DNA of 64,000 nucleotides from Betaproteobacteria bacterium RIFCSPLOWO2_02_FULL_67_26 (GTDB lineage Bacteria > Pseudomonadota > Gammaproteobacteria > Burkholderiales > SG8-41). A program made the position numbers and the translations under genes. Numbering within the stretch: the first letter of the stretch is position 1; every line of letters starts with the position of its first letter. This document shows, piece by piece, positions 1 to 64,000 of this stretch. The notes below the pieces were generated by a model. The model was not told where the DNA came from. It saw nothing but the letters and a program-made list of their open reading frames with translations, and searched no databases. The stretch covers positions 1-64,000 of the forward strand of contig MERD01000094.1 of assembly GCA_001771935.1 (NCBI GenBank). The letters run 5' to 3'.

Positions 1-2000
1 GTGTCCTTGTAGGGGTCGCCCACGGTGTCGCCGGTGACCGCCGCCTTGTGCGCGTCGGAGCCCTTGCCGCCGTGGTTGCCGTCCTCGATGTATTTCTTGG
101 CGTTGTCCCACGCGCCGCCGCCGGTGGTCATCGAGATCGCGACGAAGAGGCCGGTCACGATCGTGCCCATCAGCACGCCGCCCAGCGCCTTGACGCCCGC
201 GCCCGGGCCCATCAGCCAGTTCATGCCCAGCGCCACCACGATCGGCACCAGCACCGGCAGCAGCGACGGCACCATCATCTCCTTGATCGCGGCGCGCGTC
301 AGCATGTCCACCGCGCGCGAGTAGTCGGGCTTGGCCGTGCCTTCCATGATGCCCTTGATCTCCTTGAACTGGCGGCGCACCTCGACCACCACCGAGCCCG
401 CGGCGCGCCCGACGGCTTCCATCGCCATGGCGCCGAAGAGGTAGGGCACCAGGCCGCCGATGAAGAGCCCGATGACGACCGCGGGATCGGCGAGATCGAA
501 CGACACCGTCTTGCCCGCGGACTCGAGTGCGTGGGTGTAGTCGGCGAACAGCACCAGCGCGGCGAGGCCGGCCGAGCCGATGGCGTAGCCCTTGGTGACC
601 GCCTTGGTGGTGTTGCCGACCGCGTCGAGCGGGTCGGTGATGGCGCGCACCTCCTTCGGCAGGTCAGCCATCTCCGCGATGCCGCCCGCGTTGTCGGTGA
701 TCGGGCCATAGGCGTCGAGCGCGACGATGATGCCGGTCATCGAGAGCATCCCGGTTGCGGCGATCGCCAGCCCGTAGATTCCGGCGATCTGGTATGCGGC
801 GAGGATGCTGGCGCATACCGCGATGACCGGCCACGCGGTCGCCCGCATCGAGACGCCGAGGCCGGCGATGATATTGGTCGCATGCCCGGTCGTGGAAGCC
901 GCGGCGATGTGGCGCACCGGCGCGAACTCGGTCGCGGTGTAGTACTCGGTGATCACCACCATGAGCGCGGTGAGGACCAGTCCCACTACCGACGCGCCGA
1001 AGAGCCTGGCCCACGTGAGGTCGGGGTACTGAACGCTGATGCCGCCCATCATCAGATAGGAGATGACGGCAAACCCGGCAGCCGCAATCAACCCGGATAC
1101 GATGACGCCCTTGTAGAGCGCGTTCATGATCTTGCCGCCGGGCGTCGCCTTGACGAAAGTGCAGCCGATGATGGAGGCGATGATCGAGATCCCTCCCAGC
1201 GCGAGCGGGTAGGCGACCGCCAGCGGCGCGACCTCCGGCTTGGACAGGAGCAGGGCGCCGAGCAGCATCGTGGCGATGATGGTGACGGCATAGGTTTCAA
1301 ACAGGTCCGCCGCCATGCCGGCGCAGTCGCCGACGTTGTCGCCCACGTTGTCGGCGATCACCGCGGGATTGCGCGGGTCGTCCTCGGGAATGCCGGCTTC
1401 CACCTTGCCGACGAGGTCGGCGCCGACGTCCGCGCCCTTGGTGAAGATGCCGCCGCCGAGACGCGCGAAGATCGAGATCAGCGAGCCGCCGAAGGCGAGC
1501 CCGATGAGGGGATGGGCGATGTCCTTGATCGAGGCGCCGTGCGCGGCCGACCCGTGCAGGGCCCAGAAGAAGCCGGTGACGCCCAGCAGCCCGAGCCCCA
1601 CCACCAGCATGCCGGTGATGGCGCCGCCGCGGAATGCGATAGTGAGCGCCTCGTTCAGCCCCTTGCGCGCGGCTTCCGCGGTGCGCACGTTGGAGCGCAC
1701 CGAGACGTTCATGCCGATGTAGCCGGCGAGCCCCGACAGGATCGCGCCGATCGCGAAGCCAACCGCGGTGGACCAGGACTTCAGTCCGAACCCGATGACG
1801 ACGAAGAGGATTACGCCGACGATCGCTATCGTCCGGTACTGGCGGTTGAGATAGGCGGTCGCGCCCTGCTGTATGGCGGCGGCGATCTCCTGCATGCGCG
1901 CGTTGCCGGCGGGCTGGGCGAGGACCCACTTGATCGAAACCGCGCCGTAGGCGAGCGCGATGATCGAGCAGATCAGGGCAAACAACAGTCCGTATGACAT
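1..2000 (-). CDS. hppA: Membrane proton-translocating pyrophosphatase (partial, 3' end off window)
   Basis: Integral-membrane pump that couples PPi hydrolysis to H+ export. The gene is not in the ORF track because it runs off the left edge. Translation from ATG at 2000 begins [14 protein letters not shown] and carries the PPi-binding signature [18 protein letters not shown] and the second acidic motif [11 protein letters not shown]. The last visible residues are the C-terminal [14 protein letters not shown] motif, so only a few tens of residues are missing. The cation-selectivity motif reads GNTTKA; Lys at this position is known for K+-independent H+-PPases. An AAGGGAA ribosome site lies just upstream. 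It follows pfp by 25 nt in the same direction, so adk-pfp-hppA is probably one transcript. Confidence 0.97.
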
Positions 2001-2025
2001 GACGATTCCCTTGGGTAACTTTTTC

Positions 2026-3285
2026 TTAGATCTTGAAGGCGGCGAGCTTCCTCGGCACCGCCGCGTTCTTCAGCTTCACGTAGGCCGGCAGGCCGTTCTG
2101 GTACGGCGGGTAGTCCTCGCCCTGCACCAGCGGCGCGAGGTACTCTCGGCACTTGGCCGTGATATGGAACCCGTCTGCCGTGATGTAGTCGCGCGGCATC
2201 ATCTTTTCCGCGTTGGCGATGTCCTTCAGCTCGGCGACGCCAATCGCCCAGCGGTACGGCCTGCTCGACTTCCTGACGATGATGGGCATCACGCCGCTGC
2301 GGCCTTTCACGGCCAGTTCCACCGCCGCTTTTCCCACGGCGTAGGACTGAAGGGCGTCCGTTTTCGAGGCGATGTGGCGCGCGGAACGCTGGAGGTAGTC
2401 GGCCACCGCCCAGTGATATTTCTGCTTGAGCTTGTCCTTGACCAGCTGCGCGAGCAGCGGCGCGACGCCGCCCAGTTGCGCGTGGCCGAACGCGTCGCGC
2501 AGCCCCGATTCCGACAGGAATTTTCCGTCGGGCGTACGCACGCCCTCGGAGACGCCGATGGCGCAGTAGCCGTGCTTGCGGATGATCTCGTCCACCCGGG
2601 CGAGAAACCGGTCCTGGTCGAAGGGGATCTCCGGAAACAGCAGGATGTGGGGCGCTTCGCCGTCCTTGTCCTGGGCGAGCCCGCAGGCCGCCGTGATCCA
2701 GCCCGCGTGGCGTCCCATCACCTCGAGTATGAAGACGCGGGTCGAAGTGCGCGCCATCGAGGCGACGTCGTAGCCCGCCTCGCGGATGCTGGTCGCGACG
2801 TACTTGGCGACCGAGCCGAAGCCGGGGCAGCAGTCCGTGATCGCGAGATCGTTGTCCACGGTCTTGGGTATGCCGACGCAGACGAGGGGATAGCCGAGCT
2901 TCTGCGCGAACTGCGACACCTTGTACGAGGTGTCCGCGGAATCGTTGCCGCCGTTGTAGAGGAAATAACCGATGTCGTGCGCGCGGAATACCTCGATCAG
3001 GCGCTCGTACTGGGCGCGGCTTTCTTCGAGGCCCTTCAACTTGTAGCGGCAGGAGCCGAACGCGCCGCCCGGCGTATGGCGCAGCGCGCGGATCGCGGCC
3101 GCCGGTTCCTTCGAGGTGTCGATCAGGTCCTCGGTCAGCGCGCCGATGATGCCGTCGCGGCCGGCGTAGACCTTGCCGATGCGGTTGCCGTGCTTGCGCG
3201 CGGTTTCGATGACCGCGCACGCGGTGGTGTTGATGGTGGCGGTCACGCCCCCGGACTGGGCGTAAAAGGCGTTCTTTCGGGCCAT
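2026..3285 (-). CDS. pfp: Pyrophosphate-dependent 6-phosphofructokinase
   Basis: Phosphorylates fructose-6-phosphate, probably reversibly, using PPi instead of ATP. The 419-aa protein starts at [13 protein letters not shown]; the track start (3351) lies upstream inside adk and is rejected. Two positions that distinguish PPi from ATP enzymes are visible: GGNDS, with Asp where ATP enzymes have GGDGS, and PKTVDND, with Lys where ATP enzymes have PGTIDND. MGRHAGW also fits. It starts one base after the adk stop and sits just before the PPi-driven proton pump hppA. Linkage of a PPi-PFK to hppA is known in methanotrophs such as Methylococcus. Confidence 0.93.
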
Positions 3286-3286
3286 G

Positions 3287-3943
3287 CTACTTCCCGAGCG
3301 CGGCGAACATGCGGTCGCGGATTTCCCCGACCTTGCCGATGCCGGGCACATTGACGATGCGCGGCGCGCGCTTGTCGCCGGTCGCGGACCATTTCGAGTA
3401 AAAAGCGATCAACGGCTGCGTCTGCGAATGATAGTTGGCGATGCGCCGCTTGACCGTTTCCTCGTTGTCGTCCGCCCGCTGCACCAGGTCCTCGCCGGTC
3501 AGGTCGTCCTTGCCGGCCACCCTGGGCGGATTGAATGCGACATGATAGGTCCGGCCCGACGCGAGGTGCACGCGCCGGCCGCTCATGCGGCGCAGGATCT
3601 CGTCGTCGCCCACGGCGATCTCCACCACGTAATCGATGTCGATTCCCGCGTCGCGCAGCGCCTCGGCCTGGGGGATCGTGCGCGGGAAGCCGTCGATGAT
3701 GAATCCCCGCGCGCAGTCGGGCTCCTTGACGCGCTGCTTGACGAGCTCGATCACGACCCGGTCGGGAACGAGCTCGCCCTTGTCCATGAAGCCCTTCGCT
3801 TCCCTGCCGAGCGGCGTGCCGGCCTTGATCGCGGCGCGCAGCATGTCGCCGGTCGAGATCTGCGGGATCCGGTGCTTGTCCATCAGGAACTGCGCCTGGG
3901 TGCCCTTGCCGGCGCCGGGCATGCCCAGCAGGATTATTCGCAT
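3287..3943 (-). CDS. adk: Adenylate kinase
   Basis: Cytosolic ATP + AMP = 2 ADP enzyme, 218 aa, the long-LID form. The P-loop [11 protein letters not shown] is at residues 7-17, the AMP-binding [10 protein letters not shown] follows, and GFPRTIPQA carries the conserved Arg. The LID (about residues 120-160, [20 protein letters not shown]) has no zinc cysteines, as in enterobacterial enzymes. ATG start at 3943. Stop TAG is one base from the pfp start. Adk interconverts AMP and ADP, while the next two genes consume PPi, so the three fit a common energy-currency operon. Confidence 0.98.
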
Positions 3944-4020
3944 GTCATTCTCAGGGAGCGAAAGGCAATCAGAAAGGCAATCACTGTAGCACCGAACCCG
4001 ACCGGGTCACAACGCCGCCG

Positions 4021-4776
4021 CTACGCGATCCTGCGCAACAGGCGCTTGAGATCGGCCGGCGTATCCACGCCGGGATGGGGCGCGGCGCGCGTGACCACGC
4101 AATGGATGCGGTAGCCGTGCGCGAGCGCGCGCAGCTGCTCGAGCGCCTCGAAGCGCTCGATGGCGGCGGGCGCGAGGCGCGTGAAGGCGCGCAGGAAGCC
4201 CACGCGATAGGCATAGATCCCGAGGTGGCGGTAGGCCGGCAGCCCCGGCGGGATGCGCGACACGCCGCGCGCGAACGCGTCGCGCGCGTACGGGATGGGC
4301 GCGCGGCTGAAATAGAGCGCGTAGCCGTCACGGTCGAGCGCCACTTTCACCACGTTCGGGTTCCGGAGCTCGCGCGCGTCCGCGATCGGGTGGCAGGCCG
4401 TCGCCATTGCGGCGGCGCGGTGCCGCGCCAGGCCCGCGGCGACTTGCCGGATCAGGGCGGGCGCGATCAGCGGCTCGTCCCCCTGCACGTTGACGACGAT
4501 GTGCCCGGAGCGGTAGCGGCGCCGGGCCGCGACTTCCGCGATGCGGTCGGTGCCGGAAACGTGGCCCCTGCGCGTCATCACCGCGGTGTAGCCGTGCTGG
4601 CCGACGGCCCGCGCGATGCGCGCGTCGTCGGTGGCGATCAGCACCTCGGCGGCGCCGCTCCTCGCCGCGCGCTCCGCCACGCGCACCACCATCGGCTTGC
4701 CGGCGACGTCCGCGAGCGGCTTCCCGGGAAAGCGCGTGGAGGCGTAGCGGGCGGGAATGATGACGCTGAATCTCAA
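4021..4776 (-). CDS. kdsB: 3-deoxy-manno-octulosonate cytidylyltransferase
   Basis: Activates Kdo as CMP-Kdo for LPS inner-core synthesis. 251 aa from a TTG start, matching the usual ~250 aa. N-terminus [21 protein letters not shown] is the nucleotide-binding signature; [10 protein letters not shown] and SGTDRIAE follow. I chose the TTG at 4776 because homology begins there and a GGAAGAGGAAG ribosome site precedes it. The 300-aa track ORF extends antisense-style into the preceding gene. TTG overlaps the TGA of the Trm112-like gene (TTGA). Both the ribosome site and the start lie in a perfect 11-bp hairpin (4774-4800), suggesting strict translational coupling. Confidence 0.95.
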
Positions 4777-4952
4777 ACTTCCTCTTCCGGAGGAAGTTTG
4801 CGCGCTTCGTCCTCGAGCATCACCGGGATGTCGTCCTTGATCGGGTAGGCGAGGCGGCACGGCTTGCAGATCAGCTCGGCCCGGGGCTTCTTGTGCAGCA
4901 GCGGGCCCTTGCACAGCGGGCACACCAGTATGTCGAGCAGCTTGGTATCCAA
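4773..4952 (-). CDS. Trm112/UPF0434 (YcaR-like) small protein
   Basis: Not in the ORF track. Translation from TTG at 4952 gives a 59-aa protein starting [18 protein letters not shown] with a second pair ICKPC and the family motif [16 protein letters not shown]. The four cysteines suggest a small zinc-binding fold, as in Trm112, the activator of methyltransferases; the bacterial function is not settled. It starts one base after the lpxK stop and its stop overlaps the kdsB start, the same lpxK-ycaR-kdsB order as in E. coli. Its last codons form the left part of the hairpin that masks the kdsB start. Confidence 0.93.
4774..4800 (-). promoter_or_regulatory. Perfect hairpin covering kdsB ribosome site and start codon
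   Basis: On the minus strand the RNA would read CAAACUUCCUC, a 5-nt loop CGGAA, then GAGGAAGUUUG. The arms are 11 bp with no mismatch. The right arm holds the Shine-Dalgarno (GAGGAAG) and UUG start of kdsB, and the left arm is the end of the Trm112-like gene. A ribosome finishing the upstream gene would melt the stem, so the structure should couple the two proteins. There is no U-tract, so a terminator role is unlikely. Confidence 0.75.
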
Positions 4953-4953
4953 T

Positions 4954-5955
4954 TCAGTCGCCCCTGTTCAGTTTGCGCAGCACCCGCTCGCCGAGCGCCG
5001 GATCGACCTGCGCGTCCACGCGCAGCGCCCAGTGGCGCTCGTCCGCGCACGGCTGGCATTTTACCGCATCCTTTTCGGTCATCAGCACGGCGTCCGCGCC
5101 CGGAAATGCCAGCTCGGCTGCGCGGTACGCGTGGTGATCGGGAAACGGGTGCGCGGTGAACTCGAGCCCCAGCCCCTCCAGGTGGCGGAAGAAGCGCCGC
5201 GGATCGCCGATACCCGCCATCGCGTGCACCCGCCTGCCATGGAAATAATCGGCGCCGACGGCGTGCGCGGGATTGAGCAGGTTGCGGAACTCGCGGCCCT
5301 CGACCGTCATCGAGTAGCGCGCGGCCGCGCCCGGTATCCGGTCGAGGGTCGGGTGCAGGGCGCCCGCGGCGCCGGAATGGATCACCACGGCGTCGACCGC
5401 CGCCAGCCGTGGCGGCCGCTCGCGCAGCGGCCCCGCGGGCAGGAGCCACGCGTTGCCGAAGCCGCGCGCGCCATCCACCACGCAGATCTCGAAGTCGCGC
5501 GCGAGCCCGTAGTGCTGCAGGCCGTCGTCGCTCAGCACGACGTCGCAGTCGCGCCGCGACTCGAGCAGGGCGCGCGCGGTGGCCGCGCGGTCCGCGCCGG
5601 ACCACACCTCGCAGCCGCTGCGGCGCGCGAGCAGCACCGCCTCGTCCCCGTTGGCGAGGGGATCGGAACCGGGCAGGACGCGCCGCGGCGCGCGCAAGCT
5701 GCCGCCATGGCCGCGGCACACGATGCCCGGCGCGCGGCCGCGGGCGCGCAGCCATTCCGCCAGCCAGAGCACGAGCGGCGTCTTGCCGGTCCCGCCGGCC
5801 GTGATGTTGCCGATGACGATGACCGGCACCGGCAACCTGACCGGCGCCGACGCGGCGCGACGGGCCGCGGCGACCGCGCCGTACAGCAGGCTGACGGGAT
5901 AGAGCAGGGCGGAGACCGGCGTGACGCTTTGCCAGTGGCGTTCTATCCACGCCAT
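4954..5955 (-). CDS. lpxK: Tetraacyldisaccharide 4'-kinase
   Basis: Phosphorylates the lipid A disaccharide precursor at the inner membrane. 333 aa, normal length. The N-terminal hydrophobic segment ([17 protein letters not shown]) is the membrane anchor, followed by P-loop [14 protein letters not shown] near residue 50 and the DDGLQH motif near 142. ATG start 5955 lies 6 nt after the exbD stop, so it is in the exbB-exbD-lpxK-trm112-kdsB operon. The order is typical of Betaproteobacteria. Confidence 0.96.
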
Positions 5956-5961
5956 TTGAGG

Positions 5962-6381
5962 TTACTTCTTGCCGGCCTCGGTGGTGAAGGTGATCTTCCC
6001 GTAGCCCGCGATGCGCGCCGCTTCCATGACGTTGATCACGGACTGGTGGGGCGAATTGGCGTCGGCGCTGATCACGATCACCGGGTCCTTCATGTCGCCG
6101 GCCGCGCGGCGCAGCTCGGCGCTGAACGCCGCGGGGCCGCTGAAGCCGACCGGGCTGCGGTTGATCGAGTAACGGCCCTGCGCATCCACCGCGATGTCGA
6201 TCTGGTCGCGGGTGTCCTGCTGGCGCGTGGCATCCGCGGTCGGCAGGTTGATTTGAAGCTCGGCGTAGCGCGAATAGGTGGTGGTGACCATCAGGAAGAT
6301 CAGGATCACCAGCAGCACGTCGATCAACGGGATGAAATTGATCTCCGGCTCGTCACGGTAGGCGCGCGGTCTGAATCGCAT
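5962..6381 (-). CDS. exbD: ExbD/TolR-type biopolymer transport protein
   Basis: 139 aa with one N-terminal transmembrane helix (INFIPLIDVLLVILIFLMVTT) containing the conserved membrane Asp that couples proton flow, and a periplasmic domain. It would pair with the ExbB-like protein encoded just upstream to energise outer-membrane processes. It is set in an LPS operon with no tonB nearby, so the energised partner is unknown; in this arrangement a TolR-like or lipid A-linked role is equally possible. 15 nt separate it from exbB. Confidence 0.92.
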   Translation of the reverse strand: MRFRPRAYRDEPEINFIPLIDVLLVILIFLMVTTTYSRYAELQINLPTADATRQQDTRDQIDIAVDAQGRYSINRSPVGFSGPAAFSAELRRAAGDMKDPVIVISADANSPHQSVINVMEAARIAGYGKITFTTEAGKK

Positions 6382-6396
6382 CGTGCCGGAGGCGCC

Positions 6397-7002
6397 TTAC
6401 CGCCTTTCCCCGTGGATGATTTCCACCAGCTTGATCGCCTGCATTTCCATGTCCACCAGCATGACGTCCACCTTGGCGCGGAAGTGCCGGTAGAAGATCA
6501 TGGCGGGCACGGCGACGACGAGCCCGAACGCGGTGTTGTAGAGCGCGATCGAGATGCCGTGGGCCATCTGCAGCGGGTTGCCGCCCTGCGGGGTCTGCGA
6601 GCCGAAGATCTCGATCATGCCCACCACGGTGCCGAACAGCCCGAGCAGCGGCGAGATCGTCGCGATGGTGCCGAGGCTGGTGAGGAAACGCTCGAGCTCG
6701 ATCGCGACGGTGCGCCCCGACTCCTCGATCGCTTCCTTGATGATGGGCGTCGGGCTCTTGGCGTTCCTCAGGCCCGCGGCGAACACCTGTCCGAGCGGGG
6801 AGCCGTTGGCGAGCCGGGCGAGCATCTGCGGCGTCACCCCGTTCTGGCGAAAGTCCTGCACCACCTGCGCCAGCAGGTTGCGGGGCATGACGATCGACGC
6901 GCGCAGCGACCACCAGCGCTCCCCGATGATGGCGAGCGCGACGATGGACGCGATGACGATAAACCAGATGGGCCAACCGGCGGCCTCGACGATGGCGAAC
7001 AC
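6397..7002 (-). CDS. exbB: MotA/TolQ/ExbB proton channel protein
   Basis: 201 aa, three hydrophobic segments: residues ~8-28 (GWPIWFIVIASIVALAIIGE), ~105-130 (LGTIATISPLLGLFGTVVGMIE) and ~150-175 (ALYNTAFGLVVAVPAMIFYRHF). The LGLFGTVVGMI and NTAFGL motifs are diagnostic of the ExbB/TolQ core that forms the pentamer around ExbD. First gene of the minus-strand LPS operon. Its start is 118 nt from divergent xseA, so promoters for both directions must lie between 7003 and 7120. Confidence 0.94.
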   Translation of the reverse strand: MFAIVEAAGWPIWFIVIASIVALAIIGERWWSLRASIVMPRNLLAQVVQDFRQNGVTPQMLARLANGSPLGQVFAAGLRNAKSPTPIIKEAIEESGRTVAIELERFLTSLGTIATISPLLGLFGTVVGMIEIFGSQTPQGGNPLQMAHGISIALYNTAFGLVVAVPAMIFYRHFRAKVDVMLVDMEMQAIKLVEIIHGERR

Positions 7003-7109
7003 GCGCTAGACTCCTCGAAATTCGCCGTAACTGTATCCGGCGCGTGGGTTTTCAGCAACCATGGGAAGCGGCTTCGCCGCCGCACGAGCGCGCCGGTCTC
7101 GAGTTTGAG

Positions 7110-7115
7110 TAGAAT
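7110..7115 (+). promoter_or_regulatory. Candidate -10 (TAGAAT) of xseA, leaderless geometry
   Basis: TAGAAT followed by only five bases (TAGCC) and then the xseA ATG. If used, transcription would start at or next to the A of ATG. No convincing TTGACA -35 is seen 17 bp upstream and no Shine-Dalgarno precedes xseA, which agrees with a leaderless message. The same spacing occurs at 18049 and 21248. Confidence 0.45.
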
Positions 7116-7120
7116 TAGCC

Positions 7121-8398
7121 ATGGCCGAACGCCTGCCCGAGCCCGTGCTGCCGCAAGTCATATCGGTCGCGGAGTTGAACCGCATCGCGCGCGACCTGCT
7201 CGAGCGCAGCCTGCCGCTCATGTGGGTGGCCGGCGAGATCTCCAACTTCAAGCGCTACGAATCCGGGCACTGCTACTTCACGCTGAAGGACGGCGCGGCC
7301 CAGGTGGATTGCGTGATGTTCCGGCACCGCGCGCAGCTCGCCGGCTGGCTGCCGCAGGACGGGATGCGGGTGGAGGTGCGGGCGCTGGCGACGCTCTACG
7401 AGGCGCGCGGCAGGTTCCAGCTGAACGTCGAGGCGATGCGCCGCGCGGGGCTCGGCGCGCTCTACGAGGCGTTCGAGCGGCTGAAGGCGAAGCTCGAGAA
7501 GGACGGCCTGTTCGATCCGGCGCGCAAGCGGCCGCTGCCGCGCTTCCCGCGGGCGGTCGGCGTGGTGACCTCGCCGCAGGCGGCCGCGCTGCGCGACGTG
7601 CTGGCCACGCTCGCGAAGCGCATGGCGCGGCTGCCGGTCATCCTCTACCCCACGCCGGTGCAGGGCGAGGGCGCGGGCGGGCGCATCGCGGCGGCGATTG
7701 CCCTGGCCGGCGCGCGCCGGGACTGCGACGTGCTGATCCTGTGCCGGGGCGGCGGCAGCATCGAGGACTTGTGGGCGTTCAACGAGGAGGCCGTGGCGCG
7801 CGCCATTCGCGATTGCGCGGTGCCGGTCGTGACCGGCATCGGCCACGAGACCGATTTCACCATCGCCGATTTCGCCGCCGACGCGCGGGCGCCGACGCCG
7901 ACCGCCGCCGCCGCGCTGGCGAGCCCGGCGCGGGACGAGCTCGCGAAGCTTCTGGCGCAGGACGCGCACCGGCTGCTGCGCGCCGCGCGCAGGGCGCTGG
8001 AATATCGCATGCAGGGCGTCGATCTCCTGTCGCGCCGGCTGGTCCATCCGGGAGAGCGGATCCGGAACCAGCTCGGCGAGCTGCGGCACCTGGCCACCCG
8101 TCTCGCCGGGGCGTGGGAGCGCGGGCGGGAAGACCTGGGCTGGCAGGCGCGCGAGCTGCGACTGCGGCTGAGGGAAGGGATCCGGCGGCGGCTCGCCGCC
8201 GAAGCCGTGCTGCTGGAGCGCCTGGAGGCGCATCTCAGGCACCTCAACCCGCAGTCGGTGCTGGAGCGCGGCTACAGCATCACCGAATCCGCCGCCGGCG
8301 GCATCGTGCGCGACGCCGCGCGGCTCGCGGTCGGGGAGGACGTTACAATATCCTTTGCCAGGGGGCGGGTCGGCGCGCAGGTGAACCGGAAGGCGTGA
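7121..8398 (+). CDS. xseA: Exodeoxyribonuclease VII large subunit
   Basis: Catalytic subunit of ExoVII, which degrades single-stranded DNA. 425 aa. The N-terminal OB domain (LPLMWVAGEISNFKRYESGHCYFTLKD) is followed by the nuclease domain with RGGGSIEDLWAFNEE and GIGHETDFTIADFAADARAPTPTAAA, all family signatures. The long coiled-coil-rich segment (~270-370) precedes LERGYSIT near the C-terminus. No xseB (small subunit) is in the window. No ribosome site is visible; the start follows a TAGAAT box by five bases. Confidence 0.97.
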   Translation: MAERLPEPVLPQVISVAELNRIARDLLERSLPLMWVAGEISNFKRYESGHCYFTLKDGAAQVDCVMFRHRAQLAGWLPQDGMRVEVRALATLYEARGRFQLNVEAMRRAGLGALYEAFERLKAKLEKDGLFDPARKRPLPRFPRAVGVVTSPQAAALRDVLATLAKRMARLPVILYPTPVQGEGAGGRIAAAIALAGARRDCDVLILCRGGGSIEDLWAFNEEAVARAIRDCAVPVVTGIGHETDFTIADFAADARAPTPTAAAALASPARDELAKLLAQDAHRLLRAARRALEYRMQGVDLLSRRLVHPGERIRNQLGELRHLATRLAGAWERGREDLGWQARELRLRLREGIRRRLAAEAVLLERLEAHLRHLNPQSVLERGYSITESAAGGIVRDAARLAVGEDVTISFARGRVGAQVNRKA

Positions 8399-8429
8399 GG
8401 CGGGGGTGGTCACCCCGCGAGGAGTGGAC

Positions 8430-9305
8430 ATGGAACTGGAAATGGAAAAGGACAAGGGCGACCCGAAGTTCGCCCGGCCGGCGCAGAGCAAGCTCTATCA
8501 GCCGGCGGTCGCCCTGGAGTTTTTCAAGTCGGTCGGCAAGGCCGAGAGCTTCGCGCCGGGCAAGTCCATCTTCGTCGAGGACGAGGGCACCGCCAGCGTG
8601 TTCTCGGAGGGCGCCCGGATGTACCTGCTGGTCGACGGCGAGGTCGCCCTGAGCGTCAAGAAGAAGCAGATCGGCACCGTCGCCAAGGGCGAGGTGTTCG
8701 GCGAGATGGCCTCGATCAGCCAGCTGCCCCGCACCGCCACGGCGGTCGCCAGGACCCCGTGCAGCGTCATCTCCCTCAACGAGAAGCAGTTCCAGGCCGC
8801 GCTCGCGAAATCGCCGGAATTCGCGTTGATGCTGATGAACATCATCATCAGCCGCATCCGCGAGACGCTCTTCAATCTCACCAGCGGCGGCGGGCTGTCG
8901 GAAAAGGACCGCTGGAACAAGGCGGCCGTGTTCGACAAGAAGCTCCTCGCCGACCTGGAGCGCGAGTTCGACGACAAGCCCGCAGCCATGCACCCCCTGA
9001 ACAAGGTCATCATGAAGGAAGGCGACCGGGGGGTATTCATGTACGTGGTGCGGGACGGCGTGGTCGCGATCTCCATCAGTGAAAAGGTCATCGAGAAAGT
9101 CGGGCCCGGCGGCGTTTTCGGCGAGATGGCGCTCGTCGACCAGTCGCCGCGCGCCGCGACCGCCAGCGCGGAGACCGATTGCACGCTGCTCGCGATCAAC
9201 CGCACCGACTTCATCGACCTGGTGAAGACCAGGCCCGCCTTCGCGACGTCCCTGCTGAAGGCGCTCTCGGACCGGTTGCGGTTCATGACGTCGAAGTACA
9301 AGTGA
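8430..9305 (+). CDS. Tandem cyclic-nucleotide-binding-domain protein (first copy)
   Basis: 291 aa; I chose ATG 8430 over the track start because GAGGAG lies six bases before it. Two CNB domains, residues ~28-150 and ~175-290. Each has an intact phosphate-binding cassette including the Arg: FGEMASISQLPRTATA and FGEMALVDQSPRAATA. So both should bind cAMP or cGMP. There is no DNA-binding, kinase, channel or other output domain and no membrane segment. The next gene is a full-length paralogue 47 nt downstream. Function unknown; a cNMP buffer, sensor or partner protein is possible. An in-gene TACAAT at 8344 could be its promoter. Confidence 0.85.
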   Translation: MELEMEKDKGDPKFARPAQSKLYQPAVALEFFKSVGKAESFAPGKSIFVEDEGTASVFSEGARMYLLVDGEVALSVKKKQIGTVAKGEVFGEMASISQLPRTATAVARTPCSVISLNEKQFQAALAKSPEFALMLMNIIISRIRETLFNLTSGGGLSEKDRWNKAAVFDKKLLADLEREFDDKPAAMHPLNKVIMKEGDRGVFMYVVRDGVVAISISEKVIEKVGPGGVFGEMALVDQSPRAATASAETDCTLLAINRTDFIDLVKTRPAFATSLLKALSDRLRFMTSKYK

Positions 9306-9352
9306 GCCGGCGCCGCGCGCCGCGGGCGATCATCATTTTCTGACGGGCAGAC

Positions 9353-10183
9353 ATGGACGAACTGGACTTCACGAGCTCGAACCGGCCCTCGAAGAGCGCG
9401 ATCTACGACCCGGCGGTCGCGCGTGCCTGCTTCCAGTCGGTCGGCAAGGTGGAGGTGATCGCGCAGGGCGGGCAGTTCTTCACCGAGAACCAGAACAGCG
9501 ACCGGATGTACCTGCTGGTCGAAGGCGAAGTGGGCCTGATCCGCGGCAAGAAGGTGCTGGATGTCGTCAAGGCCGGAGAAATATTCGGGGAGATGGCGGC
9601 GATCAGCCAGTTGCCGCGCAGCGCCACGGCCGCGGCCAAGACCGCCTGCCGCGCGCTATCGCTCGACTCGAGGCAGTTCCTGGGCGCGATCCAGAAGGCG
9701 CCGGAATTCGCGCTGATGCTCATGAACATCCTCATCAACCGCCTGCGGCTGACCGCGGCGATCGTGAGCCGGAACGTGGCGGACGATGGGAAAGCGCCGG
9801 AGAGCAGGGTGTTCGACGACAAGCTGCTGGCCGAGCTGGTGGACCGGGTGCCCCACCCCCCGGCGCACAACCCCCTCAACAAGGTCATCATGAAGGAGGG
9901 CGAGGGCGGGGTGTTCATGTACGTGGTGATCGAGGGCCGCGTTGCGATCTCGATCAAGGGCAAGTTGATGGGGCGCATCGGGCCGGGCGGCATCTTCGGC
10001 GAGATGGCCCTCGTCGACCAGTCGCCGCGCGCCGCCACCGCAACGGCGGAAACCGACTGCGACCTGCTGTCGATCAACCGCAACGATTTCCTGAACCTGG
10101 TGAAGACCAACCCCGCTTTCGCCGTGGCGCTGCTGAAGGGGCTGGCGGACCGGCTGCGCTACATGACTTCCCATCACAGGTGA
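9353..10183 (+). CDS. Tandem cyclic-nucleotide-binding-domain protein (second copy)
   Basis: 276 aa, clearly a paralogue of the preceding gene by eye (shared LMLMNI, NPLNKVIMKEG, GVFMYVV and FGEMALVDQSPRAATA). Two CNB domains (~22-140, ~165-275) with intact cassettes FGEMAAISQLPRSATA and FGEMALVDQSPRAATA. No output domain. The most divergent parts are the N-terminus and the linker around residues 140-165. The arrangement implies gene duplication after an internal domain duplication. It converges on miaA with a 17-nt gap and no obvious terminator between. Confidence 0.85.
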   Translation: MDELDFTSSNRPSKSAIYDPAVARACFQSVGKVEVIAQGGQFFTENQNSDRMYLLVEGEVGLIRGKKVLDVVKAGEIFGEMAAISQLPRSATAAAKTACRALSLDSRQFLGAIQKAPEFALMLMNILINRLRLTAAIVSRNVADDGKAPESRVFDDKLLAELVDRVPHPPAHNPLNKVIMKEGEGGVFMYVVIEGRVAISIKGKLMGRIGPGGIFGEMALVDQSPRAATATAETDCDLLSINRNDFLNLVKTNPAFAVALLKGLADRLRYMTSHHR

Positions 10184-10200
10184 CGGGCTCCGCCTGCTGA

Positions 10201-11250
10201 TCAGGCTTCGCTGATGAGCATGGCCTCGAGTTCGCGGCGCAGGTATTCCAGCACGAGGTCGGCGACGTCCTCCCCGAGGCAGTCGAATTCGGTCACGCCC
10301 TCCATCGAGCGCAGCCAGGTGAGCTGCCGTTTCGCGAACTGGCGGGTCGCGGCGATGCCCTGCTCGAGCAGGGCCGCCTTTCCGATGCGGCCCTCGAGGT
10401 GGTCCCAGGCCTGGCGGTAGCCGACGCAGCGCATCGCGGGCATGCCGGGCTCCAGGGCGTACTCCTCGCGCAGCTTCGCGAGCTCCGCCACCAGTCCCGC
10501 CTCGAGCATGGCCTCGAAGCGCCGCGCGATGCGCAGGTGCAGCACCTCGCGGTCGCTCGGGACCAGCGAGACCCGGATCGGGGTGTAGGGGAAGTAGACG
10601 TATTTCGGCTTCTGCAGCAGCACCGACAGCGGCTTGTTGGTGAGGTAATAGACTTCCATCGCGCGCTGGATGCGCTGCGCGTCGTTGGGCTCGAGCCGCG
10701 CCGCCGTCTCCGGGTCCACCCGCCGCAATTTCGCGTGCACCCCCGGCCAGCCCTCTTCCGCGGCCATGGTATCGATCATGAGCCGGATCATGGGATCGGC
10801 TTCCGGCAGGTCGTTGAGCCCCTCGGTGAGCGCCTTGAAGTAGAGCATGGTGCCGCCCACCAGGAGCGGGATGCGGTCGCGCTCGGTGATCTCGCGCATC
10901 AGCGCCAGCGCGTCGTCGCGGAAGCGCGCCGCGGAGTAGCTCTCGTGCGGCTCGATGATGTCGAGCAGGTGGTGCGGCGCCTGCCGCAGCAGCTCCGCCC
11001 CGGGCTTCGCGGTGCCGACGTCCATGCCCTTGTAGATCTGCGCCGAGTCCACGCTGATGATCTCGCACGGCAGCGCCCGCGCCAGCCGCAGGGCCACCGC
11101 GGTCTTGCCGCTGGCGGTCGGGCCCATAAGCAAAATTGCCGCAGGCAATTTTGCGGAGGGATGAGGGCGGAGGGATGAGGGATGAGGGGCGAGCGGCGCC
11201 GCAAGCTTTTTCCGCGCGGTTTTGGCCTTCGTCTTGCGCTTACTGGTCAC
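10201..11250 (-). CDS. miaA: tRNA dimethylallyltransferase
   Basis: Adds a dimethylallyl group to A37 of tRNAs reading UNN codons. 349 aa from GTG 11250. P-loop LLMGPTASGKTAVAL, then the DSAQIYKGMDVGTAKP and VGGTMLYFKALTEGL motifs are all present. The first ~35 residues (MTSKRKTKAKTARKKLAAPLAPHPSSLRPHPSAK) are not family sequence; they encode a GATGAGGG-type repeat plus a lysine-rich stretch. A TTG at the LPAAILLMG position could be the ancestral start but has no ribosome site. GAGGAG 13 nt before the GTG supports the long form weakly. Start therefore uncertain, identity not. Confidence 0.95.
   Translation of the reverse strand: MTSKRKTKAKTARKKLAAPLAPHPSSLRPHPSAKLPAAILLMGPTASGKTAVALRLARALPCEIISVDSAQIYKGMDVGTAKPGAELLRQAPHHLLDIIEPHESYSAARFRDDALALMREITERDRIPLLVGGTMLYFKALTEGLNDLPEADPMIRLMIDTMAAEEGWPGVHAKLRRVDPETAARLEPNDAQRIQRAMEVYYLTNKPLSVLLQKPKYVYFPYTPIRVSLVPSDREVLHLRIARRFEAMLEAGLVAELAKLREEYALEPGMPAMRCVGYRQAWDHLEGRIGKAALLEQGIAATRQFAKRQLTWLRSMEGVTEFDCLGEDVADLVLEYLRRELEAMLISEA
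11130..11154. repeat. Perfect hairpin inside the miaA 5' region
   Basis: GCAAAATTGCC, loop of three, GGCAATTTTGC: 11-bp arms without mismatch. It sits between the repeat-encoded N-terminal extension of MiaA and the conserved P-loop, and contains TTG codons in frame. It resembles the kdsB start hairpin in size and in its CAAA...TTTG ends. Its sequence codes for KLPAAILL, so part of the stem is constrained by protein; the perfect symmetry is still notable. Confidence 0.6.
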
Positions 11251-11296
11251 GGGTCGCCGTTCTCCTCACCGACTCTTCCTCATCCCTCATCCCTTG
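11155..11296. repeat. GATGAGGG short-word repeats, inverted pair around the miaA start
   Basis: 11155-11193 on the plus strand reads as degenerate copies of GGGATGAGGGCGGAG. 11275-11296 carries the opposite orientation (CTCATCCCTCATCCC). The pair could fold as a long imperfect stem enclosing the miaA start. Related runs occur at 13079-13100 and 18860-18890. See findings. Confidence 0.6.
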
Positions 11297-11327
11297 GCAC
11301 CGGTGACGCGTCGCGCTTCATGCGCGG

Positions 11328-13064
11328 TCAACGCCCGCGCATGAATAGCTTGTCAAGCTCCGCGAGCGTCACCTGGTGCCAGGTGGGCCGGCCGTGGTTG
11401 CACTGCCCGGAGCGCTCGGTCGCTTCCATCTCGCGCAGCAGGGCGTTCATCTCCGGGACGGTCAGCTTGCGGTTGGCGCGCACGGCGGCGTGGCAGGCCA
11501 TGGTCCCGAGCAGCGCGTTGCGCCGCTCGGTGAGCACGCGGCTCGCCCCGGTCTCGCGCACTTCCCGCAGCACGTCGGCCGCGAGGCTGCGCGCGTCGGC
11601 GTCGGCGAGCGGCGCCGGCACGGCGCGCACGATGAGCGACGTGGGCGACGCGGGCGCGATGTCGAAGCCGATGGTGCGCAGGACCTCCCCGTGCTCCTCC
11701 ACCGTCGCCACGTCGAGCGCCTCGGCGGCGAAGGTCACCGGCACCAGCAGCGGCTGCATCGGGATCGCGCGCGCGTCGAGCATGTCTTTCATCTTTTCGT
11801 ACAGGATCCGCTCGTGCGCGGCGTGCATGTCCACGATCACCAGGCCGTTGCGGTTCTGCGCCAGCACGTAAACCCCGGACAGCTGCGCCAGCGCGTAGCC
11901 CAGGGGCGTATCCCCGGCGTCCGGCAGGGGCGCGGGAGGCGCGCTCCGTTGAAACAGGGTGTCGTAGAGCGCCAGCGGCTCGGCGCCGTGCAACGCCATC
12001 GCGGCCTGGCGCATCGGCGCCGGGGCGAACCCGCCCGCGGCGGCGGCAACCGTGCTGCGCGGCGCTTCGGCCCCGGCCACCGCGCCGGCGAGCGCCTTGT
12101 TCAGCGCGTGGAAGATGAACTGGTGGATGCCGCGCGCGTCGCGGAAACGGACCTCGGTCTTCGCGGGATGGACGTTGACGTCCACCTGTCCCGGCTCGAT
12201 CTCGAGGAACAGCACGTAGGCGGGATGGCGCTCGTGGTGCAGCACGTCCTGGTAGGCCTGGCGGATGGCGTGGGCGGCGAGCTTGTCGCGCACGTAGCGG
12301 CCGTTGACGTAGAAATACTGGGCGTCTCGGGTCGCGCGCGCGTGCGCCGGCAAGCCGATCGCACCGGTGATCCGCAATCCGGCGCTAGATTCATCAACGT
12401 CGAGGGCGGCGGCGCGGAATTCGTCGCCCAGCAGCACGCCGATGCGCGCTGCGAGCGGCTGCGGCTTGAGGTGCCACTGGGTGCGCCCGTTGTGCTGCAG
12501 CGTGAAGCCGGTGTCGGGCCGCGACAGCGCGATGCGCGTGAAGGCTTCCTGGCTGTGCGCAAACTCGGTCGCATCGGACTTCAGGAACTTGCGGCGCGCC
12601 GGGGTATTGAAGTAGAGGTCGCGCGCCTCGATGCTGGTGCCGGCCGCCAGCGCCGCGGGCGATGCCCGGGAGATCTCCGATCCGGTGGCGGTGACAGTCC
12701 AGGCGTGCTTCTCGCCGGCGCGACGGCTGGTGAGCGTGAGCCGCGCGACAGCGGAGATGCTGGCGAGCGCCTCGCCGCGAAAGCCGAGACTCGCGACCCG
12801 CTCCAGGTCATCGAGCGAGGCGATCTTGCTGGTGGCGTGCCGAGCGAGCGCGAGCCGCAGCTCCTCGCGCGCAATGCCGCCGCCGTCGTCCGTGACCTTG
12901 ATGCCCTTCGCGCCGCCGCCCGCGAGCTGGACGGAAATCTCGCGCGCGCCCGCGTCGAGGCTGTTCTCCAGCAATTCCTTGAGGGCGGAAGCGGGACGCT
13001 CGACGACTTCGCCGGCGGCGATCTGGCTGACGAGTAATCCAGGGAGAACGCGGATGCTGCTCAT
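11328..13064 (-). CDS. mutL: DNA mismatch repair protein MutL (endonuclease type)
   Basis: 578 aa from ATG 13064 (MSSIRVLPGLLVSQIAAGEVVERP); the track start adds 13 upstream residues. The GHKL ATPase motifs are clear: ENSLDAGA, DDGGGI, ATSKI, SLGFRGEALASI. The C-terminal half carries DMHAAHERILYE, matching the DxHA(x)2E(x)4E metal motif of MutL homologues that nick DNA themselves, plus ACHAAVR and CNHGRP, counterparts of the other endonuclease motifs. This is the form known from organisms without MutH, and no mutH is seen here. 77 nt separate it from miaA, the usual neighbour. Confidence 0.96.
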   Translation of the reverse strand: MSSIRVLPGLLVSQIAAGEVVERPASALKELLENSLDAGAREISVQLAGGGAKGIKVTDDGGGIAREELRLALARHATSKIASLDDLERVASLGFRGEALASISAVARLTLTSRRAGEKHAWTVTATGSEISRASPAALAAGTSIEARDLYFNTPARRKFLKSDATEFAHSQEAFTRIALSRPDTGFTLQHNGRTQWHLKPQPLAARIGVLLGDEFRAAALDVDESSAGLRITGAIGLPAHARATRDAQYFYVNGRYVRDKLAAHAIRQAYQDVLHHERHPAYVLFLEIEPGQVDVNVHPAKTEVRFRDARGIHQFIFHALNKALAGAVAGAEAPRSTVAAAAGGFAPAPMRQAAMALHGAEPLALYDTLFQRSAPPAPLPDAGDTPLGYALAQLSGVYVLAQNRNGLVIVDMHAAHERILYEKMKDMLDARAIPMQPLLVPVTFAAEALDVATVEEHGEVLRTIGFDIAPASPTSLIVRAVPAPLADADARSLAADVLREVRETGASRVLTERRNALLGTMACHAAVRANRKLTVPEMNALLREMEATERSGQCNHGRPTWHQVTLAELDKLFMRGR

Positions 13065-13078
13065 CCCCGGATTATAAG

Positions 13079-13100
13079 TGAGGGATGAGGGCGGAGGGGT
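13079..13100. repeat. GATGAGGG-type short repeat between mutL and aldolase
   Basis: GTGAGGGATGAGGGCGGAGGGGTCAC, the same word mix as at 11155 and 18860. It lies in the divergent mutL/aldolase gap, upstream of the TACAAT box at 13119. Confidence 0.55.
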
Positions 13101-13118
13101 CACGTCTCCGGGCGCTGA

Positions 13119-13124
13119 TACAAT
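13119..13124 (+). promoter_or_regulatory. Candidate -10 (TACAAT) for the aldolase gene
   Basis: TACAAT 33 nt before the ATG at 13157 in the divergent mutL/aldolase gap. No clear -35 element. Support is limited to the hexamer and position. Confidence 0.35.
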
Positions 13125-13156
13125 GCGCCGTCCCCACCCACATCATCGGAAGAACA

Positions 13157-13942
13157 ATGGATCAGGTGACCAATCACGCCAAGCAACGCCTCGCGGCCGG
13201 CGAGCTCGCGCTCGGCATGGGCGTCCGGCAGAGCCGCACCGTGGACATCGCGACTATCGCGAAGACCTGCGGGTTCGACTGGCTGTTCATCGACATGGAG
13301 CACAGCTCGCTCGACGTGGACCTGGCTTCGCAGCTCGCGATGGCCTCGCTCGGCGCCGGGATCACGCCGCTGGTGCGCGTGCCGGGGCACGAGCACTACC
13401 ACGCCTCGCGCCTGCTCGATAACGGTGCCCAGGGCATCGTCGCGCCGCACGTGGACACGGTCGAGGAGGCGAAGCGCATCGCGAGCGCGTGCCGCTACCC
13501 GCCGATCGGCCACCGCTCGATCGCCGGCGCGCAGCCGCAGCTCGGCTTCCGGAGCGTGCCCGTGGGCGAGGCCACGAAGCTGGTGAACGCGGCGACGCTC
13601 GTCGTCGTGATGCTCGAGACGCCGAAGGCCATTGCCAACGCGGACGCGATCGCCCAGGTCGAAGGCGTGGACGTGCTGCTCATCGGCACCAACGATTTGT
13701 GCGCCGAGATCGGCATCCACGGCAATTTCACGGATCCCCGCATCGAGGATGCGTACCGCACCGTCATCGCCGCGTGCAGGAAACACGGGAAGTATCCCGG
13801 CATGGGCGGCGTCTACGAGCCCAAGCTCATGGAGAAATACGTGGGGATGGGGATGCGCTTCATCCTGAGCGGGAACGATCTGTCGTTCCTGATGGCCGGC
13901 GCGCGGGCGCGCGCGGAGCTCCTCCGCGGCGTCAAGATTTGA
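13157..13942 (+). CDS. HpcH/HpaI family aldolase
   Basis: 261 aa class II (metal-dependent) pyruvate aldolase of the HpaI/GarL fold. ATG 13157 (MDQVTNHAKQRLAAGELALG) with GGAAGAAC upstream; the track start is in repeat sequence. Visible family residues: DWLFIDMEH (His base region), VRVPGHEHY (substrate Arg), VMLETPKA and GTNDL (metal-binding Glu and Asp). It would cleave a 4-hydroxy-2-oxoacid to pyruvate (or pyruvate analogue) and an aldehyde; the exact substrate cannot be read. It precedes an amidohydrolase in the same direction. Confidence 0.88.
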   Translation: MDQVTNHAKQRLAAGELALGMGVRQSRTVDIATIAKTCGFDWLFIDMEHSSLDVDLASQLAMASLGAGITPLVRVPGHEHYHASRLLDNGAQGIVAPHVDTVEEAKRIASACRYPPIGHRSIAGAQPQLGFRSVPVGEATKLVNAATLVVVMLETPKAIANADAIAQVEGVDVLLIGTNDLCAEIGIHGNFTDPRIEDAYRTVIAACRKHGKYPGMGGVYEPKLMEKYVGMGMRFILSGNDLSFLMAGARARAELLRGVKI

Positions 13943-14030
13943 ACCGCTGAGAAAAGACACGATTGAACCGCCAAGACGCCGAGAGAAACAAGAATACACA
14001 CTCATCACCCATCACCCATCACCCATCACG
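13940..14030. repeat. Two short-word repeat blocks between aldolase and amidohydrolase
   Basis: First part: GAACCGCTGAGA... then TTGAACCGCCAAGACGCCGAGAG, degenerate copies of an AACCGCCAAGACGC-like word. Second part, 14002-14029: three and a half perfect copies of CATCACC(C). The upstream ORF extension in the track reads through this (SSPITHHPS) and is not credible protein. Confidence 0.65.
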
Positions 14031-14043
14031 CTTCATCAAGCAA

Positions 14044-14883
14044 ATGAGTCACGATACGCCGATATCAACGCCCCGCCTGCCCACGCCGCCCAACGCGTGC
14101 GACACGCACATGCACATCTACGAGCCCGGCTACACGCTGCGGGCCGGGGCGAGCCATCCGAGCCAGCCCGGCACGCTGGCGCACTACCGCGAGCTGCAAA
14201 AGAAGCTCGGGCTGACGCGCACCGTCATCGTCGCGCCGTCCGGCTACGGTTCCGACCCCGCCTGCACGCTGGAAGCGATGGCGAAGCTGGGTGACACGGC
14301 GCGCGGCGTTGCGATCGTGGACCCGCAGGTATCGGACGTGGAGCTCGACCGGCTGACGAAGCTCGGCATCCGCGGCGTCCGCTACCACATGCGGGGCGGC
14401 GTGCTGACCTGGGAGAGCATGCCGACGCTGGCGGCGCGGGTCGCCGCGTTCGGCTGGCACGTGCAGCTGCAGTGCGAATCGAAGGAGATCGCCGCGCACG
14501 AAGCGATGCTGGCGCAGCTCCCCTGCGACCTGGTGATCGACCACATGGGCCGCTTCGACGCCGGCGTCGATTTCAACGACCCGAGCTGGCGCGCGATGCA
14601 CAGGTTTCTCGCGACCGGCCGCTGCTGGGTCAAGCTTTCGGGCCCGTACTACGGCTCGAAGAGCGGTCCGCCGCGCTACGAGGACAAGGACCGCATCGCC
14701 AGGGCGTTGATCAAGGCCGCGCCGGAGCGCATGGTGTGGGCGAGCAACTGGCCCCATCCTTCCTTCAAGAAGAATTTCCCGGACGAAGGCAGGCTGCTCG
14801 ATCTCGTCGCCGACTGGACGCAGGACGCGGGTTTGCGCGCCAAAATACTGGTGACCAATCCCGCCAGTCTGTATGGGTTTTGA
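14044..14883 (+). CDS. Amidohydrolase family 2 protein (lactone/dicarboxylate hydrolase-like)
   Basis: 279 aa TIM-barrel hydrolase related to 2-pyrone-4,6-dicarboxylate hydrolase and galactarolactone isomerase. Start ATG 14044 (MSHDTPISTPRLPTPPNACDTHMH). Motifs: DTHMHIYEP (HxH), RGVRYHMRGG, VQLQC, VIDHMGRFD. The C-terminal motif reads WASNWPHP; the usual catalytic Asp in this W-G-T-D-x-PH position is Asn here, so either a subfamily trait or altered chemistry. It probably works with the adjacent aldolase on a lactone or oxo-diacid. Substrate unknown. Confidence 0.85.
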   Translation: MSHDTPISTPRLPTPPNACDTHMHIYEPGYTLRAGASHPSQPGTLAHYRELQKKLGLTRTVIVAPSGYGSDPACTLEAMAKLGDTARGVAIVDPQVSDVELDRLTKLGIRGVRYHMRGGVLTWESMPTLAARVAAFGWHVQLQCESKEIAAHEAMLAQLPCDLVIDHMGRFDAGVDFNDPSWRAMHRFLATGRCWVKLSGPYYGSKSGPPRYEDKDRIARALIKAAPERMVWASNWPHPSFKKNFPDEGRLLDLVADWTQDAGLRAKILVTNPASLYGF

Positions 14884-14953
14884 CGCTTGATCTGGATCAA
14901 CCCGGCAGCGTGCCGCGGAATCTATTCTCCGGACGAATGAAGAAAGGGAGTTC

Positions 14954-16561
14954 ATGCCTCAGGTCATAGGGGTGCCCAAAGAGACGGCGGCGGGGGAAAA
15001 ACGCGTCGCCACGGTGCCGGAAATCGTCGAAAAGCTCATCAAGCTGGGCTTCAAGGTCGTCGTGCAATCCGGCGCCGGCGATGCGGCGAATTTCAGCGAC
15101 GACGTCTACCGCGCCGCGGGCGCCGGGATCGCCGGCACCGCGGCCGAGCTGTGGAGCGCATCGGACATCGTCTTCAAGGTGCGCGCCCCGAGCCCTCAGG
15201 AAGTCGAGATGATGCGCGACGGCGGCACCTCGTCTACTACTTTGGTCAGCTTCATCTGGCCGGCGCAGAATCCCGAGCTGCTGAAGCAGCTCGCGGCGAA
15301 GAAGGCCACCGTGCTGGCGATGGACAGCGTGCCGCGCATCTCGCGCGCGCAGAAGCTGGACGCGCTGTCCTCGATGGCCAACATCGCCGGCTACCGTGCC
15401 GTCATCGAGGCGGCGCATCACTTCGGCCGTTTCTTCACCGGCCAGATCACGGCCGCGGGCAAGGTGCCGCCGGCCAAGGTTTTCGTCATCGGCGCCGGCG
15501 TCGCGGGCCTGGCGGCAATCGGCGCGGCCTCGGGCCTGGGCGCCATCGTGCGCGCCAACGACACGCGTCCCGAGGTGGGCGACCAGGTCAAGTCCATGGG
15601 CGGCGAGTTCGTCCCGGTGGACTACCAGGAAGAGGGCACCGGCGTCGGCGGTTACGCCAAGGTCATGAGCGAGGGCTTCCTCAAGGCCCAGGCCGACGTT
15701 TTCGCGAAGCAGGCGAAGGACGTGGACATCATCATCACCACCGCGCTCATCCCGGGCCGGCCGGCGCCGAAGCTGATCACCGCGGACATGGTGAGGTCGA
15801 TGAAGCCGGGCAGCGTCATCGTCGACCTGGCCGCGGAGCAGGGCGGCAACTGCGAGCTGACGGTGCCGCACGAGGTGACCGTGAAGCACGGCGTGACGAT
15901 CATCGGCTACAGCGATCTGCCGAGCCGCCTGTCCCGGCAGTCGAGCACGCTCTATGCGACCAACCTGTTCCGGCTTGCCGAGGAGCTGTGCAAGACCAGG
16001 GACGGCATCTTCAACGTCAACATGGAAGACGAGGTGATTCGCGGCACCACGGTGGTGAAGGCGGGCGGCATCACCTGGCCGCCGCCGGCTCCGAAGCTCA
16101 CCGCCGCGCCGCCGGCGGCAGCCAGGCCGGCAGCGGCCGTGCCCGCGGCGCAAAAGGGCCACGGCGAAGCCGCCGCGCCGGCCTCGGCCAGGTCGATGGC
16201 GATCATGTTCGCCGTCGCCGCGGTGCTGTTCTGGTTCATCGGCGCCAACGCGCCGGCGGCCTTTCTCAACCACTTCACGGTGTTCGTGCTGGCCTGCTTC
16301 GTGGGCTACATGGTGGTGTGGAACGTCACGCCCGCCCTGCACACGCCGCTGATGAGCGTCACCAACGCGATCAGCAGCATCATCGCCATCGGCGCGCTGG
16401 TGCAGGTGGCGCCGCCCATGCTGGAGAATGCGGCGGCCGCCGGCGACCGGCCCGAGGCCTGGATACTGGGGCTGGCGGTGGCGGGCGTCGCGCTCACCTC
16501 GATCAACATGTTCGGCGGTTTCGCCGTGACCCAGCGCATGCTGCAGATGTTCCGTAAGTGA
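14954..16561 (+). CDS. pntA: NAD(P) transhydrogenase subunit alpha (PntAA-PntAB fused)
   Basis: 535 aa, proton-translocating transhydrogenase alpha subunit. Residues 1-380 are the NAD(H)-binding domain [20 protein letters not shown], Rossmann [30 protein letters not shown] Pro/Ala linker (~385-415) leads to four membrane helices (from [15 protein letters not shown]). ATG 14954 with GAAAGGGAG upstream. pntB starts 27 nt after its stop, so the two form an operon. Supplies NADPH at the expense of proton-motive force, which the H+-PPase could help maintain. Confidence 0.97.
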
Positions 16562-16588
16562 AAAGCGTGGTGAATTAAGGCGCGATCA

Positions 16589-18004
16589 ATGTCCGCAACC
16601 CTGGCAACGGTTTCCTACATCGGCGCGACGATACTGTTCATCCTCAGCCTCGGCGGCTTGTCCAATCCGGAGTCCTCGCGGCGCGGCAACCTGTACGGCA
16701 TGATCGGCATGACCATCGCGGTGCTGGCGACGGTCTTCGGTCCGCAGGTCACGCCGGCCGGCTACGTGTGGATCATCGCGGCCATGGCGGTCGGCGCCAG
16801 CGTCGGGCTGTATGCCGCGCGCGTCGTCAGGATGACGCAGATGCCCGAGCTGGTCGCGCTGATGCACAGCCTGGTCGGTCTCGCCGCCATGCTGGTCGGC
16901 TACGCCAACTACATCGATCCGGCGGCGGCGGGGACGTTCAAGGGCGCCGAGAAGACCATCCACGAGCTGGAGATCTATCTCGGCATCCTGATCGGCGCCG
17001 TGACCTTCTCGGGTTCGGTGATCGCTTTCGGCAAGCTCTCCGCCAAGATCAGCGGCAAGCCGGTGCTGCTGCCGGGACGCCACTGGATCAATCTGACCGG
17101 CCTGCTCGTGGTGATCGGGTTCGGCTGGAGCTTCATCAACACGCACGCGGTCGCCGATGGCATGATCCCGCTGATCGTGATGACCGTGATCGCGCTCGCC
17201 TTCGGCATCCACATGGTGATGGCGATCGGCGGCGCCGACATGCCGGTGGTGATTTCGATGCTGAACAGCTACTCCGGCTGGGCGGCGGCGGCCACGGGCT
17301 TCATGCTCAATAACGATCTGCTGATCGTCACCGGCGCGCTGGTGGGATCGAGCGGCGCCATCCTCTCCTACATCATGTGCCGCGCCATGAACCGTCACTT
17401 CATCGCGGTGATCGCGGGCGGATTCGGCACCGAGGGCGGTGTCCCGGCGGCTGCCGGCGGTGTGCAGCCGGCGGGCGAGGTCGTGCCAATTCTTGCCGCG
17501 GAGACTGCGGAACTGCTGCGCGAGGCCAAAAACGTGATCATCGTGCCGGGCTATGGCATGGCCGTGGCGCAGGCGCAGCACGCGGTGTACGAAATCACCC
17601 GGCACCTGCGCGAGAAGGGCGTCAACGTGCGCTTCGGCATCCACCCGGTTGCCGGGCGCATGCCGGGCCACATGAACGTGCTGCTGGCCGAGGCCAGGGT
17701 GCCCTACGACATCGTGCTGGAGATGGACGAACTCAACGTGGACTTTCCGGAGACCGATGTCGCCATGGTCATCGGCGCCAACGACATCGTCAATCCGTCC
17801 GCCCAGGACGACCCGGCCAGCCCGATCGCCGGCATGCCGGTGCTGGAAGTGTGGAAGGCCAGGACCTCGATCGTGATGAAGCGCAGCATGGCCTCCGGCT
17901 ATGCGGGCGTCGACAATCCGCTGTTCTACAAGGAAAACAACCGCATGCTGTTCGGCGACGCGAAGAAGATGCTGGACGAGGTGCTGGTCGCGCTGAAGGG
18001 CTGA
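16589..18004 (+). CDS. pntB: NAD(P) transhydrogenase subunit beta
   Basis: 471 aa. Residues 1-265 form the membrane domain II (about eight hydrophobic stretches) and 290-471 the NADP(H)-binding domain [19 protein letters not shown], the [23 protein letters not shown] signature, [21 protein letters not shown], and [17 protein letters not shown]. Complete and normal length. Partner of the preceding pntA. Confidence 0.97.
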
Positions 18005-18014
18005 GCGCCTTCGT

Positions 18015-18044
18015 CCATTCACCATTCACTATTCACCATTCACG
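18015..18044. repeat. ATTCACC short-word repeat
   Basis: CCATTCACCATTCACTATTCACCATTCACG: four imperfect copies of an 8-base word in the 57-nt pntB / EAL gap. Same style as the other junction repeats but a different word. Confidence 0.65.
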
Positions 18045-18048
18045 CTGT

Positions 18049-18054
18049 TAGAGT
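18049..18054 (+). promoter_or_regulatory. Candidate -10 (TAGAGT) of the EAL gene, leaderless geometry
   Basis: GTTAGAGT followed by seven bases and the ATG at 18062. The same TAGA(A/G)T-N7-ATG spacing is seen before the peroxiredoxin gene at 21248. No ribosome site precedes this ATG. Confidence 0.35.
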
Positions 18055-18061
18055 GTGGCGT

Positions 18062-18862
18062 ATGGCGAAGCAGGACAAGGCGCCGGAGCAGCAGTACATG
18101 GAGTCCCTCGTCGGGAGCCTTACCGACTGGGACGATCCGGAAGCGCGGCTCGCCCAGGCGTTCAAGCTCGACGAGTTCATCCTGTTCGGCCAGCGCATCG
18201 TCCCGCTCGACCCGAAAGCCAATCTGCCGCCCCGCCTCGAAGTCCTGATCCGGCTGCGCGAGGAGGAGGAGCACCTCATGCCGCCGGGCGCCTTCATCCC
18301 GGTCCTCGAGCATTGCGACATGATGCCGGCGCTGGACCGGTGGGTGGTGGAGCACGCCATCCAGTGGTGGCAGTCGAAGGGCGGGCAGGCGCCGGCGCTG
18401 AACGTCAACCTTTCGGTGGAGACGCTGATCGATCCTTCGTTTCCCGTGTTCGTCCAGCGGCAGATGCGCAAGGCCGCGATGCCGGGCGACGTGCTCTATT
18501 TCGAGGTCGAGGCGGTGGACGTCGTGACCTACCCGCAGAAATCCCGGAGCGCCGCCGACAAGCTCAGGGCCGCGGGCTGCCGCATCGCGATCGCGGGGTT
18601 CGGGCGCGATCTGGTCTCGTTCGACGCGCTGAAGGAAGTCTCCGCCGGGATGATCAAGGTGGACGGCGGCCTGGTGATGGAGATCCACCGCGATCCCGTG
18701 GCGCTCGCCAAGATCAAGTCCATCCAGGGCGTGTGCGCCAAGGTCGGCATCCAGACCGTGGCGGAATTCGTCGAGCAGCAGGAAACGATCGAAAAGCTGC
18801 GCGCGATCGGCTTCAACTACGCGCAGGGCTACGGGGTGGCGCGGCCCGAACCCTTGAACTGA
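18062..18862 (+). CDS. Degenerate EAL-domain protein
   Basis: 266 aa, one EAL domain covering nearly the whole protein. Most catalytic positions of cyclic-di-GMP phosphodiesterases can be located: EVLIRL in place of EALIR, NVNLS (Asn kept), FEVEA in place of ELTES. The two aspartates of DDFG are lost (IAGFGRD), while IKVDG and TVAEFVE keep Lys, Asp and Glu. Loss of the metal-binding DD pair predicts no hydrolysis, so it probably acts as a c-di-GMP receptor or protein-interaction module. ATG 18062 preferred to GTG 18053. Confidence 0.8.
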   Translation: MAKQDKAPEQQYMESLVGSLTDWDDPEARLAQAFKLDEFILFGQRIVPLDPKANLPPRLEVLIRLREEEEHLMPPGAFIPVLEHCDMMPALDRWVVEHAIQWWQSKGGQAPALNVNLSVETLIDPSFPVFVQRQMRKAAMPGDVLYFEVEAVDVVTYPQKSRSAADKLRAAGCRIAIAGFGRDLVSFDALKEVSAGMIKVDGGLVMEIHRDPVALAKIKSIQGVCAKVGIQTVAEFVEQQETIEKLRAIGFNYAQGYGVARPEPLN

Positions 18863-18890
18863 GGGATGAGGGATGAGGGATGAGGGCGGA
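18860..18890. repeat. GATGAGGG tandem repeat between EAL and nuclease genes
   Basis: Three near-perfect copies of GAGGGAT(GAGGGAT) then GAGGGCGGAG in the 30-nt convergent gap. Too short to hold anything else; possibly a shared transcription end. Confidence 0.65.
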
Positions 18891-18892
18891 GC

Positions 18893-19378
18893 TCAGTGGC
18901 CATTCCGGCGCCAGTTCCAGGGCGGGACCGGCGCCGGGTCGGTCCACAGGCCGCGGTTGGCGGCGCGCGCCTCGTTCTGCATCGCGTGCAGCGGCGAGCG
19001 CGCCGGCGCGTAGCGGGTATAGGTCCAGGCGTAGCCGCGGCGCACCTGCTCCGCGTTGGCGTCCTTGCCGTCGCAGGTGACCTGGGCGATGGTGCGCCGG
19101 TAGCGGTCCCGCCCGCGCACGTCGAGCGACGCCATTTTCCCGAAGCACAGCTCGGACAAGGACTGCTTCGAGCGCGTGCCGAACGGCTGCCGCAGCTCCG
19201 GCGCGTCGATGCCGGTCAGCCGCACCTTCACCTGCCGGCGCTCGATCAGTACCGTCAGCGTGTCCCCGTCGTGCACGGAGACGACGCGCGCCAGAACGTC
19301 CGCGTGAGCGGGAATGACTGCAAAAAGTAGAGGGAATGCGGCTGAAGCGAGTAAGCGGGGAAGGGCGGCATCACCCAT
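18893..19378 (-). CDS. Secreted staphylococcal-nuclease-like (TNase) protein
   Basis: 161 aa. An N-terminal signal peptide (LLASAAFPLLFAVIPAHAD) is followed by one SNase fold. Active-site residues of the family are visible: HDGDT (Asp), VRLTGIDAPE (Arg, Asp, Glu) and DRYRRT (Arg). It should be exported and act as a metal-dependent nuclease. An IS element begins 2 bp upstream of its ATG, so its native promoter and leader have been separated from it. No ribosome site is present in the IS end, and the gene may now be silent. Confidence 0.85.
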   Translation of the reverse strand: MGDAALPRLLASAAFPLLFAVIPAHADVLARVVSVHDGDTLTVLIERRQVKVRLTGIDAPELRQPFGTRSKQSLSELCFGKMASLDVRGRDRYRRTIAQVTCDGKDANAEQVRRGYAWTYTRYAPARSPLHAMQNEARAANRGLWTDPAPVPPWNWRRNGH

Positions 19379-19380
19379 TA

Positions 19381-19400
19381 AGAGCGCCTAACAAAATGAC
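19381..19400 (+). repeat. IS left terminal inverted repeat
   Basis: AGAGCGCCTAACAAAATGAC, preceded by TA (19379-19380). Exact reverse complement of 20265-20284. Confidence 0.93.
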
Positions 19401-19460
19401 GCTTGTACATTGATGAAGGTCTTGGTACGGTGAGGCATCGCATGTTCGGGAGGGACGCGG

Positions 19461-19895
19461 ATGCCGAAGCCGTTGATCGAAGACGAGTTATGGGCGCGAA
19501 TCGAGCCATTGTTACCGAAGAAGCGAAGGCGCAAGCGATACGCGGGGCGCCTGCCGCTGGAGGACCGTCGGGTGCTCACGGGCATTCTGTTTGTGTTGAG
19601 GTCGGGCATCCCCTGGGAGATGCTGCCCAAGGAGATGGGTTGCGGCTCGGGGATGACCTGCTGGCGCAGGCTGAAACACTGGCAGCGCCGCGGGGTATGG
19701 AACCGGCTGCACCGGGTGCTGCTCTCGGAGCTGCGCGGGGCGAAGCAACTGGACTTCTCGCGGGCGGTGGCCGACAGCTCCTCGATTCGCGCCGTGGGGG
19801 CGGGAAAAAAAGTGGACCGAACCCAACCGATCGCCGTCGTGCGGGCAGCAAACACCACCTTCTCACGGATGCGCAAGGTGTCCCGCTTTCGGTAG
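19461..19895 (+). CDS. IS5/IS427 transposase orfA
   Basis: 144 aa product read without frameshift: MPKPLIEDELWARIEPLLPKK, then the DUF4096-type DNA-binding half, and the first catalytic Asp in VADSSSIRAV. After the A7 run (19805-19811) the zero frame reads nonsense to its stop, as is usual for these elements. Confidence 0.9.
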   Translation: MPKPLIEDELWARIEPLLPKKRRRKRYAGRLPLEDRRVLTGILFVLRSGIPWEMLPKEMGCGSGMTCWRRLKHWQRRGVWNRLHRVLLSELRGAKQLDFSRAVADSSSIRAVGAGKKVDRTQPIAVVRAANTTFSRMRKVSRFR

Positions 19896-20263
19896 TGCTC
19901 ACCAAGGCCAACCGCAATGACGTCACGCAGGTGATGCCTCTGCTCAATGCCATCCCGCCGGTCGCTGGCCAGCGCGGAGCACCCAGGCGCAAGCCCGATC
20001 TGATCCAGGCTGACCGCGCCTATGACTCCAACCCCCTGCGAAAGCTGCTGGCCGAGCGTGGCATCGACACCCAAATCGCTCGGCGTTACACCCCGCATGG
20101 CAGTGGCTTGGGCAAGACCCGCTGGGTCGTGGAGCGCACCATCGCATGGCTGCACCAGTTCCGCCGGCTGCGCGTGCGCTACGAGCGACTGCCTTCCATA
20201 CACGAGGCATTCCTCAAACTCGGCGCTTGCCTGATCTGCTGGCGCTTCGTTAAAGCCGCATGA
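19461..20263 (+). CDS. IS5/IS427 transposase, OrfAB by programmed -1 frameshift
   Basis: Slipping back one base at A AAA AAA (19805-19811) joins the first 117 codons to the second frame (KSGPNPTDRRRAGSKHHLLTD...), giving a 267-aa DDE transposase. Second Asp in LIQADRAYD and Glu in RWVVERTIAW complete the triad. The segment after the slip matches normal family order, so the shift is regulatory rather than a mutation. Ends 1 nt before the right inverted repeat. Confidence 0.88.
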
Positions 20264-20264
20264 A

Positions 20265-20284
20265 GTCATTTTGTTAGGCGCTCT
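20265..20284 (-). repeat. IS right terminal inverted repeat
   Basis: GTCATTTTGTTAGGCGCTCT, exact reverse complement of the left end, followed by TA (20285-20286). Confidence 0.93.
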
Positions 20285-20391
20285 TAGGAATTGGCACCCA
20301 CGCCTTCCCTACATTGGGTCGCCGCCGTGGAGTGGTGGCTGGCTATCCTGCGGGTGTAAAATGACTCGGTAACCAGATCAGGTGCAAGATT

Positions 20392-20571
20392 ATGACAGCA
20401 GCGACAACCGCGCGGCGACCGGCAACCAACCACGCCGGAGCACGCGAAGCAACGCCGGCCCCGAAATCGACCGCTTACGGGCGAGCCGTGCTGCGCGCCA
20501 TTGACCGCATGAAAGCTGCTGGCTCGTGGACATTCGCCCCGAAATCGAGTGACCGCTACTTCAAGCGGTGA
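20392..20571 (+). CDS. Small putative antitoxin upstream of PIN toxin
   Basis: Not in the ORF track. ATG 20392 with AGGTGCAAG upstream opens a 59-aa frame: MTAATTARRPATNHAG..., with an Arg/Ala-rich N-terminus and a C-terminal tail GSWTFAPKSSDRYFKR. Its TGA overlaps the GTG start of the PIN gene (GTGA), the normal geometry of an antitoxin-toxin operon. I do not recognise the N-terminal DNA-binding class; the aromatic-basic tail is the sort that plugs a PIN active site. 105 nt separate it from the IS. Confidence 0.7.
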   Translation: MTAATTARRPATNHAGAREATPAPKSTAYGRAVLRAIDRMKAAGSWTFAPKSSDRYFKR

Positions 20572-20984
20572 AGTACCTGCTCGACACCTGCATTGTCGAA
20601 GCGCTGCTCAAAGCGGAACCGGGCCACGAGAATATTCGCAACCGCATTGCCGCTGCTCCGCAGGGTTCCCTGGCAATCTCCGCCCTTACTGCGGTTGAAA
20701 TCTGGACTGGTATCACCGGCGCGCGTGAACCGCGAGCGAAGCGCCTCGCGTTCGAGGCATACCTCAAGCTGATGCGCGTCACGGCATTCGATGCGGCGGC
20801 GGCCCGCCAGGCGTTTGTGATTCAACGCTACCTTCGTCAGACCGGGCAGCAGATCGGACGCACAGATCCCCTGATCGCTGCACAAGCTATCGCCATGGGC
20901 GCCGTGTGCGTCACCGACAACCTCCGGCACTTTCTCCGAATTCCCGGTCTTATTGTCGAGAACTGGCTGCAGCCGATTGAGTAG
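20568..20984 (+). CDS. PIN-domain toxin (VapC family)
   Basis: 138 aa from GTG 20568. Acidic PIN residues are in place: LLDTCIVEALL (Asp), AVEIWTG (Glu), GRTDPLIAAQA (Asp) and VTDNLRHF (Asp). Predicted Mg-dependent ribonuclease, typically cutting tRNA or rRNA, held off by the antitoxin encoded just upstream. The neighbouring IS and tRNA-Arg gene mark an accessory pocket. Complete; no damage seen. Confidence 0.88.
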   Translation: MKYLLDTCIVEALLKAEPGHENIRNRIAAAPQGSLAISALTAVEIWTGITGAREPRAKRLAFEAYLKLMRVTAFDAAAARQAFVIQRYLRQTGQQIGRTDPLIAAQAIAMGAVCVTDNLRHFLRIPGLIVENWLQPIE

Positions 20985-21017
20985 AAATATCCAGACGATC
21001 CGAGTCAAGCAGTCCTT

Positions 21018-21045
21018 CACTGAAAAGGTGCGTCCCCTTTCAGTG
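21018..21045. repeat. Hairpin downstream of PIN toxin (REP-like or terminator)
   Basis: CACTGAAAAGG, loop TGCGTC, CCCTTTCAGTG: 11-bp arms with one mismatch. No long U-tract follows, so either a weak terminator for the toxin operon or a REP-type intergenic palindrome. Confidence 0.55.
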
Positions 21046-21064
21046 GGCGCGTCTTCGAAAAGCA

Positions 21065-21140
21065 AGGATGAAGGCGAAAGGCGAAAGGCGGAAGGAAAGC
21101 AGGAAATACTTCTGTCTTCCTACTTCTGCCTTCTGCCGTG
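21065..21140. repeat. GAAAGGC / AGAAGGC short-word inverted repeat
   Basis: Left part repeats GAAAGGC(GAAAGGC)GGAAGGAAAGCAGGAA. Right part (TTCCTACTTCTGCCTTCTGCC) is its imperfect reverse complement. Ends 6 nt from the tRNA 3' end. A related word run is at 51174-51200. Confidence 0.6.
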
Positions 21141-21145
21141 GAAAC

Positions 21146-21221
21146 TGGCGCCCCAGACACGAATCGAACGTGCGACCTGTCCCTTAGGAGGGGACTGCTC
21201 TATCCACTGAGCTACCGGGGC
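21146..21221 (-). tRNA. tRNA-Arg(CCU)
   Basis: Minus-strand cloverleaf of 76 nt with encoded CCA. Acceptor GCCCCGG/CTGGGGC, D-arm GCTC...GAGC, anticodon stem GTCCC/GGGAC with loop CTCCTAA (anticodon CCT), T-arm with TTCGATT. Single-copy minor Arg tRNA genes are common integration sites, consistent with the IS and toxin pair next to it, although no att duplication was found. Confidence 0.96.
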
Positions 21222-21226
21222 CCGGC

Positions 21227-21256
21227 ATGATTCTATCGCAGGTGCGTTAGAATCAT
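21227..21256 (+). promoter_or_regulatory. Palindrome over candidate -10 of peroxiredoxin gene
   Basis: ATGATTCTA and TAGAATCAT are perfect 9-bp inverted arms 12 nt apart in the tRNA/peroxiredoxin gap. The right arm contains TAGAAT (21248-21253), seven bases before the ATG at 21261. It may be an operator for a dimeric regulator overlapping a leaderless promoter, or a hairpin in the tRNA leader on the other strand. Confidence 0.45.
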
Positions 21257-21260
21257 CGCC

Positions 21261-21803
21261 ATGAATTGGTTGATATTCGCGGCCGCGGCGCTCGGCGGCT
21301 TACTGCTGTGGCGAGTGGCGATCGCAGCGATCGCGCCGAAGCCAGGCGACCCCGCGCCGGAGTTCGCGCTGCCGGATCAAAGCAGCACGACGCGCAGCCT
21401 GGCGGCGTTCCGCGACAAATGGCTGGTGCTCTATTTTTATCCCCGTGACGACACGCCTGGCTGCACCGTGCAGGCCTGCTCGTTCCGCGACGCCTGGCAA
21501 AAATTGACTGCGCTCGGAGCCGAGGTGGTGGGCGTCAGCGTGGATGACGTGGCCCGCCATTTCGCTTTTGCGAAAAGATTCGAGCTGCCGTTTCCCCTGC
21601 TGGCGGATACGGGCGGGGCGGTCGCCAGCCGCTACGGATCGGCGCTGAACCTCGGATTGTTCAAGATCGCCCGGCGCAACACCTTCCTGATCGACCCGCA
21701 GGGCCGCATCGCCAGGGTTTACCTGTCCGCGAGCACATCGCGGAACTCGCAGCAGGTGATCGAGGACCTGCAAGCGCTGCGTAAGAGTGAGGTTCCAGAG
21801 TGA
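21261..21803 (+). CDS. Membrane-anchored peroxiredoxin (BCP/PrxQ type)
   Basis: 180 aa. An N-terminal hydrophobic helix (LIFAAAALGGLLLWRVAIAAIA) anchors or exports the enzyme. The thioredoxin-fold domain has YFYPRDDTPGCTVQACSFRD, with peroxidatic Cys and a second Cys five residues on, the PrxQ resolving pattern. Reduces H2O2 and organic peroxides. Overlaps the next gene by 4 nt (GTGA), so co-translated with the VOC protein. Standard BCP lacks the anchor, so this may protect the membrane or periplasm. Confidence 0.9.
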   Translation: MNWLIFAAAALGGLLLWRVAIAAIAPKPGDPAPEFALPDQSSTTRSLAAFRDKWLVLYFYPRDDTPGCTVQACSFRDAWQKLTALGAEVVGVSVDDVARHFAFAKRFELPFPLLADTGGAVASRYGSALNLGLFKIARRNTFLIDPQGRIARVYLSASTSRNSQQVIEDLQALRKSEVPE

Positions 21804-22177
21804 TCCGGACATTCGACCACGTCGTCCTGACCACCGCCGATCTCGAGCGCTGCCTCGATTTCTACACCCGCGTGCTCGGGATGCGCGTCGAGCACTATGG
21901 CAAGGGCCGGGTCGCGCTCGCTTTCGGCGAGCACAAGTTCAACGTCCACCCGCCGGGCTTCGACGCCGGCATCAAGGCCCGCACGCCCACGCCGGGCTCG
22001 CTCGACCTGTGCTTTCTCGCCGACCGGCCGCTCGACGAGGTGATTGCGCAGCTCAAGCGGGAGAGCGTCCCGATCGAGGAGGGTCCGGTGGTGCGCACCG
22101 GCGCGCGCTACCCCATCCGGTCGGTCTACGTCAGGGATCCCGACGGAAATCTCGTCGAGATTTCCGAGAAAGCGTAA
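21800..22177 (+). CDS. VOC (glyoxalase/bleomycin resistance) family protein
   Basis: 125 aa, one vicinal-oxygen-chelate domain: IRTFDHVVLTTADLERCLDFYTRVLGMR at the start and YVRDPDGNLVEISE at the end, with His and Glu metal positions. It resembles fosfomycin/virulence-protein-type members; substrate unknown. GTG start overlaps the peroxiredoxin stop and its TAA overlaps the next ATG (TAATG), so three genes are tightly coupled. Confidence 0.88.
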   Translation: MIRTFDHVVLTTADLERCLDFYTRVLGMRVEHYGKGRVALAFGEHKFNVHPPGFDAGIKARTPTPGSLDLCFLADRPLDEVIAQLKRESVPIEEGPVVRTGARYPIRSVYVRDPDGNLVEISEKA

Positions 22178-23187
22178 TGCCCGATTTCTGGCCCGGTTGC
22201 GGCTACAACCTGCTCAAGCGCGGGCCGGGCGGCCGGCTGTATGTCACCGACGGCTATCTGCGGCTGTATTACGGGCGGCCGGAGCTCGCCCCGGTGCCGG
22301 AGTCCTGCGCGGCGGAGCGCGCGTTGCACGCGTCTTTGCTTTCGGATCCGAGGCGGGAGGTGCCGGAAGCCGAGATCGCGGCGCTGGCCGATCCTGACGC
22401 CCGCGAGAACTACCGGGTCGTGCTGCGCTTCCGTGGCCAGCTGCTCGCCGCGGAAACGCTGGAGGCGTTTTACGCCGGACTGTTCCGCCACGACGTCGCG
22501 GTGCCGCCGGACTTCATCCACCACACGGTGCAGGTCATCCTGCGCGGCATCCTCGATGGCTCCAGTGACGGGCTCGAGGCGCGCGCCGCCGAGTTGTTCT
22601 TCCGCAAGCAACGCGTCACCGTCAACGAGGGCTCGATCATGCTCGCGGACGCTGAAACCGTGGAGCTGCACGCCGGCGGCGGCAGCTTCGGCAGCCTGGG
22701 CAAGCTGCTGCAGGAAGGGCAGACGCCGCTGCGCACCATCGAGCTCGACGTGATCGACGACCCGAGCGCGGGACGCTACTTCGAGCGCGATGAGCGCCAC
22801 GACACGGTGCTCAACCTGAACCACGGGCGCCCCGGGTGCCTGGCGCTGGCCCGGGTGCTGGAGCGCTGGATGGCGCATTTTCACGGCGTGCGCGCGACGG
22901 TGAAGCCGGTGCGGGAGATCCCGGACGAGGAATGGGTATGGCATGTCGGGCTCGATACCGAGGCGACCGCCATGCTGAACGACCTTTACAATGGAGGCGA
23001 CGTGGAGGAGGAGCGGATGAAGCGCATCATCGGCCTCTACCGGGTGGATTTCCGCGATCCGGTCGTGCTGCGCCCGGAAGTGGCGGGGATGCCGGTGTTT
23101 CTCGGATTGGCCATGGCCCCGGACCGGACGCTGCGGATGAAGCCGCAGAACCTGCTGACCAACCTGCCGCTCGCGTCGCGGTCGTGA
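22177..23187 (+). CDS. DUF6352-like uncharacterised protein
   Basis: 336 aa from ATG 22177; the longer track ORF reads the VOC gene out of frame. Starts MPDFWPGCGYNLLKR, which I recognise as the start of a betaproteobacterial family I believe is DUF6352. No catalytic motif, signal or membrane helix. Acidic and Arg-rich, probably cytosolic. Nothing in its surroundings fixes a job beyond co-expression with peroxiredoxin and VOC protein. Confidence 0.75.
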   Translation: MPDFWPGCGYNLLKRGPGGRLYVTDGYLRLYYGRPELAPVPESCAAERALHASLLSDPRREVPEAEIAALADPDARENYRVVLRFRGQLLAAETLEAFYAGLFRHDVAVPPDFIHHTVQVILRGILDGSSDGLEARAAELFFRKQRVTVNEGSIMLADAETVELHAGGGSFGSLGKLLQEGQTPLRTIELDVIDDPSAGRYFERDERHDTVLNLNHGRPGCLALARVLERWMAHFHGVRATVKPVREIPDEEWVWHVGLDTEATAMLNDLYNGGDVEEERMKRIIGLYRVDFRDPVVLRPEVAGMPVFLGLAMAPDRTLRMKPQNLLTNLPLASRS

Positions 23188-23284
23188 GGCAACCGTTTTC
23201 CGGGACTCCCGTGCAAAACGACCTCCGGCTTGCGCGGAAGCCGCTTCGCGCCGGTCCCGGCACGGCCTCAGCGGTCCGACAGAA

Positions 23285-24577
23285 TCATGAACCGTCGGGC
23301 ACCAGGCGGCGCAGGGCCAGCATCGTGCAATCGTCCGCGAGCACCTGCGAGCCGGTGTGGATGACGAGCCTTTGGTGCAGGGAATCGAGGAGATCGGGCA
23401 GCGGGGATTGCGCGCTGCGGCGCAGCGCCTCGAGACAGCCTTCTTCGGACAACGGGACGCCGGCCCGGCCCTCCGCTTCGGTCACGCCGTCGGTATAGCA
23501 GAAAAGCGTTTCCCCGATCGCGAGGTTGCGCTGCATGCTGGAGTAGCGCCGGCCGCTCGCCGCGCCGACCAGCATGCCCTTCGGCAGCGGCACGACCGCC
23601 GCTTCGCGACCGCTGCAGACGATCGGCGCGCAGTGGCCCCCATTCGAGTAGACGAAGGTGCCGCTCTCCACGTCCAGAAAACCGCAGAACAGGGTCACGA
23701 AGAGGTTCGCGTCGTTGCCGATGCACAGGCGGTCGTTGAGCGTCTGAAGAATCGTCTCCGGCTGCATGGTCTCCATGGCCAGGATCCGAAGCAGTCCGAT
23801 AACCCGGACCATGAACAGGGCGGCGGCGATGCCGTGGCCCGAAACGTCTCCGATGCAGACGAACAGCGTGCGGTTGTCGACGAAGAATGCGTCGAAGAGG
23901 TCCCCCCCGACTTTCGAGGCCGGCTCCATGAAACCGCAGACTTCGATGTCCGAGCGCCCCGGAAACAGCGGCCGCTGCAGCGGCAGCATGCTGGCCTGGA
24001 GCTGGCGCGCGACCTCCAGCTCCTTCCTGAGATGCTTGAGCTCCAGCCGCTCGCGCTGCAAGGCGAGGGCCTTCTCGTTTGCACGGCGCATGCGCTCGGT
24101 CAGGGTGGTCATGAGGTTTTCGGGGACACCGCGCAGGCGCATCAGGCGGTTCCAGAACACCTCGCGGTCGAGCCGGAGAACGCGGGCATCCGAAACCGCG
24201 CTCACCAGTGCCGAAATCGGCTTGCCATCGATCGCCGAGAGCTCGCCAATGCACTCGCCGGGAAGGATGTCGATGTCGATGGCGGTGTCCGCGCCGGGGT
24301 CCGGCCCCAGTTGCGCGACCAGCTTGCCCGACAGGAGGATGAAGACGTTGCGGTTGGCCTCGCCAGCGCGCAGCAGCGGCGTGCCCGCAGGCAGCAGCAA
24401 CACCTCGCAGCCGGCGAGCGCTTCGGAAAGGCCGGGCAGGTCTGCGTTCCGGAACAGAGGAATCCAGTGGATTTCTTCCATGCGCCGGTCGCCGCGCCGC
24501 CGTTCCTGTGGGCCCCGAACGTTCGCGACCCTGCGATCAGGTCCACGGCGAAAACGCGCGATCCCCGGGGCTTTCAT
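23285..24577 (-). CDS. CNB-domain fused PP2C (SpoIIE/RsbU-type) phosphatase
   Basis: 430 aa. Residues ~35-160 form a cyclic-nucleotide-binding-like domain whose cassette (IGELSAIDGKPISAL) lacks the Arg that holds the phosphate, so ligand binding is doubtful. A coiled coil (~165-200) leads to a PP2C domain with metal residues in KVGGDLFDAFF, IGDVSGHG, YTDGVTEA and ADDCTMLAL. Expected to dephosphorylate the STAS protein encoded two genes upstream. Start overlaps the HATPase stop by 4 nt (ATGA). Third gene of a partner-switching operon with no sigma factor nearby. Confidence 0.9.
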   Translation of the reverse strand: MKAPGIARFRRGPDRRVANVRGPQERRRGDRRMEEIHWIPLFRNADLPGLSEALAGCEVLLLPAGTPLLRAGEANRNVFILLSGKLVAQLGPDPGADTAIDIDILPGECIGELSAIDGKPISALVSAVSDARVLRLDREVFWNRLMRLRGVPENLMTTLTERMRRANEKALALQRERLELKHLRKELEVARQLQASMLPLQRPLFPGRSDIEVCGFMEPASKVGGDLFDAFFVDNRTLFVCIGDVSGHGIAAALFMVRVIGLLRILAMETMQPETILQTLNDRLCIGNDANLFVTLFCGFLDVESGTFVYSNGGHCAPIVCSGREAAVVPLPKGMLVGAASGRRYSSMQRNLAIGETLFCYTDGVTEAEGRAGVPLSEEGCLEALRRSAQSPLPDLLDSLHQRLVIHTGSQVLADDCTMLALRRLVPDGS

Positions 24578-25062
24578 CGCGGTTTCCAGCAGGCGCCGAA
24601 CGTGAAATGGTTGCGCCCGTCTTGGTGGCGGTAGTCCAGCCAGTCGGCGCAGCGGCGGATCATCACCAGTCCCAGCCCGCCCGGCGAGGCCTCGTCGAGC
24701 GACCTGGGAGGTTCTCTCTGAGGGATGGACAGGGGATTGAACGCCGTGCCGGCATCCGATACCGTCACGCTGGCCTTACCGCAGTCCGGGTCGAGCCGGA
24801 CCTCGAGCAGCAGCCTGATCGGCATAGCAAGCGCCAATCCGCCGCCATGGGTGAAGACGTTCGCCAGTGCTTCGTTCAGGCAAAGCGCAAGCTGCTCCAC
24901 CAGTGCCGGCGGCACGTTGCGCTGCCGGCAAGCCGCTTCGAGCCATTCCGAAGCGCGCCGTACCTCGGCGCCACTGGCGCCAATCGTGAGTTCGTCAAAC
25001 TGCGACAACGCGTTATGTTTGGTGGCCACCTGCCGGTCAGGCGAGTGCTGCCCTTTCGGCAT
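24574..25062 (-). CDS. RsbW-like serine kinase / anti-sigma ATPase
   Basis: 162 aa GHKL ATPase of the HATPase_c_2 type. N box NEALANVFTHG, G1 SDAGTAFNP, G2 SPGGLGLVMIRR. Would phosphorylate the adjacent STAS antagonist and bind an unknown target (sigma factor or enzyme). Overlaps the STAS gene by 26 nt and the phosphatase gene by 4 nt, showing tight co-translation and a fixed stoichiometry. Confidence 0.9.
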   Translation of the reverse strand: MPKGQHSPDRQVATKHNALSQFDELTIGASGAEVRRASEWLEAACRQRNVPPALVEQLALCLNEALANVFTHGGGLALAMPIRLLLEVRLDPDCGKASVTVSDAGTAFNPLSIPQREPPRSLDEASPGGLGLVMIRRCADWLDYRHQDGRNHFTFGACWKPR

Positions 25063-25381
25063 CGGCAGCGTTCCTGAAAACCGGGATCAATTCGTTGACG
25101 CCGGTTGCCTCGAGGCTCATGATGACTGTCGAGCTGTCATCGACAACCAGCACCATCTTGCCCCCGCGCTGCTGGACCACCTTGGCGCCGGCGATCAGCG
25201 CGCGTATGCCGATCGAGGCGAGGAATTTGACGGAAGTCAGGTCAACGACCACGCCCTTTTTCGGAGCGGCAGCCAACTCCACGAGCTTTGAGGCGACCCT
25301 GTCGGTACCCGGTACGTCGAGGCGCCCGGAGATCACGATCCGACGAAGGCTTTCGCCGAAGTCTTCGTGGCTGATGGACAT
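25037..25381 (-). CDS. STAS-domain anti-sigma factor antagonist
   Basis: 114 aa from ATG 25381, chosen over GTG 25411 because GGGGGAA lies at the right distance. One STAS domain: LRRIVISGRLDV, VVVDLTSVKFLASIGIRALI, in which the Ser of FLASIG matches the phosphorylated residue of RsbV/SpoIIAA. First gene of the three-gene partner switch. Confidence 0.9.
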   Translation of the reverse strand: MSISHEDFGESLRRIVISGRLDVPGTDRVASKLVELAAAPKKGVVVDLTSVKFLASIGIRALIAGAKVVQQRGGKMVLVVDDSSTVIMSLEATGVNELIPVFRNAADAERAALA

Positions 25382-25538
25382 GAGTACTTCCCCCTTCTTG
25401 TTCGAAGACACCGCGGCGGCAAGTATGACATAGGCGCGTCCACGGTCTCGCGTCTCCCGCTCGTGCCGATGGGCTCACGCGGCGGCGGATCGTTAACTCA
25501 TTGGTATTATTGATGATCTTGGTGGCTAGTTCAGAATC

Positions 25539-26375
25539 ATGAATCCTGCGGTGCGCTGGAACCAGATCGCTGCCGGGCCCGAGGAGGATATCGACCTCGC
25601 CGAGGCCGCGCTGGTGATCGCCGCGCACGAGAATCGCGACCTCGATATCGCAGCCTACCTGGCACGGATCGACGAAATAGGCGCCGCGCTCAGGAACCGG
25701 CTGCGGCAGGACATCGGGTTCACCGAGCGCATCCTCGCGCTCAACCGCTACCTGTTCGACGAGCTCGGCTTCAGGGGCAACGTGGCGGATTTTTACGATC
25801 CGCGCAACAGTTTTCTCAACGACGTCCTCGACCGCCGGCTCGGCATCCCGATCACGCTGTCGCTGATCTACGTCGAGGTGGGGCGCCGCATCGGGCTCGC
25901 GCTGCACGGGGTTTCTTTTCCCGGGCATTTCCTGGTGAAGTGCACTTTGCGGGACGGGGTGGTCGTACTCGACCCGTACGCGCGCGGTGCTTCGCTGGGC
26001 CTGGACGAGCTGCAGCAGCGGTTGCGCGTGCTGCGGGGCGGCGCCGAGGCGTCGCCGGAGGATGCGCGGCGCATGCTGGCGGTTGCCGGCAAGAAGGACA
26101 TCCTTGCGCGCATGCTGCGCAACCTGAAGGCGATCTACCTCGAGCGGCGCGACGCGCCGCGGGCGCTGGCGGCGGTCGAGCGCGTCATCGAGCTCGAGCC
26201 GGGGGTGGCGGAAGAGTATCGCGACCGCGCCCGGATCTATCTCGACCTGGAGTGCTTCCGCGCAGCCTTGTCCGATCTTCGCAGCTACCTCATGCTGAAG
26301 CCGGGCGCGGAGGATGCCGCGGTGGTGCAGCGCAGCGTGGTGGCGCTGCAGCAGGTCGCCGCCAGGCTCAACTAA
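25539..26375 (+). CDS. SirB1 family protein (transglutaminase-like plus TPR)
   Basis: 278 aa. Residues ~40-150 are the SirB1 transglutaminase-like core: RYLFDELGFRGN, YDPRNSFLNDVLDRRLGIPITLSLIYVEVG, GVSFPGHFLVKC. Residues ~185-270 are TPR helices (AVERVIELEPGVAEEYRDRARIYLDL). Normal family length and order. Biochemical role is not established. Divergent from the STAS operon; the 157-nt gap would hold both promoters. Confidence 0.9.
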   Translation: MNPAVRWNQIAAGPEEDIDLAEAALVIAAHENRDLDIAAYLARIDEIGAALRNRLRQDIGFTERILALNRYLFDELGFRGNVADFYDPRNSFLNDVLDRRLGIPITLSLIYVEVGRRIGLALHGVSFPGHFLVKCTLRDGVVVLDPYARGASLGLDELQQRLRVLRGGAEASPEDARRMLAVAGKKDILARMLRNLKAIYLERRDAPRALAAVERVIELEPGVAEEYRDRARIYLDLECFRAALSDLRSYLMLKPGAEDAAVVQRSVVALQQVAARLN

Positions 26376-26382
26376 AGAGAGT

Positions 26383-26478
26383 GATACGTTGCTCGTTTTT
26401 CGTTACTCGATCCAGGACCCGCCCAAGCCGGGCTATCCGCGACCGACGACTTACGGAAAACGAGAAACGAGAAACGCA
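26383..26478. repeat. CGTTTCTCG inverted element, copy 1
   Basis: Left part GCTCGTTTTTCGTTACTCGATCCAG; right part GGAAAACGAGAAACGAGAAACG, imperfectly complementary. The left core CTCGTTTTTCGTTnCTCGATCCAG recurs at 44320-44343, where it is also followed by a complementary right arm. Lies in the convergent SirB1 / mlaA gap and fills most of it. Confidence 0.65.
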
Positions 26479-26495
26479 GCGGCACTACACGCCGC

Positions 26496-27455
26496 TCAGT
26501 TGCCGCGGGCGGGCAGCCAGACCTTCACCACGCGCGTCCTGGCTTGAGGCGCCGGCTCGGCGCGCGGCTCCGTCACCGGTGCCGGGGGCGGCGCCACAAC
26601 CCTGCGGGCCTCGAGTTCAGCGGGCGTTGGTGAAATGTCGCTGGTCAGTACCGCACCCGGGCCTTCCTCCCCGGGGGACGGGAAGGACGAGGCTCCCGCG
26701 CCGTTCCGACGGGGCTTGACCTTGATTTCAATGTTGTTTTCGTCGGGCGGATTGCCGTCGTACACCAGGTTGCGGCGCCGCTGCAGGTAGCCGTCGCGCA
26801 CGAACTCGTACGGGTCGAGCGCAGCGGTCTCGAGGATCTTGCTGGCTTCGAGCAGCTCGGAGCGCCGGCTGATGAAAAACGTCCCGTAGAACTGGTTCCG
26901 CGTGCGGCTGTGGCTGATATAGGTCATCGGATCGGTTTTCAGGTCCACGAGCAGGCCGAGGCCGTCGCGTATCGAGCTGGGGCCGAGGAGCGGAAGCACG
27001 ATGTAAGGTCCGGAACCAATGCCCCAATAGCCGAGTGTCTGCCCGAAATCCTCGTTGTGCTTTTCCAGGCCGAGCTCGGTCGCGACGTCGAACAACCCGA
27101 GTATGCCCGCGGTCGTGTTGACCGCGAGGCGCCCGACGTCGGAAACGGCATTCAATAACTTTCCCTGGAGAAGGTTATTGAGCGCGATCAGCACGTCGTT
27201 GATGTTCGCGAAGAAGTTGCTGACGCCGGTGCGCATGAAATCCGGGACCAGGTCGCGGTAGGCTCCGGCCGCCGGCATCACGATCAGGTTGTCCACGCCG
27301 TCATTGACCTTGTACATGCCGCGGTTGAATCCCTCGAACGGGTCGCGCGGATTGCCGGAGCTGGCGCAGCCGCCAAGCAGGAACAAGGCAACCGCCACGC
27401 ACATGATGGCTGCACGCAGTCGTGACAGGGGGCAGGCGGTCGAGGACATCAGCAT
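26496..27455 (-). CDS. mlaA: MlaA/VacJ outer-membrane lipoprotein
   Basis: 319 aa from ATG 27455 (MLMSSTAC); the track start adds upstream sequence. Lipoprotein signal with lipobox LLGGC. Family core: DPFEGFNRGMYKVNDGVD, LGRLAVNTTAGI-type segment, EDFGQTLGYWGIGSGPYIVLPLLGPSS. Removes surface phospholipid and passes it to the Mla pathway. The C-terminal ~80 residues are a Pro/Glu/Ala-rich tail absent from the E. coli protein. No other mla gene in the window. Confidence 0.94.
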   Translation of the reverse strand: MLMSSTACPLSRLRAAIMCVAVALFLLGGCASSGNPRDPFEGFNRGMYKVNDGVDNLIVMPAAGAYRDLVPDFMRTGVSNFFANINDVLIALNNLLQGKLLNAVSDVGRLAVNTTAGILGLFDVATELGLEKHNEDFGQTLGYWGIGSGPYIVLPLLGPSSIRDGLGLLVDLKTDPMTYISHSRTRNQFYGTFFISRRSELLEASKILETAALDPYEFVRDGYLQRRRNLVYDGNPPDENNIEIKVKPRRNGAGASSFPSPGEEGPGAVLTSDISPTPAELEARRVVAPPPAPVTEPRAEPAPQARTRVVKVWLPARGN

Positions 27456-27474
27456 AAGGAACCGATAAGGCCTG

Positions 27475-27480
27475 ATTATA
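27475..27480 (-). promoter_or_regulatory. Candidate -10 (TATAAT) of mlaA
   Basis: Minus-strand TATAAT 20 nt before the mlaA ATG. Consensus hexamer; no clear -35. Confidence 0.45.
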
Positions 27481-27538
27481 TCAAGCCTTTTCCGAGTTGG
27501 CACGGCGGCGCGGACGGCCACGGATCGGGCCTCTCTGC

Positions 27539-27544
27539 TATACT
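27539..27544 (+). promoter_or_regulatory. Candidate -10 (TATACT) of the semialdehyde dehydrogenase gene
   Basis: TATACT in the divergent mlaA gap, about 65 nt before ATG 27610. Position and hexamer only. Confidence 0.4.
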
Positions 27545-27609
27545 CCATTTCCCGCACCCGCGGGGGTTTCCCGCCCGCTTTCTCCCAATCCTACACGAGG
27601 TGCCCTGTC

Positions 27610-29091
27610 ATGCTGCAGAAGGTGAAACCCGCGGTACAGCTCAAGGACATGGGCCTGTTCCGCCAGCAGTGCTATGTCAACGGCCACTGGGTGGACGCCG
27701 ACGAAAAGTCCACCCTCGCGGTCTACAACCCGGCGGACGGCCAGCAGATCGGAACCGTGCCCAACATGGGCGCGGCCGAGACCCGGCGCGCGATCGAGGC
27801 GGCGCACGCGGCGTGGCCGGCGTGGCGGTCGAAGAGCGCCAAGGAGCGGGCCGCGATCCTGCGCAAGTGGTTCGACCTGATGCTGGCCAACCAGGAAGAC
27901 CTCGCGGTGCTGATGACCGTGGAGCAGGGCAAGCCCCTCACGGAATCGCGCGGCGAGATCGCCTACGGGGCGTCCTTCATCGAGTGGTTCGCGGAGGAGG
28001 GCAAGCGCATCTACGGCGATACCATTCCGGCCCAGGCGCCCGATAAGCGCATCGTCGTAATCAAGCAGCCGGTGGGTGTTTGCGCGGCGGTGACGCCATG
28101 GAACTTCCCGAACGCCATGATCACGCGCAAGGCCGGTCCGGCGCTCGCCGCGGGCTGCACCATGGTGATCAAGCCCGCGAGCATGACGCCATATTCGGCG
28201 CTCGCGCTGTGCGAGCTGGCCGAGCGCGCCGGGATACCCAAGGGCGTGCTGTCGGTGGTGACCGGCGCTTCGGGCCCGATCGGCATGGAGCTCACCACCC
28301 ATCCCCTGGTGCGGAAATTCACCTTTACGGGCTCGACGGAGGTCGGAAAGAAGCTGATGGAGCAGTGCGCGAGCACGGTCAAGAAGGTCTCGCTCGAGCT
28401 GGGTGGCAACGCGCCCTTCATCGTGTTCGACGACGCCGACCTCGACGCCGCGGTCGAAGGCGCAATGGCGTCCAAGTTCCGCAACACGGGCCAGACCTGC
28501 GTCTGCGCCAACCGCATCCTGGTGCAGGATGGCGTGTACGACCAGTTCGCCGCCAAGCTGGGCGAGAAGGTCGCCGCGATGAAGGTCGGCAATGGGCTGG
28601 AGGCGGGCGTCGCGCAGGGGCCGCTCATCGAGAAGAAAGCAGTGGAGAAGGTCGAGGAGCACATCGCGGACGCGTTGGCGAAGGGCGCGAAAGTGCTCAC
28701 CGGCGGCAAACGGCACGAGAAGGGCGGCCAGTTCTTTCAGCCTACCGTGCTGACCGGCGTCACCACCGCGATGAAGATCACGCGCGAGGAAACCTTCGGT
28801 CCGGTCGCGCCGCTCTATCGCTTCAAGACCGAGGACGAGCTGCTGAAGCTTGCCAACGACACCGAGTACGGGCTGGCGGCCTACTTCTACAGCCGCGACA
28901 TCGGCCGCGTGTGGCGCGTGGCGGAAGGGCTGGAATCCGGGCTCGTCGGCATCAACGTCGGCATCATCTCGACCGAGGTCGCCCCGTTCGGCGGCATGAA
29001 GGAATCGGGCATCGGTCGCGAGGGCTCCAAGTACGGCATCGAGGAGTTCCTCGAGGTGAAGTACCTTTGCATGGGCGGGCTCGACAAGTAG
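27610..29091 (+). CDS. gabD: NAD(P)-dependent succinate-semialdehyde dehydrogenase
   Basis: 493 aa aldehyde dehydrogenase. TPWNFPNAMITRKAGPALAAGCTMVIKPA, FTGSTEVGKKLM, catalytic Glu in LELGGNAPF and Cys in GQTCVCANR are present. The sequence pattern matches GabD/SSADH better than other ALDH groups, but substrate is inferred. ATG 27610 with GAGGTG upstream. A good intrinsic terminator follows 22 nt after the stop, so it is probably monocistronic. Confidence 0.88.
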   Translation: MLQKVKPAVQLKDMGLFRQQCYVNGHWVDADEKSTLAVYNPADGQQIGTVPNMGAAETRRAIEAAHAAWPAWRSKSAKERAAILRKWFDLMLANQEDLAVLMTVEQGKPLTESRGEIAYGASFIEWFAEEGKRIYGDTIPAQAPDKRIVVIKQPVGVCAAVTPWNFPNAMITRKAGPALAAGCTMVIKPASMTPYSALALCELAERAGIPKGVLSVVTGASGPIGMELTTHPLVRKFTFTGSTEVGKKLMEQCASTVKKVSLELGGNAPFIVFDDADLDAAVEGAMASKFRNTGQTCVCANRILVQDGVYDQFAAKLGEKVAAMKVGNGLEAGVAQGPLIEKKAVEKVEEHIADALAKGAKVLTGGKRHEKGGQFFQPTVLTGVTTAMKITREETFGPVAPLYRFKTEDELLKLANDTEYGLAAYFYSRDIGRVWRVAEGLESGLVGINVGIISTEVAPFGGMKESGIGREGSKYGIEEFLEVKYLCMGGLDK

Positions 29092-29112
29092 GCCGCTGGC
29101 CCGCGATACACG

Positions 29113-29139
29113 ACGCCACCCGGGGGGTGGCGTTTTTTT
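29113..29139 (+). terminator. Rho-independent terminator after gabD
   Basis: ACGCCACCC, GGG loop, GGGTGGCGT then T7. Strong 9-bp GC stem plus U-tract; the clearest terminator in the window. Confidence 0.93.
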
Positions 29140-29157
29140 GCAAGTTACGGAGTCCCC

Positions 29158-30036
29158 ATGTTCGAAGGATTCAAGCGATTCGAAATCCAGACCTCCGACC
29201 CGCAGGTGAAGATCGTGGGGCGCGTCGGCGGCAAGGGCCCGGCGGTGCTGCTGCTCCACGGCAATCCGCTGACGCACGTCACCTGGCATCTGATCGCGCC
29301 GCGGCTGGCGCAGGAGTTCACCGTCGTCTGCACCGACCTGCGCGGCTACGGCGACAGCGGGAAGCCGAAGGGACTGCCCGACCACACGAACTACAGCTTC
29401 CGCCGCATGGGGCAGGACCAGATCGACGTCATGGAGCACCTGGGCTTCCGCGAGTTCATGGTCGCGGGGCACGACCGCGGCGCGCGCGTCGCGCACCGCC
29501 TGGCGCTGGACCATCCCGGGCGCATCCTCAAGTTCGCGAGCATCGAGATCATCCCGACGCACTGGCAGCTGGAGAAGATGCCGTGGACCTACGCCGCGAG
29601 CAGCTATCACTGGTTCTTCTTCGCGCAGCCGTACGACTATCCCGAGCAGCTGCTGGCGGGCAAGGAGGAGTACTACATCCGCTGGAAGTTCAGGAAGCAG
29701 GGCGAGGGCAAGTTCAGCCCGGAGACGCTGGCGGAATACGTGCGCTGCTGCACCGCCGAGCACATCCACGGCATGGCCGAGGACTACCGCGCCTGCCTGA
29801 GCGTCGACTACCCGATGGACGATGCGGACTGGAAGGCCGGCAAGCGCGTCACGTGCCCGCTGCTGCCGCTGTGGGGCGAGAATACCCACACGCACAAGCT
29901 GTTCAACATCAGCGAGGCCTGGGCGCCGTACGCCACGAACCTGCTCCCGGCCGTGAAGCTGCCCTCGGCGCACTACCCGATGGAGGAGGCGCCGGAGGAG
30001 ACCTACCGGGCGCTCTACGACTTTTTCAGGAAGTGA
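29158..30036 (+). CDS. Alpha/beta hydrolase, haloacetate (fluoroacetate) dehalogenase-like
   Basis: 292 aa. The nucleophile elbow reads GHDRGARVAHR, so the nucleophile is Asp, as in haloalkane and fluoroacetate dehalogenases, with the two carboxylate-binding Arg in place. Halide-pocket residues of the fluoroacetate enzyme also appear: PTHW (His, Trp) and AEDYRA (Tyr). DLRGYGDSGKP and the C-terminal His in SAHYPMEE complete the set. Prediction: hydrolytic C-halogen cleavage of a 2-haloacid. An epoxide hydrolase is the main alternative. Confidence 0.82.
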   Translation: MFEGFKRFEIQTSDPQVKIVGRVGGKGPAVLLLHGNPLTHVTWHLIAPRLAQEFTVVCTDLRGYGDSGKPKGLPDHTNYSFRRMGQDQIDVMEHLGFREFMVAGHDRGARVAHRLALDHPGRILKFASIEIIPTHWQLEKMPWTYAASSYHWFFFAQPYDYPEQLLAGKEEYYIRWKFRKQGEGKFSPETLAEYVRCCTAEHIHGMAEDYRACLSVDYPMDDADWKAGKRVTCPLLPLWGENTHTHKLFNISEAWAPYATNLLPAVKLPSAHYPMEEAPEETYRALYDFFRK

Positions 30037-30057
30037 CGCAAGGAAGCCGCGCCGGCC

Positions 30058-30984
30058 TCAAGCGAGACCGTACAATTTCTTGCCGGCGACCGGCATCGTC
30101 GCGGTCAGCACGTCGCCCGACAGCGCCTCGGTGATGTAGATCGTCTTGTTGTCCGGCCCGCCGAAGGCCAGGTTGTCCAGATGGTGGTGATGGTGGCCTT
30201 CGGCGTACACCAGGTGGGTCGGCAGCATGTTGGCGTCGAAGCGCCAGATTCCCACTCCGAGGTGGCAGACGAGCAGGCCGTTCTCGGCGTCCATCTCGAT
30301 GCCGTCGGGTCCCGCGGCGCCGCCGGAGAGTTGTATCGCCACACCGGTTTTCGACACGCTGCCGTCGGCCATGATCGGCAGCCGCCAGACCGAGTTCGAG
30401 CGCGTGACGCCGACGTAGCAGTGCTTTTCGGTGGTGGATAGCGTGATGCCGTTCGGGCTCGGCACGTTGCTGCAGAGCCGGTCGAGCGCGCCGTTCGCGC
30501 GCAGCCGGAAGACCCGCCCCGTGGGATCGGCGATCCCGGTCTGGCCCTGATCGGTGAAATAGAGGTCGCCGTTCGACGCGAAGTGGAGGTCGTTGAGGCC
30601 CTTGAATCCCTCGCTGAACGCAGTCTCGAGCAGGGTTTCGAGCTTCCCCGTTTTCGGATCGAGGACGAGCAGCCCCTTCTTGTAGCAGGTGATGAAGGCG
30701 CGCCCGTCCTGGTGGAACTTCAATCCGTTCGGCCAGCCGTCGTACTGGACGACCAGCTCCCAGTCCTTCCTCGGCGAGATGCGGAAGATGCGGCCGAAGG
30801 GTATGTCAACGATCCACAGATTGCCGTCGCGGTCGAAGGAGGGGCCTTCGAGAAAGCACTCGACCTCCGCGCCCTGGCGATTGGGATCGGACCACGCGGT
30901 GCGGCTCTTCTTGCGGAACTTCGCGGGCATCGAGGTGTGGACCTCGGCCTTGATCTTCTCGAGGGGCTGGAACGGGTTGTACAT
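30058..30984 (-). CDS. SMP-30/gluconolactonase/LRE family protein
   Basis: 308 aa six-bladed beta-propeller: VECFLEGPSFDRDGNLWIVDIPFGRIFRIS (metal Glu), GLNDLHFASNGDLYFTD (Asn, Asp), SPNGITLS, GPDGIEMDAENG. Hydrolyses a sugar or aromatic-pathway lactone in the presence of a divalent metal. Begins 4 nt after the Bug receptor gene stop and ends the minus-strand catabolic directon. Substrate unknown; a lactone formed downstream of ring cleavage would fit the dioxygenase two genes up. Confidence 0.88.
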   Translation of the reverse strand: MYNPFQPLEKIKAEVHTSMPAKFRKKSRTAWSDPNRQGAEVECFLEGPSFDRDGNLWIVDIPFGRIFRISPRKDWELVVQYDGWPNGLKFHQDGRAFITCYKKGLLVLDPKTGKLETLLETAFSEGFKGLNDLHFASNGDLYFTDQGQTGIADPTGRVFRLRANGALDRLCSNVPSPNGITLSTTEKHCYVGVTRSNSVWRLPIMADGSVSKTGVAIQLSGGAAGPDGIEMDAENGLLVCHLGVGIWRFDANMLPTHLVYAEGHHHHHLDNLAFGGPDNKTIYITEALSGDVLTATMPVAGKKLYGLA

Positions 30985-30988
30985 GGGG

Positions 30989-31996
30989 CTACCTGGCCTT
31001 TATGCCGGTGTCCTTCAACACCTTCGCCCACTTGGCGTTTTCGGACCGGATGTGGGCGCCGAATTGCTCGGGAGTGCTGGCGACGGCTTCGTGGCCGTGA
31101 TCGCCCAGGAATTTCACGACATCCGGCGTTTTGAGGACCGCGGACGCATCGCGGTTGAGCCGGTCGATGATGGGGCGCGGCGTGCCTGCGGGGGCGACCA
31201 GCCCGTACCAGTTGTTCACTTCGTATCCCGGGTAGCCGCCCTCGGCGACCGTGGGAACTTCCGGCAACGCCGCCGCGCGCAGCCCGGTGGTCACCGCGAT
31301 CGCCTTGAGCTTGCCGTTCCTGACGTGCGGTATTACGACCGGCACCGAAGCGAAGAATACCGGGACGTGGCCGGCCAGGGAGTCGACGATGGCTTGCCCG
31401 CCGCCCTTGTAGGGGATGGGCACGATGTCGATGCCGGCCGCTTTGCGCAACAGCTCGCCGGCCAGGTGCGCGGAGCTGCCGACGCCCGGGTGCGCGTAGC
31501 TGATCTGGCCGGGCCGGCTCTTCGCCAGCGCGACGAACTCCTTGAGCGTCTTCGCCGGCAGCACCGGGTGCACCACGATGATGTTGTTCATGGTGCCCGC
31601 CTGGGTGATCGGCGCGAAGTCGCGGACCGGGTCGAACGGCAACTTGGCGTAGAGCGAGGGGTTGATCGCCAGCGATGCGATGCTCCCCAGCAGCAGCGTG
31701 TAGCCGTCGGGCCCCGATCTCGCCGCGATTTCGGCGGCGATGTTGCTGCCCGCCCCGGGGCGGTTTTCCACCACCACCGGCTGGCCGAGCGCCGTGGTGA
31801 GCCGGGGCGCGATCGCCCGCGCGACGATGTCGATGCCGCCGCCGGGCGCAAAGCCGACCAGGATACGCACCGGTCTTGCCGGATACTCCTGTGCGGAGAG
31901 CGGGAATCCCGCGGTAATCGCGGCCGCGGCGAGCACGACGGCCGCCAGCGTACCGCGCCCCGCGCTCGAGCGAACCCTGATGCATAGGCTCAACAT
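30989..31996 (-). CDS. Bug/TctC family periplasmic solute-binding protein (1)
   Basis: 335 aa. ATG 31996 with GGAGGAG upstream; the long track ORF is read-through. Signal peptide ends around FPLSAQEYPARPVRI. Family motifs: ILVGFAPGGGIDIVARAIAP, VVVENRPGAGSNIAAE, DGYTLLLG, PYKGGG. Binds a carboxylate for import or sensing. Start overlaps the dioxygenase stop by 7 nt. No TctAB membrane proteins in the window, so it is an orphan receptor. Confidence 0.94.
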   Translation of the reverse strand: MLSLCIRVRSSAGRGTLAAVVLAAAAITAGFPLSAQEYPARPVRILVGFAPGGGIDIVARAIAPRLTTALGQPVVVENRPGAGSNIAAEIAARSGPDGYTLLLGSIASLAINPSLYAKLPFDPVRDFAPITQAGTMNNIIVVHPVLPAKTLKEFVALAKSRPGQISYAHPGVGSSAHLAGELLRKAAGIDIVPIPYKGGGQAIVDSLAGHVPVFFASVPVVIPHVRNGKLKAIAVTTGLRAAALPEVPTVAEGGYPGYEVNNWYGLVAPAGTPRPIIDRLNRDASAVLKTPDVVKFLGDHGHEAVASTPEQFGAHIRSENAKWAKVLKDTGIKAR

Positions 31997-33087
31997 GTCG
32001 CTCCTCCAGTCTGGCTGGTTTTTGGCCGAAAGACGGCGAACACCTTGTCGGACATCGTGATCCACGACTCGAGAAACACCGATTCGTCGGGCCGCGTGCG
32101 GCCGAGCGCGTGCATCGCGCCGGCCAGGCAGAACCAGTTGAGCAGCTCGTGGTGCCCGCGGTCCTCGACCTCCGCCAGGGTGGTGTTGCGCCACAGGTCC
32201 CAGTCGCCCTCCTTCAGCGCCTGGTAGTAGCGCTTGTCGGCTTCGACGTCCGGGAACAGCAGGGCATGCTTCTGCACCAGGAACGAATGGCTCCAGCTCG
32301 AGGAAGCGATGACGGCGACGCGCCAGGGGCTGCGCTGCAGCGCGCGGGCGATCGCGCCGCCCACCTGGAAGCAGCGCCACGGCTGGGGTGCCGGGGGGTC
32401 GTAGGGGCTCTCCGCCTGCGCCAGCAGCGCCGCGACCTCCGACGGTGGCATGGGCGCGCCGCGGGCGGAAATCAGCCGGCGGCCGTAGGCGTTTACCGCG
32501 AACGGCACCACCGGGTACGGGAAACCCTTGCGGTCGTAATCCAGGTAGAGCACCGAATTGGTGAAGGCGTGGCCGAGCGGTTGGTGCAGCGGCTTGTAGG
32601 CGTAGGCCACGTCTATGCCTTCCTCCAGCAGGGCGGTCGCCAGGTACTTGCCGCCGGCGCGGTGGCCTTTTACCGTGAAGGTCTGCTCGTCGGGCTCGTC
32701 CCACACATTGCGCCCCCGGCGGTAGCCCTTCCACGGCTGGATGTCCACCGAGTCGTAAGCGAGGACGGAGAAGGCGGGCACGCAGTCCTCGCGGAAATTC
32801 TCGTACTGATCGTCGCCCCAGATGAGCAGGAAATCGGGTTTGAAGGCGTCGAGCTCGGCCCGGACCTTGCGGAACTGGTCGATCATGTCCTGCCGGTGGC
32901 GGTCGGAGTGGGCCTGCCCCCGGTCGTTGCTCCATTGCTCGCGCATCGCGGCGGGCCAGTTCTCCACCGAGCGAAACGGCTCGGCGAGCGCCGGATCCTC
33001 CAGGAACTTCTGCGTGCGCCAGCACATGTTCCACCGCGTCGAAAGATTCGGGTAGTGGGTGATGCCGAGTCCCAGAATCTGGCCCAT
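31990..33087 (-). CDS. Class III extradiol dioxygenase (LigB-type) family protein
   Basis: 365 aa. ATG 33087 preceded by GAGAGGAG. Starts GQILGLGITHYPNL with the early His of the LigB superfamily; FLLIWGDDQYEN and the late SSSWSHSF His motif are also present. Fe(II) ring-cleavage or a related oxygen-using reaction is expected; members of this subgroup are little studied, so substrate cannot be assigned. Co-translated with the downstream Bug receptor. Confidence 0.78.
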   Translation of the reverse strand: MGQILGLGITHYPNLSTRWNMCWRTQKFLEDPALAEPFRSVENWPAAMREQWSNDRGQAHSDRHRQDMIDQFRKVRAELDAFKPDFLLIWGDDQYENFREDCVPAFSVLAYDSVDIQPWKGYRRGRNVWDEPDEQTFTVKGHRAGGKYLATALLEEGIDVAYAYKPLHQPLGHAFTNSVLYLDYDRKGFPYPVVPFAVNAYGRRLISARGAPMPPSEVAALLAQAESPYDPPAPQPWRCFQVGGAIARALQRSPWRVAVIASSSWSHSFLVQKHALLFPDVEADKRYYQALKEGDWDLWRNTTLAEVEDRGHHELLNWFCLAGAMHALGRTRPDESVFLESWITMSDKVFAVFRPKTSQTGGATC

Positions 33088-33177
33088 GACAACTCTCCTC
33101 TCGCGATGGGCCGCGAGGACCCGCCGTGAAACACTGTGCGACGCCGCATTCTACGCCGTCGCCCGGCGCTACCGCGG

Positions 33178-34194
33178 TCAGGTCGCGGCGGCCCCGGTTC
33201 CCGGCTTGGCAGCGAGCCGGGCCGCCAGCCTGAACGCATGCTCCAGGGCGCCGGCGTCGGCACGGCCCTGGCCGACGATATCGTAGGCCGTGCCGTGCGC
33301 GGGCGTGGTGAACACGGTCTTGAGCCCGGCGGTGACGGTGACGCCCTTGTTGAACCCGAGCAGCTTGGTCGCGATCTGGCCCTGGTCGTGGTACATCATC
33401 ACCACGCCGTCGAATTCGCCGCGCGTCGCCTTGATGAAGATCGCGTCGGAGGAAATGGGGCCGGTGCAGTTCACCCCGGCCGCCCGCATCCGCTCAACCG
33501 CGGGCCGGATGATGCGGATCTCCTCGTCGCCGAACAGGCCGTTCTCGCCGTTGTGCGGATTCAATGCGGCGACGCCGATGCGGGGTTGCGCGTGGCCGGC
33601 CGCGCGCAGGGTGCCGTCGGCGAGGCGTATCGCGCTCTCGATGCGCTCGGGCGTCACCAGGTTGACCGCCTCCCGCAGCGAGACGTGAGAGGTCACGCGG
33701 AACGTGCTGAACTCCTTGATCACGTTCATTTCGCCGAAAAAGCCGCTGTGATCGGTGAGCTTCGCGAACATCTGGTGCTCGTCGTTGAACTTCCAGCCGC
33801 CGCGGTGCAGGGCGCCCTTGTTGAGCGGCGCGAAGCAGATGCCGTCGAGCTTGCGCGCCAGCGCAAGGTCGATCATGGCCTTCAGCGTCTCTCCGGTCAG
33901 GCGGCCGGATTCGGCCGAGGGCTCGCCCTGCTCGAAGCGCGCCGGATCGATATTGCCCAGGTCGATCACCGGCAGCGTTTCGGACGGCCAGCGTATGTCG
34001 TCCACCGACGCAACCGTGCGGTAGCCGAGCGTGACCCCGGCGTCCCGGATGCCGAGGTCCAGCACGCGCTTGTCGCCGATCACGACGACGCGCGCGACCG
34101 CGTTGGCCGCGCCCGAGGCCAGCAGCCTCGCGCTGATCTCCGGGCCGATGCCGGTGACGTCGCCGAGCATCAGGCCGATGACGGGCTTTTTCAT
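33178..34194 (-). CDS. PdxA-family 4-phosphate dehydrogenase (probably catabolic PdxA2-like)
   Basis: 338 aa from ATG 34194 (MKKPVIGLMLGDVTGIGPEISARLL); the track start is upstream in repeats. PdxA motifs: GDVTGIGPE, APLNKGALH, EGEP-like region, YHDQGQIATKLLGF and FTTPAHGTAYDIVGQG. PdxA makes PLP precursor, but paralogues (PdxA2) oxidise D-threonate or D-erythronate 4-phosphate. The surrounding genes are catabolic and no pdxJ or ksgA is near, so a PdxA2 role is favoured. Confidence 0.88.
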   Translation of the reverse strand: MKKPVIGLMLGDVTGIGPEISARLLASGAANAVARVVVIGDKRVLDLGIRDAGVTLGYRTVASVDDIRWPSETLPVIDLGNIDPARFEQGEPSAESGRLTGETLKAMIDLALARKLDGICFAPLNKGALHRGGWKFNDEHQMFAKLTDHSGFFGEMNVIKEFSTFRVTSHVSLREAVNLVTPERIESAIRLADGTLRAAGHAQPRIGVAALNPHNGENGLFGDEEIRIIRPAVERMRAAGVNCTGPISSDAIFIKATRGEFDGVVMMYHDQGQIATKLLGFNKGVTVTAGLKTVFTTPAHGTAYDIVGQGRADAGALEHAFRLAARLAAKPGTGAAAT

Positions 34195-34198
34195 GAGG

Positions 34199-34229
34199 CG
34201 TGAATCGTGATTCGTGTGTCGTGATTCGA
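34199..34229. repeat. AATCACGA short-word repeat between PrpD and PdxA genes
   Basis: CGTGAATCGTGATTCGTGTGTCGTGATTCG: degenerate copies of a TCGTGATT word filling the 35-nt gap. GAATCGTGATTC within it is a perfect palindrome. Confidence 0.6.
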
Positions 34230-35651
34230 CTAGCGTCGCTTGCGCGTGGGGCCAATGGCGAGCAGGCGGGTCAATTCGCGCACGCTCTTCAGCTTTTCCA
34301 GGCTGAGCACCTTCTCCACCACCCTGTCGGCGCCGGCTTTCGGCAGCTTGCCCCACGCGGCACACTCGCGGAATTTGCCGGCGAGCTCATCATCGCTCAT
34401 CGGGTTGGCGGGGCTGCCCTTGCCGAAGTCGGCGCGGCCGCTGATCCGGCGGCCGTCCGCCAGCTCGATCTCGATGAGGGTCGTCATTTTCTCGTAGCCG
34501 GCCGCCTCGGCCTCCGGGTGCACGCCGAAGTCGACTTTCTCGATCATCCTGCGGACGTCAGGTCGATTCACCACCGCGTCCGTGAACTCGGCGAGCCCCG
34601 CCTTTCGCTCCAGCAGCAGGATCGCCATGCAAAACTCCATGCTGAACTTGGCCTGCAGCTCGTTCGCCGGGCGGTGGTGGATCAGCGCGTTCGGCATATG
34701 GCGGTTCGTTCCCACCTTGACCTTCACGACCTCGCCGGGGCGGATGTCGTGCCTGCGGATGAGGTCGAGCATCAGGCCCATGCCCGGATGGGTGAGCGAA
34801 CCCGATGGATGCGGCTTGATCGAGACACCGGGGAAAGCGAAGGTCCAGGGCTTGCCGAGCTTGCTTTCGATCGCCGCGCGATCGTAGCCGCCGCCGGCGG
34901 CCTGGAAGAACCCGCGGCCCGCCTCCAGCACGATGGGTGTCGCGGTCCAGCCGAGCCTGGCGAATTCCGCCGCGACAACGCCGCTTTCGGCCGAGCGACC
35001 GGGATGGAACGGCTTGGTCATGGTGCCGAAATTCTCGCGCAGCCCCGCGGACTGGCTGGCGCCGATGCCGAGGGCGCGCCGCGTCTGCTCGGTATTCAAC
35101 CGCAGCATCCTGGCCGCGCCGGCGGCGGCAGCGATCGCGCCGATCGTCGCCGTCGAATGGAACCCGTGGTCGTAATGGCGCGGGTTGATCGCTTCCGAGA
35201 TCTTGGTCTCGACCTCCACGGCGACCTGGTACGCGGTCAGCACGTCGAGCCCGGACCGGTTGCCGAGTTCGCCCAGCGCCAGCACCGGCGGGAGTGCCGG
35301 CGCGGTGGGATGGGTCAGCAGGCCATAGACGCGGTCCTTGGCCACCGCGAGCTGGGTGTCGTCGTAGTCGTCGGCGTGCATCGCGATGCCGTTGGCGAAC
35401 GCCGCGAAGCGCGCCGGCACCTTGAGATTCGTGCCGATGACGGTGCATCCCGCGTCGGTCGGCACGCCCAGAGTCCCGAGGTAGGCGCGAACGATGCGCC
35501 CGGACTCCGCGGCGTTGCCGGCAAGCGCGAGCCCGATGCCGTCGAGGATCGAGCGCTTGCCGAGATGCATGACATCCGCGGGAATGGACGATGCTCTGGT
35601 CGAGGTGATGAAGTCGGCGACGTAGGCGGTAAGTGGAGGAGTTTCAGCCAT
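34230..35651 (-). CDS. MmgE/PrpD family protein (1)
   Basis: 473 aa member of the 2-methylcitrate dehydratase / aconitate decarboxylase superfamily. ADDYDDTQ (the superfamily Asp-rich loop), HYDHGFHSTATIGA, GASQSAGLRENFGTMTKPFHPG and FPGVSIKPHPSG are diagnostic. Catalyses dehydration or decarboxylation of a tricarboxylate-like acid or a related isomerisation; substrate unknown. A candidate TATAAA -10 on the minus strand lies at 35677-35682. Second PrpD at 44386. Confidence 0.9.
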   Translation of the reverse strand: MAETPPLTAYVADFITSTRASSIPADVMHLGKRSILDGIGLALAGNAAESGRIVRAYLGTLGVPTDAGCTVIGTNLKVPARFAAFANGIAMHADDYDDTQLAVAKDRVYGLLTHPTAPALPPVLALGELGNRSGLDVLTAYQVAVEVETKISEAINPRHYDHGFHSTATIGAIAAAAGAARMLRLNTEQTRRALGIGASQSAGLRENFGTMTKPFHPGRSAESGVVAAEFARLGWTATPIVLEAGRGFFQAAGGGYDRAAIESKLGKPWTFAFPGVSIKPHPSGSLTHPGMGLMLDLIRRHDIRPGEVVKVKVGTNRHMPNALIHHRPANELQAKFSMEFCMAILLLERKAGLAEFTDAVVNRPDVRRMIEKVDFGVHPEAEAAGYEKMTTLIEIELADGRRISGRADFGKGSPANPMSDDELAGKFRECAAWGKLPKAGADRVVEKVLSLEKLKSVRELTRLLAIGPTRKRR

Positions 35652-35742
35652 GGCGGAATTTCTGCTGGAGAGCCCGTTTATAGCAAATTCCCATCCCCTC
35701 TGCCACGTTCCCGCCCGGCGCTTGCTCCGGGGCGCCGCTCAT

Positions 35743-36411
35743 TCAGGGATGTCGCGCGGCATATCTCGCAAGCCGGTCCCGGTCGCGAATGCTGATCTTG
35801 CGGTAGCGCACCGACAATACGCCGCGCTCGGTGAACCGCCCGAGGATGCGCGTCGCGGTCTGGCGCTGGACGCCCGTGATGTCGGCGATTTCCTGGTGCG
35901 TGAGGCCGATGGGGCGTGCGGCGCCGTCGGCCGGGTCGTGATAGCGCGCGGCGAGATCGACGAGGAATTTCGCGATGCGCGCCTCGGCGTTATCGGCCAT
36001 GAGGTAGACCAGCCGGTTGGCGAGCATGCCAAGCCGCGACGCGATGATCTGGACGAGCAGCTGGGACACCTCCGGATGCGCGACCAGGAACCCGCGGAAT
36101 CGCGCACTCGAAATCTCGGCCACCTCGCTCGGCTCGCAGGCCTCGACGCTCACCATGCGCCCCTTGTGGTGCGGCGCTTCCACCAGCCCGAATACCTCGC
36201 CGGGGAAACCGAACCACAGGATGACCTCGCGCCCGTCCGGGGTGAGCTTGTAGGTCTTGATGCGGCCGGCGAGCAGCAGGTACACGGCGTCGCCCGGGTC
36301 GCTGACGCGGTACACAAAAGCGCCCTTGCCCAGCCGCCGGCGCATCGCGCGCGCGAGCAGGGTGCGGCGGGTTTCCTCGTCCAGCCTGCCCAGAAAGTCG
36401 GTTGTGGCCAC
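35743..36411 (-). CDS. Crp/Fnr family transcriptional regulator
   Basis: 222 aa from GTG 36411 with AGGGAA upstream. Residues ~10-125 are a CNB domain with cassette FGLVEAPHHKGRMVSVEA (no PRxA, so probably not a cAMP receptor). Residues ~150-215 are the winged helix: LTHQEIADITGVQRQTATRILGRFTERGVL. No Fnr cysteines. First gene of the minus directon and divergent to the acyl-CoA carboxylase gene, so it is the natural regulator of both arms. Confidence 0.92.
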   Translation of the reverse strand: MATTDFLGRLDEETRRTLLARAMRRRLGKGAFVYRVSDPGDAVYLLLAGRIKTYKLTPDGREVILWFGFPGEVFGLVEAPHHKGRMVSVEACEPSEVAEISSARFRGFLVAHPEVSQLLVQIIASRLGMLANRLVYLMADNAEARIAKFLVDLAARYHDPADGAARPIGLTHQEIADITGVQRQTATRILGRFTERGVLSVRYRKISIRDRDRLARYAARHP

Positions 36412-36444
36412 GGGATCGTTCCCTGCGGCGCCGGCCGCCGGGAC

Positions 36445-36450
36445 ATTGTA
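36445..36450 (-). promoter_or_regulatory. Candidate -10 (TACAAT) of the Crp-type regulator gene
   Basis: Minus-strand GATTACAATG 34 nt before the GTG start, in the 153-nt divergent gap with the carboxyltransferase gene. The gap must contain promoters for both arms; no clear Crp-type palindrome was found by eye. Confidence 0.35.
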
Positions 36451-36564
36451 ATCGCTACGGGCTCAGGCGCTGGTGCCGCCAATTGTCACCCAGATGGCAG
36501 ATTTCCGGGGCCACCGCGGCGACACTCCTGCAACCGGCGGTCCCGCGCCCGGACGGAGGAAGAA

Positions 36565-38094
36565 TTGAAGTTCGAGGACAGGATCAGGGAGCACGCCGAA
36601 CGCGCCACGCGCGCGAAGGCGATGGGCGGGCCCGGGAAACTCGCCCGGCGCAGGCAGGACGGGGTGCTCAACGTGCGCGAGCGCATCGACCGGCTGCTCG
36701 ATCCCGGCACGTTCCGCGAGTCGGGGCTGTTCGGCGTGTCCTACATCCCGGAGATGCGCGAATCCACGCCGTGCGACGGCAAAGTGACGGGCTTCGGCAA
36801 GGTCGAGGGACGCCGGGTAGGTGTCGTCGGCTACGACTTCACGGTGAAGGGGTCGTCCTCGAGCTACACCAACAACCGCAAGATGGCGCACGTCAAGGAC
36901 ATCGGCGGCAAGCGCGGCTTCCCGGTGGTGTTCCTCGGCGAGTCGACCGGCGTGCGCATGCCCGACATCATGGGCGAGGGCATGGGCATGAACTTCGAGG
37001 GGCCGCGGTTCCTGCGCACCCGCGAGGCGCCGTGGGCCGCCGCGGTGCTGGGCAACGCCTTCGGTTCCTCGGCGTGGCACGCCTGCTGCTCGGATTTCTG
37101 CGTCATGCGCAAGGGCTCGGTGATGGCGGTGGCGAGCCCGGGCGTGGTCTCGATGTCGCTCGGGCGCGAGGTGACGGCGGAGGAGCTGGGCGGCTGGCAA
37201 GTGCTCGCGGAGCACTCGGGTTTCGCCGACGCGGCGGTCGACACCGACGAGCAGGCGATCGACACGATCAGGCGGTTCCTGTCGTATCTGCCGACCAACA
37301 GCCGCATGCCGCCGCCGGTGGCGGCGGTGCCCGAAGGGTCGGATGAGGCGGTGAAGGGCCTCCTCGAGCTCATTCCCGAATCGCCCGCGCAGGTCTACGA
37401 CGTGCGCAAGGTGATCAGGGCCTTCGTCGACTGCGACAGTTTCTTCGAGCTGAAGGATCGCTTCGGGCGCAGCATCACGACGGCGCTGGCGCGGCTGGAC
37501 GGGCGCACGATCGGCGTCATCGCGAACAACCCGCTCTACAAGGGCGGGTCGATGGATGCCGACGCGTGCAGCAAGGCAACCGACTTCATCGTGCTGTGCG
37601 ACTCCTACAACGTGCCCCTCGTGTTCCTGCACGACCAGCCGGGCTTCCTGATCGGGCCCGACGCGGAGAAGGCCGGCGTCATCGGCCGCGTGATCAACTG
37701 GATGAACGCCGTGCTGCAGGTGACGGTGCCGCGGATCAGCATCATCCTGCGCAAGAGCTACGGTCGCGGCTTCATCAACATGGGCGGGGCCGGCATTGCC
37801 GACGAGATCTCTGCGTGGTGGACCGCGGAAGTGAGCTTCATGAATCCCCGCACCGCGGTCAGGGTGGTGCATGGCGTGAAGGAAGAGGACGAGCCCGCGC
37901 GTTTTGCCGATCTCCTGAAAGAGATGGCGCGCAACGGCGGCGCCTACGACCTGGCCGCAGTCTACGGGGTCAAGGAGGTGCTCGATCCGCGCGAGACGCG
38001 CGAATACCTCAAGGAAGCGCTCGACGTGCACGCGTTGCGCCTGTCCGGCGGGGTGGGGCAGCACCGGCTCGCCAACTGGCCGACCAGTTTCTGA
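36565..38094 (+). CDS. Acyl-CoA carboxylase carboxyltransferase (beta) subunit
   Basis: 509 aa from TTG 36565 (LKFEDRIREHAERATRAKAMGG) with GGAGGAAG just upstream; the 814-aa track ORF overruns the divergent gap. Both crotonase-like halves of PccB/MccB are present: the first with DGKVTGFGKVEGRRVGV and GVRMPDIMGEG, the second with DCDSFFELKDRFG, LHDQPGFLIGPDAEKAG and GRGFINMGG. Transfers CO2 from biotin to an acyl-CoA. No biotin carboxylase or BCCP gene is nearby, so it depends on subunits elsewhere or has another role. Confidence 0.9.
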   Translation: MKFEDRIREHAERATRAKAMGGPGKLARRRQDGVLNVRERIDRLLDPGTFRESGLFGVSYIPEMRESTPCDGKVTGFGKVEGRRVGVVGYDFTVKGSSSSYTNNRKMAHVKDIGGKRGFPVVFLGESTGVRMPDIMGEGMGMNFEGPRFLRTREAPWAAAVLGNAFGSSAWHACCSDFCVMRKGSVMAVASPGVVSMSLGREVTAEELGGWQVLAEHSGFADAAVDTDEQAIDTIRRFLSYLPTNSRMPPPVAAVPEGSDEAVKGLLELIPESPAQVYDVRKVIRAFVDCDSFFELKDRFGRSITTALARLDGRTIGVIANNPLYKGGSMDADACSKATDFIVLCDSYNVPLVFLHDQPGFLIGPDAEKAGVIGRVINWMNAVLQVTVPRISIILRKSYGRGFINMGGAGIADEISAWWTAEVSFMNPRTAVRVVHGVKEEDEPARFADLLKEMARNGGAYDLAAVYGVKEVLDPRETREYLKEALDVHALRLSGGVGQHRLANWPTSF

Positions 38095-38108
38095 TTCACG
38101 AGGACTCA

Positions 38109-39281
38109 ATGAAAATCACCCGAGTAGAAGCCATTCCCGTCTGGTTCAAGCCCACCGACGAGTACCACGCGTTGTTCGGCTCCGGCAAGAAGAAGGGCAC
38201 GATGGTTCACGCGCGCGAGACGTGGTTCGCGAACATCGAATACAAGGAGAACGTATTCGTCAAGATCACCACCGGCGAGGGCATCGTCGGCTGGGGCGAG
38301 GCGTGCGCGCACCCGGTCACCAGCGAGACCCAGGCCGGGATCGTCGCGACGGTCGAGCTGTTCGGCCGCATCATCACCGGGAAGAGTCCTTTCCAGATCG
38401 GCGCGATCCACGCCGCGCTCGACAGACTCTTTCTCCAGGGCAACGCCGGCGCGAGGAGCGCCATCGACGTTGCGCTCTACGACATCATGGGCAAGGCCTC
38501 GGGGCAGCCGATCTACAACCTGCTCGGCGGCGCGCACCAGACCACGTTCGGCAAGCTCGCCACCATGCCGCGCGCGGAGCCGAAGCGCATGGCGGAACAC
38601 GCCCGCGCGCTCCTCAAGCGCGGTTACACGTGCTTCGAGCCCAAGATGACCGGCCACCTCGAATCGCTCGACGCGGACGCCGACCGGCTCGAGGCGATCC
38701 TCGGGGACGTGCCCGCGTCCTGCCTCGTGATCGCCGACCCCAACCAGATGTGGGGCACGGCGAAGGACACGATCGGGCTGCTCGCGCGGCGTTTTCCGGG
38801 CGCAGGCAACCTCGCGATCGAGCAGCCGGTCTGGTACTACGATCTCAATGGGCTTGCCGCAATCACGCAGGCGGTGCCGCAAAAGGTGGTCGCGGACGAG
38901 GCGATCCAGAACCTGTCGACCATGATCGAGATCGCGTCGCGCCGCATCGCCGACATGGTGAGCCTCAAGATCGGGAAATGCGGCGGCTTCTACAAGGCAG
39001 TGCAGATGATGCGCATCGCGGAAGCCGCGGGCTTGCCGGTGCGCATCGACTGGACGCAGGGGAGCCACCTCCTCGACACGGCGACGGGGCACCTGCACGC
39101 GGTCGTGCGCAACGTCGGCTGCGACCCGGGGATGGATTACCAGCTGCGCATCGAGGACAAACCGGTGAAGGAGGGCGGCGTGACGCAGGACCGGAACGGA
39201 TACTTCGTCATGCCGGATAAGCCCGGCCTCGGCCTTACGGTGGACGAGAAGTTGATCAGAAAGCTGTCGCAGCGCCGTTGA
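38109..39281 (+). CDS. Mandelate racemase/muconate lactonizing enzyme family protein (1)
   Basis: 390 aa enolase-superfamily enzyme, 14 nt after the carboxyltransferase gene. N-terminal capping domain 1-130, then barrel with metal ligands in VIADPNQMWG (Asp), LAIEQPVWYYD (Glu) and VVADEAIQ (Asp), and acid/base Lys candidates in FEPKMTGH and SLKIGKCGG. Abstracts the proton alpha to a carboxylate; product is most likely a sugar-acid dehydration or a racemised acid. Substrate not assignable. Confidence 0.88.
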   Translation: MKITRVEAIPVWFKPTDEYHALFGSGKKKGTMVHARETWFANIEYKENVFVKITTGEGIVGWGEACAHPVTSETQAGIVATVELFGRIITGKSPFQIGAIHAALDRLFLQGNAGARSAIDVALYDIMGKASGQPIYNLLGGAHQTTFGKLATMPRAEPKRMAEHARALLKRGYTCFEPKMTGHLESLDADADRLEAILGDVPASCLVIADPNQMWGTAKDTIGLLARRFPGAGNLAIEQPVWYYDLNGLAAITQAVPQKVVADEAIQNLSTMIEIASRRIADMVSLKIGKCGGFYKAVQMMRIAEAAGLPVRIDWTQGSHLLDTATGHLHAVVRNVGCDPGMDYQLRIEDKPVKEGGVTQDRNGYFVMPDKPGLGLTVDEKLIRKLSQRR

Positions 39282-39431
39282 CCCTGCTGCGGGCCCGATC
39301 ACGCCTCGGCGCGGCACGCGATCGTCGCCGTGGCGCGCCGGCCGCGCCCGGAAAAGCTGGTAGACTAGCCCGAGCCGCGCCGCCACGGTCCCGCGGCACG
39401 GCACGCATACGGATTTCCGCTTGGAGCATCG

Positions 39432-40724
39432 ATGGGCGCGACCATTGCAGAGAAGATTCTTGGCGCGCACGCCGGCGGCGCGCCGGCCAGGGCCGGCGAC
39501 ATCGTGGTCGCCGGCGTGGACTTTGCGATGCTGCACGATGCCCGCGCGAGCAACGCGTTGCGGCGCATCGAGCAACTGGGCGCGAAGAAACTTCCTTTTG
39601 CCTCGCGCACCGCGTTCGTGCTCGACCATTACTCGCCGCCGCCGCATGCGGAGGCGGCCAACATACACCGCGAGATGCGCGCATTTGCCGACGCGCACGG
39701 TACCGTGCTCTACGACGTCGGCGACGGCATCTGCCACCAGGTGCTGCCGGAAGGCGGCCACCTGACCTGCGGCGACCTGGTCGTCGGCACCGACACCCAT
39801 TCAACGACCTATGGGGCGTTCAACGCTTTTGGCACGGGAGTGGAAGGCACGGACCTGTCGGCGGTCATGATGACGGGCAAGCTGTGGTTCCGCGTGCCCG
39901 AAACCATCCGCGTCGACCTCAAGGGGCGGTTGCAGCCGGGCGTTTGGGCGAAGGACGTCACGCTGCACATGCTCGGCCGGCTCGGCGCGGAAGGGGCGAA
40001 CTACAAGGCCATTGAATACGCGGGACCCGCCGTGCGCGCGATGGACATGGACGACCGCATGACGCTCGCCAACCACGCCGCGGAGCTGGGCGCGAAGGCG
40101 GCGTTGCTGGAAGGGGACGAGAAGACGTTTGCGTGGCTCAAGGCGCGCGGCGCGCGGGACCCGCGGCCGGTCAAGGCCGACGCCGATGCGCGTTACGGTC
40201 AGCGTATCGAAGTTGACGCCGCGAAACTGCCGCCGCAGGTGGCGCGCAAGCACAAGATCGACGACGTCGTCGGCGTGCCGGAGGTGCGGGGCCTGCGCGT
40301 CAATTACGCGCTGATCGGCACCTGCACCAACGGGCGGCTCGATGACATCCGCCAGGCCGCCGCGATCCTGAAGGGCAAGCGGATCGCGAAGGGCGTGCGC
40401 ATGATCGTCACGCCCGCCTCGCGCAACGTGTACCTGCAGGCGGCGCGGGAAGGGTTGATCGAGATACTGACACAGGCGGGCGCCTCCTTCGAGGCGGCCG
40501 GATGCGGGACGTGCGTCAATATCACGGGCCACCTGATTACGGGGGACGGCGACGTCGTGATCACGAGCGCGAACCGCAATTTCAAGGGCCGCCTGGGCAA
40601 TCCCGATTCCGAAATCTACGTCGGCTCGTCGGCCACGGTGGCGGCGTCCGCGCTGGCCGGCAGCATTACCGACCCGCGCGAGGTCATGGGTGGCGACTGG
40701 CGGCCTGTATCCAAAGCAGCGTGA
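39432..40724 (+). CDS. Aconitase/LeuC-type hydro-lyase large subunit
   Basis: 430 aa, iron-sulfur hydratase large subunit (LeuC/HACN type). Cluster cysteines in LIGTCTNGR and GCGTCVN; THSTTYGAFNAFGTGVEG is the family His/Ser-rich signature. A LeuC, homoaconitase or 2,3-dimethylmalate dehydratase DmdA-type enzyme. The small subunit follows at 40759. The 150-nt gap before this gene has no ORF; TAGACT at 39363 could be a promoter element. Confidence 0.9.
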   Translation: MGATIAEKILGAHAGGAPARAGDIVVAGVDFAMLHDARASNALRRIEQLGAKKLPFASRTAFVLDHYSPPPHAEAANIHREMRAFADAHGTVLYDVGDGICHQVLPEGGHLTCGDLVVGTDTHSTTYGAFNAFGTGVEGTDLSAVMMTGKLWFRVPETIRVDLKGRLQPGVWAKDVTLHMLGRLGAEGANYKAIEYAGPAVRAMDMDDRMTLANHAAELGAKAALLEGDEKTFAWLKARGARDPRPVKADADARYGQRIEVDAAKLPPQVARKHKIDDVVGVPEVRGLRVNYALIGTCTNGRLDDIRQAAAILKGKRIAKGVRMIVTPASRNVYLQAAREGLIEILTQAGASFEAAGCGTCVNITGHLITGDGDVVITSANRNFKGRLGNPDSEIYVGSSATVAASALAGSITDPREVMGGDWRPVSKAA

Positions 40725-40760
40725 TGGGTGATGAATGATGGGTGATGGGAAGTTTCCCAT
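40721..40760. repeat. TGATGGG short-word repeat ending in a start-codon hairpin
   Basis: GTGATGGGTGATGAATGATGGGTGATGGGA then AGTTTCCCATG. The last ATGGGA pairs with TCCCAT (6 bp, 4-nt loop), whose AT is the start of the small-subunit gene (ATG 40759). Confidence 0.6.
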
Positions 40761-41277
40761 GTCTGCCTTGATCAAGGGCCGGGCGCACTTGCTCGGCGAC
40801 GACGTCAATACCGACCTGCACTGCTCGAGCAAGTACCACCCGGGCCGGGACAACGCCTACGTGGCGCAGCACGCCTTCGAGCAGCTTGCGCCGGGATTCG
40901 CGGCCCGCTTCGGGAAGCGCGGCGTCATCGTCGCGGGCAGGAACTTCGGGAACAATTCCTCGCGCGAGCAGGCGGTGCACATCCTGCGCATGATGGGCGT
41001 CGGCGGGATCGTCGCGGCTTCGTTTGGCCGGCAGTTTTACCGCAACTGCATCAATAATGGACTGACGGCGGTCGAATGCGATGTGGCGGGCGTTGCCGAT
41101 GGCGACGAAATTGAAATCGATCCCGCCGCGGGGCGTGTCGCGGTCCGCGCGCGCGGCATCGTGCGCGAGGTCCCGCCGCTGCCGGAGGCCGCGCTGGCGA
41201 TCGTCGCCGCCGGCGGGCTGATTCCGTTCCTGAAGGCCCATCCCGACTGGAAGATTCCGGTGACGACTGAGGGGTGA
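40759..41277 (+). CDS. Aconitase/LeuD-type hydro-lyase small subunit
   Basis: 172 aa swivel-domain partner of the preceding large subunit. ATG 40759 (MSALIKGRAHLLGDDVNTDLH); the track start lies in the repeat. GDDVNTD, the GRNFGNNSSREQA signature and the substrate-loop region are present. Together they would move a hydroxyl between adjacent carbons of an alkyl-malate. 7 nt before the next gene. Confidence 0.9.
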   Translation: MSALIKGRAHLLGDDVNTDLHCSSKYHPGRDNAYVAQHAFEQLAPGFAARFGKRGVIVAGRNFGNNSSREQAVHILRMMGVGGIVAASFGRQFYRNCINNGLTAVECDVAGVADGDEIEIDPAAGRVAVRARGIVREVPPLPEAALAIVAAGGLIPFLKAHPDWKIPVTTEG

Positions 41278-41284
41278 CGAAGTG

Positions 41285-42409
41285 ATGAAAATTGAGCGCG
41301 TGGAGATTTTCGGCGTCGCCGTGCCGCTGATCGGCGAGTACAAGAACGCCTATCTCTCCAAGACCGTCCAGAAAAGCGCTGTCGTGCGCATCACCGCGAG
41401 CGGCGGCGTGACGGGTCTCGGTAATATCGATCCCACGCCGGGCTATTCCAAGGAGCAGACGGTTGATCACCTCCGGGTGCTGGAAACCACGATCGCGCCG
41501 CGGCTGATCGGGATGGACCCGGTCAACGTGCACGCGGTGCTCGCAGTGATCGAGCCGGCCGTAAAGGGATACCTGGACTCCAAGGCGGCGATCGAGATGG
41601 CATGCGTGGATCTTGCGGCGCGTGTCGCCGGCATGCCCGTCCACGCGTACCTGGGCGGGGCGGTGAAGGAGCGCCTGCTGTTCAACGCCTGGATCGGCAT
41701 TCTGCCGCCGGACGAGGCGGCGAGGGAGACGCTCGACTGGAAGAAAAAGGGCTTTCGCTCCGCCAAGATCAAGGTCGGCGGCAACATCGAGGCCGACCGC
41801 GACCGCGTGAAGGCGGTGCGCGAGGCGGTGGGGCCCGACTTTCAGCTGCGCATCGATGCCAATGCCGGCTACGACGCGGACACCTCGATCAAGCTCGCGG
41901 GAATGGTCGCGCCGTTCAAGCTGCAGCTCTTCGAGCAGCCGGTGCCGGACCACGACATCGCCGGCATGGCGCGAGTGCGGAAGGCAGCGAACGCGGTGGG
42001 CTTGCCCGTCATGGCGGACGAGTCGGTGCTGGACCACGCGAGCCTGATCCGGATCATCAAGGCGGACGCGGCCGACATCGTCAAGGTCAAGGTGATGAAA
42101 CAGGGCGGCTTCATCAACACGCGACGGATGATCGCGACCGCCGAGGCGGCGGGCATCCGCTGCGTCGTCGGGCACGGTTTCGGGCTCGGCGTCAACACCA
42201 TGGCCGAGATCATGCTCGCGGCGACCTCGAGCAACGTGATCGATGGCCTGGAATGCGTGGGTCCGCTCAAGACCGCCGACGACGTCGTGACCCGCAAGCT
42301 CGACCTCTCCAGCGGCAGCCTGCCGCTGCCGCCGGGCCCGGGCCTCGGCGTCGCGCTCGACGACGCCAAGCTCGAGAAATACCGGCTGGACGTGAAAGCC
42401 GCTGCCTAG
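41285..42409 (+). CDS. Mandelate racemase/muconate lactonizing enzyme family protein (2)
   Basis: 374 aa, muconate-cycloisomerase-like subgroup: KxK in SAKIKVGG on the second strand, metal ligands RIDANAGYD, FEQPVPD and MADESV, and Lys in KVKVMKQGG on the sixth strand. The K...K arrangement supports 1,1-proton transfer, cycloisomerisation or epimerisation. Only distantly like the enzyme at 38109, so not a recent duplicate. ATG 41285 preferred to GTG 41282. Confidence 0.9.
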   Translation: MKIERVEIFGVAVPLIGEYKNAYLSKTVQKSAVVRITASGGVTGLGNIDPTPGYSKEQTVDHLRVLETTIAPRLIGMDPVNVHAVLAVIEPAVKGYLDSKAAIEMACVDLAARVAGMPVHAYLGGAVKERLLFNAWIGILPPDEAARETLDWKKKGFRSAKIKVGGNIEADRDRVKAVREAVGPDFQLRIDANAGYDADTSIKLAGMVAPFKLQLFEQPVPDHDIAGMARVRKAANAVGLPVMADESVLDHASLIRIIKADAADIVKVKVMKQGGFINTRRMIATAEAAGIRCVVGHGFGLGVNTMAEIMLAATSSNVIDGLECVGPLKTADDVVTRKLDLSSGSLPLPPGPGLGVALDDAKLEKYRLDVKAAA

Positions 42410-42439
42410 GATCGGCGGCGGCGATCGCGAGGATTGGAC

Positions 42440-43384
42440 ATGATGTGCCGTGTCTTCCTCGCCGCCTTCATTCTGGTGCTGGCGAGCTCGCCGGCCGGCG
42501 CACAGACCTATCCGGCAAGGCCGATCACGATACTCTGCTGGTCGGCGGCGGGATCTCCCGGGGACCTGTATGCCCGCATGATGGCGAAACTCCTCGCCGC
42601 GGAGCTCGGTCAGAACGTGGGGGTCGACAACCGCGCCGGCGGCTCCGGCATCGTCATGGTGAACACGCTGCTGCGGGCGGCGCCGGACGGCTACACGATC
42701 GCGGCCGGCACCAATGCGCTCGCCGCGCTGTTCGGCGGCACGGGCGTGGTGTTCAAGCCCGAGGACCTGCAAATGGTCGCGCGCTCGCAGGTGGACCCGT
42801 ACGGCCTGATCGTCCACGCGTCCACGCCGTTCCGCACTATCGACGATTTCATCGGTTACGCGCGCCGCAAGCCCGGGGCCGTCAACGTCGGCGGCCCCTT
42901 CGCCATGAGCGGCCACCGGGTGGCGTGGGAGCTGTTTTCGGACATCGCGAGATTCAAGACCACGTGGGTACCGTACCAGGGCGGCGGACCGGCGCTGACG
43001 GCGGTCGCCGGCGGCCACGTGGACGCAGCCGCGACCCATCCCGGCAGCTTTAGGCCGTTCCTCGCCGCCGGCAAGGTGCGCGTGCTGGCGGTGTCGTCCG
43101 ACCGCAGGATCGAGGATTTTCCAGACGTTCCGACCTACCGGGAGCGCGGCTGGAACCTGGTGCGCTATCAGTGGCGGGGCATCATGGCCAAGGCGGGTAC
43201 GCCGAGGCCGGTCGTGGAGCGCCTGGCCGCGGCCGTGCAGAAAGCACAGCAGGCCGCTGAATGGAAGAGCTACCTGCGGCAGGTGACGCAGCTCGATGGA
43301 TTCCTGGGGCCGGATGCGTTCCGCATCCAGCTCGTGCAGGACATGCAGGAGATGGAGGCGGTCAGGAACAAGCTCGGCCTTTAG
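42440..43384 (+). CDS. Bug/TctC family periplasmic solute-binding protein (2)
   Basis: 314 aa from ATG 42440 with GAGGA upstream. Signal peptide cleaved near SSPAGAQTYPARPITI. The typical G-F-x-PGG is replaced by LCWSAAGSPGDLYARM; VGVDNRAGGSGIVMV, DGYTIAAG and PYQGGG remain. The changed first loop touches the ligand carboxylate in this family, so the substrate may be unusual. Sits inside the enzyme cluster, so its ligand is probably the pathway substrate. Confidence 0.9.
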   Translation: MMCRVFLAAFILVLASSPAGAQTYPARPITILCWSAAGSPGDLYARMMAKLLAAELGQNVGVDNRAGGSGIVMVNTLLRAAPDGYTIAAGTNALAALFGGTGVVFKPEDLQMVARSQVDPYGLIVHASTPFRTIDDFIGYARRKPGAVNVGGPFAMSGHRVAWELFSDIARFKTTWVPYQGGGPALTAVAGGHVDAAATHPGSFRPFLAAGKVRVLAVSSDRRIEDFPDVPTYRERGWNLVRYQWRGIMAKAGTPRPVVERLAAAVQKAQQAAEWKSYLRQVTQLDGFLGPDAFRIQLVQDMQEMEAVRNKLGL

Positions 43385-43401
43385 CCGAGCCTGGCTAAAG
43401 G
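43378..43401. repeat. Hairpin over the Bug(2) stop codon
   Basis: CCTTTAGCC, loop GAGCCT, GGCTAAAGG: perfect 9-bp arms including the TAG stop. No U-tract. May slow ribosomes or protect the mRNA 3' end. Confidence 0.5.
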
Positions 43402-43403
43402 CG

Positions 43404-43433
43404 GTGATGAGTGATGGGTGATGAGTGATGGGT
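43404..43433. repeat. TGATGGG/TGATGAG short-word repeat
   Basis: GTGATGAGTGATGGGTGATGAGTGATGGGT, about four 7-8 base copies, running into the start of the lyase gene (GTG 43425 or ATG 43428). Same family as 14002 and 40721. Confidence 0.65.
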
Positions 43434-44312
43434 AGAGAATCCGCCCGCAAGCGCCTGCGCGCGAGACTGGCTACGGGCCCGGTGATCGTTGCGCCGGGGA
43501 TCTATGACGCCTACGGCGCGCGGCTGGTCGAGCAGGCGGGTTTCGAAGCGGTGTACATGACCGGTAACGGCGTCTCGGCGAGCCTGCTGGGCCGCCCCGA
43601 CGTCGGTCTGGTGGACCTGACGCTGATCACGAGCCATGCCCATCGCGTGGCCGCGGCCGTAGATATTCCTCTCGTCTGCGATGCGGATACCGGCTATGGC
43701 AACGCGGTCAATGTGCGGCGCACGGTGGAGGAGTTTGAGTCGGCGGGGGTCGCGGCGATTCATATCGAGGACCAGGCCTCCCCGAAGCGGTGCGGCCAGC
43801 TTCCCGGCGCGCGTCCGGTGATCGAGCTGGCCGAGGCGGTGGGCAAGATCGAGGCGGCGGTGGCGGCACGGCGCGATCCCGACTTCGTCATCATCGCGCG
43901 CACCGATTCGGCCGAAGCGCATGGGCTGGACGAGGCGATCCGGCGTGGACGGGCATTCCGCGCGGCGGGCGCCGACGTGATCTTCGTCGAGATGAAAAGC
44001 GGACCGGGTATCCTGGACGAGCTCAAGCGCGTGACGGCGGAGGTGGACGCGCCGTGTCTCGTCAACATGGGAGCGGGCGGGAAGCTCGACGAGCTCGACG
44101 CCGGGGGGATCGGGCGCCTCGGCCTGCGCATCGCGATCTATCCCGGGCTCGAGCGGGCCGCGGCGGGCCATGCCATTCGCGAAGCGCTCGCTGCCCTCAG
44201 GAAGGACGGCAACACGCGGGCGATGCGTGGCCGCATGCTCGGGCTCAAGGAGTACAACGAAGCGCTCAAGCTCGATGACATCGAGGAGTGGGAGAAGAAA
44301 TACTTGAAGTGA
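43428..44312 (+). CDS. PEP mutase/isocitrate lyase superfamily lyase (methylisocitrate or dimethylmalate lyase-like)
   Basis: 294 aa. Mg-binding DADTGYGN, catalytic-loop KRCGQLPG, IHIEDQ and IIARTDS are all in place. KRCG places it with C-C lyases (PrpB, 2,3-dimethylmalate lyase, oxaloacetase group), not PEP mutase. Would cleave a 2-hydroxy diacid or triacid to pyruvate (or glyoxylate) plus an acid. Its location with an aconitase-type dehydratase pair parallels the dimethylmalate dehydratase/lyase pair of nicotinate-fermenting Eubacterium. Confidence 0.88.
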   Translation: MGRESARKRLRARLATGPVIVAPGIYDAYGARLVEQAGFEAVYMTGNGVSASLLGRPDVGLVDLTLITSHAHRVAAAVDIPLVCDADTGYGNAVNVRRTVEEFESAGVAAIHIEDQASPKRCGQLPGARPVIELAEAVGKIEAAVAARRDPDFVIIARTDSAEAHGLDEAIRRGRAFRAAGADVIFVEMKSGPGILDELKRVTAEVDAPCLVNMGAGGKLDELDAGGIGRLGLRIAIYPGLERAAAGHAIREALAALRKDGNTRAMRGRMLGLKEYNEALKLDDIEEWEKKYLK

Positions 44313-44377
44313 TTCGTTTCTCGTTTTTCGTTTCTCGATCCAGCCCGAGACGACGAACAACGAGAAACGAGGAACGG
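44311..44377. repeat. CGTTTCTCG inverted element, copy 2
   Basis: GATTCGTTTCTCGTTTTTCGTTTCTCGATCCAG, short spacer, AACAACGAGAAACGAGGAACGG. Left and right arms are complementary. Shares CTCGTTTTTCGTTnCTCGATCCAG with 26391-26415 despite an unrelated spacer. Fills the gap between the lyase and PrpD(2) genes. Confidence 0.65.
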
Positions 44378-44385
44378 AGTTTGCA

Positions 44386-45795
44386 ATGGAAGTCACACGC
44401 ACATTGGCTAGATTCATCGTCGGGCATCGCTATGCGGATGTCCCGGAAAAAGTCCGCCACGAGGCGGCGCGCGCGTTCCTGAACTGGGTCGGGTGCGCGG
44501 TGGGCGCCTCGCGCCATGAAACGGTGGGGCGCGCGCTCGCGGCGCTCTCCGAGTTTTCGGGGCCGCGCGAGGCGACGGTGCTGGGGCGCGGCGACAAGCT
44601 CGACATCATGCTCGCCGCGCTCATGAACGGCACCACCTCCCACACCTTCGATTACGACGACACGCACCTGAAAACGGTCATCCATCCCAGCGGCCCGGTC
44701 GCCTCGGCCATCCTCGCGCTGGCCGAGCGCAAGCCGCTCAAGGGGGAGGATTTCCTGCACGCATTCATCCTGGGCGTGGAAACCGAATGCCGCATCGGCA
44801 ACGCGGTCTATCCGTCCCACTACGACATCGGCTGGCACATCACCGCCACCGCCGGCGTGTTCGGCGCCGCGGCGGCGGCCGGTCGGCTGCTCGGCCTCAA
44901 CGAGCAGCAGATGGTGTGGGCGCTCGGGATCGCCGCCACGCAGTCCTCGGGACTGCGCGAGATGTTCGGCTCCATGGCGAAACCCATGCACCCGGGCAAC
45001 GCGGCGCGCAATGGCCTGCTCGCCGCGCTGCTCGCCTCGAAGAATTTCACCAGCGCCGAACAGGGCATCGAGGGCCGGCGCGGCTTCGCCAACGTGCTGG
45101 CGACGGAGCGCAACACCGCGGCGATCACGGAGCGGCTCGGGCAGACCTGGGAGATCGCCCTCAATACCTACAAGCCGTACGCCTGCGGCATCGTCGAGCA
45201 CCCGGCAATCGACGGCTGCATCCAGCTCCGCAACGAGCACAAGCTGAAGGCGGAGGATATCGAGAGCATAGCGCTCCGGGTGCACCCGTTGGTGCTGGAG
45301 CTGACCGGCAGGAGGACGCCGCAGACCGGACTCGAAGGAAAGTTCAGCGTCTACCACTCGTGCGCTGTGGCCATCATCCACGGGGCGGCGGGGGAGGCGC
45401 AGTACAGCGATGACGCGGTGCGCGACCCGAGGGTCGTCGCGCTGCGGGACAGAGTCACTGCGGCGGTGGAGCAGGGCGTGCACGAGGACCAGGTGCACGT
45501 CGCGATCCAGCTGAAGAGCGGCAAGGTGCTCGAGCGCTTCGTCGAGCACGCCGCGGGCAGCCTGGACCGCCCGATGAGCGATTCCGACCTCGAGGCCAAG
45601 TTCCGCGGCCTGGCGGACGGCATCCTTTCGACAACCGAGGCTGACAGGCTGATCCGCCTGTGCTGGGACGTAGGCAGGCTCAAGGATGTGGGCGAAGTCG
45701 CGCGCGCCTCCGTCCCCGCCGCCGTAATGAAGCGTGACGAGGTGCGGCGTGACAAGGAAAAACGTGACTCGAATTCGAAAGGAAATCAGTGTTGA
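44386..45795 (+). CDS. MmgE/PrpD family protein (2)
   Basis: 469 aa. HTFDYDDTHLK, HYDIGWHITATAGVFGAAAAA, ATQSSGLREMFGSMAKPMHPGNAARNG and NTYKPYACGIVEHPAIDGC are PrpD superfamily motifs. Related to but clearly diverged from the copy at 34230. The C-terminus (MKRDEVRRDKEKRDSNSKGNQC) is a charged low-complexity tail that looks repeat-derived. Overlaps the next gene by 7 nt. Confidence 0.9.
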   Translation: MEVTRTLARFIVGHRYADVPEKVRHEAARAFLNWVGCAVGASRHETVGRALAALSEFSGPREATVLGRGDKLDIMLAALMNGTTSHTFDYDDTHLKTVIHPSGPVASAILALAERKPLKGEDFLHAFILGVETECRIGNAVYPSHYDIGWHITATAGVFGAAAAAGRLLGLNEQQMVWALGIAATQSSGLREMFGSMAKPMHPGNAARNGLLAALLASKNFTSAEQGIEGRRGFANVLATERNTAAITERLGQTWEIALNTYKPYACGIVEHPAIDGCIQLRNEHKLKAEDIESIALRVHPLVLELTGRRTPQTGLEGKFSVYHSCAVAIIHGAAGEAQYSDDAVRDPRVVALRDRVTAAVEQGVHEDQVHVAIQLKSGKVLERFVEHAAGSLDRPMSDSDLEAKFRGLADGILSTTEADRLIRLCWDVGRLKDVGEVARASVPAAVMKRDEVRRDKEKRDSNSKGNQC

Positions 45796-46844
45796 AGATC
45801 GGTGTGTTGATGGGCGACGACATCGGGCTCGAAGTCGTGCCTGAATGCGTCAAGGTGCTGAAAGCGGCGGCGGCGGCGAGCGGGCTGCAAATCGAGTGCC
45901 AGGAGCTGCCGATCGGCAAGCGCGGGCACGAGCTGCACGGGAACACGTTGCCGCCGGTGACGGCGAAGGCGCTCGAGGCCTGCGACGGCTGGGTCATGGG
46001 CCCGATCGGGCACAGCGCCTACCCGCGCAACGATCCCACGTGGGTCATGCCGCCGGTGCGGAAGCGCTTCCAGCTCTTCGCGAGCATCAAGCCGGTCAAG
46101 TCCTATCCCAACCTCAAGTCGGTGCACAAGGACGTGGACATCGTGTTCCTGCGCGAGGTGAACGAAGGCATGATGTCGAGCAGCGTCGTGCTTGCCGGCA
46201 GCGGGGAATTCCGCCCGAACGACGATATTTCCATCGGCATGCGCGTGATCACGCGCAAGGGCGCGAACCGCGTGGCCAGGGAGGCGTTCGAGATCGCGCG
46301 CACGCGTCCGCGCCGGAAAGTGAACGCCGTGCACAAGGAGCCGGTGTATCGCATCTGCTGCGGCATGTTCGCGGAAGAGTGCCGCAAGGTGGCGAAGGAA
46401 TTCCCGGACGTGAAGTTCGAGGAGACCATGGTGGACACGATGTGCATGAAGCTGGTGATGAACCCGCAGCAGTACGACGTGGTGGTCACGTCCAACCAGT
46501 TCGGCGACATGATCACCGACGAGGGGGCGGGGCTGGTCGGCGGACTGGGGCTCGCCCCGGGCATCTGCGCCGGCGAAAAGCAGGCGATGGCGCAGGCGAC
46601 CCACGGCTCGGCGCCGGACATCGCCGGAAAGAGCATCGCCAACCCCTACGCCATGATCATGTCCGGGAAGATGCTGATCGAGTGGCTGGGCCGCAAGCGC
46701 AACGAGCCGAAAGCCACGCAGGCGGCGGCGCTCATCGACGGCGCGATGGACAAGGTGATCGCCGAGGCGAAGCACCTCACCCCGGATCTCGGCGGAAGGG
46801 GGTCGACGAAGGAAATGGGCGACGCCGTCGCAGCCGCGGTTTGA
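45789..46844 (+). CDS. Isocitrate/isopropylmalate dehydrogenase family protein (1)
   Basis: 351 aa beta-decarboxylating dehydrogenase. GTG 45789, aligned with the ATG of the paralogue. Family residues: NDPTWVMPP, the Arg triad region, NQFGDMITDEGAGLVGGLG (metal Asp), THGSAPDIAGK (NAD pocket). The specificity segment reads REVNEGMMSSSVV rather than RELTGG (LeuB) or RENTE (IDH), and is closest to tartrate/homoisocitrate types. Likely oxidises a hydroxy-diacid made by the aconitase-type pair. Tandem with a near twin. Confidence 0.88.
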   Translation: MLKIGVLMGDDIGLEVVPECVKVLKAAAAASGLQIECQELPIGKRGHELHGNTLPPVTAKALEACDGWVMGPIGHSAYPRNDPTWVMPPVRKRFQLFASIKPVKSYPNLKSVHKDVDIVFLREVNEGMMSSSVVLAGSGEFRPNDDISIGMRVITRKGANRVAREAFEIARTRPRRKVNAVHKEPVYRICCGMFAEECRKVAKEFPDVKFEETMVDTMCMKLVMNPQQYDVVVTSNQFGDMITDEGAGLVGGLGLAPGICAGEKQAMAQATHGSAPDIAGKSIANPYAMIMSGKMLIEWLGRKRNEPKATQAAALIDGAMDKVIAEAKHLTPDLGGRGSTKEMGDAVAAAV

Positions 46845-46860
46845 TGATGGCGTGGATGGC

Positions 46861-47916
46861 ATGCTGAAGATCGGAATCCTGCCGGGAGATGACATCGGCC
46901 TGGAAGTCGTGCCGGAGGCCGTCAAGGTGATGAAGGCGGCGGCGGCGAGGACCGCGCTGGAGGTCCGGTGGCAGGAGCTGCCCATCGGCAGGCGCGGGCA
47001 CGAGCTGCACGGGCACACCATGCCGCAGTCCACGGTCGCGGCGCTGGAGCAATCGGATGGCTTCCTCTGCGGGCCGATCGGGCACGCCGCCTATCCGCGC
47101 AACGACCCGACCTGGATCATGCCGCCGCTGAGGAAGCGCCTGGACCTCTACGCCAGCATCAAGCCGGTAAAGTCCTACCCGAACATCCGGTCGGTGCACA
47201 AGAACGTGGATATCGTGTTCCTGCGCGAGGTGACGGAGGGCATGCAGTCCTCCGACACCGTCGTCGCCGGAGCCGGCGAGTTCCGACCCAACGACGAGAT
47301 CACCATCGCCCAGCGCGTCATCACGCGCGCGGGCTCGAGGCGCGTCGCGCGCGAAGCATTCGAGATCGCGCGCACGCGCCCGCGCGGGAAAGTCACCTCG
47401 GTGCACAAGGAGCCGGTATACCGGCTCGCCTGCGGCATGTTCGCCGAGGAGTGCCGCAAGCTCGCTCGGGAATACCCGGACGTGAAGCTCGATGAAGTGC
47501 TGGTGGACGGCTTCGCGATGAAGCTCGTCATGAACCCGCAGCAGTTCGACGTGGTGGTCACTACCAACCAGTTCGGCGACATCCTGACCGACGAAGGGGC
47601 GGGCGTCGTGGGCGGACTCGGGCTCGCCCCGGGCCTGTGCGTGGGGGACCGCCTCGCGATGTCCCAGGCGACCCACGGCTCGGCGCCGGACATCGCCGGA
47701 AGGAACATCGCCAATCCCTACGCGCTGATCATGTCGGGCCAGATGCTGTTCGCCTGGCTCGGCAGGAAGCGCGATGAACCGAAAGCAACGCAGGCGGCGA
47801 AGTTGATCGACGCGGCGGTGGACAAGGTCATCGCGGAGGCCAGGCACCTGACCGCCGATCTCGGCGGCCAAGCCAGCACGACGGAGATGGGCGACGCCAT
47901 AGCCGCGGCGATCTGA
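46861..47916 (+). CDS. Isocitrate/isopropylmalate dehydrogenase family protein (2)
   Basis: 351 aa, same length as and highly similar to the preceding gene across its length (shared LPIGKRGHELHG-type, SAYPRNDPTW-type and TNQFGD blocks). Specificity segment REVTEGMQSSDTV. ATG 46861, 16 nt after the first copy. Conserved catalytic Lys in VHKEPVYR. The two may form a heteromer, as in eukaryotic IDH, or act on stereoisomers; both look intact. Confidence 0.88.
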   Translation: MLKIGILPGDDIGLEVVPEAVKVMKAAAARTALEVRWQELPIGRRGHELHGHTMPQSTVAALEQSDGFLCGPIGHAAYPRNDPTWIMPPLRKRLDLYASIKPVKSYPNIRSVHKNVDIVFLREVTEGMQSSDTVVAGAGEFRPNDEITIAQRVITRAGSRRVAREAFEIARTRPRGKVTSVHKEPVYRLACGMFAEECRKLAREYPDVKLDEVLVDGFAMKLVMNPQQFDVVVTTNQFGDILTDEGAGVVGGLGLAPGLCVGDRLAMSQATHGSAPDIAGRNIANPYALIMSGQMLFAWLGRKRDEPKATQAAKLIDAAVDKVIAEARHLTADLGGQASTTEMGDAIAAAI

Positions 47917-47931
47917 GCAGGACCCTGGTCG

Positions 47932-48828
47932 ATGACGAACATCCTGACGATAGACCTCGAAGACTGGCACCAGTTGATCCGGCGCCGCGTGTCCGGCAAC
48001 CTGTCGCCGGCCAGCGCTGCCGTTGCGCGCCAGGTCGATGCCCTGCTCGAATTGCTGGAGCGGCACAGGACCCAGGCCACGTTTTTCACCCTGGGCATGC
48101 TGGCCGAGGCCTATCCGAATGTCGTCAAGCGGATCGCGGCTCAAGGACACGAGATCGCCTCGCATGGCTATGCCCACCTGCCCACGCATCGTCTCTCGAG
48201 GCAGGAATTCACGGATGACTGCAAGCGGGCCAAGGCATTGCTCGAGGATCTCACGGGCCAGCCGGTTCGCGGCTATCGGGCGGCCGAGTTTTCCGTTCGC
48301 TCGCGGACCCTCTGGGTCCTGGAGGTCCTGGCCGAACTGGGGTTTCTCTATGATTCGAGCATCTTCCCGATTCGCCATCGGCGATACGGGATCCCGGGTT
48401 TTGCTCCCCGCGTCGTGCAGTATGCGCTGCGCGGCGGCAAGCAGCTCTTCGAGATCCCGCTGGCGACAGTGTCTCTGGGCCCGGCGACTATCCCGGTGGC
48501 CGGAGGAGGGTATTTTCGCTTGATGCCCGTTTGGCTGATCCGGCAGGCGATGGGAAAGCTGCATGCCGACCAGCAGCCGATCGTCGCGTACTTTCATCCG
48601 TACGAATTCGATTCCCGTCCCCTTGATGTCTTCGAAGACTGGCAGCCGTCGAGCTGGGCGCACCGGTTGCGGGGCGTCCGGTTCAACTGGCATCAGAATC
48701 TGGGACGGGGCACGATGCCGGGCAAGCTGGCCGACTTGCTGTTACGGCACCGGTTCACGTCCTGCCTGGCGTTCTTGCAAGGAGCCCATCAGATTGAGCG
48801 TCGAGCGCTATTTTCAGAAGCGGGCTGA
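47932..48828 (+). CDS. Polysaccharide deacetylase (DUF3473/XrtA-system type)
   Basis: 298 aa NodB-fold deacetylase. Metal/catalytic motifs TIDLEDW (Asp, Asp), HEIASHGYAH (two His) and RGYRAAEFS. C-terminal DUF3473-like part: VAYFHPYEFD and NWHQNLGRGTMPGKL. This form is linked to exosortase/PEP-CTERM exopolysaccharide clusters, but no exosortase is in the window. The following methyltransferase starts inside its 3' end. Confidence 0.87.
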   Translation: MTNILTIDLEDWHQLIRRRVSGNLSPASAAVARQVDALLELLERHRTQATFFTLGMLAEAYPNVVKRIAAQGHEIASHGYAHLPTHRLSRQEFTDDCKRAKALLEDLTGQPVRGYRAAEFSVRSRTLWVLEVLAELGFLYDSSIFPIRHRRYGIPGFAPRVVQYALRGGKQLFEIPLATVSLGPATIPVAGGGYFRLMPVWLIRQAMGKLHADQQPIVAYFHPYEFDSRPLDVFEDWQPSSWAHRLRGVRFNWHQNLGRGTMPGKLADLLLRHRFTSCLAFLQGAHQIERRALFSEAG

Positions 48829-49456
48829 CGAGTTCGACGCCCTGTACGACGAGTCCCGGTGGTGGTACCGCCTGGACCGGTTATTGCGCCGCGGCCTCTA
48901 CGAGCGCGTGGAGCTGACGCTCGGGGAGATGAAGGAACTCGGGAATTTCAGTGTTCTGGACGCCGGTTGCGGCTCGGGACGCAATGCGGTGCTATTCGCA
49001 GGCGCGGGGGCCCAACGGGTGGTGGGCATCGATTTCTCGGCCCGGATGATCGAGCTGGCGAAGGCATTGAGCCGTAACCGCGGCATGGACACGCGGTGCG
49101 AATTCATCCAGGCTGATTTTCTGGAGTACTCCGCGTCGGAACGGTTCGACGTGGTGGTCGCGCTCGGGGTGTTCGATTATCTGGCGGATCCCCGGAGCTT
49201 TCTTCAGCGGATGATGCAACACGCCACCCGCAAGGTCATCGCCAGTTTCCCGCGCGCGTCACTGATTCGGGCGCCGATCCGGAAGCTCCGCTACGGCCTG
49301 AGGAACTGCCCCGTCTATTTCACGACGGAGGACAGACTGGGTGAGTTGTGCCACCAGGCGGGTTTGCAGGGCTTCCGGCTGGTGCCTTACGCGTCGTCCG
49401 GATTGCTGCTGGTCGGAGACGTCGCGGGCGCAAAGCAACCGTTGGATGAGATATGA
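48794..49456 (+). CDS. Class I SAM-dependent methyltransferase
   Basis: 220 aa from TTG 48794 (LSVERYFQKRADEFDALY), preceded by AAGGAG at good distance; the 297-aa track frame begins in the deacetylase gene out of frame. Motif I VLDAGCGSGRNAVLFA, post-I VVGIDFSARMIELAK, motif II-like FDVVVALGVFDYL. Overlaps the deacetylase gene by 35 nt. Small-molecule or sugar methylation is likely; target unknown. Confidence 0.87.
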   Translation: MSVERYFQKRADEFDALYDESRWWYRLDRLLRRGLYERVELTLGEMKELGNFSVLDAGCGSGRNAVLFAGAGAQRVVGIDFSARMIELAKALSRNRGMDTRCEFIQADFLEYSASERFDVVVALGVFDYLADPRSFLQRMMQHATRKVIASFPRASLIRAPIRKLRYGLRNCPVYFTTEDRLGELCHQAGLQGFRLVPYASSGLLLVGDVAGAKQPLDEI

Positions 49457-49483
49457 GGTGGAGGAACAGGGCGGCGCGCTTGT

Positions 49484-49489
49484 TATAAT
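49484..49489 (+). promoter_or_regulatory. Candidate -10 (TATAAT) of the secreted-protein gene
   Basis: GTTATAATCGCG, 58 nt before ATG 49548. Perfect hexamer; -35 not clear. Confidence 0.5.
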
Positions 49490-49547
49490 CGCGAGGCAGG
49501 CGATAACTCGACCCCAGGCACGGGGCTGGCCGGAGGAGAACCCGAGG

Positions 49548-50072
49548 ATGAAGGTGCTGGTGGTGGCATTGTGCGCGGCCGCCCTTGCGCTGGCGCCGGC
49601 GGCGGTGGCGCAAAAGAAGGGCCAGAAGAAAGGCCCGAAGCACGTCCGCCCCAAGGTCGAGAGGCTGGCTTGCAGGCTGGGCACCGAGGACCAGCATGCG
49701 CGCATCGCGGTCGAACTCGTCAACGGCAAGGTCAACCGCTTCGCCTACTACAGCAAATGGAAGCCGCGCACGTGTTCGATGGAGGTTGAGCGCGGCGACG
49801 CCTACAGCTCGTGGGCGGAAACCGGCAACACGATCGTCGTCACGCTGATCGAGGACAAAGGGGCGTTCCTGATCGACCATGAGCGCAACCGCTACCATTT
49901 CATATTTCGGGAGATCGACCGCATGCGCTACTGCGGCATGGAGGGCAAGGTGAGCGGCAGCCTGACGATCTTCCGCGGCAAGCCGCAATGCCTGCTCGAA
50001 GGCGTGATGGAGAAGGGTGAGGATATGATCGAAATCGATAAGACCAGTACCCAGGCGACTACACCGAAGTAG
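49548..50072 (+). CDS. Secreted hypothetical protein
   Basis: 174 aa from ATG 49548 with GGAGGAGAACCCGAGG upstream. Signal peptide MKVLVVALCAAALALAPAAVAQ, then a Lys/Gly stretch KKGQKKGPKHVRPK and a globular part with four Cys (ACRLG, RTCSME, RYCGME, PQCLLE) that could form two disulphides in the periplasm. Not recognised. It has its own TATAAT promoter candidate and no strong operon link. Confidence 0.75.
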   Translation: MKVLVVALCAAALALAPAAVAQKKGQKKGPKHVRPKVERLACRLGTEDQHARIAVELVNGKVNRFAYYSKWKPRTCSMEVERGDAYSSWAETGNTIVVTLIEDKGAFLIDHERNRYHFIFREIDRMRYCGMEGKVSGSLTIFRGKPQCLLEGVMEKGEDMIEIDKTSTQATTPK

Positions 50073-50083
50073 CGGGTCCCCGG

Positions 50084-51166
50084 ATGGTTCTTATTCAGGG
50101 AGGCGGGGTGGGCGAGATCGCGGAGAAGCTGGTCGGCGGAATCCCGCTGTTCGCCGGCATCGAGCATGCCGAGCTCGCGGGTTTCCTGCGCATCTTCCAG
50201 CCCGTCGCCTTCGCCGCCGGCGCGCACCTGGTGCGGCAGGGGCAACCGGCCGACAGCGCATTCATCATCGAGTCCGGATCGGCCGAAGCGGTGACCGCCC
50301 TCCCTGGCGGCGGCGAGTTGACGCTGGCGACGCTGGGCTCGGGCAGCATGCTGGGCGAGATGGCGCTGCTCGATACCGCGGTGCGCGCGGCGACCGTCGT
50401 CTCCCGCACGCCGGTGTCGGCGTTCCTGATCGAGCGCGACGGTTTCCGCATGCTGCTCGCGCAGCGCGACCGCGCCGCGTTCACGGTCCAGAATCGCGTG
50501 ACGCGGTCGCTGTGCCAGAGATTGCGGGAGCTGAATGCCAGAATCGTCGCCGCGGATGCGCCTGAAAGCGCGGCGCCGCCGCTATCCGGCGAGTCCGCCG
50601 ATCCAGCGGGCATGCGCCGCGGCACGTGCTCGTTCGATTACCGGGCGTTCCTGCCCATCCTGCCGCTGTTCAGGCGCTTCAACGCCGGCGAGCTGGAGGA
50701 TTTCGTCAGGCGGACCGGGGTGATTGAGCTCGACCGCGGCCAGGTGCTGTTCCGGCAAGGGGACCCGGGACAGTCGGCGTTCGTGATCGTGCGCGGCGCC
50801 CTCGAGATCCAGCATGCCGAGAACGGCCGACGCCACCGCATCGGGATCCTGGGACCGGGCCGGCTGTGCGGGGTGCTCGCGCTGATCGAGGGCCAGGTCC
50901 ACAGCATGAGCGCCACGGCCCGGGAGGCAACGGTGCTCCTCGAGATCGCCAAGCCGGCCTTCGACGGGCTGTTCAACGGGCACGACCCGGTGGCCGCGAA
51001 GTTCCAGGACGCGATCAACCGCGAGCTTCTCCAGTCGCTCGCGCGCACCACCATTCATCTCACGCGCCTCATCAGCCAGGCGCGCATCCGCGGCGGGCGG
51101 CAGGAGCAGAAAAAGGCGGAAGCGCTGCAGCGGGCGCTGGGGACGACCGAGTGTCGTGCCGCCTGA
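50084..51166 (+). CDS. Double cyclic-nucleotide-binding-domain protein (third in window)
   Basis: 360 aa. CNB1 ~18-140 has an intact cassette GEMALLDTAVRAATVV with the Arg. CNB2 ~190-315 (GVLALIEGQVHSMSATA) has lost the Arg, so only the first half should bind cNMP. Separated by a Pro/Ser/Ala linker. C-terminal amphipathic helix (~320-350). No DNA-binding or enzyme domain. Not a close copy of the pair at 8430/9353. ATG 50084; GTG 50108 is an alternative start. Confidence 0.83.
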   Translation: MVLIQGGGVGEIAEKLVGGIPLFAGIEHAELAGFLRIFQPVAFAAGAHLVRQGQPADSAFIIESGSAEAVTALPGGGELTLATLGSGSMLGEMALLDTAVRAATVVSRTPVSAFLIERDGFRMLLAQRDRAAFTVQNRVTRSLCQRLRELNARIVAADAPESAAPPLSGESADPAGMRRGTCSFDYRAFLPILPLFRRFNAGELEDFVRRTGVIELDRGQVLFRQGDPGQSAFVIVRGALEIQHAENGRRHRIGILGPGRLCGVLALIEGQVHSMSATAREATVLLEIAKPAFDGLFNGHDPVAAKFQDAINRELLQSLARTTIHLTRLISQARIRGGRQEQKKAEALQRALGTTECRAA

Positions 51167-51173
51167 GGGCGAG

Positions 51174-51200
51174 TGCAGAAGGATGAAGGCGGAAGGCGCC
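51174..51200. repeat. AGAAGGATGAAGGCGGAAGGC short-word repeat
   Basis: Short run of the same words as 21065-21140 in the convergent gap between the double-CNB and amidotransferase genes. Confidence 0.5.
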
Positions 51201-52123
51201 TAGTCGAGATAGTGGATCTCGACCGTCGGCCGTCCCGACCGCGTGTCGGCGTAGATCATCGAGTACTCGGGCACCTCGAGCCAGGTGGAGATGTCGCGGG
51301 TGAGCGGCTCGGAGGCGATCATGATGGAATCCGCGTGGTCCGCGCCGCCGATCATCTTCCATTCGCCGTCGTGGTGGCCGTATTCACTGCCCGAGGTGTA
51401 CCACAGGCTATGGTAGTTGAAGCTCGCCTGCGGTACCAGCCTGGGATCGTCCGTACGGTAGCAGCCGAAGTCGAAGCAATAGCGCGCCGCCGCGAGCTGC
51501 TTCCCGGTCGTGATGAACAGATTGACCGGAGACCATCCGGCGATCCCCAGCTGCCCGCGCACCTTGCGGATCACGGCCAGGGTTTTCTCCAGCGCCAGCG
51601 CGATTTCCCCGGCGCTCGCGTAACGCCCGGGGTCTTCCAGGTGAGACAGCAGCAGCGCGTAGATCCACTCGCTGTCCGTGGTGCCGTCGATCATCCGCGC
51701 GAATTCAGGGCGGATGTACTCGAGGAGCACCGGTTTCATCTCGCGCATGCGCTCGAGATCGCCGTTGTGGGCGAGCGCGATGCGGCAGCCGGGGAACTGG
51801 AACGGGTGAATGTTCTGCTGCGAGATGATGCCCTCGGTGCTGAAGTGCACCCCGCGCACATGCGCGAGCACGCAGGTGGCGCGGATCTTCTCCGAAAGCG
51901 CCTTCAGATTGCGGTCGTAAATAGGAAGCGAAGTCGAGGCGTAACTGTACGGCCGGTCGGCATCGAATGAATCGCGGTCCCACGCCTTGAATCCGAACCC
52001 GGCCAGGTTCAACAGGCTCAGCATCTGCGGCATGTACGACTGCTTGACCAGCGCGGAGTCGGGCTGGAACAGGAGGTGGTCCAGCACGACGGGCTGGCCG
52101 AGGTAGGCGAGGGCGCGGCACAT
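51200..52123 (-). CDS. Class II glutamine amidotransferase
   Basis: 307 aa from ATG 52123 (MCRALAYLGQPV). Cys2 becomes the N-terminal nucleophile after Met removal. VLAHVRGVHFS and IALAHNGDLERM are the Ntn glutaminase motifs (Arg, Asn, Gly, Asp). It is a stand-alone glutaminase domain of the YafJ/EgtC type without a fused synthase; its acceptor enzyme is unknown. Starts 4 nt after the CaiB-type gene stop, so co-transcribed with it. Confidence 0.88.
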   Translation of the reverse strand: MCRALAYLGQPVVLDHLLFQPDSALVKQSYMPQMLSLLNLAGFGFKAWDRDSFDADRPYSYASTSLPIYDRNLKALSEKIRATCVLAHVRGVHFSTEGIISQQNIHPFQFPGCRIALAHNGDLERMREMKPVLLEYIRPEFARMIDGTTDSEWIYALLLSHLEDPGRYASAGEIALALEKTLAVIRKVRGQLGIAGWSPVNLFITTGKQLAAARYCFDFGCYRTDDPRLVPQASFNYHSLWYTSGSEYGHHDGEWKMIGGADHADSIMIASEPLTRDISTWLEVPEYSMIYADTRSGRPTVEIHYLD

Positions 52124-52127
52124 ACGC

Positions 52128-53345
52128 TCAGGCTGTCGCCTTCTCGCGGTACTTGTCGTACACCACGCCGTCGGCAAACAGCGCGGCAATCTGCCCGTTG
52201 TCGAAGCCGAGGCCCTGGAGGACTTCGGCGCTGTGCTGGCCGAGCCACGGCGCGGGCGCGCGGGAACGCTGGAGCTCGCCGCTCGCCTTCACGGGGTTGC
52301 CGATGATCTTCATGCGCCCGATCTTCGGGTGGTCTATTTCGGAGACCATGTTGCGCGCCCGCGAGTGCTCGTTGTCGAACGCCTGCACGTAGTTGAAGAC
52401 CGGCCCGCCCGGGACGCCCGCCGCGTCGAGCTTTTTCACCCAATGCCCGGTGGGCTGCCCGCCAAATACCGTCTCGATCTCGTCCTGGAGCGCGTCGATG
52501 TTCTTCAGGCGCGCCGCCACCGTTTTGAAGCGCGGATCCTCCATCAAGCCGGGGCGCTCCAGCACCTGGGTGCAAAAGGCCGTCCACAGCTTTTCGTTGT
52601 TGGCTCCGACCGTGACATAGGCGTCCTGCGTGCGGTATGCCTGGTACGGCGTCGAGCGCCGGTGCCGCGTGCCGGTGGCAACGGGGATTTCGCCGCCGCC
52701 GAAATAGGCACCGAACTCCCAAAAGGTCCACGCCATGCCGGCCTCCATCAGCGAAGTTTCCAGGTACAGGCCTTCGCCGGTCTTCAGCCGCTTGATGTAG
52801 GCGCCGAGGATGGCATAGAGCGCCGTCGTGCCGGCCGCGATGTCGTTCATCGCGATGCCGACCTTGGCGGGGCGCCCGCCCGGCTCGCCGGTCATGGTCA
52901 TGATGCCGCTCATGCCCTGGGCGATGATGTCGAACCCGCCTTTCCGGCTGTACGGCCCGGTCTGGCCGAAGCCGGAGATCGAGGCGTAGATGATATCGGC
53001 GTTGATCGCCCGGATGGCGTCGTAGTCTATGCCGAGCTTGCGGGTGACGCCGGGCCGGTAGTTCTCGATGACGATATCGGCGTCCCGCGCGAGCTTCATG
53101 AAGACGTCCTTGCCGCGCGGGTCCTTCAGGTTGAGCGCGACGCTCTTCTTGTTGCGATTGAGCACCGCGAAGCAGTAGCTCTCGCCGTTGACCTTGGGGT
53201 CGAAGCGCCGCGAGCCGTCGCCCTCGGGGAAGGTCTCGACCTTGATGACGTCCGCCCCCATGTCGGCGAGCATCAGGGTGCAGTAGGGGCCCGCCATGAT
53301 CGCGGTAAAATCCAGCACCGTTACCCCCTCGAGCGGTAGCGCCAT
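52128..53345 (-). CDS. CaiB/BaiF family CoA transferase
   Basis: 405 aa from ATG 53345 (MALPLEGVTVLDFTAIMAGPYCTLML); the track start is upstream in frame only. Family III CoA-transferase with ADMGADVIKVETFPEGDGSR, NRNKKSVALNLKDPRG, the catalytic Asp loop (GIAMNDIAAG region) and ENYRPGV. Moves CoA between carboxylic acids without ATP. Divergent from a Bug receptor gene, a pairing common in Burkholderiales. Confidence 0.92.
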   Translation of the reverse strand: MALPLEGVTVLDFTAIMAGPYCTLMLADMGADVIKVETFPEGDGSRRFDPKVNGESYCFAVLNRNKKSVALNLKDPRGKDVFMKLARDADIVIENYRPGVTRKLGIDYDAIRAINADIIYASISGFGQTGPYSRKGGFDIIAQGMSGIMTMTGEPGGRPAKVGIAMNDIAAGTTALYAILGAYIKRLKTGEGLYLETSLMEAGMAWTFWEFGAYFGGGEIPVATGTRHRRSTPYQAYRTQDAYVTVGANNEKLWTAFCTQVLERPGLMEDPRFKTVAARLKNIDALQDEIETVFGGQPTGHWVKKLDAAGVPGGPVFNYVQAFDNEHSRARNMVSEIDHPKIGRMKIIGNPVKASGELQRSRAPAPWLGQHSAEVLQGLGFDNGQIAALFADGVVYDKYREKATA

Positions 53346-53372
53346 TCGATCCTCTGGTCCGGGCCGACCGGA

Positions 53373-53378
53373 TATAAT
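53373..53378 (+). promoter_or_regulatory. Candidate -10 (TATAAT) of Bug(3)
   Basis: GGATATAATCCCC, 77 nt before ATG 53455 in the 109-nt divergent gap. No clear -35. Confidence 0.45.
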
Positions 53379-53454
53379 CCCCGGCTCGACAGCAATGCGC
53401 CAAATGTGGTGGAATTGTAGCGCGGAACACAAACGATAACGAAGGAGGGAAGCC

Positions 53455-54420
53455 ATGAAAGGGTTGCATCGCATCGCAGTGCCGGTCGTTCTTGCCACGC
53501 TGCTGTCCCCGCTGCTTGCGCAAGCGCAGGCCTATCCGTCGAAGCCGGTCCGGGTGATCGTCGTGTTTCCCCCGGGCGGATCCAACGACGTGACGGCCCG
53601 TATCGTGTTCGCGAAGCTGCCGCAGATCATGGGACAGCAGTTCATCATCGACAACCGCGGGGGCGCCTCCGGCACCATCGGCGCCACCGTCGTGGCGAAG
53701 AGCCCGCCCGACGGCTACACGGTCATGGTGCAGTCCACCACTCACATTGCCAATGCCTACGCGTACAAGGGCAAGCTGCAGTACGACACGCTGGGTGATT
53801 TCATCGGCGTGACGCCGCTCGCAAGACAGGTGGGCATGCTGGTCGTGCACCCGTCGCTGCCGGTGAAGTCGATCAAGGATCTCGTCGCGCTGGCGAAGAA
53901 GCGGCCCGGCCAGATCAACTACGGGTCCGCGGGCCTGGGGAGCTACGTGCACCTGAACATGGTGATGTTCATCTCCATGACCCAGACCAAGATGACCCAC
54001 GTGGCCTACAAGGGGGGCGGTCCCCTGTCGATTGCGATGATTTCGGGGGAAGTCCAGACCACGATCAGCACGATCGGCTCGGTCTTCAACCATATCAAGT
54101 CGGGAAAAATGCGGCCGCTCGGCGTGACCTCGCCCCAACGGGTCAGCCAGTTTCCGAATGTGCCTGCGATCGGGGACAGCGTACCGGGCTTCGATTTCAC
54201 CGCCTGGGTGGGCTCGTTCGTGCCGGCCGGAACGCCGAAAGCGATCGTCGACAGCCTCAACGCCGGCCTGAAGAAAGCGCTGGCCGACCCCGACGTATCG
54301 AAAAAGCTCAGCAGCCTGACGCTCGATCCGATGTACATGACGCCTGAGGAATTCGCGACGCGCCTGAAGTCCGACCTTGAGCGCTACGGGAAGCTGATGA
54401 CGGCGATCGGGATGAACTAA
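53455..54420 (+). CDS. Bug/TctC family periplasmic solute-binding protein (3)
   Basis: 321 aa. GAAGGAGGGA precedes ATG 53455. Signal peptide cleaved near LAQAQAYPSKPVRV. VIVVFPPGGSNDVTARI, FIIDNRGGASGTIGA, DGYTVMVQ and YKGGG are typical. Divergent from the CoA transferase, so it probably captures the acid that enzyme activates. No membrane partners present. Confidence 0.93.
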   Translation: MKGLHRIAVPVVLATLLSPLLAQAQAYPSKPVRVIVVFPPGGSNDVTARIVFAKLPQIMGQQFIIDNRGGASGTIGATVVAKSPPDGYTVMVQSTTHIANAYAYKGKLQYDTLGDFIGVTPLARQVGMLVVHPSLPVKSIKDLVALAKKRPGQINYGSAGLGSYVHLNMVMFISMTQTKMTHVAYKGGGPLSIAMISGEVQTTISTIGSVFNHIKSGKMRPLGVTSPQRVSQFPNVPAIGDSVPGFDFTAWVGSFVPAGTPKAIVDSLNAGLKKALADPDVSKKLSSLTLDPMYMTPEEFATRLKSDLERYGKLMTAIGMN

Positions 54421-54432
54421 CGGGCGCGCGCC

Positions 54433-55311
54433 CTAGCGCAGGCGTGCCGCCACGCCGGCCACCATCTCGTTGAGCGTCGCGAATACACGCACGCCGGCGG
54501 CCTCGAGCGCGGCGCGCTTGGCGGCGTGGGTGCCGTGGCTGCCGTGCACCAGCGCGCCGGCGTGGCCCATGGTGACGCCTTCCGGCGCGCTGCGGCCGGC
54601 GATCAGGGCGAACACCGGTTTCGCGAAGCGGTATTCGGTGAGCGCCCGCGCGAATTCCTCCTCGTCGGAGCCGCCGATTTCCCCGATGATCAGCAGCGCC
54701 CGGGTCCGCGCGTCGGCCGCGTAGAAGGGCACCAGGTCCGCGAATCGCGTGCCTTTCACCGGGTCGCCGCCCACGCCGACCCAGACCGAGGTGCCGACGC
54801 CGCCCTGGGCGAGGCGGTAGCCGGCTTCGTACGACAGGGTGCCTGACCTGGACATCAGGCCGAGCGGTCCCGGCTTCAGCGAATCGTCAGGAAGGAATCC
54901 GAGCTTCGCTTCTCCTGCCACCGCCATGCCCGGAGTGGACGCGCCGACCCAGACCGCCCCCGTGTCGCGGCAGAGTTTCCAGGCTTTCAGCGCGTCGTGC
55001 ACCGGCATGCCCTCGGTCGGCGTGACGAGGTAGCGGATGCCGGCGGCGATCGCGTCCCGCATCGCCTCGAGCAATTGCATCGCGCCCACCAGCAGCACGC
55101 TTGCGCGCGCGCCGGTTTTCTCGACTGCCGCGCCGCAGTCCGCGAGCACCGGGACCCCGTTGACCTCGCTCACGCGGGCGCCGGGCGACACGCCGCCCAC
55201 GACGTTCGTGCCGTACTGCTTCATCAGCCGGCTGTGCAGCTGCCCGGCGCGGCCCGTGATCCCTTGCACGATCACCGGGGTATTTCTATCGATTCGGGGA
55301 TTGATGTTCAT
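54433..55311 (-). CDS. Succinyl-CoA synthetase alpha-like CoA ligase subunit
   Basis: 292 aa SucD-type subunit. CoA-binding Rossmann (VIVQGITGRAGQLHSRLMKQYGTNVVGG), the GIRYLVTPTEGMPVHD and SRSGTLSYEAGYRL segments, and the phospho-His region MGHAGALVHGSHGTHAAK. Not the TCA-cycle enzyme by context: it ends a catabolic directon with no sucAB. Could be a malate-, citramalate- or itaconate-type CoA ligase. Overlaps the beta subunit gene by 4 nt. Confidence 0.88.
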   Translation of the reverse strand: MNINPRIDRNTPVIVQGITGRAGQLHSRLMKQYGTNVVGGVSPGARVSEVNGVPVLADCGAAVEKTGARASVLLVGAMQLLEAMRDAIAAGIRYLVTPTEGMPVHDALKAWKLCRDTGAVWVGASTPGMAVAGEAKLGFLPDDSLKPGPLGLMSRSGTLSYEAGYRLAQGGVGTSVWVGVGGDPVKGTRFADLVPFYAADARTRALLIIGEIGGSDEEEFARALTEYRFAKPVFALIAGRSAPEGVTMGHAGALVHGSHGTHAAKRAALEAAGVRVFATLNEMVAGVAARLR

Positions 55312-56453
55312 CGAAGTTCCTGCGAAAGGTGCGAACGCACCTCGGCGAGCGCCGCATCGAGATCGGTGTGGAGCGCGATGCCGGCCGCGGCGAGCACCTC
55401 GCGTGCGGCCGGCAGGCCGTTGCCGACCAGGCGCGCGACGACCGGAACCTTCAGCTGCGGGGCGGCAGCGATCGCCTCGACCAGCAGCCGCGAAAACTCT
55501 CCCAGATCGGTGATGCCGGCGAAGATATTGACCAGCAGCACCTTGACGCCTTTCCCCCGGCCGATCCAGGTCAGCACCTGGATGAGCCGTTTCGTCTCGC
55601 CGCGCAGGCCCCCGGTGCGGATGTCGAGGAAGTTGTACGGCTTCATTCCCGCCTCGCGCAGCTCGTCGATCAGCATCATCGAGAGCCCGGCCCCGGTGGT
55701 GAGCAGCCCGATCTCCCCCCTGGTATCCACCACCACGTAGTCGAAGCCGTGCTCGTGCTTGCGCGCGACGTCGGGGTACGTGCCGGCGCGCGCCTTGACC
55801 AGGAGCTCCAGCGCCTTCTGGCGGGGCAAGGCATTATCGTCGGTGACGAGCTTGGCGTCGCCCGCGATCCAGCGCCCGCCGTCCAGCACGAACAGCGGGT
55901 TGATCTCCAGCAACACGGCCTCCAGCTCGAGGAATGCGCGCGCCAGAAGTTCGCCAGCCTCGCGCGCCGCCGGCGCAATTTCACGCGGCAGGCGGGAGGC
56001 GAGCCGCTGAACGCACGCCGCAAGCGGCTCCGCGGCGGCCGGGGCGACTTCGGAGAAGATGCGCTCCGGGGGAACCTGCTCGATGTCCACGCCGCCGCTC
56101 TCTGAGAGGATCACGCGCACCCCGCCGGCGGCGGGATCGAGCAGGAAGGCGAGATACGCTTCGCGCGCAGCATCGACCTGCTGCTCGATGCGGACTTCCT
56201 CGACCACGCGCCCCTTGATCGTTGCCCCAAGGATGGCGCGCGCGTGATCGGTGAGTTCCTGCGGCGTCGCTGCTTTGCGGATGATGCCGGCCTTGCCGCG
56301 GCCGCCGGTGGGGACCTGGCCCTTGACCACCCAGGGACCGGGGGGCAGGGCGGAGCGATGGATGGTTTCGTCGCGCCCGATCAGGCGGCCGGGCGGGATC
56401 GGGACGCCAAGGCGCGCCAGGAGTTCCTTGGCGTCGTGCTCCAGCAGATACAT
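55308..56453 (-). CDS. Succinyl-CoA synthetase beta-like CoA ligase subunit
   Basis: 381 aa SucC-type ATP-grasp subunit: MYLLEHDAKELLARLGVPIPPG, KGQVPTGGRGKAGII, LEINPLFVLDGG (metal binding), and the power-helix part TTGAGLSMMLIDELREAGMKPYNFLDIRTGGL, which differs from the SucC consensus NGAGLAM...GG-P-ANFLD. The divergence supports a substrate other than succinate. Pairs with the alpha subunit that overlaps its stop. Confidence 0.88.
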   Translation of the reverse strand: MYLLEHDAKELLARLGVPIPPGRLIGRDETIHRSALPPGPWVVKGQVPTGGRGKAGIIRKAATPQELTDHARAILGATIKGRVVEEVRIEQQVDAAREAYLAFLLDPAAGGVRVILSESGGVDIEQVPPERIFSEVAPAAAEPLAACVQRLASRLPREIAPAAREAGELLARAFLELEAVLLEINPLFVLDGGRWIAGDAKLVTDDNALPRQKALELLVKARAGTYPDVARKHEHGFDYVVVDTRGEIGLLTTGAGLSMMLIDELREAGMKPYNFLDIRTGGLRGETKRLIQVLTWIGRGKGVKVLLVNIFAGITDLGEFSRLLVEAIAAAPQLKVPVVARLVGNGLPAAREVLAAAGIALHTDLDAALAEVRSHLSQELR

Positions 56454-56515
56454 AGGGGCGTGATGGGAGATGTGTGACGGGTGACAGGCGCGTCACTTCG
56501 TCAGTTCGTCCCCCG

Positions 56516-57307
56516 TCACTTCTTCTTCCGGTCGAGAAAGGCCTGCATGAGCCTGCGGGGCTCGTCGGTGCGGCGCGCCGCATTGCAGGCGCGGATGCCT
56601 GCCTGGACGGCCTGCGCGATCGTCATGCGCTCCCAGTCGCGCACGAGCTGCTTCTGGAGGCGGACGGCGCGCGGCCCGGCTGCAAGGATCGAGGAAATCC
56701 ACTGTTCGACGCCGGCATCGAGATGCAGCGGATCCACCAGTTTTTCCAGGAAGCCGCAGCGGTGGGCCTCGGCGGCATCCATGTGATCGCCGGTATGGAC
56801 CAGCTCGCGCGTCTTGCCCCAGCCGATCAGCTGCGGCAGGAGGCACGCTTCCATGCCCGAGGGGATGCCGAAGCGCACCTCCGGCATGCCGAATTTCGCG
56901 GTGCTGACGCCGATGCGCATGTCGCACGAGGCGGCGAGTTCCATCCCCGCGCCGAAACAGTAGCCATTGACGCGCGCGATGACGGGGACGGGCAGGGCCC
57001 GTATCGCCTCGCACGCGCGGTGGACCCACTCGTGCACTTCGCGGGCGCCCCGCGCCGACACGCTCTTCATTTCCACGATGTCTGCGCCGGCGATGAACGA
57101 TCGCCCGCCCGCGCCGGTCAGCACGGCTACCCGGAGCGCCTTGTCCCTGGCCAGGTCGCGAAAGGAGGCCGCGAGTTGCATCTTCCCGGCGATGCCCAGC
57201 GCGTTGCGCTTCCCGGGGTTGTCGACGGTGACGAACGCGACATTTCCCGCCTCGCGCGCTTCGAGGCGCACGGTAATAAGCGGGCCGGACACTGAACTAC
57301 GACTCAC
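56516..57307 (-). CDS. Enoyl-CoA hydratase/isomerase family protein
   Basis: 263 aa crotonase-fold protein. Oxyanion-hole GGRSFIAGADIVEM and NGYCFGAGMELAASCD; the latter keeps the first catalytic Glu and MPEVRFGIPSGM the second, so a true hydratase is expected. GTG 57307 as start, with other GTGs close by, so the N-terminus is uncertain. 10 nt after the TauD gene stop and 62 nt before the CoA ligase pair. Confidence 0.88.
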   Translation of the reverse strand: MSRSSVSGPLITVRLEAREAGNVAFVTVDNPGKRNALGIAGKMQLAASFRDLARDKALRVAVLTGAGGRSFIAGADIVEMKSVSARGAREVHEWVHRACEAIRALPVPVIARVNGYCFGAGMELAASCDMRIGVSTAKFGMPEVRFGIPSGMEACLLPQLIGWGKTRELVHTGDHMDAAEAHRCGFLEKLVDPLHLDAGVEQWISSILAAGPRAVRLQKQLVRDWERMTIAQAVQAGIRACNAARRTDEPRRLMQAFLDRKKK

Positions 57308-57317
57308 GAACCACGCT

Positions 57318-58214
57318 TCAGAAGGGAGCCGTTCCGCGAACGGTGGTCCGGTACATCAACCTGCGCAGGGGCAAACGATAATCAAAAGTCGCCTTGTGCT
57401 GAACTGCGACGTTGTCCCACATGAGGAGGTCGCCCCGCCGCCAGCGATGGACATAGCGGAATTCCGGGCTGGTGATGTGCCCGCACAGGAAGGTCATCAG
57501 GCGCTCGGCCTCGTCCCGCGGCAGCCCGGTGATGCGCGAGGTATGCCCCTCGTTGATGAACAGCCCCTTGCGGCCGGTGACGGGATGCGTGCGCACGATC
57601 GGCGCCTCGGAATCCGGGACCGTCTGGATCTGCGATTCGGACAGCTCGTACTCGGTGACTTCGCTCGCGCCGCGCTCGCGCTCGGCGAGCTGCGCCCGGC
57701 GGTTCTTCGCGCGGTAATGGACGTAGCTGTGGACGTTCCTCAGGGGCTGGAGCCGCCGCTTCATGTCTTCCGGCAGCGCGTCGTGGGCGGCCGTCGTGCT
57801 CGCAAATTCCGTGTCGCCGAGCACCTTGCCGTTCTGGACCGGGACTTCGACCGCGTAGAGCGCCGAGAGCAGGCTCGGCTCGCGCTTGTAGGACTGGTCG
57901 CTGTGCCAGAAGCGGCCCGCGTCCTGGGCGCCGATCGGCGTCCCGTCGTCCCCCACGATATTCGACACGACGAGGATTTCCGGATGGCCGGAGAGGCGGC
58001 TTTCCTTGCGAACGTGCGGCTCCAGCGTGCCGAAGCGGCTCGTGAACGCCACTTGCTGCCCCGGCGTGATGTCCTGGTCGCGGAAAACGACGACCTCGTT
58101 GTCGAAGAAGGCCTTCGAGATCTGCGCGAAGGTGTCGTCGTCGATCGGTTGCGAGAGGTCGATGCCCGAAATCTCGGCGCCGCAATGCTTGCCGATGCGG
58201 TTTACGGTGATCAT
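57318..58214 (-). CDS. TauD/TfdA family Fe(II)/2-oxoglutarate dioxygenase
   Basis: 298 aa from ATG 58214 (MITVNRIGKHCGAEISGIDLSQ). Iron ligands HxD in FWHSDQSY and distal His in MWDNVAVQHKA; 2OG-binding Arg in the C-terminal MYRTTV segment. Hydroxylates an alpha carbon next to a sulfonate, ether or carboxylate. The 94 extra track residues upstream are not family sequence. Sits between an aldehyde dehydrogenase and an enoyl-CoA hydratase gene. Confidence 0.9.
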   Translation of the reverse strand: MITVNRIGKHCGAEISGIDLSQPIDDDTFAQISKAFFDNEVVVFRDQDITPGQQVAFTSRFGTLEPHVRKESRLSGHPEILVVSNIVGDDGTPIGAQDAGRFWHSDQSYKREPSLLSALYAVEVPVQNGKVLGDTEFASTTAAHDALPEDMKRRLQPLRNVHSYVHYRAKNRRAQLAERERGASEVTEYELSESQIQTVPDSEAPIVRTHPVTGRKGLFINEGHTSRITGLPRDEAERLMTFLCGHITSPEFRYVHRWRRGDLLMWDNVAVQHKATFDYRLPLRRLMYRTTVRGTAPF

Positions 58215-58267
58215 GGGCGTGTCTCGCTGCGGGGAGGGGCGGCGCCGCCGGCCTGTGAGCCGCAATG

Positions 58268-59767
58268 CTACCTGAGGATGAAGGGATTGGGCACTTCGGT
58301 GGCCGTCGAGATCCACACGCTCTTCACCTGCATGTAATCCTTGATCATTTCCTGCCCGCTCTCGCGCCCGAGGCCGCTCCGCTTGTAGCCGCCGAAGGGG
58401 GAGAGGTAGGACACCGCGCGGTAGGTGTTGACCCAGACCGTGCCGGCCTGCAGGCGCTCCGCCATCATGAGCGAACGGCGCATGCTTTGCGTCCACACGC
58501 CGGCGGCGAGGCCGTATACGACGTCATTGCCGATCGCCACGGCTTCTTCCTCGTCCCTGAACGGGATCACGGCGAGCACCGGGCCGAACACTTCCTCCTG
58601 CGCGATGCGCATCGAGTTCCTCACGCCGGTGAAGATGGTGGGCTCGACGAACCAGCCGCCGCCGCATTCGGGTCGCGTCGCCTTGCCGCCCCCCAACACG
58701 GGCTTCGCGCCTTCACCCCGGGCGATGTCGATGTAGTCGAGTATCTTCTGGTACTGGGGCGGATTGGTGACCGGCCCGACCTGGGTGTCGAGGCTCATCG
58801 GATTGCCCATCTTCGCGGTCTTTGCGAACGCGACGAGCTTCTCGACGAATGCGTCGTGGACACTTTCCTGCACCAGCAGCCGCGAGCCGGCAATGCAGGT
58901 CTGGCCGGTGGCGGCGAAGATCCCCGAAACCACGCCCTTGACCGCGTTCTCCATGTGCGCGTCGTCGAACACGATATTGGGCGACTTGCCGCCGAGCTCC
59001 ATGCTGACGCGCTTCATCCCCCTGGCGGCGGTCTGGTAGATCAACGTGCCGGTCCGGTCCGAGCCGGTGAATGCAACCTTGGACACCAGCGGATGCTCGA
59101 CCAGCGGCATGCCGACGTCTGCGCCAAAGCCGGTGACGACGTTTACCACGCCGGGCGGAATTCCCGCCTGTTCGATCAGCTTCATGAGTTCGAGCACGGA
59201 CGCGGAGGTGAATTCGGAGGGCTTGAACACCACCGTGTTGCCGGCGGCCAGCGCGGGCGCGAGTTTCCAGGCGGTCAGCAGCAGGGGAGAATTCCACGGC
59301 GTGATGGCTGCGATCACGCCCAGGGGTTCGTAGCGCGTGTAGTTGAGCATCTCGGGCTTGTCGGTGGGGATGACATGTCCCTCGATCTTGTCGGCGAGCC
59401 CGCCGTAGTAGTAATACCACTGCGCCATGTACGCGGTTTGCGCGCTCATCTCGGCATAGAGCTTGCCGTTGTCGCGGACCTCGACCTCGGCGAGGAATTT
59501 CGACTTCTCAACGACAAGGTCGCCGAGCTTGCGCAGCAGCGCGCCGCGCTTCGAGGGGTTCAGCTTCGGCCAGTCCCCGGAGGTGAACGCCTTGTGCGCC
59601 GCGCGCACCGCGCGGTCCGCGTCCTGCGCGCCGCCCTTGGGGATCAGCGCCCACGGCTTGCCGGTGAAGGGATTGTCGCTCTCAAAATGTTCCCTGGAGG
59701 CTGCTTCAACCCATTCGCCTCCAATGAACATTTTGTACCGGGCAAGCGTGCTGGCTGGGGTGTCCAT
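58268..59767 (-). CDS. Aldehyde dehydrogenase
   Basis: 499 aa from ATG 59767 with AGAGGAACAGC upstream. ITPWNSPLLLTAWKLAPALAAGNTVVFKP, FTGSDRTG, MELGGKSPN (Glu) and GQTCIAGSR (Cys). Belongs with betaine/hydroxymuconic or vanillin-type ALDHs rather than GabD. Directly follows the two-subunit TPP decarboxylase genes (30 nt), so it probably oxidises the aldehyde they release. Confidence 0.93.
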   Translation of the reverse strand: MDTPASTLARYKMFIGGEWVEAASREHFESDNPFTGKPWALIPKGGAQDADRAVRAAHKAFTSGDWPKLNPSKRGALLRKLGDLVVEKSKFLAEVEVRDNGKLYAEMSAQTAYMAQWYYYYGGLADKIEGHVIPTDKPEMLNYTRYEPLGVIAAITPWNSPLLLTAWKLAPALAAGNTVVFKPSEFTSASVLELMKLIEQAGIPPGVVNVVTGFGADVGMPLVEHPLVSKVAFTGSDRTGTLIYQTAARGMKRVSMELGGKSPNIVFDDAHMENAVKGVVSGIFAATGQTCIAGSRLLVQESVHDAFVEKLVAFAKTAKMGNPMSLDTQVGPVTNPPQYQKILDYIDIARGEGAKPVLGGGKATRPECGGGWFVEPTIFTGVRNSMRIAQEEVFGPVLAVIPFRDEEEAVAIGNDVVYGLAAGVWTQSMRRSLMMAERLQAGTVWVNTYRAVSYLSPFGGYKRSGLGRESGQEMIKDYMQVKSVWISTATEVPNPFILR

Positions 59768-59797
59768 TGCTGTTCCTCTGGTCTGAGCGTGCATGCC

Positions 59798-60397
59798 CTA
59801 TTCGAAGGCCTTGGCGCCGAGCAAGGCTTCGCGAAAACGATTCTTGAGAGCCGGTCCCTCGCGTATCGGCAGTACCAGAGGCGCGGACTGCGTCGTCACC
59901 TTGATGTCGGCGAACACCGGGCCGGGCTGGCGGTAGAAGCGCGGAATCCAGGCCTTGAGCTGGGCGCCGCCGTATATCGTGCCGGACGCGCGGAAACCGG
60001 CCGCTTTCGCGATGCCGGCAAGGTCAACCCCGAGCCGGGTATGGGTCTGCTGCATGCCGGTCTCGCCGTAATGCTCATTGTCGATGACGATTACCGCCAG
60101 GTTGCGCGGCTGCTGCACGCCGAGGGTCGCGAGCGAGCCGAGTCCCATCAACAGTTCCCCGTCACCGGTGATGACGAGCACCCGGCGCTTCGGCTGCGCG
60201 AGCGCGAGCCCCAGGCCGATCATGGCCGCGCCGCCCATGCCGCCCCAGGTGTAGAAGTTGAGCGCGTGGTCGCCGGCGGCCGCCGTATCCCACGTCGGCG
60301 CGCCCAGGCCGGGCACGACCAGGGCGTCACCGCGGTGCTTGAGGATTTCAGCCGCGACCTGGCGCCGGTCCAGCGTCGGTTTTCTATGCTTTGCCAT
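59798..60397 (-). CDS. TPP-dependent 2-oxoacid decarboxylase, TPP-binding (beta) subunit
   Basis: 199 aa. TPP-binding motif GDGELLMG...VIDNEHYGETG, with Mg-binding Asp and Asn, and NFYTWGGMGGAAMIGLGLAL. Resembles the TPP-binding half of sulfopyruvate or phosphonopyruvate decarboxylase (ComE/Ppd type). Alone it lacks the activating Glu, which is in the partner encoded 6 nt upstream. ATG 60397 preferred to GTG 60400. Confidence 0.87.
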   Translation of the reverse strand: MAKHRKPTLDRRQVAAEILKHRGDALVVPGLGAPTWDTAAAGDHALNFYTWGGMGGAAMIGLGLALAQPKRRVLVITGDGELLMGLGSLATLGVQQPRNLAVIVIDNEHYGETGMQQTHTRLGVDLAGIAKAAGFRASGTIYGGAQLKAWIPRFYRQPGPVFADIKVTTQSAPLVLPIREGPALKNRFREALLGAKAFE

Positions 60398-60403
60398 CAC
60401 TCG

Positions 60404-60958
60404 TCACTTGAATTGCTTGGCGCCGACGATCCGTTGCGAGATGAGCACTGCGACCGCACGGCAAGTGTTGAACGCAAGCCGGCCCGCGGCGGCCACCGTC
60501 TCCTCGACCTCGGCCGCGTGTTCCACCTTGTGCACGACGACGCCGATCGCCTCCAGCGACGGGACCGTGGCCTGCGACATCGGCACCTGCCACGGGTTGA
60601 ACTCGCCCCAGTGTCCGCGCATCGTGACGAGCGCGAGCAGCGGCACGCGGCACTCGTTGACCATCCCGAGCATGTTGATGCAGTTGCCCGCGCCGCTCGA
60701 CTGCATGAGCAGCACGCTCTTCTCCCCGCCGAGCCAGGCGCCGACGGCAAGCGCCACGCCTTCCTCCTCGGTGGTGAGCGGAATGGCGCGCATGCTCCGG
60801 TCGGCGCGCACCAGGTTGATCAATCGCGCATGGCCGGAATCCGGAACGTAGGAAACCTGGCGCACGCGCTGTTCCGACAGGACCCGGTGCATGGCGTCGG
60901 GCCACGCGGGCGATGCCCGCGGCTCGCGGCTTGCCGCTCGTGACTGGATCTTATTCAT
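60404..60958 (-). CDS. TPP-dependent 2-oxoacid decarboxylase, PYR (alpha) subunit
   Basis: 184 aa. Pyrimidine-binding half with the activating Glu in LTTEEEGVALAVGAWLGG and VLLMQSSGAGNCINML; FNPWQVPMSQAT is typical of the sulfopyruvate/phosphonopyruvate decarboxylase group. The first ~20 residues (NKIQSRAASREPRASPAW) look like translated short repeats; M24 is a possible true start. With the beta subunit it should decarboxylate a 3-substituted pyruvate to an aldehyde. Confidence 0.86.
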   Translation of the reverse strand: MNKIQSRAASREPRASPAWPDAMHRVLSEQRVRQVSYVPDSGHARLINLVRADRSMRAIPLTTEEEGVALAVGAWLGGEKSVLLMQSSGAGNCINMLGMVNECRVPLLALVTMRGHWGEFNPWQVPMSQATVPSLEAIGVVVHKVEHAAEVEETVAAAGRLAFNTCRAVAVLISQRIVGAKQFK

Positions 60959-60980
60959 CACTCGTCGCCCATCACTGGGG
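60953..60980. repeat. CATCACTCGTCGCCCATCAC short-word repeat
   Basis: Degenerate CATCAC words at the Bug(4)/decarboxylase junction, overlapping the alpha-subunit start. A matching run is at 60395-60408 and a related one at 56459-56486. Confidence 0.5.
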
Positions 60981-61946
60981 TTTGATGCCCGCCGCTTTCA
61001 TCACCTTCGCCCATTTCGGGATCTCCCTGCGTATCAGGGCGGTGAAATCCGCCGCGGAGCCCGGCGTCGGCTCGATGCCGCGCTGTGCAAGTCGCGACCG
61101 CGTTTCAGGGTCGCCCAGCACCCGGCGCAACTCCGTGTTGATGCGGTCCACGATGGCGCGCGGCGTCTTTCCCGGCGCGAGAATGCCGTACCACCCGGTC
61201 ACGTCGTAATCCTTCAGTCCCGATTCCATGAACGTGGGCAGCTCCGGCATGGCCGGGGAGCGTTTGGGGGTCGTCACGGCAATGCCGCGCAGCTTGCCGC
61301 CCCGGATGTGCGGGGCGAGCGTCGAGACCGACCCGAAGAACATCGGGATGCGGCCGGCGAGCAGGTCCGGCAGGACGGCGCCGCCGCCCTTGTACGGGAC
61401 GTGCACGATGTCGAGGCCGGCCGTGTTGCGAAGCAGTTCCGCGGCAAGATGCGGCGGGCTGCCGATCCCGGTGGAAGCGTAATTCACCTGGCCGGGCCGC
61501 GCCTTGACCCACGCGACGAACTCGCTCACCGATTTCGCCGGGACCGATGGATGGACCGCCAGCAGGTACGGCCCGCTGCCGACCAGCCCGACCGGGGCGA
61601 AGTCGCGCAGGCTGTCATAGGGGAGCTTCATCCTCAGGCTCGGGTTGACGGCAAAGCCCGCCGCCACGATCACCATCGTGTGCCCGTCGGGGCTGGCCTG
61701 CGCCACGATCTCGGAGCCGATGATGCTGTTCGCGCCGGCCCGGTTGTCCACGACGATGGGCTGCCCAAGCCGCGCGGAGAGCTTCTCGGCGACGATGCGG
61801 CCGACGGTGTCGTTGGTGCCGCCCGGGGCGAACGGTACCACCAGCCGGAGCGGGCGGCTGGGGAAGCCCGCCGCGCCTTGACCCAGGCAGGCCCCTGCAA
61901 CGGCGAGCGCGGCGAGCGCGGCCAGGATGCGATATGGCGTTCTCAT
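60972..61946 (-). CDS. Bug/TctC family periplasmic solute-binding protein (4)
   Basis: 324 aa from ATG 61946, GAGGAGGAC upstream. Signal peptide with AGACLGQGAAGFPSRPLRL. LVVPFAPGGTNDTVGRIVAE, IVVDNRAGANSIIGSE, DGHTMVIV and VPYKGGG. Lies within the ten-gene minus directon, so its ligand is probably the acid processed by the decarboxylase, ALDH and CoA ligase genes. Confidence 0.93.
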   Translation of the reverse strand: MRTPYRILAALAALAVAGACLGQGAAGFPSRPLRLVVPFAPGGTNDTVGRIVAEKLSARLGQPIVVDNRAGANSIIGSEIVAQASPDGHTMVIVAAGFAVNPSLRMKLPYDSLRDFAPVGLVGSGPYLLAVHPSVPAKSVSEFVAWVKARPGQVNYASTGIGSPPHLAAELLRNTAGLDIVHVPYKGGGAVLPDLLAGRIPMFFGSVSTLAPHIRGGKLRGIAVTTPKRSPAMPELPTFMESGLKDYDVTGWYGILAPGKTPRAIVDRINTELRRVLGDPETRSRLAQRGIEPTPGSAADFTALIRREIPKWAKVMKAAGIKPQ

Positions 61947-61983
61947 GATGTGTCCTCCTCGTGGTGTGATCGGCGTCCGCCGC

Positions 61984-62997
61984 TCAATCGCTCGCCAGGA
62001 TTTCGGCGATCTCGACCCGCCGCCCTTCTCGCGCGGAGCGGATTCCGGCGAGCAGCACCGCCAGCGAGGCCGTCCCTTTCTGGCCGTCCATCTCGGGCTT
62101 GCCGTTCCCGCGTGCCGCCGCGGCGAACTCATCGAGTTCCTCGACGATGGTGTCGTTCTGCGCACACGGGACCGGGTTCGCGGTGCGGGTGCCGCGCTTG
62201 AGAAAGCGCAGCCCCTGGTGCAAGTCGTAGTAAGCGGTGGCTTCCTTGCCGTAGATGTTCATGAGGTAGTACTCGGACGCGGAGGCATAGCACGCATTGA
62301 GCGTGGAGCGCGCGCCGTTCTCGTGCTCCAGTATAAGGCTTGCAATATCCGGGTTCTCGCCGGGAAGCACGAGCTGCGCCAGGCTGCCTTGCACCGCCTT
62401 GACCGGTCCCATCAGGTACTCGAGCACGTCGGTGTAATGGATGCCGATCTGGAGCATGACGCCTCCCGGCATGCCGTCCGCGGTGTAGCGCCACGAGCCG
62501 GCCTCGAATTGCCCGAGGCGGTCGCGGCTGATGTTTGCCTCGGCATTGACGAGCTTGCCGAACACGCCATCGTCGATCTGCTTGCGGATCCACCGGAAGT
62601 GGCTTTCCTTGCGCCTCTGGTAGCCCAGCGCCAGCACGACACCGGCCTTGCGGCAGGCTTCGGTCAGCGCGCGGGCGTCGGCGACGGTGTTGGTGATGGG
62701 CTTGTCGAGGAACACGTGCTTGCCGGCTTGCGCGGCGGAGCACGTCGTTTGCCGGTGCACGTTGTTCGGCGTCGTATTGACGATCGCCTCGACGCCATTG
62801 TCCTTCAGGATCGCCTCGTAACTCGGCGCCGCCGCGCAGCCGTATTTCCTGGCGAACGCCTGCCGCTTCGCGTCCGAGCGCGTGTAGCAGGACACGATCT
62901 CGAACTTGTTGGAACGCTTCATGGCGTCGGCGAGCACGTCCGACCACCAGCCCATTCCGATACTTGCAACCCGCAGAGGTTTATCAGCCATTGTCAT
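61984..62997 (-). CDS. Gfo/Idh/MocA family oxidoreductase
   Basis: 337 aa. N-terminal Rossmann (LRVASIGMGWWSDVLADAM), the EKP-type motif as FLDKPITNT, and GIHYTDVLEYLMGP in the C-terminal domain (catalytic His region). NAD(P)-dependent oxidation of a sugar-like or hydroxyacid substrate. ATG 62997 overlaps the TGA of the GlcG-like gene (TGATG). Confidence 0.91.
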   Translation of the reverse strand: MTMADKPLRVASIGMGWWSDVLADAMKRSNKFEIVSCYTRSDAKRQAFARKYGCAAAPSYEAILKDNGVEAIVNTTPNNVHRQTTCSAAQAGKHVFLDKPITNTVADARALTEACRKAGVVLALGYQRRKESHFRWIRKQIDDGVFGKLVNAEANISRDRLGQFEAGSWRYTADGMPGGVMLQIGIHYTDVLEYLMGPVKAVQGSLAQLVLPGENPDIASLILEHENGARSTLNACYASASEYYLMNIYGKEATAYYDLHQGLRFLKRGTRTANPVPCAQNDTIVEELDEFAAAARGNGKPEMDGQKGTASLAVLLAGIRSAREGRRVEIAEILASD

Positions 62998-63440
62998 CAA
63001 ATTTTGTAGGTGGCGCCGATCGCCTCCACCGCCTCGCGCGCGAGCTGGTCGTCCACCTCCCAGTTGGCGCCGGAGACGCCGATGCCGCCCACGCATTCGC
63101 CGTCAAAAATGATCGGGTAGCCGCCTTCCATCGCGGTCCAGCGCTCGGCGCCCGCCGCGAGCGCAAGTCCCAGAGCATGCATGGTGTCGAGCGACTGACC
63201 GGCCGCGCCCTTCATGGTCGTGGGCCGCTTGTTCGAGGCGGCGCACACGGCCTTGGTCGTGGACGAGTGGACCGTGTGAAAACGGCCCCCGTCCATGCGC
63301 TGGACCAGGATGGAATGCCCGCCGGCGTCCACGATCGCGGCGGCAACCGCATAGCCGGCCTTCCCGGCGCCGGCGGTTACGGTATCCATCATCCTTCTCG
63401 CGCCGGCGAGGGTAAGTTTCTTGCTGCTTGTAACGTACAC
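62997..63440 (-). CDS. GlcG/HbpS (DUF336) family heme-binding-like protein
   Basis: 147 aa from GTG 63440, chosen because AGGGGAGGAA lies just upstream and homology begins at SKKLTLAGARRMMD; the track start at 63482 has no ribosome site. AAAIVDAGGHSILVQRMDG and GGYPIIFDGECVGGIGVSGA are family core. DUF336 proteins accompany glycolate, haloacid and Bug loci; activity is unclear. First gene of the directon, divergent from an acyl-CoA dehydrogenase. Confidence 0.9.
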   Translation of the reverse strand: MYVTSSKKLTLAGARRMMDTVTAGAGKAGYAVAAAIVDAGGHSILVQRMDGGRFHTVHSSTTKAVCAASNKRPTTMKGAAGQSLDTMHALGLALAAGAERWTAMEGGYPIIFDGECVGGIGVSGANWEVDDQLAREAVEAIGATYKI

Positions 63441-63483
63441 TGGGTTCCTCCCCTGCTGGAAACGGCCGGAACCCGTTTCCATC

Positions 63484-63489
63484 TATAAT
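63484..63489 (+). promoter_or_regulatory. Candidate -10 (TATAAT) of the acyl-CoA dehydrogenase gene
   Basis: CTATAATCGGC, 35 nt before ATG 63524 in the 83-nt divergent gap. Perfect hexamer. Confidence 0.5.
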
Positions 63490-63523
63490 CGGCTGTATTT
63501 TCCAGAATTCGCGGTGCCCGTCA

Positions 63524-64000
63524 ATGAAGCAATCCGCCGAGGAGTCCCACATCGATTTGCGCGACGCGGTGCGCGAGTTGTGCAAGCGCTTCGACGGCGA
63601 GTACTGGCGGAAGGTAGACGAGAACCGCGGCTATCCCGAAGAATTCGTCAAAGCGCTCACCGAAGCTGGCTGGCTTGCGGCTTTGATCCCCGAAGAATAC
63701 GGCGGCTCGGGACTTTCCGTCACCGAAGCATCTATCATACTCGAAGAGATCAGCCGTTCCGGGGCTTTTGCCGGCGCGGTGCACGGCCAGATGTACGTCA
63801 TGGGATGCGTGCTGCGGCACGCGTCCGGGGAGCAAAAGCGGAGCTATCTGCCCAGGATCGCGAGCGGCGAGCTGCGCATGCAATCCATGGCGGTCACGGA
63901 GCCCACCACCGGGACGGACACCACCAGGCTGAAGACCGTGGCGGCAAAAAAGGGCGACCGCTATGTCGTGAATGGGCAGAAGGTGTTCATCTCGCGGGTG
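63524..64000 (+). CDS. Acyl-CoA dehydrogenase (partial, 3' end off window)
   Basis: First 159 residues of an FAD acyl-CoA dehydrogenase: N-terminal helical domain (ESHIDLRDAVRELCKRF, IPEEYGGSGLSVTEASIILEEISRSG) and the start of the middle domain with MAVTEPTTGTDTTRLKT, the FAD/substrate-contact motif (normally TEPxAGSD). The catalytic base lies beyond the edge. Divergent from the GlcG directon and plausibly under the same control. Confidence 0.93.
   Translation, partial: MKQSAEESHIDLRDAVRELCKRFDGEYWRKVDENRGYPEEFVKALTEAGWLAALIPEEYGGSGLSVTEASIILEEISRSGAFAGAVHGQMYVMGCVLRHASGEQKRSYLPRIASGELRMQSMAVTEPTTGTDTTRLKTVAAKKGDRYVVNGQKVFISRV

Follow-up and report, generated by a model that had tools for sequence, protein, structure and literature searches.

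Two adjacent double-CNB genes

The window, the whole 64,000-nucleotide stretch of DNA that was analysed, carries two adjacent genes, here called A and B, each encoding a protein with two cyclic-nucleotide-binding (CNB) domains. The genes, their neighbours and the phosphate-binding cassettes of the four domains are listed below.

7121 to 8398, forward strand: xseA, exonuclease VII large subunit (by sequence), the immediate upstream neighbour, outside the proposed mechanism
8430 to 9305, forward strand: gene A, double-CNB protein of 291 aa with two PF00027 domains and orthologues in genomes G009, G008 and G002
8694 to 8750, forward strand: phosphate-binding cassette of CNB1 in A, VFGEMASISQLPRTATAVA, canonical, Glu and Arg invariant in the family
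9114 to 9170, forward strand: phosphate-binding cassette of CNB2 in A, VFGEMALVDQSPRAATASA, canonical, Glu and Arg invariant in the family
9353 to 10183, forward strand: gene B, double-CNB protein of 276 aa with two PF00027 domains and an AlphaFold2 model
9581 to 9637, forward strand: phosphate-binding cassette of CNB1 in B, IFGEMAAISQLPRSATAAA, canonical, Glu and Arg invariant in the family
9992 to 10048, forward strand: phosphate-binding cassette of CNB2 in B, IFGEMALVDQSPRAATATA, canonical, Glu and Arg invariant in the family
10201 to 11250, reverse strand: miaA, convergent downstream neighbour, in a conserved synteny block with mutL

The start of gene A is placed at the ATG at 8430, which has GAGGAG upstream, with an alternative GTG possible at 8406. 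The original prediction of adjacent paralogues consisting of two CNB domains and nothing else is borne out by the Pfam search, which finds two PF00027 stretches in each protein (E-values of 5e-35 for A and 8e-38 for B; 119.8 and 128.8 bits, with the cut-off at 27.5) and no further domain that passes its threshold. A six-frame search locates the four CNB domains at 8598-8810, 9000-9230, 9464-9697 and 9878-10111, and the two proteins are paralogues with an identity of about 56 to 60%. Neither protein is named by any NCBIfam model; the closest models, being CRP, TIGR03896 and others, all score far below their cut-offs, with the CRP equivalog model reaching 58 to 66 bits against 266. The alignment to the NCBIfam model PRK11753 (CRP) spans profile positions 29 to 133 of 214, including the start of helix C. 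The helix-turn-helix (HTH) DNA-binding domain of the CRP/FNR regulators is found in neither protein by Pfam or NCBIfam, and Pfam finds no TIR domain.

All four phosphate-binding cassettes are canonical by sequence, confirming that they are intact. The prediction of eight or more ligand sites for the gene pair goes too far, as one A and one B carry four between them and eight would require homodimers of both.

Distribution of the double-CNB family

Orthologues at 36 to 79% identity are present in many genomes, so the arrangement seen in A and B is not a chance observation. Of 74 genomes from the window's GTDB family, 47 have a match to the family profile at an E-value of 1e-30 or below, a few of them through single-domain proteins only, and 27 have none at this threshold. 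Across the order, 35 of the 349 sampled genomes match at an E-value of 1e-45 or below and are spread over nine families. A class sample of 274 genomes, with the best eight candidates per genome scored, contains no full-length member besides that of the window's own genome, the matches otherwise being single domains or loose double-CNB proteins. The 72,556 plasmids searched yield no full-length match, which led us to reject a spread by plasmids, and the viral contigs encode no relative. Given the lack of full-length relatives on plasmids, on viral contigs and in the class sample, the family is chromosomal and, within the genomes sampled, confined to Burkholderiales, in which it is conserved but uncharacterised. 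We also rejected a role in phage biology or defence, as there is no PHROG match and no viral relative, and the PADLOC matches of A and B to Pycsar effectors cover the CNB part only.

Asymmetry of the two CNB domains

Throughout an alignment of 48 relatives, one of which (L104) is truncated before the CNB1 loop, both domains keep the cassette Glu and Arg. This invariance argues that ligand binding is under selection. Conservation extends to helix positions outside the cassette, where R132, R267, P117 and F119 are invariant, and the helices PEFALMLMNILINRLR and PAFAVALLKGLADRLR are hydrophobic and conserved.

CNB1 and CNB2 are consistently different and not interchangeable. In 48 of 48 relatives, the beta2-beta3 segment of CNB2 has exactly 12 residues and contains an invariant Gly, whereas that of CNB1 has 11, 17, 18, 22 or 31 residues and no fixed Gly, with 18 residues in A versus 11 in B. 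The residue following the cassette Arg is a Ser or Thr in 43 of 48 CNB1 domains and most often an Ala in CNB2 (21 of 48). The beta2-beta3 Gly was described to co-evolve with the cassette Arg and to couple binding to distal sites (Kannan et al. 2007, PMC2246266); read together with the alignment, this means that CNB1 retains the Arg without the fixed Gly.

Predicted structure

The AlphaFold2 model of B, built from 36 sequences (pLDDT 90.0, pTM 0.85), shows both CNB domains in full; their C-terminal helices are short (residues 117-138 and 254-273), and the first 15 residues of the model are disordered (pLDDT below 50). The top Foldseek matches are the regulatory subunit of protein kinase A (PKA-R) and PKG, which are the top PDB matches by sequence as well as by fold. 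Superposing the whole chain of this one predicted model on PKA-R and PKG structures gives TM scores of 0.29 to 0.40 with an rmsd above 11 A. In the model, the single domains thus match PKA-R and PKG, and the relative placement of the two does not. The poor superposition suggests that the placement of the CNB domains differs from that in PKA-R, and no mechanism can be transferred.

Ligand and cyclases

Searches of the window's own genome for cyclases give nine matches to class III and none to class I. Adenylyl cyclases carry Lys and either Asp or Thr at two specificity positions, and six of the class III cyclases, read in detail by their motifs, have Lys and Asp/Thr at these positions, so they look like adenylyl cyclases. 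The canonical, conserved cassettes and these adenylyl-type cyclases make cAMP the likeliest predicted ligand of A and B, and there is no need for the earlier suggestion that the proteins recognise a different nucleotide signal. The possibility of cGMP or another nucleotide would be strongest for CNB1.

Gene neighbourhood

Gene A starts 31 bases after the stop codon of xseA at 8398 and on the same strand. The order xseA-CNB-miaA is found in all nine gene-carrying genomes of the window's genus, with an extra gene between the double-CNB gene and miaA in G002. It recurs in a single genome from a second genus (G011) and in all four genomes inspected from a third (G014, G020, G025 and G031). At other loci, in the same and in other families, the neighbours are nifS, LRR genes, an amino-acid ABC transporter, transaldolase and others. 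The xseA-miaA-mutL block also exists without the double-CNB gene in six genomes (G010, G013, G016, G023, G040 and G057), four of which (G010, G013, G040 and G057) have the gene elsewhere. The position beside xseA that was pointed out in the original prediction is real, and its conservation is limited to three genera; because the gene lies elsewhere at other loci and the block occurs without it, the adjacency is no evidence of a role in DNA repair. We reject a functional link to xseA and regard the adjacency as inherited synteny.

Reading about 45 loci did not reveal a conserved partner gene, suggesting that any partner probably acts in trans. The candidates for a conserved operon partner, among them nifS, LRR proteins and a glutamate-type ABC transporter, each recur in close relatives only and were rejected. 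The neighbours of A and B in the window include no cyclase gene, and a neighbouring cyclase was rejected as a rule, being found among the double-CNB loci just in L183 (about 3 kb away) and L012 (about 7 kb away). In one subclade, LRR genes lie directly downstream of the double-CNB gene (L013 5565-6428 and L016 4193-5095) and are possible local partner candidates.

Duplication and origin

Tandem pairs are present in four of the nine gene-carrying genomes of the window's genus (G000, which is the window's own, G007, G008 and G009). In the tree, A groups with its G008 and G009 counterparts and the sole G002 copy (support 99/95), and the rest of the group beyond this A-type clade is poorly resolved. 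The tandem duplication noticed in the DNA is genuine for A and B, being an event at the level of the genus and not a defining feature of the family. The gene was also multiplied independently in other lineages, with three copies in a row in L016 and two each in G484, G529 and G559.

The repeated unit is closely similar to single-CNB proteins of about 120 aa, which reach about 47% identity to CNB2. An example is the Methylovulum miyakonense protein L030 7992-8354, which shares the unit GEIFGEMALID...P-x-FAL-x-VMR-x-x-A-x-RLR. These proteins differ from the double-CNB family in having one domain and a wider spread (Methylococcales, Chloroflexi, Acidobacteria and others). The resemblance to such widespread single-domain proteins makes it plausible that a single-CNB protein of this size gave rise to the family through duplication and fusion. 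In Methylovulum L025 (6013-8363), a single-CNB gene follows a small membrane protein and a Pycsar-like class III cyclase with AGS_C; this pairing is taken as chance, because the close relative L024 keeps the CNB gene without the cyclase.

Comparison with known systems

The closest described protein, compared here by its description only, is the cell-pole cAMP-binding protein CbpA of Pseudomonas aeruginosa (PA4704), which has two CNB domains without an output. One of the CNB domains of CbpA is degenerate, whereas both cassettes are intact in every member of the double-CNB family. CbpA is a P. aeruginosa cAMP receptor other than the CRP homologue Vfr (PMC7247823, PMC11139211). The family resembles PKA regulatory subunits, such as yeast Bcy1 (3of1), in its tandem CNB domains with canonical cassettes. 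It differs in the domain arrangement, which does not superpose (best TM 0.40), and no kinase partner is known; neither a dimerisation/docking domain nor an inhibitor sequence is recognised in A or B by Pfam, and the N-terminus of the B model is short and mostly disordered. With the CRP sensor core, A and B share the CRP-type CNB domain and the start of helix C, but they have neither the long dimerisation helix nor the HTH. In contrast to the Pycsar effectors PycTIR and PycTM, they have no TIR fusion and no neighbouring cyclase gene. By analogy, A and B probably work by partner contact, in the manner of PKA-R or CbpA, which are receptors known from other organisms.

Proposed function

We consider it reasonably probable that A and B are stand-alone, two-site cAMP receptors or adaptors, working through contact with a partner in trans. 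A sensor acting through protein contact was one of three ideas in the original prediction and is the best supported, because the proteins have no output domain and no conserved neighbour, and both sites and the helices following them are strictly conserved. Each protein would be a soluble 3',5'-cyclic nucleotide receptor, most likely for cAMP, whose chain offers two putative sites but neither an enzymatic nor a DNA-binding output. Ligand binding in both CRP-type beta-barrels would move the short C-terminal helices, and this movement would uncover or mask the docking face of a partner encoded elsewhere in the genome, making the protein a trans-acting adaptor or inhibitor like the PKA regulatory subunit and perhaps CbpA. 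The canonical site with allosteric coupling would be CNB2. CNB1 keeps its cassette intact but misses the fixed coupling Gly, and its beta2-beta3 loop varies in length; it may therefore bind ligand without being coupled in the usual way, or employ this loop in selecting the partner. A and B, differing in this CNB1 segment (18 versus 11 residues), may have split their partners. We give less credence to a more specific version, doubtful but conceivable, of an undescribed bacterial PKA-R analogue in which a coupled CNB2 and an uncoupled, loop-diversified CNB1 would jointly read cAMP and switch a trans partner, with A and B as duplicates whose differing partners are set by the CNB1 loop.

The proteins could instead be a cAMP buffer or sink, holding cyclic nucleotide and damping its swings without any partner, as had also been proposed. 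The missing output domain and conserved operon partner, the four putative sites per pair and the multiplied gene copies in L016, G484, G529 and G559 fit this idea, but a pure buffer needs neither the family-wide asymmetry of CNB1 and CNB2 nor the conserved helix positions outside the cassette (R132, R267, P117 and F119), and the 27 of 74 family genomes without a match at the threshold indicate that buffering is no general need. A sink is thus possible, and we judge it unlikely. About as improbable is an antagonist or hetero-oligomer of CRP/FNR-type regulators, in which the CRP-like core and helix C start would pair with a full-length regulator or compete with it for ligand. Several CNB proteins encoded in the genome are of the size of CRP/FNR regulators (about 240-270 aa), the closest curated functional model is CRP with its helix C start, though far below cut-off, and the hydrophobic, conserved helices PEFALMLMNILINRLR and PAFAVALLKGLADRLR would suit such contacts; on the other hand, the long CRP dimerisation helix is absent, CNB1 and CNB2 of a single chain could serve as each other's contacts, and a pairing of A or B with CRP is putative.

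We regard it as very unlikely that at least CNB1 binds another ligand, which could be cGMP, cCMP/cUMP as in Pycsar or a nucleoside as in trypanosome PKA-R. The Ser or Thr after the CNB1 cassette Arg corresponds to the PKG consensus cassette (PMC2246266), and the CNB part is like that of the PycTIR effectors. A TIR or membrane effector is absent, however, the cyclases read look adenylyl-type, and the viral contigs, encoding no relative, give no sign of a phage sponge. A Ser or Thr at this position also occurs in cAMP-binding CNB domains such as that of CRP.

Bacterial cAMP research mostly ends at CRP, and a contact-acting receptor family would add a non-transcriptional branch to this signalling. 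The family is notable for covering at least nine Burkholderiales families, for the strict selection on both of its sites and for its lack of a DNA-binding domain.

Other cyclic-nucleotide genes

With 26 PF00027 matches alongside its nine class III cyclase matches, the window's own genome is rich in cyclic-nucleotide signalling for its size of 3.46 Mb. At 50084-51166 (forward strand), the window encodes a second, different double-CNB protein of 360 aa, in which cassette 1 is intact (LGEMALLDTAVRAAT) and cassette 2 is degenerate (CGVLALIEGQVHSMSAT), yet matched by Pfam. The region at 23285-25411 (reverse strand) encodes a CNB domain followed by an apparent PP2C/SpoIIE-type phosphatase (430 aa) and then by two small ORFs resembling an anti-sigma kinase and a STAS antagonist, and is probably a partner-switching module with a cyclic-nucleotide input, as judged from its sequence.

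Six deltaproteobacterial proteins of about 740-890 aa (L028, L036, L039, L043, L044 and L063) end in two CNB domains, and their long N-terminal part is like a TIM-barrel sugar isomerase. This fusion could hint at effectors.

Follow-up and report, generated by a model that had tools for sequence, protein, structure and literature searches.

A two-stranded gene cluster lies at 30.1-47.9 kb of the analysed DNA, a window of 64,000 nucleotides (Table 1). Profile searches (Pfam/NCBIfam) and reading of the open reading frames recovered every family that the original prediction had named for positions 36412-47916 and the genes divergent from them, each at its predicted place and on its predicted strand; the plus-strand run spans 36.4-47.9 kb. 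A minus-strand wing at 30.1-36.4 kb extends the cluster beyond the bounds first drawn, adding PdxA, a LigB-like protein, a second Bug receptor, and an SMP30-type lactonase; the Crp/FNR regulator and PrpD1 also lie on this strand, divergent from the plus-strand genes. Plus-strand intergenic gaps are mostly 5-75 bp, an operon-like spacing, with an overlap of PrpD2 and IDH1 and a single wider gap of ~150 bp directly before LeuC. The start of the carboxyltransferase is uncertain (36565 or the ATG at 36622). No enzyme reaches a curated equivalog cut-off. The earlier description of the locus as an unassigned catabolic cluster is supported.

Table 1. Genes of the cluster and one neighbouring gene, with their positions in the window.
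Feature	Position	Strand	Evidence
SMP30/gluconolactonase-family hydrolase, candidate lactonase	30058..30984	-	Pfam SGL E=7e-35
Bug/TctC periplasmic carboxylate receptor	30989..31996	-	ORF reading; tblastn matches to Bug receptors adjoining PdxA in relatives
LigB-like (class III extradiol dioxygenase fold) protein, accessory	31990..33087	-	Pfam LigB E=5.6e-10, partial match
PdxA-like metal-dependent beta-hydroxy-acid dehydrogenase, core	33178..34194	-	Pfam PdxA 291 bits
PrpD1, MmgE/PrpD-family dehydratase or epimerase, core	34230..35651	-	Pfam MmgE_PrpD N + C domains
Crp/FNR-family regulator, probable local regulator	35743..36411	-	Pfam HTH_Crp_2 + cNMP_binding
Acyl-CoA carboxyltransferase (PccB/MmdA type), accessory	~36565..38094	+	Pfam Carboxyl_trans 317 bits
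MR1, enolase-superfamily enzyme, accessory	38109..39281	+	Pfam MR_MLE N + C
LeuC-like large subunit of 4Fe-4S hydro-lyase/isomerase, core	39432..40724	+	Pfam Aconitase 311 bits
LeuD-like small subunit, core, own substrate loop	40735..41277	+	TIGR02087 133 bits
MR2, muconate-lactonizing-subgroup enolase-superfamily enzyme (cycloisomerase/epimerase type), core	41282..42409	+	Pfam MR_MLE
Bug/TctC periplasmic carboxylate receptor	42434..43384	+	Pfam TctC E=2.4e-49
PEP-mutase/ICL-superfamily C-C lyase, catalytic Cys (KRCGQ), core	43425..44312	+	Pfam PEP_mutase E=5.7e-48
PrpD2, second MmgE/PrpD-family enzyme, recurrent	44386..45795	+	Pfam MmgE/PrpD
IDH1, isocitrate/isopropylmalate dehydrogenase-family protein	45789..46844	+	Pfam Iso_dh
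IDH2, tandem paralogue of IDH1	46852..47916	+	Pfam Iso_dh
CaiB-type transferase, outside cluster	52128-53498

Conservation of the cluster among relatives

LeuCD orthologues (65-87% identity) occur at about 38 betaproteobacterial loci; going by record titles, the hosts are lake, groundwater, and permafrost lineages. The LeuCD-lyase pairing of the original prediction survives in 27 of the 28 related loci that have at least 5 kb downstream, each with a PrpB/ICL-type lyase beside LeuCD. PdxA is present at 24/39 related loci, and PdxA, PrpD1, and MR2 are linked to LeuCD in most; where PrpD1 and MR2 lie away from LeuCD, both are still encoded elsewhere in the genome, and in family f13 they sit on contigs other than that of LeuCD yet co-occur. 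A core of LeuC, LeuD, and the lyase with PdxA, PrpD1, and MR2 is kept across lineages, its order and orientation shuffled. Across 399 genomes of the order, LeuC was found in 20, PrpD1 in 21, and both in 18; PdxA was found in 19 (17 with LeuC) and MR2 in 31, including 20/20 LeuC-positive genomes. Since the genes are conserved in relatives, a chance arrangement is excluded, and the cluster is a conserved functional unit. Judged from these 399 genomes and the ~38 loci, it was found only in a few uncultured Burkholderiales of freshwater, groundwater, and soil.

Other members recur at fewer loci: PrpD2 at 8 (69-84% identity; 65% in family f13), SMP30 at 7 (75-87%), among them three low-GC Burkholderiales loci (L044, L045, and L050), and the plus-strand Bug receptor at 11 (62-71%). 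IDH2 orthologues (73-79%) were found at 8 loci, relatives having a single IDH copy. A break in neighbourhood conservation between the lyase, LeuCD, and the dehydrogenases, named in the original prediction as grounds for refutation, is partly seen: the lyase and LeuCD stay together, but the IDH pair adjoins them only in this subset. The carboxyltransferase, LigB, and MR1 are accessory and outside the conserved core at the locus: the first is missing from related LeuCD loci, the second has an orthologue at 0/39, and the third at L029 and L038 only. Of the membership first proposed, LeuCD and the lyase are core, but the carboxyltransferase and MR1 are not, and PdxA, which had been omitted, is. 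In family f13 (L077/L078), a carboxyltransferase homologue (50-51%) adjoins MR2. CaiB is linked to the cluster in several relatives, and LysR regulators take the place of Crp/FNR in relatives (L031 and L066).

Active-site signatures of the enzymes

Beyond gene content, conservation, and co-occurrence, the sequences show that LeuC, MR2, the lyase, and the PrpDs keep their catalytic residues and that the signatures of LeuD, PdxA, and the IDH enzymes are altered. LeuC and LeuD pass family models at the subfamily level only: LeuC passed the hacA_fam and IPMI_arch cut-offs, with 481 bits against TIGR01343 (cut-off 385.7), and LeuD scored 133 bits against TIGR02087 (LeuD/DmdB family; 108.95). Both fell below the equivalogs for LeuC (TIGR00170, 218 < 560), LeuD (TIGR00171, 36.9 < 116), and homoaconitase (HacA_Meth, 382.8 < 550; HacB_Meth, 109 < 230). 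LeuC forms a separate clade and keeps three 4Fe-4S cluster Cys (motifs GTCTNGR and GCGTC). The LeuD motifs CS.KY..GK and NSSREQ are invariant and differ from those of IPMI/homoaconitase, whose loops this LeuD lacks; the loop reads KYHPG in this locus and KY..GK in relatives, and the YLRT homoaconitase loop is absent.

Neither IDH carries the normal IDH/IPMDH motifs (Tyr in RE.(T/N).(G/D).Y, and K-(A/S)-N): IDH1 (REVNEGMM, HKEPVY) lacks both canonical residues, Tyr and Asn, and so does IDH2 (REVTEGMQ, HKEPVY). All 10 copies of the clade share RE(V/T)(T/N)EGM(Q/M) and HKEPV(Y/F), while Tyr is retained by the family members at 41-44%, 36%, and 32% identity within the same comparison set. With the catalytic Tyr gone from both copies, the LeuB-like oxidative decarboxylation originally proposed cannot be assumed; these enzymes may lack decarboxylating activity, or may not function in the usual way. 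IDH1 and IDH2 also scored below LeuB (TIGR00169, 204.7 and 223.5 < 353.2) and AksF2 (278 and 294 < 540). Superfamilies and two-subunit layout recall leucine- and lysine-type enzymes (3-isopropylmalate/homoaconitate isomerase, LeuB/homoisocitrate dehydrogenase), but every equivalog cut-off is missed, the LeuD loop and IDH catalytic motif differ, and uptake receptors and a lyase are present here.

PdxA resembles PdxA2/D-threonate-4-phosphate dehydrogenase and TphB in its fold and kept metal-binding His residues (nearest structures 4jqp and 6e85, with TphB 4aty more distant), but in every orthologue of this clade the phosphate-anchor motifs GHTE.L and IRTS.DHGTA are replaced by DEH(Q/A)MF and (F/Y)(T/A)TPAHGTA. 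It scored 255.8 bits against the TIGR00557 equivalog (cut-off 290.35), and none of the genes annotated at the locus is a DUF1537 kinase. Judging by these motifs, LeuD, PdxA, and the IDH enzymes form clades with active-site signatures of their own. The PDB neighbours of MR2 are MLE and dipeptide epimerases, and its active site (KxK, D, E, D, K) is intact in orthologues. Within a pure methylcitrate-like scheme, MR2 and PdxA have no obvious role. Among the accessory genes, the carboxyltransferase is nearest to propionyl-CoA carboxylase beta (1vrg), with no biotin carboxylase alongside, and the LigB-like protein scored 45.1 bits against NF009901 (cut-off 290).

All characterised MmgE/PrpD enzymes act on a free C4 1,4-dicarboxylate substituted at C2/C3 (PMC12290011). 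The active-site set His/(Asp or Glu)/His/Tyr/His/Lys/Lys described there, mapped by motif order and spacing, is kept in PrpD1, PrpD2, and their orthologues, although both are far below the PrpD equivalogs (PrpD2: TIGR02330, 35.9 < 458 bits, and NF042438, 48.9 < 950; PrpD1: NF042438, 48.2 < 950, and no TIGR02330 match). The solved structure closest to PrpD1 is IDS-epimerase; PrpD1 could act as an epimerase, so a dehydrate-rehydrate chain is not forced. In the lyase, the K(K/R)CG(H)-type loop of ICL/PEP-mutase C-C lyases retains the catalytic Cys (KRCGQ here; KRCGH, KKCGH, KQCAQ, or KRCAQ in orthologues, with Cys invariant), and the closest structures to this enzyme, with equal scores, are methylisocitrate lyase 3eoo and 2,3-dimethylmalate lyase 3fa3.

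Proposed pathway and alternatives

The cluster matches no known pathway among those compared and looks dedicated to a branched four-carbon-backbone acid. With slightly better than even confidence, we interpret it as encoding proteins that take up and break down a free C4 dicarboxylate substituted at C2/C3, through a methylcitrate-cycle-like module with dehydrogenase branches. The Bug receptors would capture this acid, a succinate or malate with a substituent that may enter in lactone or ester form, and SMP30-type and alpha/beta hydrolases would open such forms. By way of an enolate, PrpD1/PrpD2 would dehydrate the 1,4-dicarboxylate or epimerise it. The maleate-type intermediate would be hydrated by the LeuCD-type 4Fe-4S enzyme to a secondary-alcohol malate, from which the PrpB/ICL-type lyase would release a carboxylic acid and a 2-oxo acid. 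An alternative beta-hydroxy acid may be oxidised by PdxA and the divergent IDH-type enzymes, and MR2 may act on an isomer or lactone. In overall logic, paralogues would here re-create the methylcitrate cycle (PrpD, aconitase, PrpB) for a different substituent; we infer the order and direction of steps, the fold-level roles, and everything concerning the substituent. Counting against this scheme, some related loci are without PrpD2 or the dehydrogenases.

Malate-type backbones are the usual substrates of LeuCD, ICL-type lyases, and IDH-type enzymes. The substrate class first suggested, a hydroxy-dicarboxylate of substituted-malate type, fits this family chemistry and the substrates of MmgE/PrpD enzymes (PMC12290011). 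More tentatively, the cluster might encode an undescribed pathway by which uncultured freshwater, groundwater, and soil Burkholderiales use a specific substituted succinate or malate from natural organic matter, with methylcitrate-cycle paralogues, an IDH-family enzyme that lacks the catalytic Tyr (and perhaps oxidises its substrate with no decarboxylation), and a PdxA-family enzyme acting on a non-phosphorylated acid. Small, carboxyl-rich acids that have no known breakdown genes make up much of the dissolved organic carbon in lake water and groundwater. With its conserved, well-delimited gene set and its residue-level signatures (LeuD, PdxA, IDH pair), the cluster is suited to expression and to screening with a few substituted malates. 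If the two IDH enzymes do work without the usual Tyr, or PdxA on a free acid, this would be new chemistry for two well-studied enzyme families.

It is unlikely that the cluster serves the later steps in degrading aromatic or humic compounds, in which the LigB-like dioxygenase, MR2, SMP30/alpha-beta hydrolase lactonases, and a PdxA/TphB-like dehydrogenase would lead to a carboxylated lactone or tricarboxylate, followed by LeuCD, the lyase, and PrpD. Both its sequence and its active site place MR2 in the MLE subgroup, which suits such a role, but epimerases also fall within that subgroup. The strong conservation of SMP30, low-GC freshwater loci included, the host lineages, and a PdxA without phosphate-anchor motifs, in a family that includes terephthalate dihydrodiol dehydrogenase, are consistent with it too, yet LigB is absent from all related loci and no ring-hydroxylating oxygenase is linked.

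Diverged enzymes of a known branched-dicarboxylate route (itaconate, methylsuccinate, citramalate) or of a divergent methylcitrate cycle are a decidedly doubtful explanation. The cluster does unite the three superfamilies of the methylcitrate cycle (MmgE/PrpD, an aconitase-type hydro-lyase, and a catalytic-Cys ICL-superfamily lyase), but a two-subunit LeuCD-type enzyme replaces AcnB/AcnD, PdxA, MR2, SMP30, and the IDH pair are extra, the LeuD and PdxA motifs are altered, and the enzymes, the PrpDs among them, miss their equivalog cut-offs. The lyase scored 241 bits against PrpB (cut-off 354.4), while a separate PrpB in the same genome (contig C71) scored 424.9, and citrate synthase family members lie on contigs C69, C62, C16, and C39, with none on the cluster contig (C94). 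The itaconate/methylsuccinate cluster of Pseudomonas and Cupriavidus (ict, ich, ccl, mcd, mmgE) likewise has an MmgE/PrpD enzyme that acts on a free dicarboxylate with a branched C4 backbone, and an uptake system of its own (PMC12290011, PMC9875883), and MmgE/PrpD, a lyase, and the CaiB CoA-transferase linked in several relatives recall it. That route, however, runs via CoA esters with Ich and Ccl, whereas cleavage here is assigned to a CoA-independent ICL-type lyase, and no Ich hydratase, Ccl lyase, or Ict CoA-transferase is among the genes at 30.1-47.9 kb.

Highly improbable is the 2,3-dimethylmalate pathway of Eubacterium barkeri nicotinate fermentation, with LeuCD hydrating dimethylmaleate, the lyase splitting dimethylmalate to propionate and pyruvate, and the PccB-like carboxyltransferase passing propionyl-CoA on: the LeuD/DmdB subfamily score, lyase 3fa3 as joint nearest structure, and a PccB-type gene in the cluster accord with it, but methylisocitrate lyase scores equally, related LeuCD loci are without the carboxyltransferase, and PdxA, MR2, SMP30, and the IDH pair are left without a role. 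The comparison with E. barkeri DmdAB and 2,3-dimethylmalate lyase, drawn in the original prediction, was a fair chemical analogy, in that both systems appear to pair a two-subunit LeuCD-type hydratase with an ICL-superfamily lyase, and a LeuD/DmdB-family small subunit and HacA/IPMI-family large subunit are found here at subfamily level only. It does not extend to the LeuD loop signature, to the extra enzymes, or to a PrpF-type 3-methylitaconate isomerase (Mii), since the PrpF members of this genome are on contigs C31 and C87 only. In a Firmicute cluster that combines a lyase, PrpD, PrpF, and LeuCD, the LeuC (the sequence compared, rather than E. barkeri DmdA) falls in a clade other than that of the LeuC described here, together with the LeuC of another lyase-LeuCD locus of the same genome (contig C55).

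Gene content of the locus

The plus-strand genes of the original prediction (36.4-47.9 kb: carboxyltransferase, the enolase-superfamily enzymes MR1 and MR2, LeuC, LeuD, a Bug receptor, a KRCGQ-type lyase, PrpD2, IDH1 and IDH2) were confirmed by the list of ORFs, by statistics on codon position, and by scans with Pfam and NCBIfam, as were the Crp-type regulator and one PrpD on the minus strand. The earlier reading of these genes as an alkyl-malate/tricarboxylate catabolic cluster was right as to class but incomplete in gene content, as the minus-strand wing extends past the interval that it covered.

Genes of the minus-strand wing of the cluster
Feature	Coordinates	Strand	Evidence
PrpD1	34230-35651	minus	ORF, Pfam/NCBIfam scans
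PdxA	33178-34194	minus	ORF, Pfam/NCBIfam scans
LigB-like protein	31990-33087	minus	ORF, Pfam/NCBIfam scans
Bug receptor	30989-31996	minus	ORF, tblastn hits to Bug receptors next to PdxA in relatives
SMP30-family hydrolase	30058-30984	minus	ORF, Pfam scan

Intergenic gaps on the plus strand are mostly 5-75 bp, PrpD2 overlaps IDH1 by 7 bp, and LeuC is preceded by a gap of ~150 bp. Promoter and terminator scans returned signal at chance level, and an Rfam search gave zero family matches. A polysaccharide deacetylase (DUF3473) and a methyltransferase lie immediately 3' of IDH2 on the same strand (47932-49456); the pair was not seen beside IDH in relatives and is probably unrelated to the cluster.

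Conservation among relatives

Sequence comparisons indicate that the cluster is a conserved, lineage-restricted catabolic module, as yet unassigned, in which individual residues point to a new specificity. Of 399 genomes in the order, 20 carry LeuC orthologues (65-87% identity), which were absent from the other genomes among 274 sampled across the class. They are found in ~28 named genome_contigs records, all metagenome-assembled Betaproteobacteria/Burkholderiales; beyond this set, the identity of the next relatives falls to 48%, and LeuC relatives in a plasmid collection were all <60% identical.

Neighborhoods were compared at 39 related loci, two of which (L048 and L058) are fragments of the same MAG. 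LeuD follows LeuC wherever there is enough sequence. Conserved co-occurrence, proposed earlier as a test of the cluster, held for the lyase with LeuCD, found together at 27 of the 28 loci having at least 5 kb 3' of LeuC (the exception is L064), but only in a subset of relatives for the dehydrogenases, with IDH present at 8 of 39 loci. Other counts among the 39 were 24 for PdxA, 19 for PrpD1, 18 for MR2, 11 for Bug2, 8 for PrpD2, and 7 for SMP30. Across the 399 genomes, LeuC (20 genomes) shares 18 with PrpD1 (21) and 17 with PdxA (19), and MR2 (31) occurs in 20/20 LeuC genomes; the hypergeometric p for these overlaps is <1e-23, counted over genomes that are related. At genus level, PrpD1 occurs in five of the six LeuC genera (p=4.5e-8, of 159 genera).

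A chance adjacency of unrelated operons was ruled out because the gene set stays together while order and orientation vary, and because its members also co-occur without linkage. In family f18, gene order and strands are rearranged, yet MR2, PrpD1, LeuCD, lyase, and PdxA all lie inside ~11 kb at L066 and L068; at L073, MR2, PrpD1, and LeuCD are visible and the sequence stops just past LeuD. In family f13, PrpD1 and MR2 are unlinked, on other contigs (several >100 kb), yet present in the genomes.

Locus L036 carries the record title Bordetella parapertussis, but it is a lake metagenome bin in which several genes are 88-94% identical to uncultured betaproteobacterial loci, and the species label is probably wrong.

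Active-site signatures

None of the core enzymes (LeuC, LeuD, lyase, PdxA, PrpD1, and MR2) reaches an NCBIfam equivalog cut-off. LeuC keeps the three cluster cysteines (GTCTNGR, GCGTC), while all LeuD orthologues have CS.KY..GK, versus GPYLRT in homoaconitase and GRYNLT or ARYLVY in IPMI-type proteins; the Lys that ends this motif is Arg in the window's LeuD and in a few of the related proteins. All LeuD orthologues also have NSSREQ, versus GSSRE in homoaconitase and IPMI-type proteins. PdxA keeps its metal histidines, and all orthologues have DEH(Q/A/R)MF in place of GHTE.L and (F/Y)(T/A)TPAHGTA in place of IRTS.DHGTA, replacing motifs that we take to be phosphate binding; a literature search on the PdxA active site turned up no structure paper. 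The tandem IDH1 and IDH2 (45789-47916) and eight single-copy orthologues share RE(V/T)(T/N)EGM(Q/M) and HKEPV(Y/F) and lack the canonical Tyr and Asn. Farther family members in the compared set have EGFY, EGEY, GDIY, or EDFY and HKAN, TKSN, DKAN, or DKEN, and a third clade at 59-62% (L037, L058, L084) has NNEGFPP, likewise without the Tyr.

The lyase keeps its catalytic Cys and neighboring residues, and methylisocitrate lyase ties with 2,3-dimethylmalate lyase as its nearest structure. Both PrpD proteins keep the His/Asp/His/Tyr/His/Lys/Lys set, with IDS-epimerase as nearest structural neighbor, and MR2 has the full KxK/D/E/D/K site of the MLE subgroup.

Proposed pathway and known systems

A malate backbone is the substrate frame common to LeuCD-, ICL-, and IDH-type enzymes, and the simplest scheme for the module builds on this frame and on the substrate range of the MmgE/PrpD family. 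The characterized MmgE/PrpD enzymes all act on free C4 1,4-dicarboxylates that differ at their C2/C3 substituents, via an enolate (PMC12290011). An acid captured by the receptor may have a lactone or ester opened by the SMP30/alpha-beta hydrolase; PrpD would then epimerize or dehydrate it, LeuCD would hydrate the product to an isomeric secondary alcohol, and the lyase would cleave this to a 2-oxo acid and a carboxylic acid. A putative parallel oxidative branch would be formed by PdxA together with the two IDH proteins. We infer the order of the steps and the substituent of the substrate.

In having a two-subunit hydratase next to an ICL-type lyase, the cluster fits, as an analogy, the comparison that the original prediction drew with dimethylmalate dehydratase/lyase of Eubacterium barkeri. 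A Roseburia/Lachnospiraceae cluster (L056/L057), with lyase, PrpD, PrpF, and LeuCD in one place, looks nearer to the E. barkeri arrangement than the window's cluster does; its LeuC groups with a LeuC on contig C55 of the window's genome, outside the window's LeuC clade (support 95/92). On that contig is a second lyase-LeuC-LeuD locus (L090:2822-5500), preceded by genes for an acyl-CoA dehydrogenase and an SDR; in the tree, its LeuC groups with a Lachnospiraceae LeuC that has PrpF and PrpD as linked genes. Searching the literature for this set of genes, or for dimethylmalate genes, yielded nothing decisive.

The proposed scheme copies the final three steps of the methylcitrate cycle, but a genuine methylcitrate cycle was rejected: the PrpB equivalog is a different protein from this lyase and sits on contig C71, and citrate synthase is unlinked. 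Plain leucine or lysine-type biosynthesis genes were rejected by equivalog cut-offs and motifs.

Variable and accessory genes

The carboxyltransferase, LigB, and MR1 were rejected as core steps for the window's locus type, occurring at 0, 0, and 1 of 39 loci, with LigB seen at the window's locus only and MR1 additionally at L029, beyond that count. The carboxyltransferase and MR1 slot is occupied by HpcH/HpaI aldolase and BKACE genes at other loci; in f13 (L077, L078), a carboxyltransferase homologue (50-51%) adjoins MR2 and an NDP-forming acyl-CoA synthetase.

A TauD-type dioxygenase adjoins MR2 in f18 (including L066), f13 (L077, L078), L080, and L081; this pairing in several lineages suggests that an oxygenase reaction may feed into the pathway. 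The best TauD relative in the window's genome (55%) is on a different contig. The window also encodes a CaiB-type CoA-transferase and a divergent Bug receptor (52128-54420): CaiB (68-72% identical) lies beside the cluster in L040, L041, L061, L062, and L064, accompanied by a Bug3 relative (54-60%) in L040, L041, and L061, and the pair is partial in L062.

Low-GC Burkholderiales loci L044, L045, and L050 (GC 0.43-0.44 in L044 and L050) are a variant of the module, in which CaiB, enoyl-CoA hydratase, and 3-hydroxyacyl-CoA dehydrogenase come ahead of SMP30 (77%), an enolase-superfamily enzyme, an Ldh_2 dehydrogenase, Bug, LeuCD, and lyase. On the minus strand of the window, a SucC/SucD-like CoA ligase pair, an enoyl-CoA hydratase, and a TauD-family dioxygenase (54433-58496) look like a separate, further acid catabolic operon.
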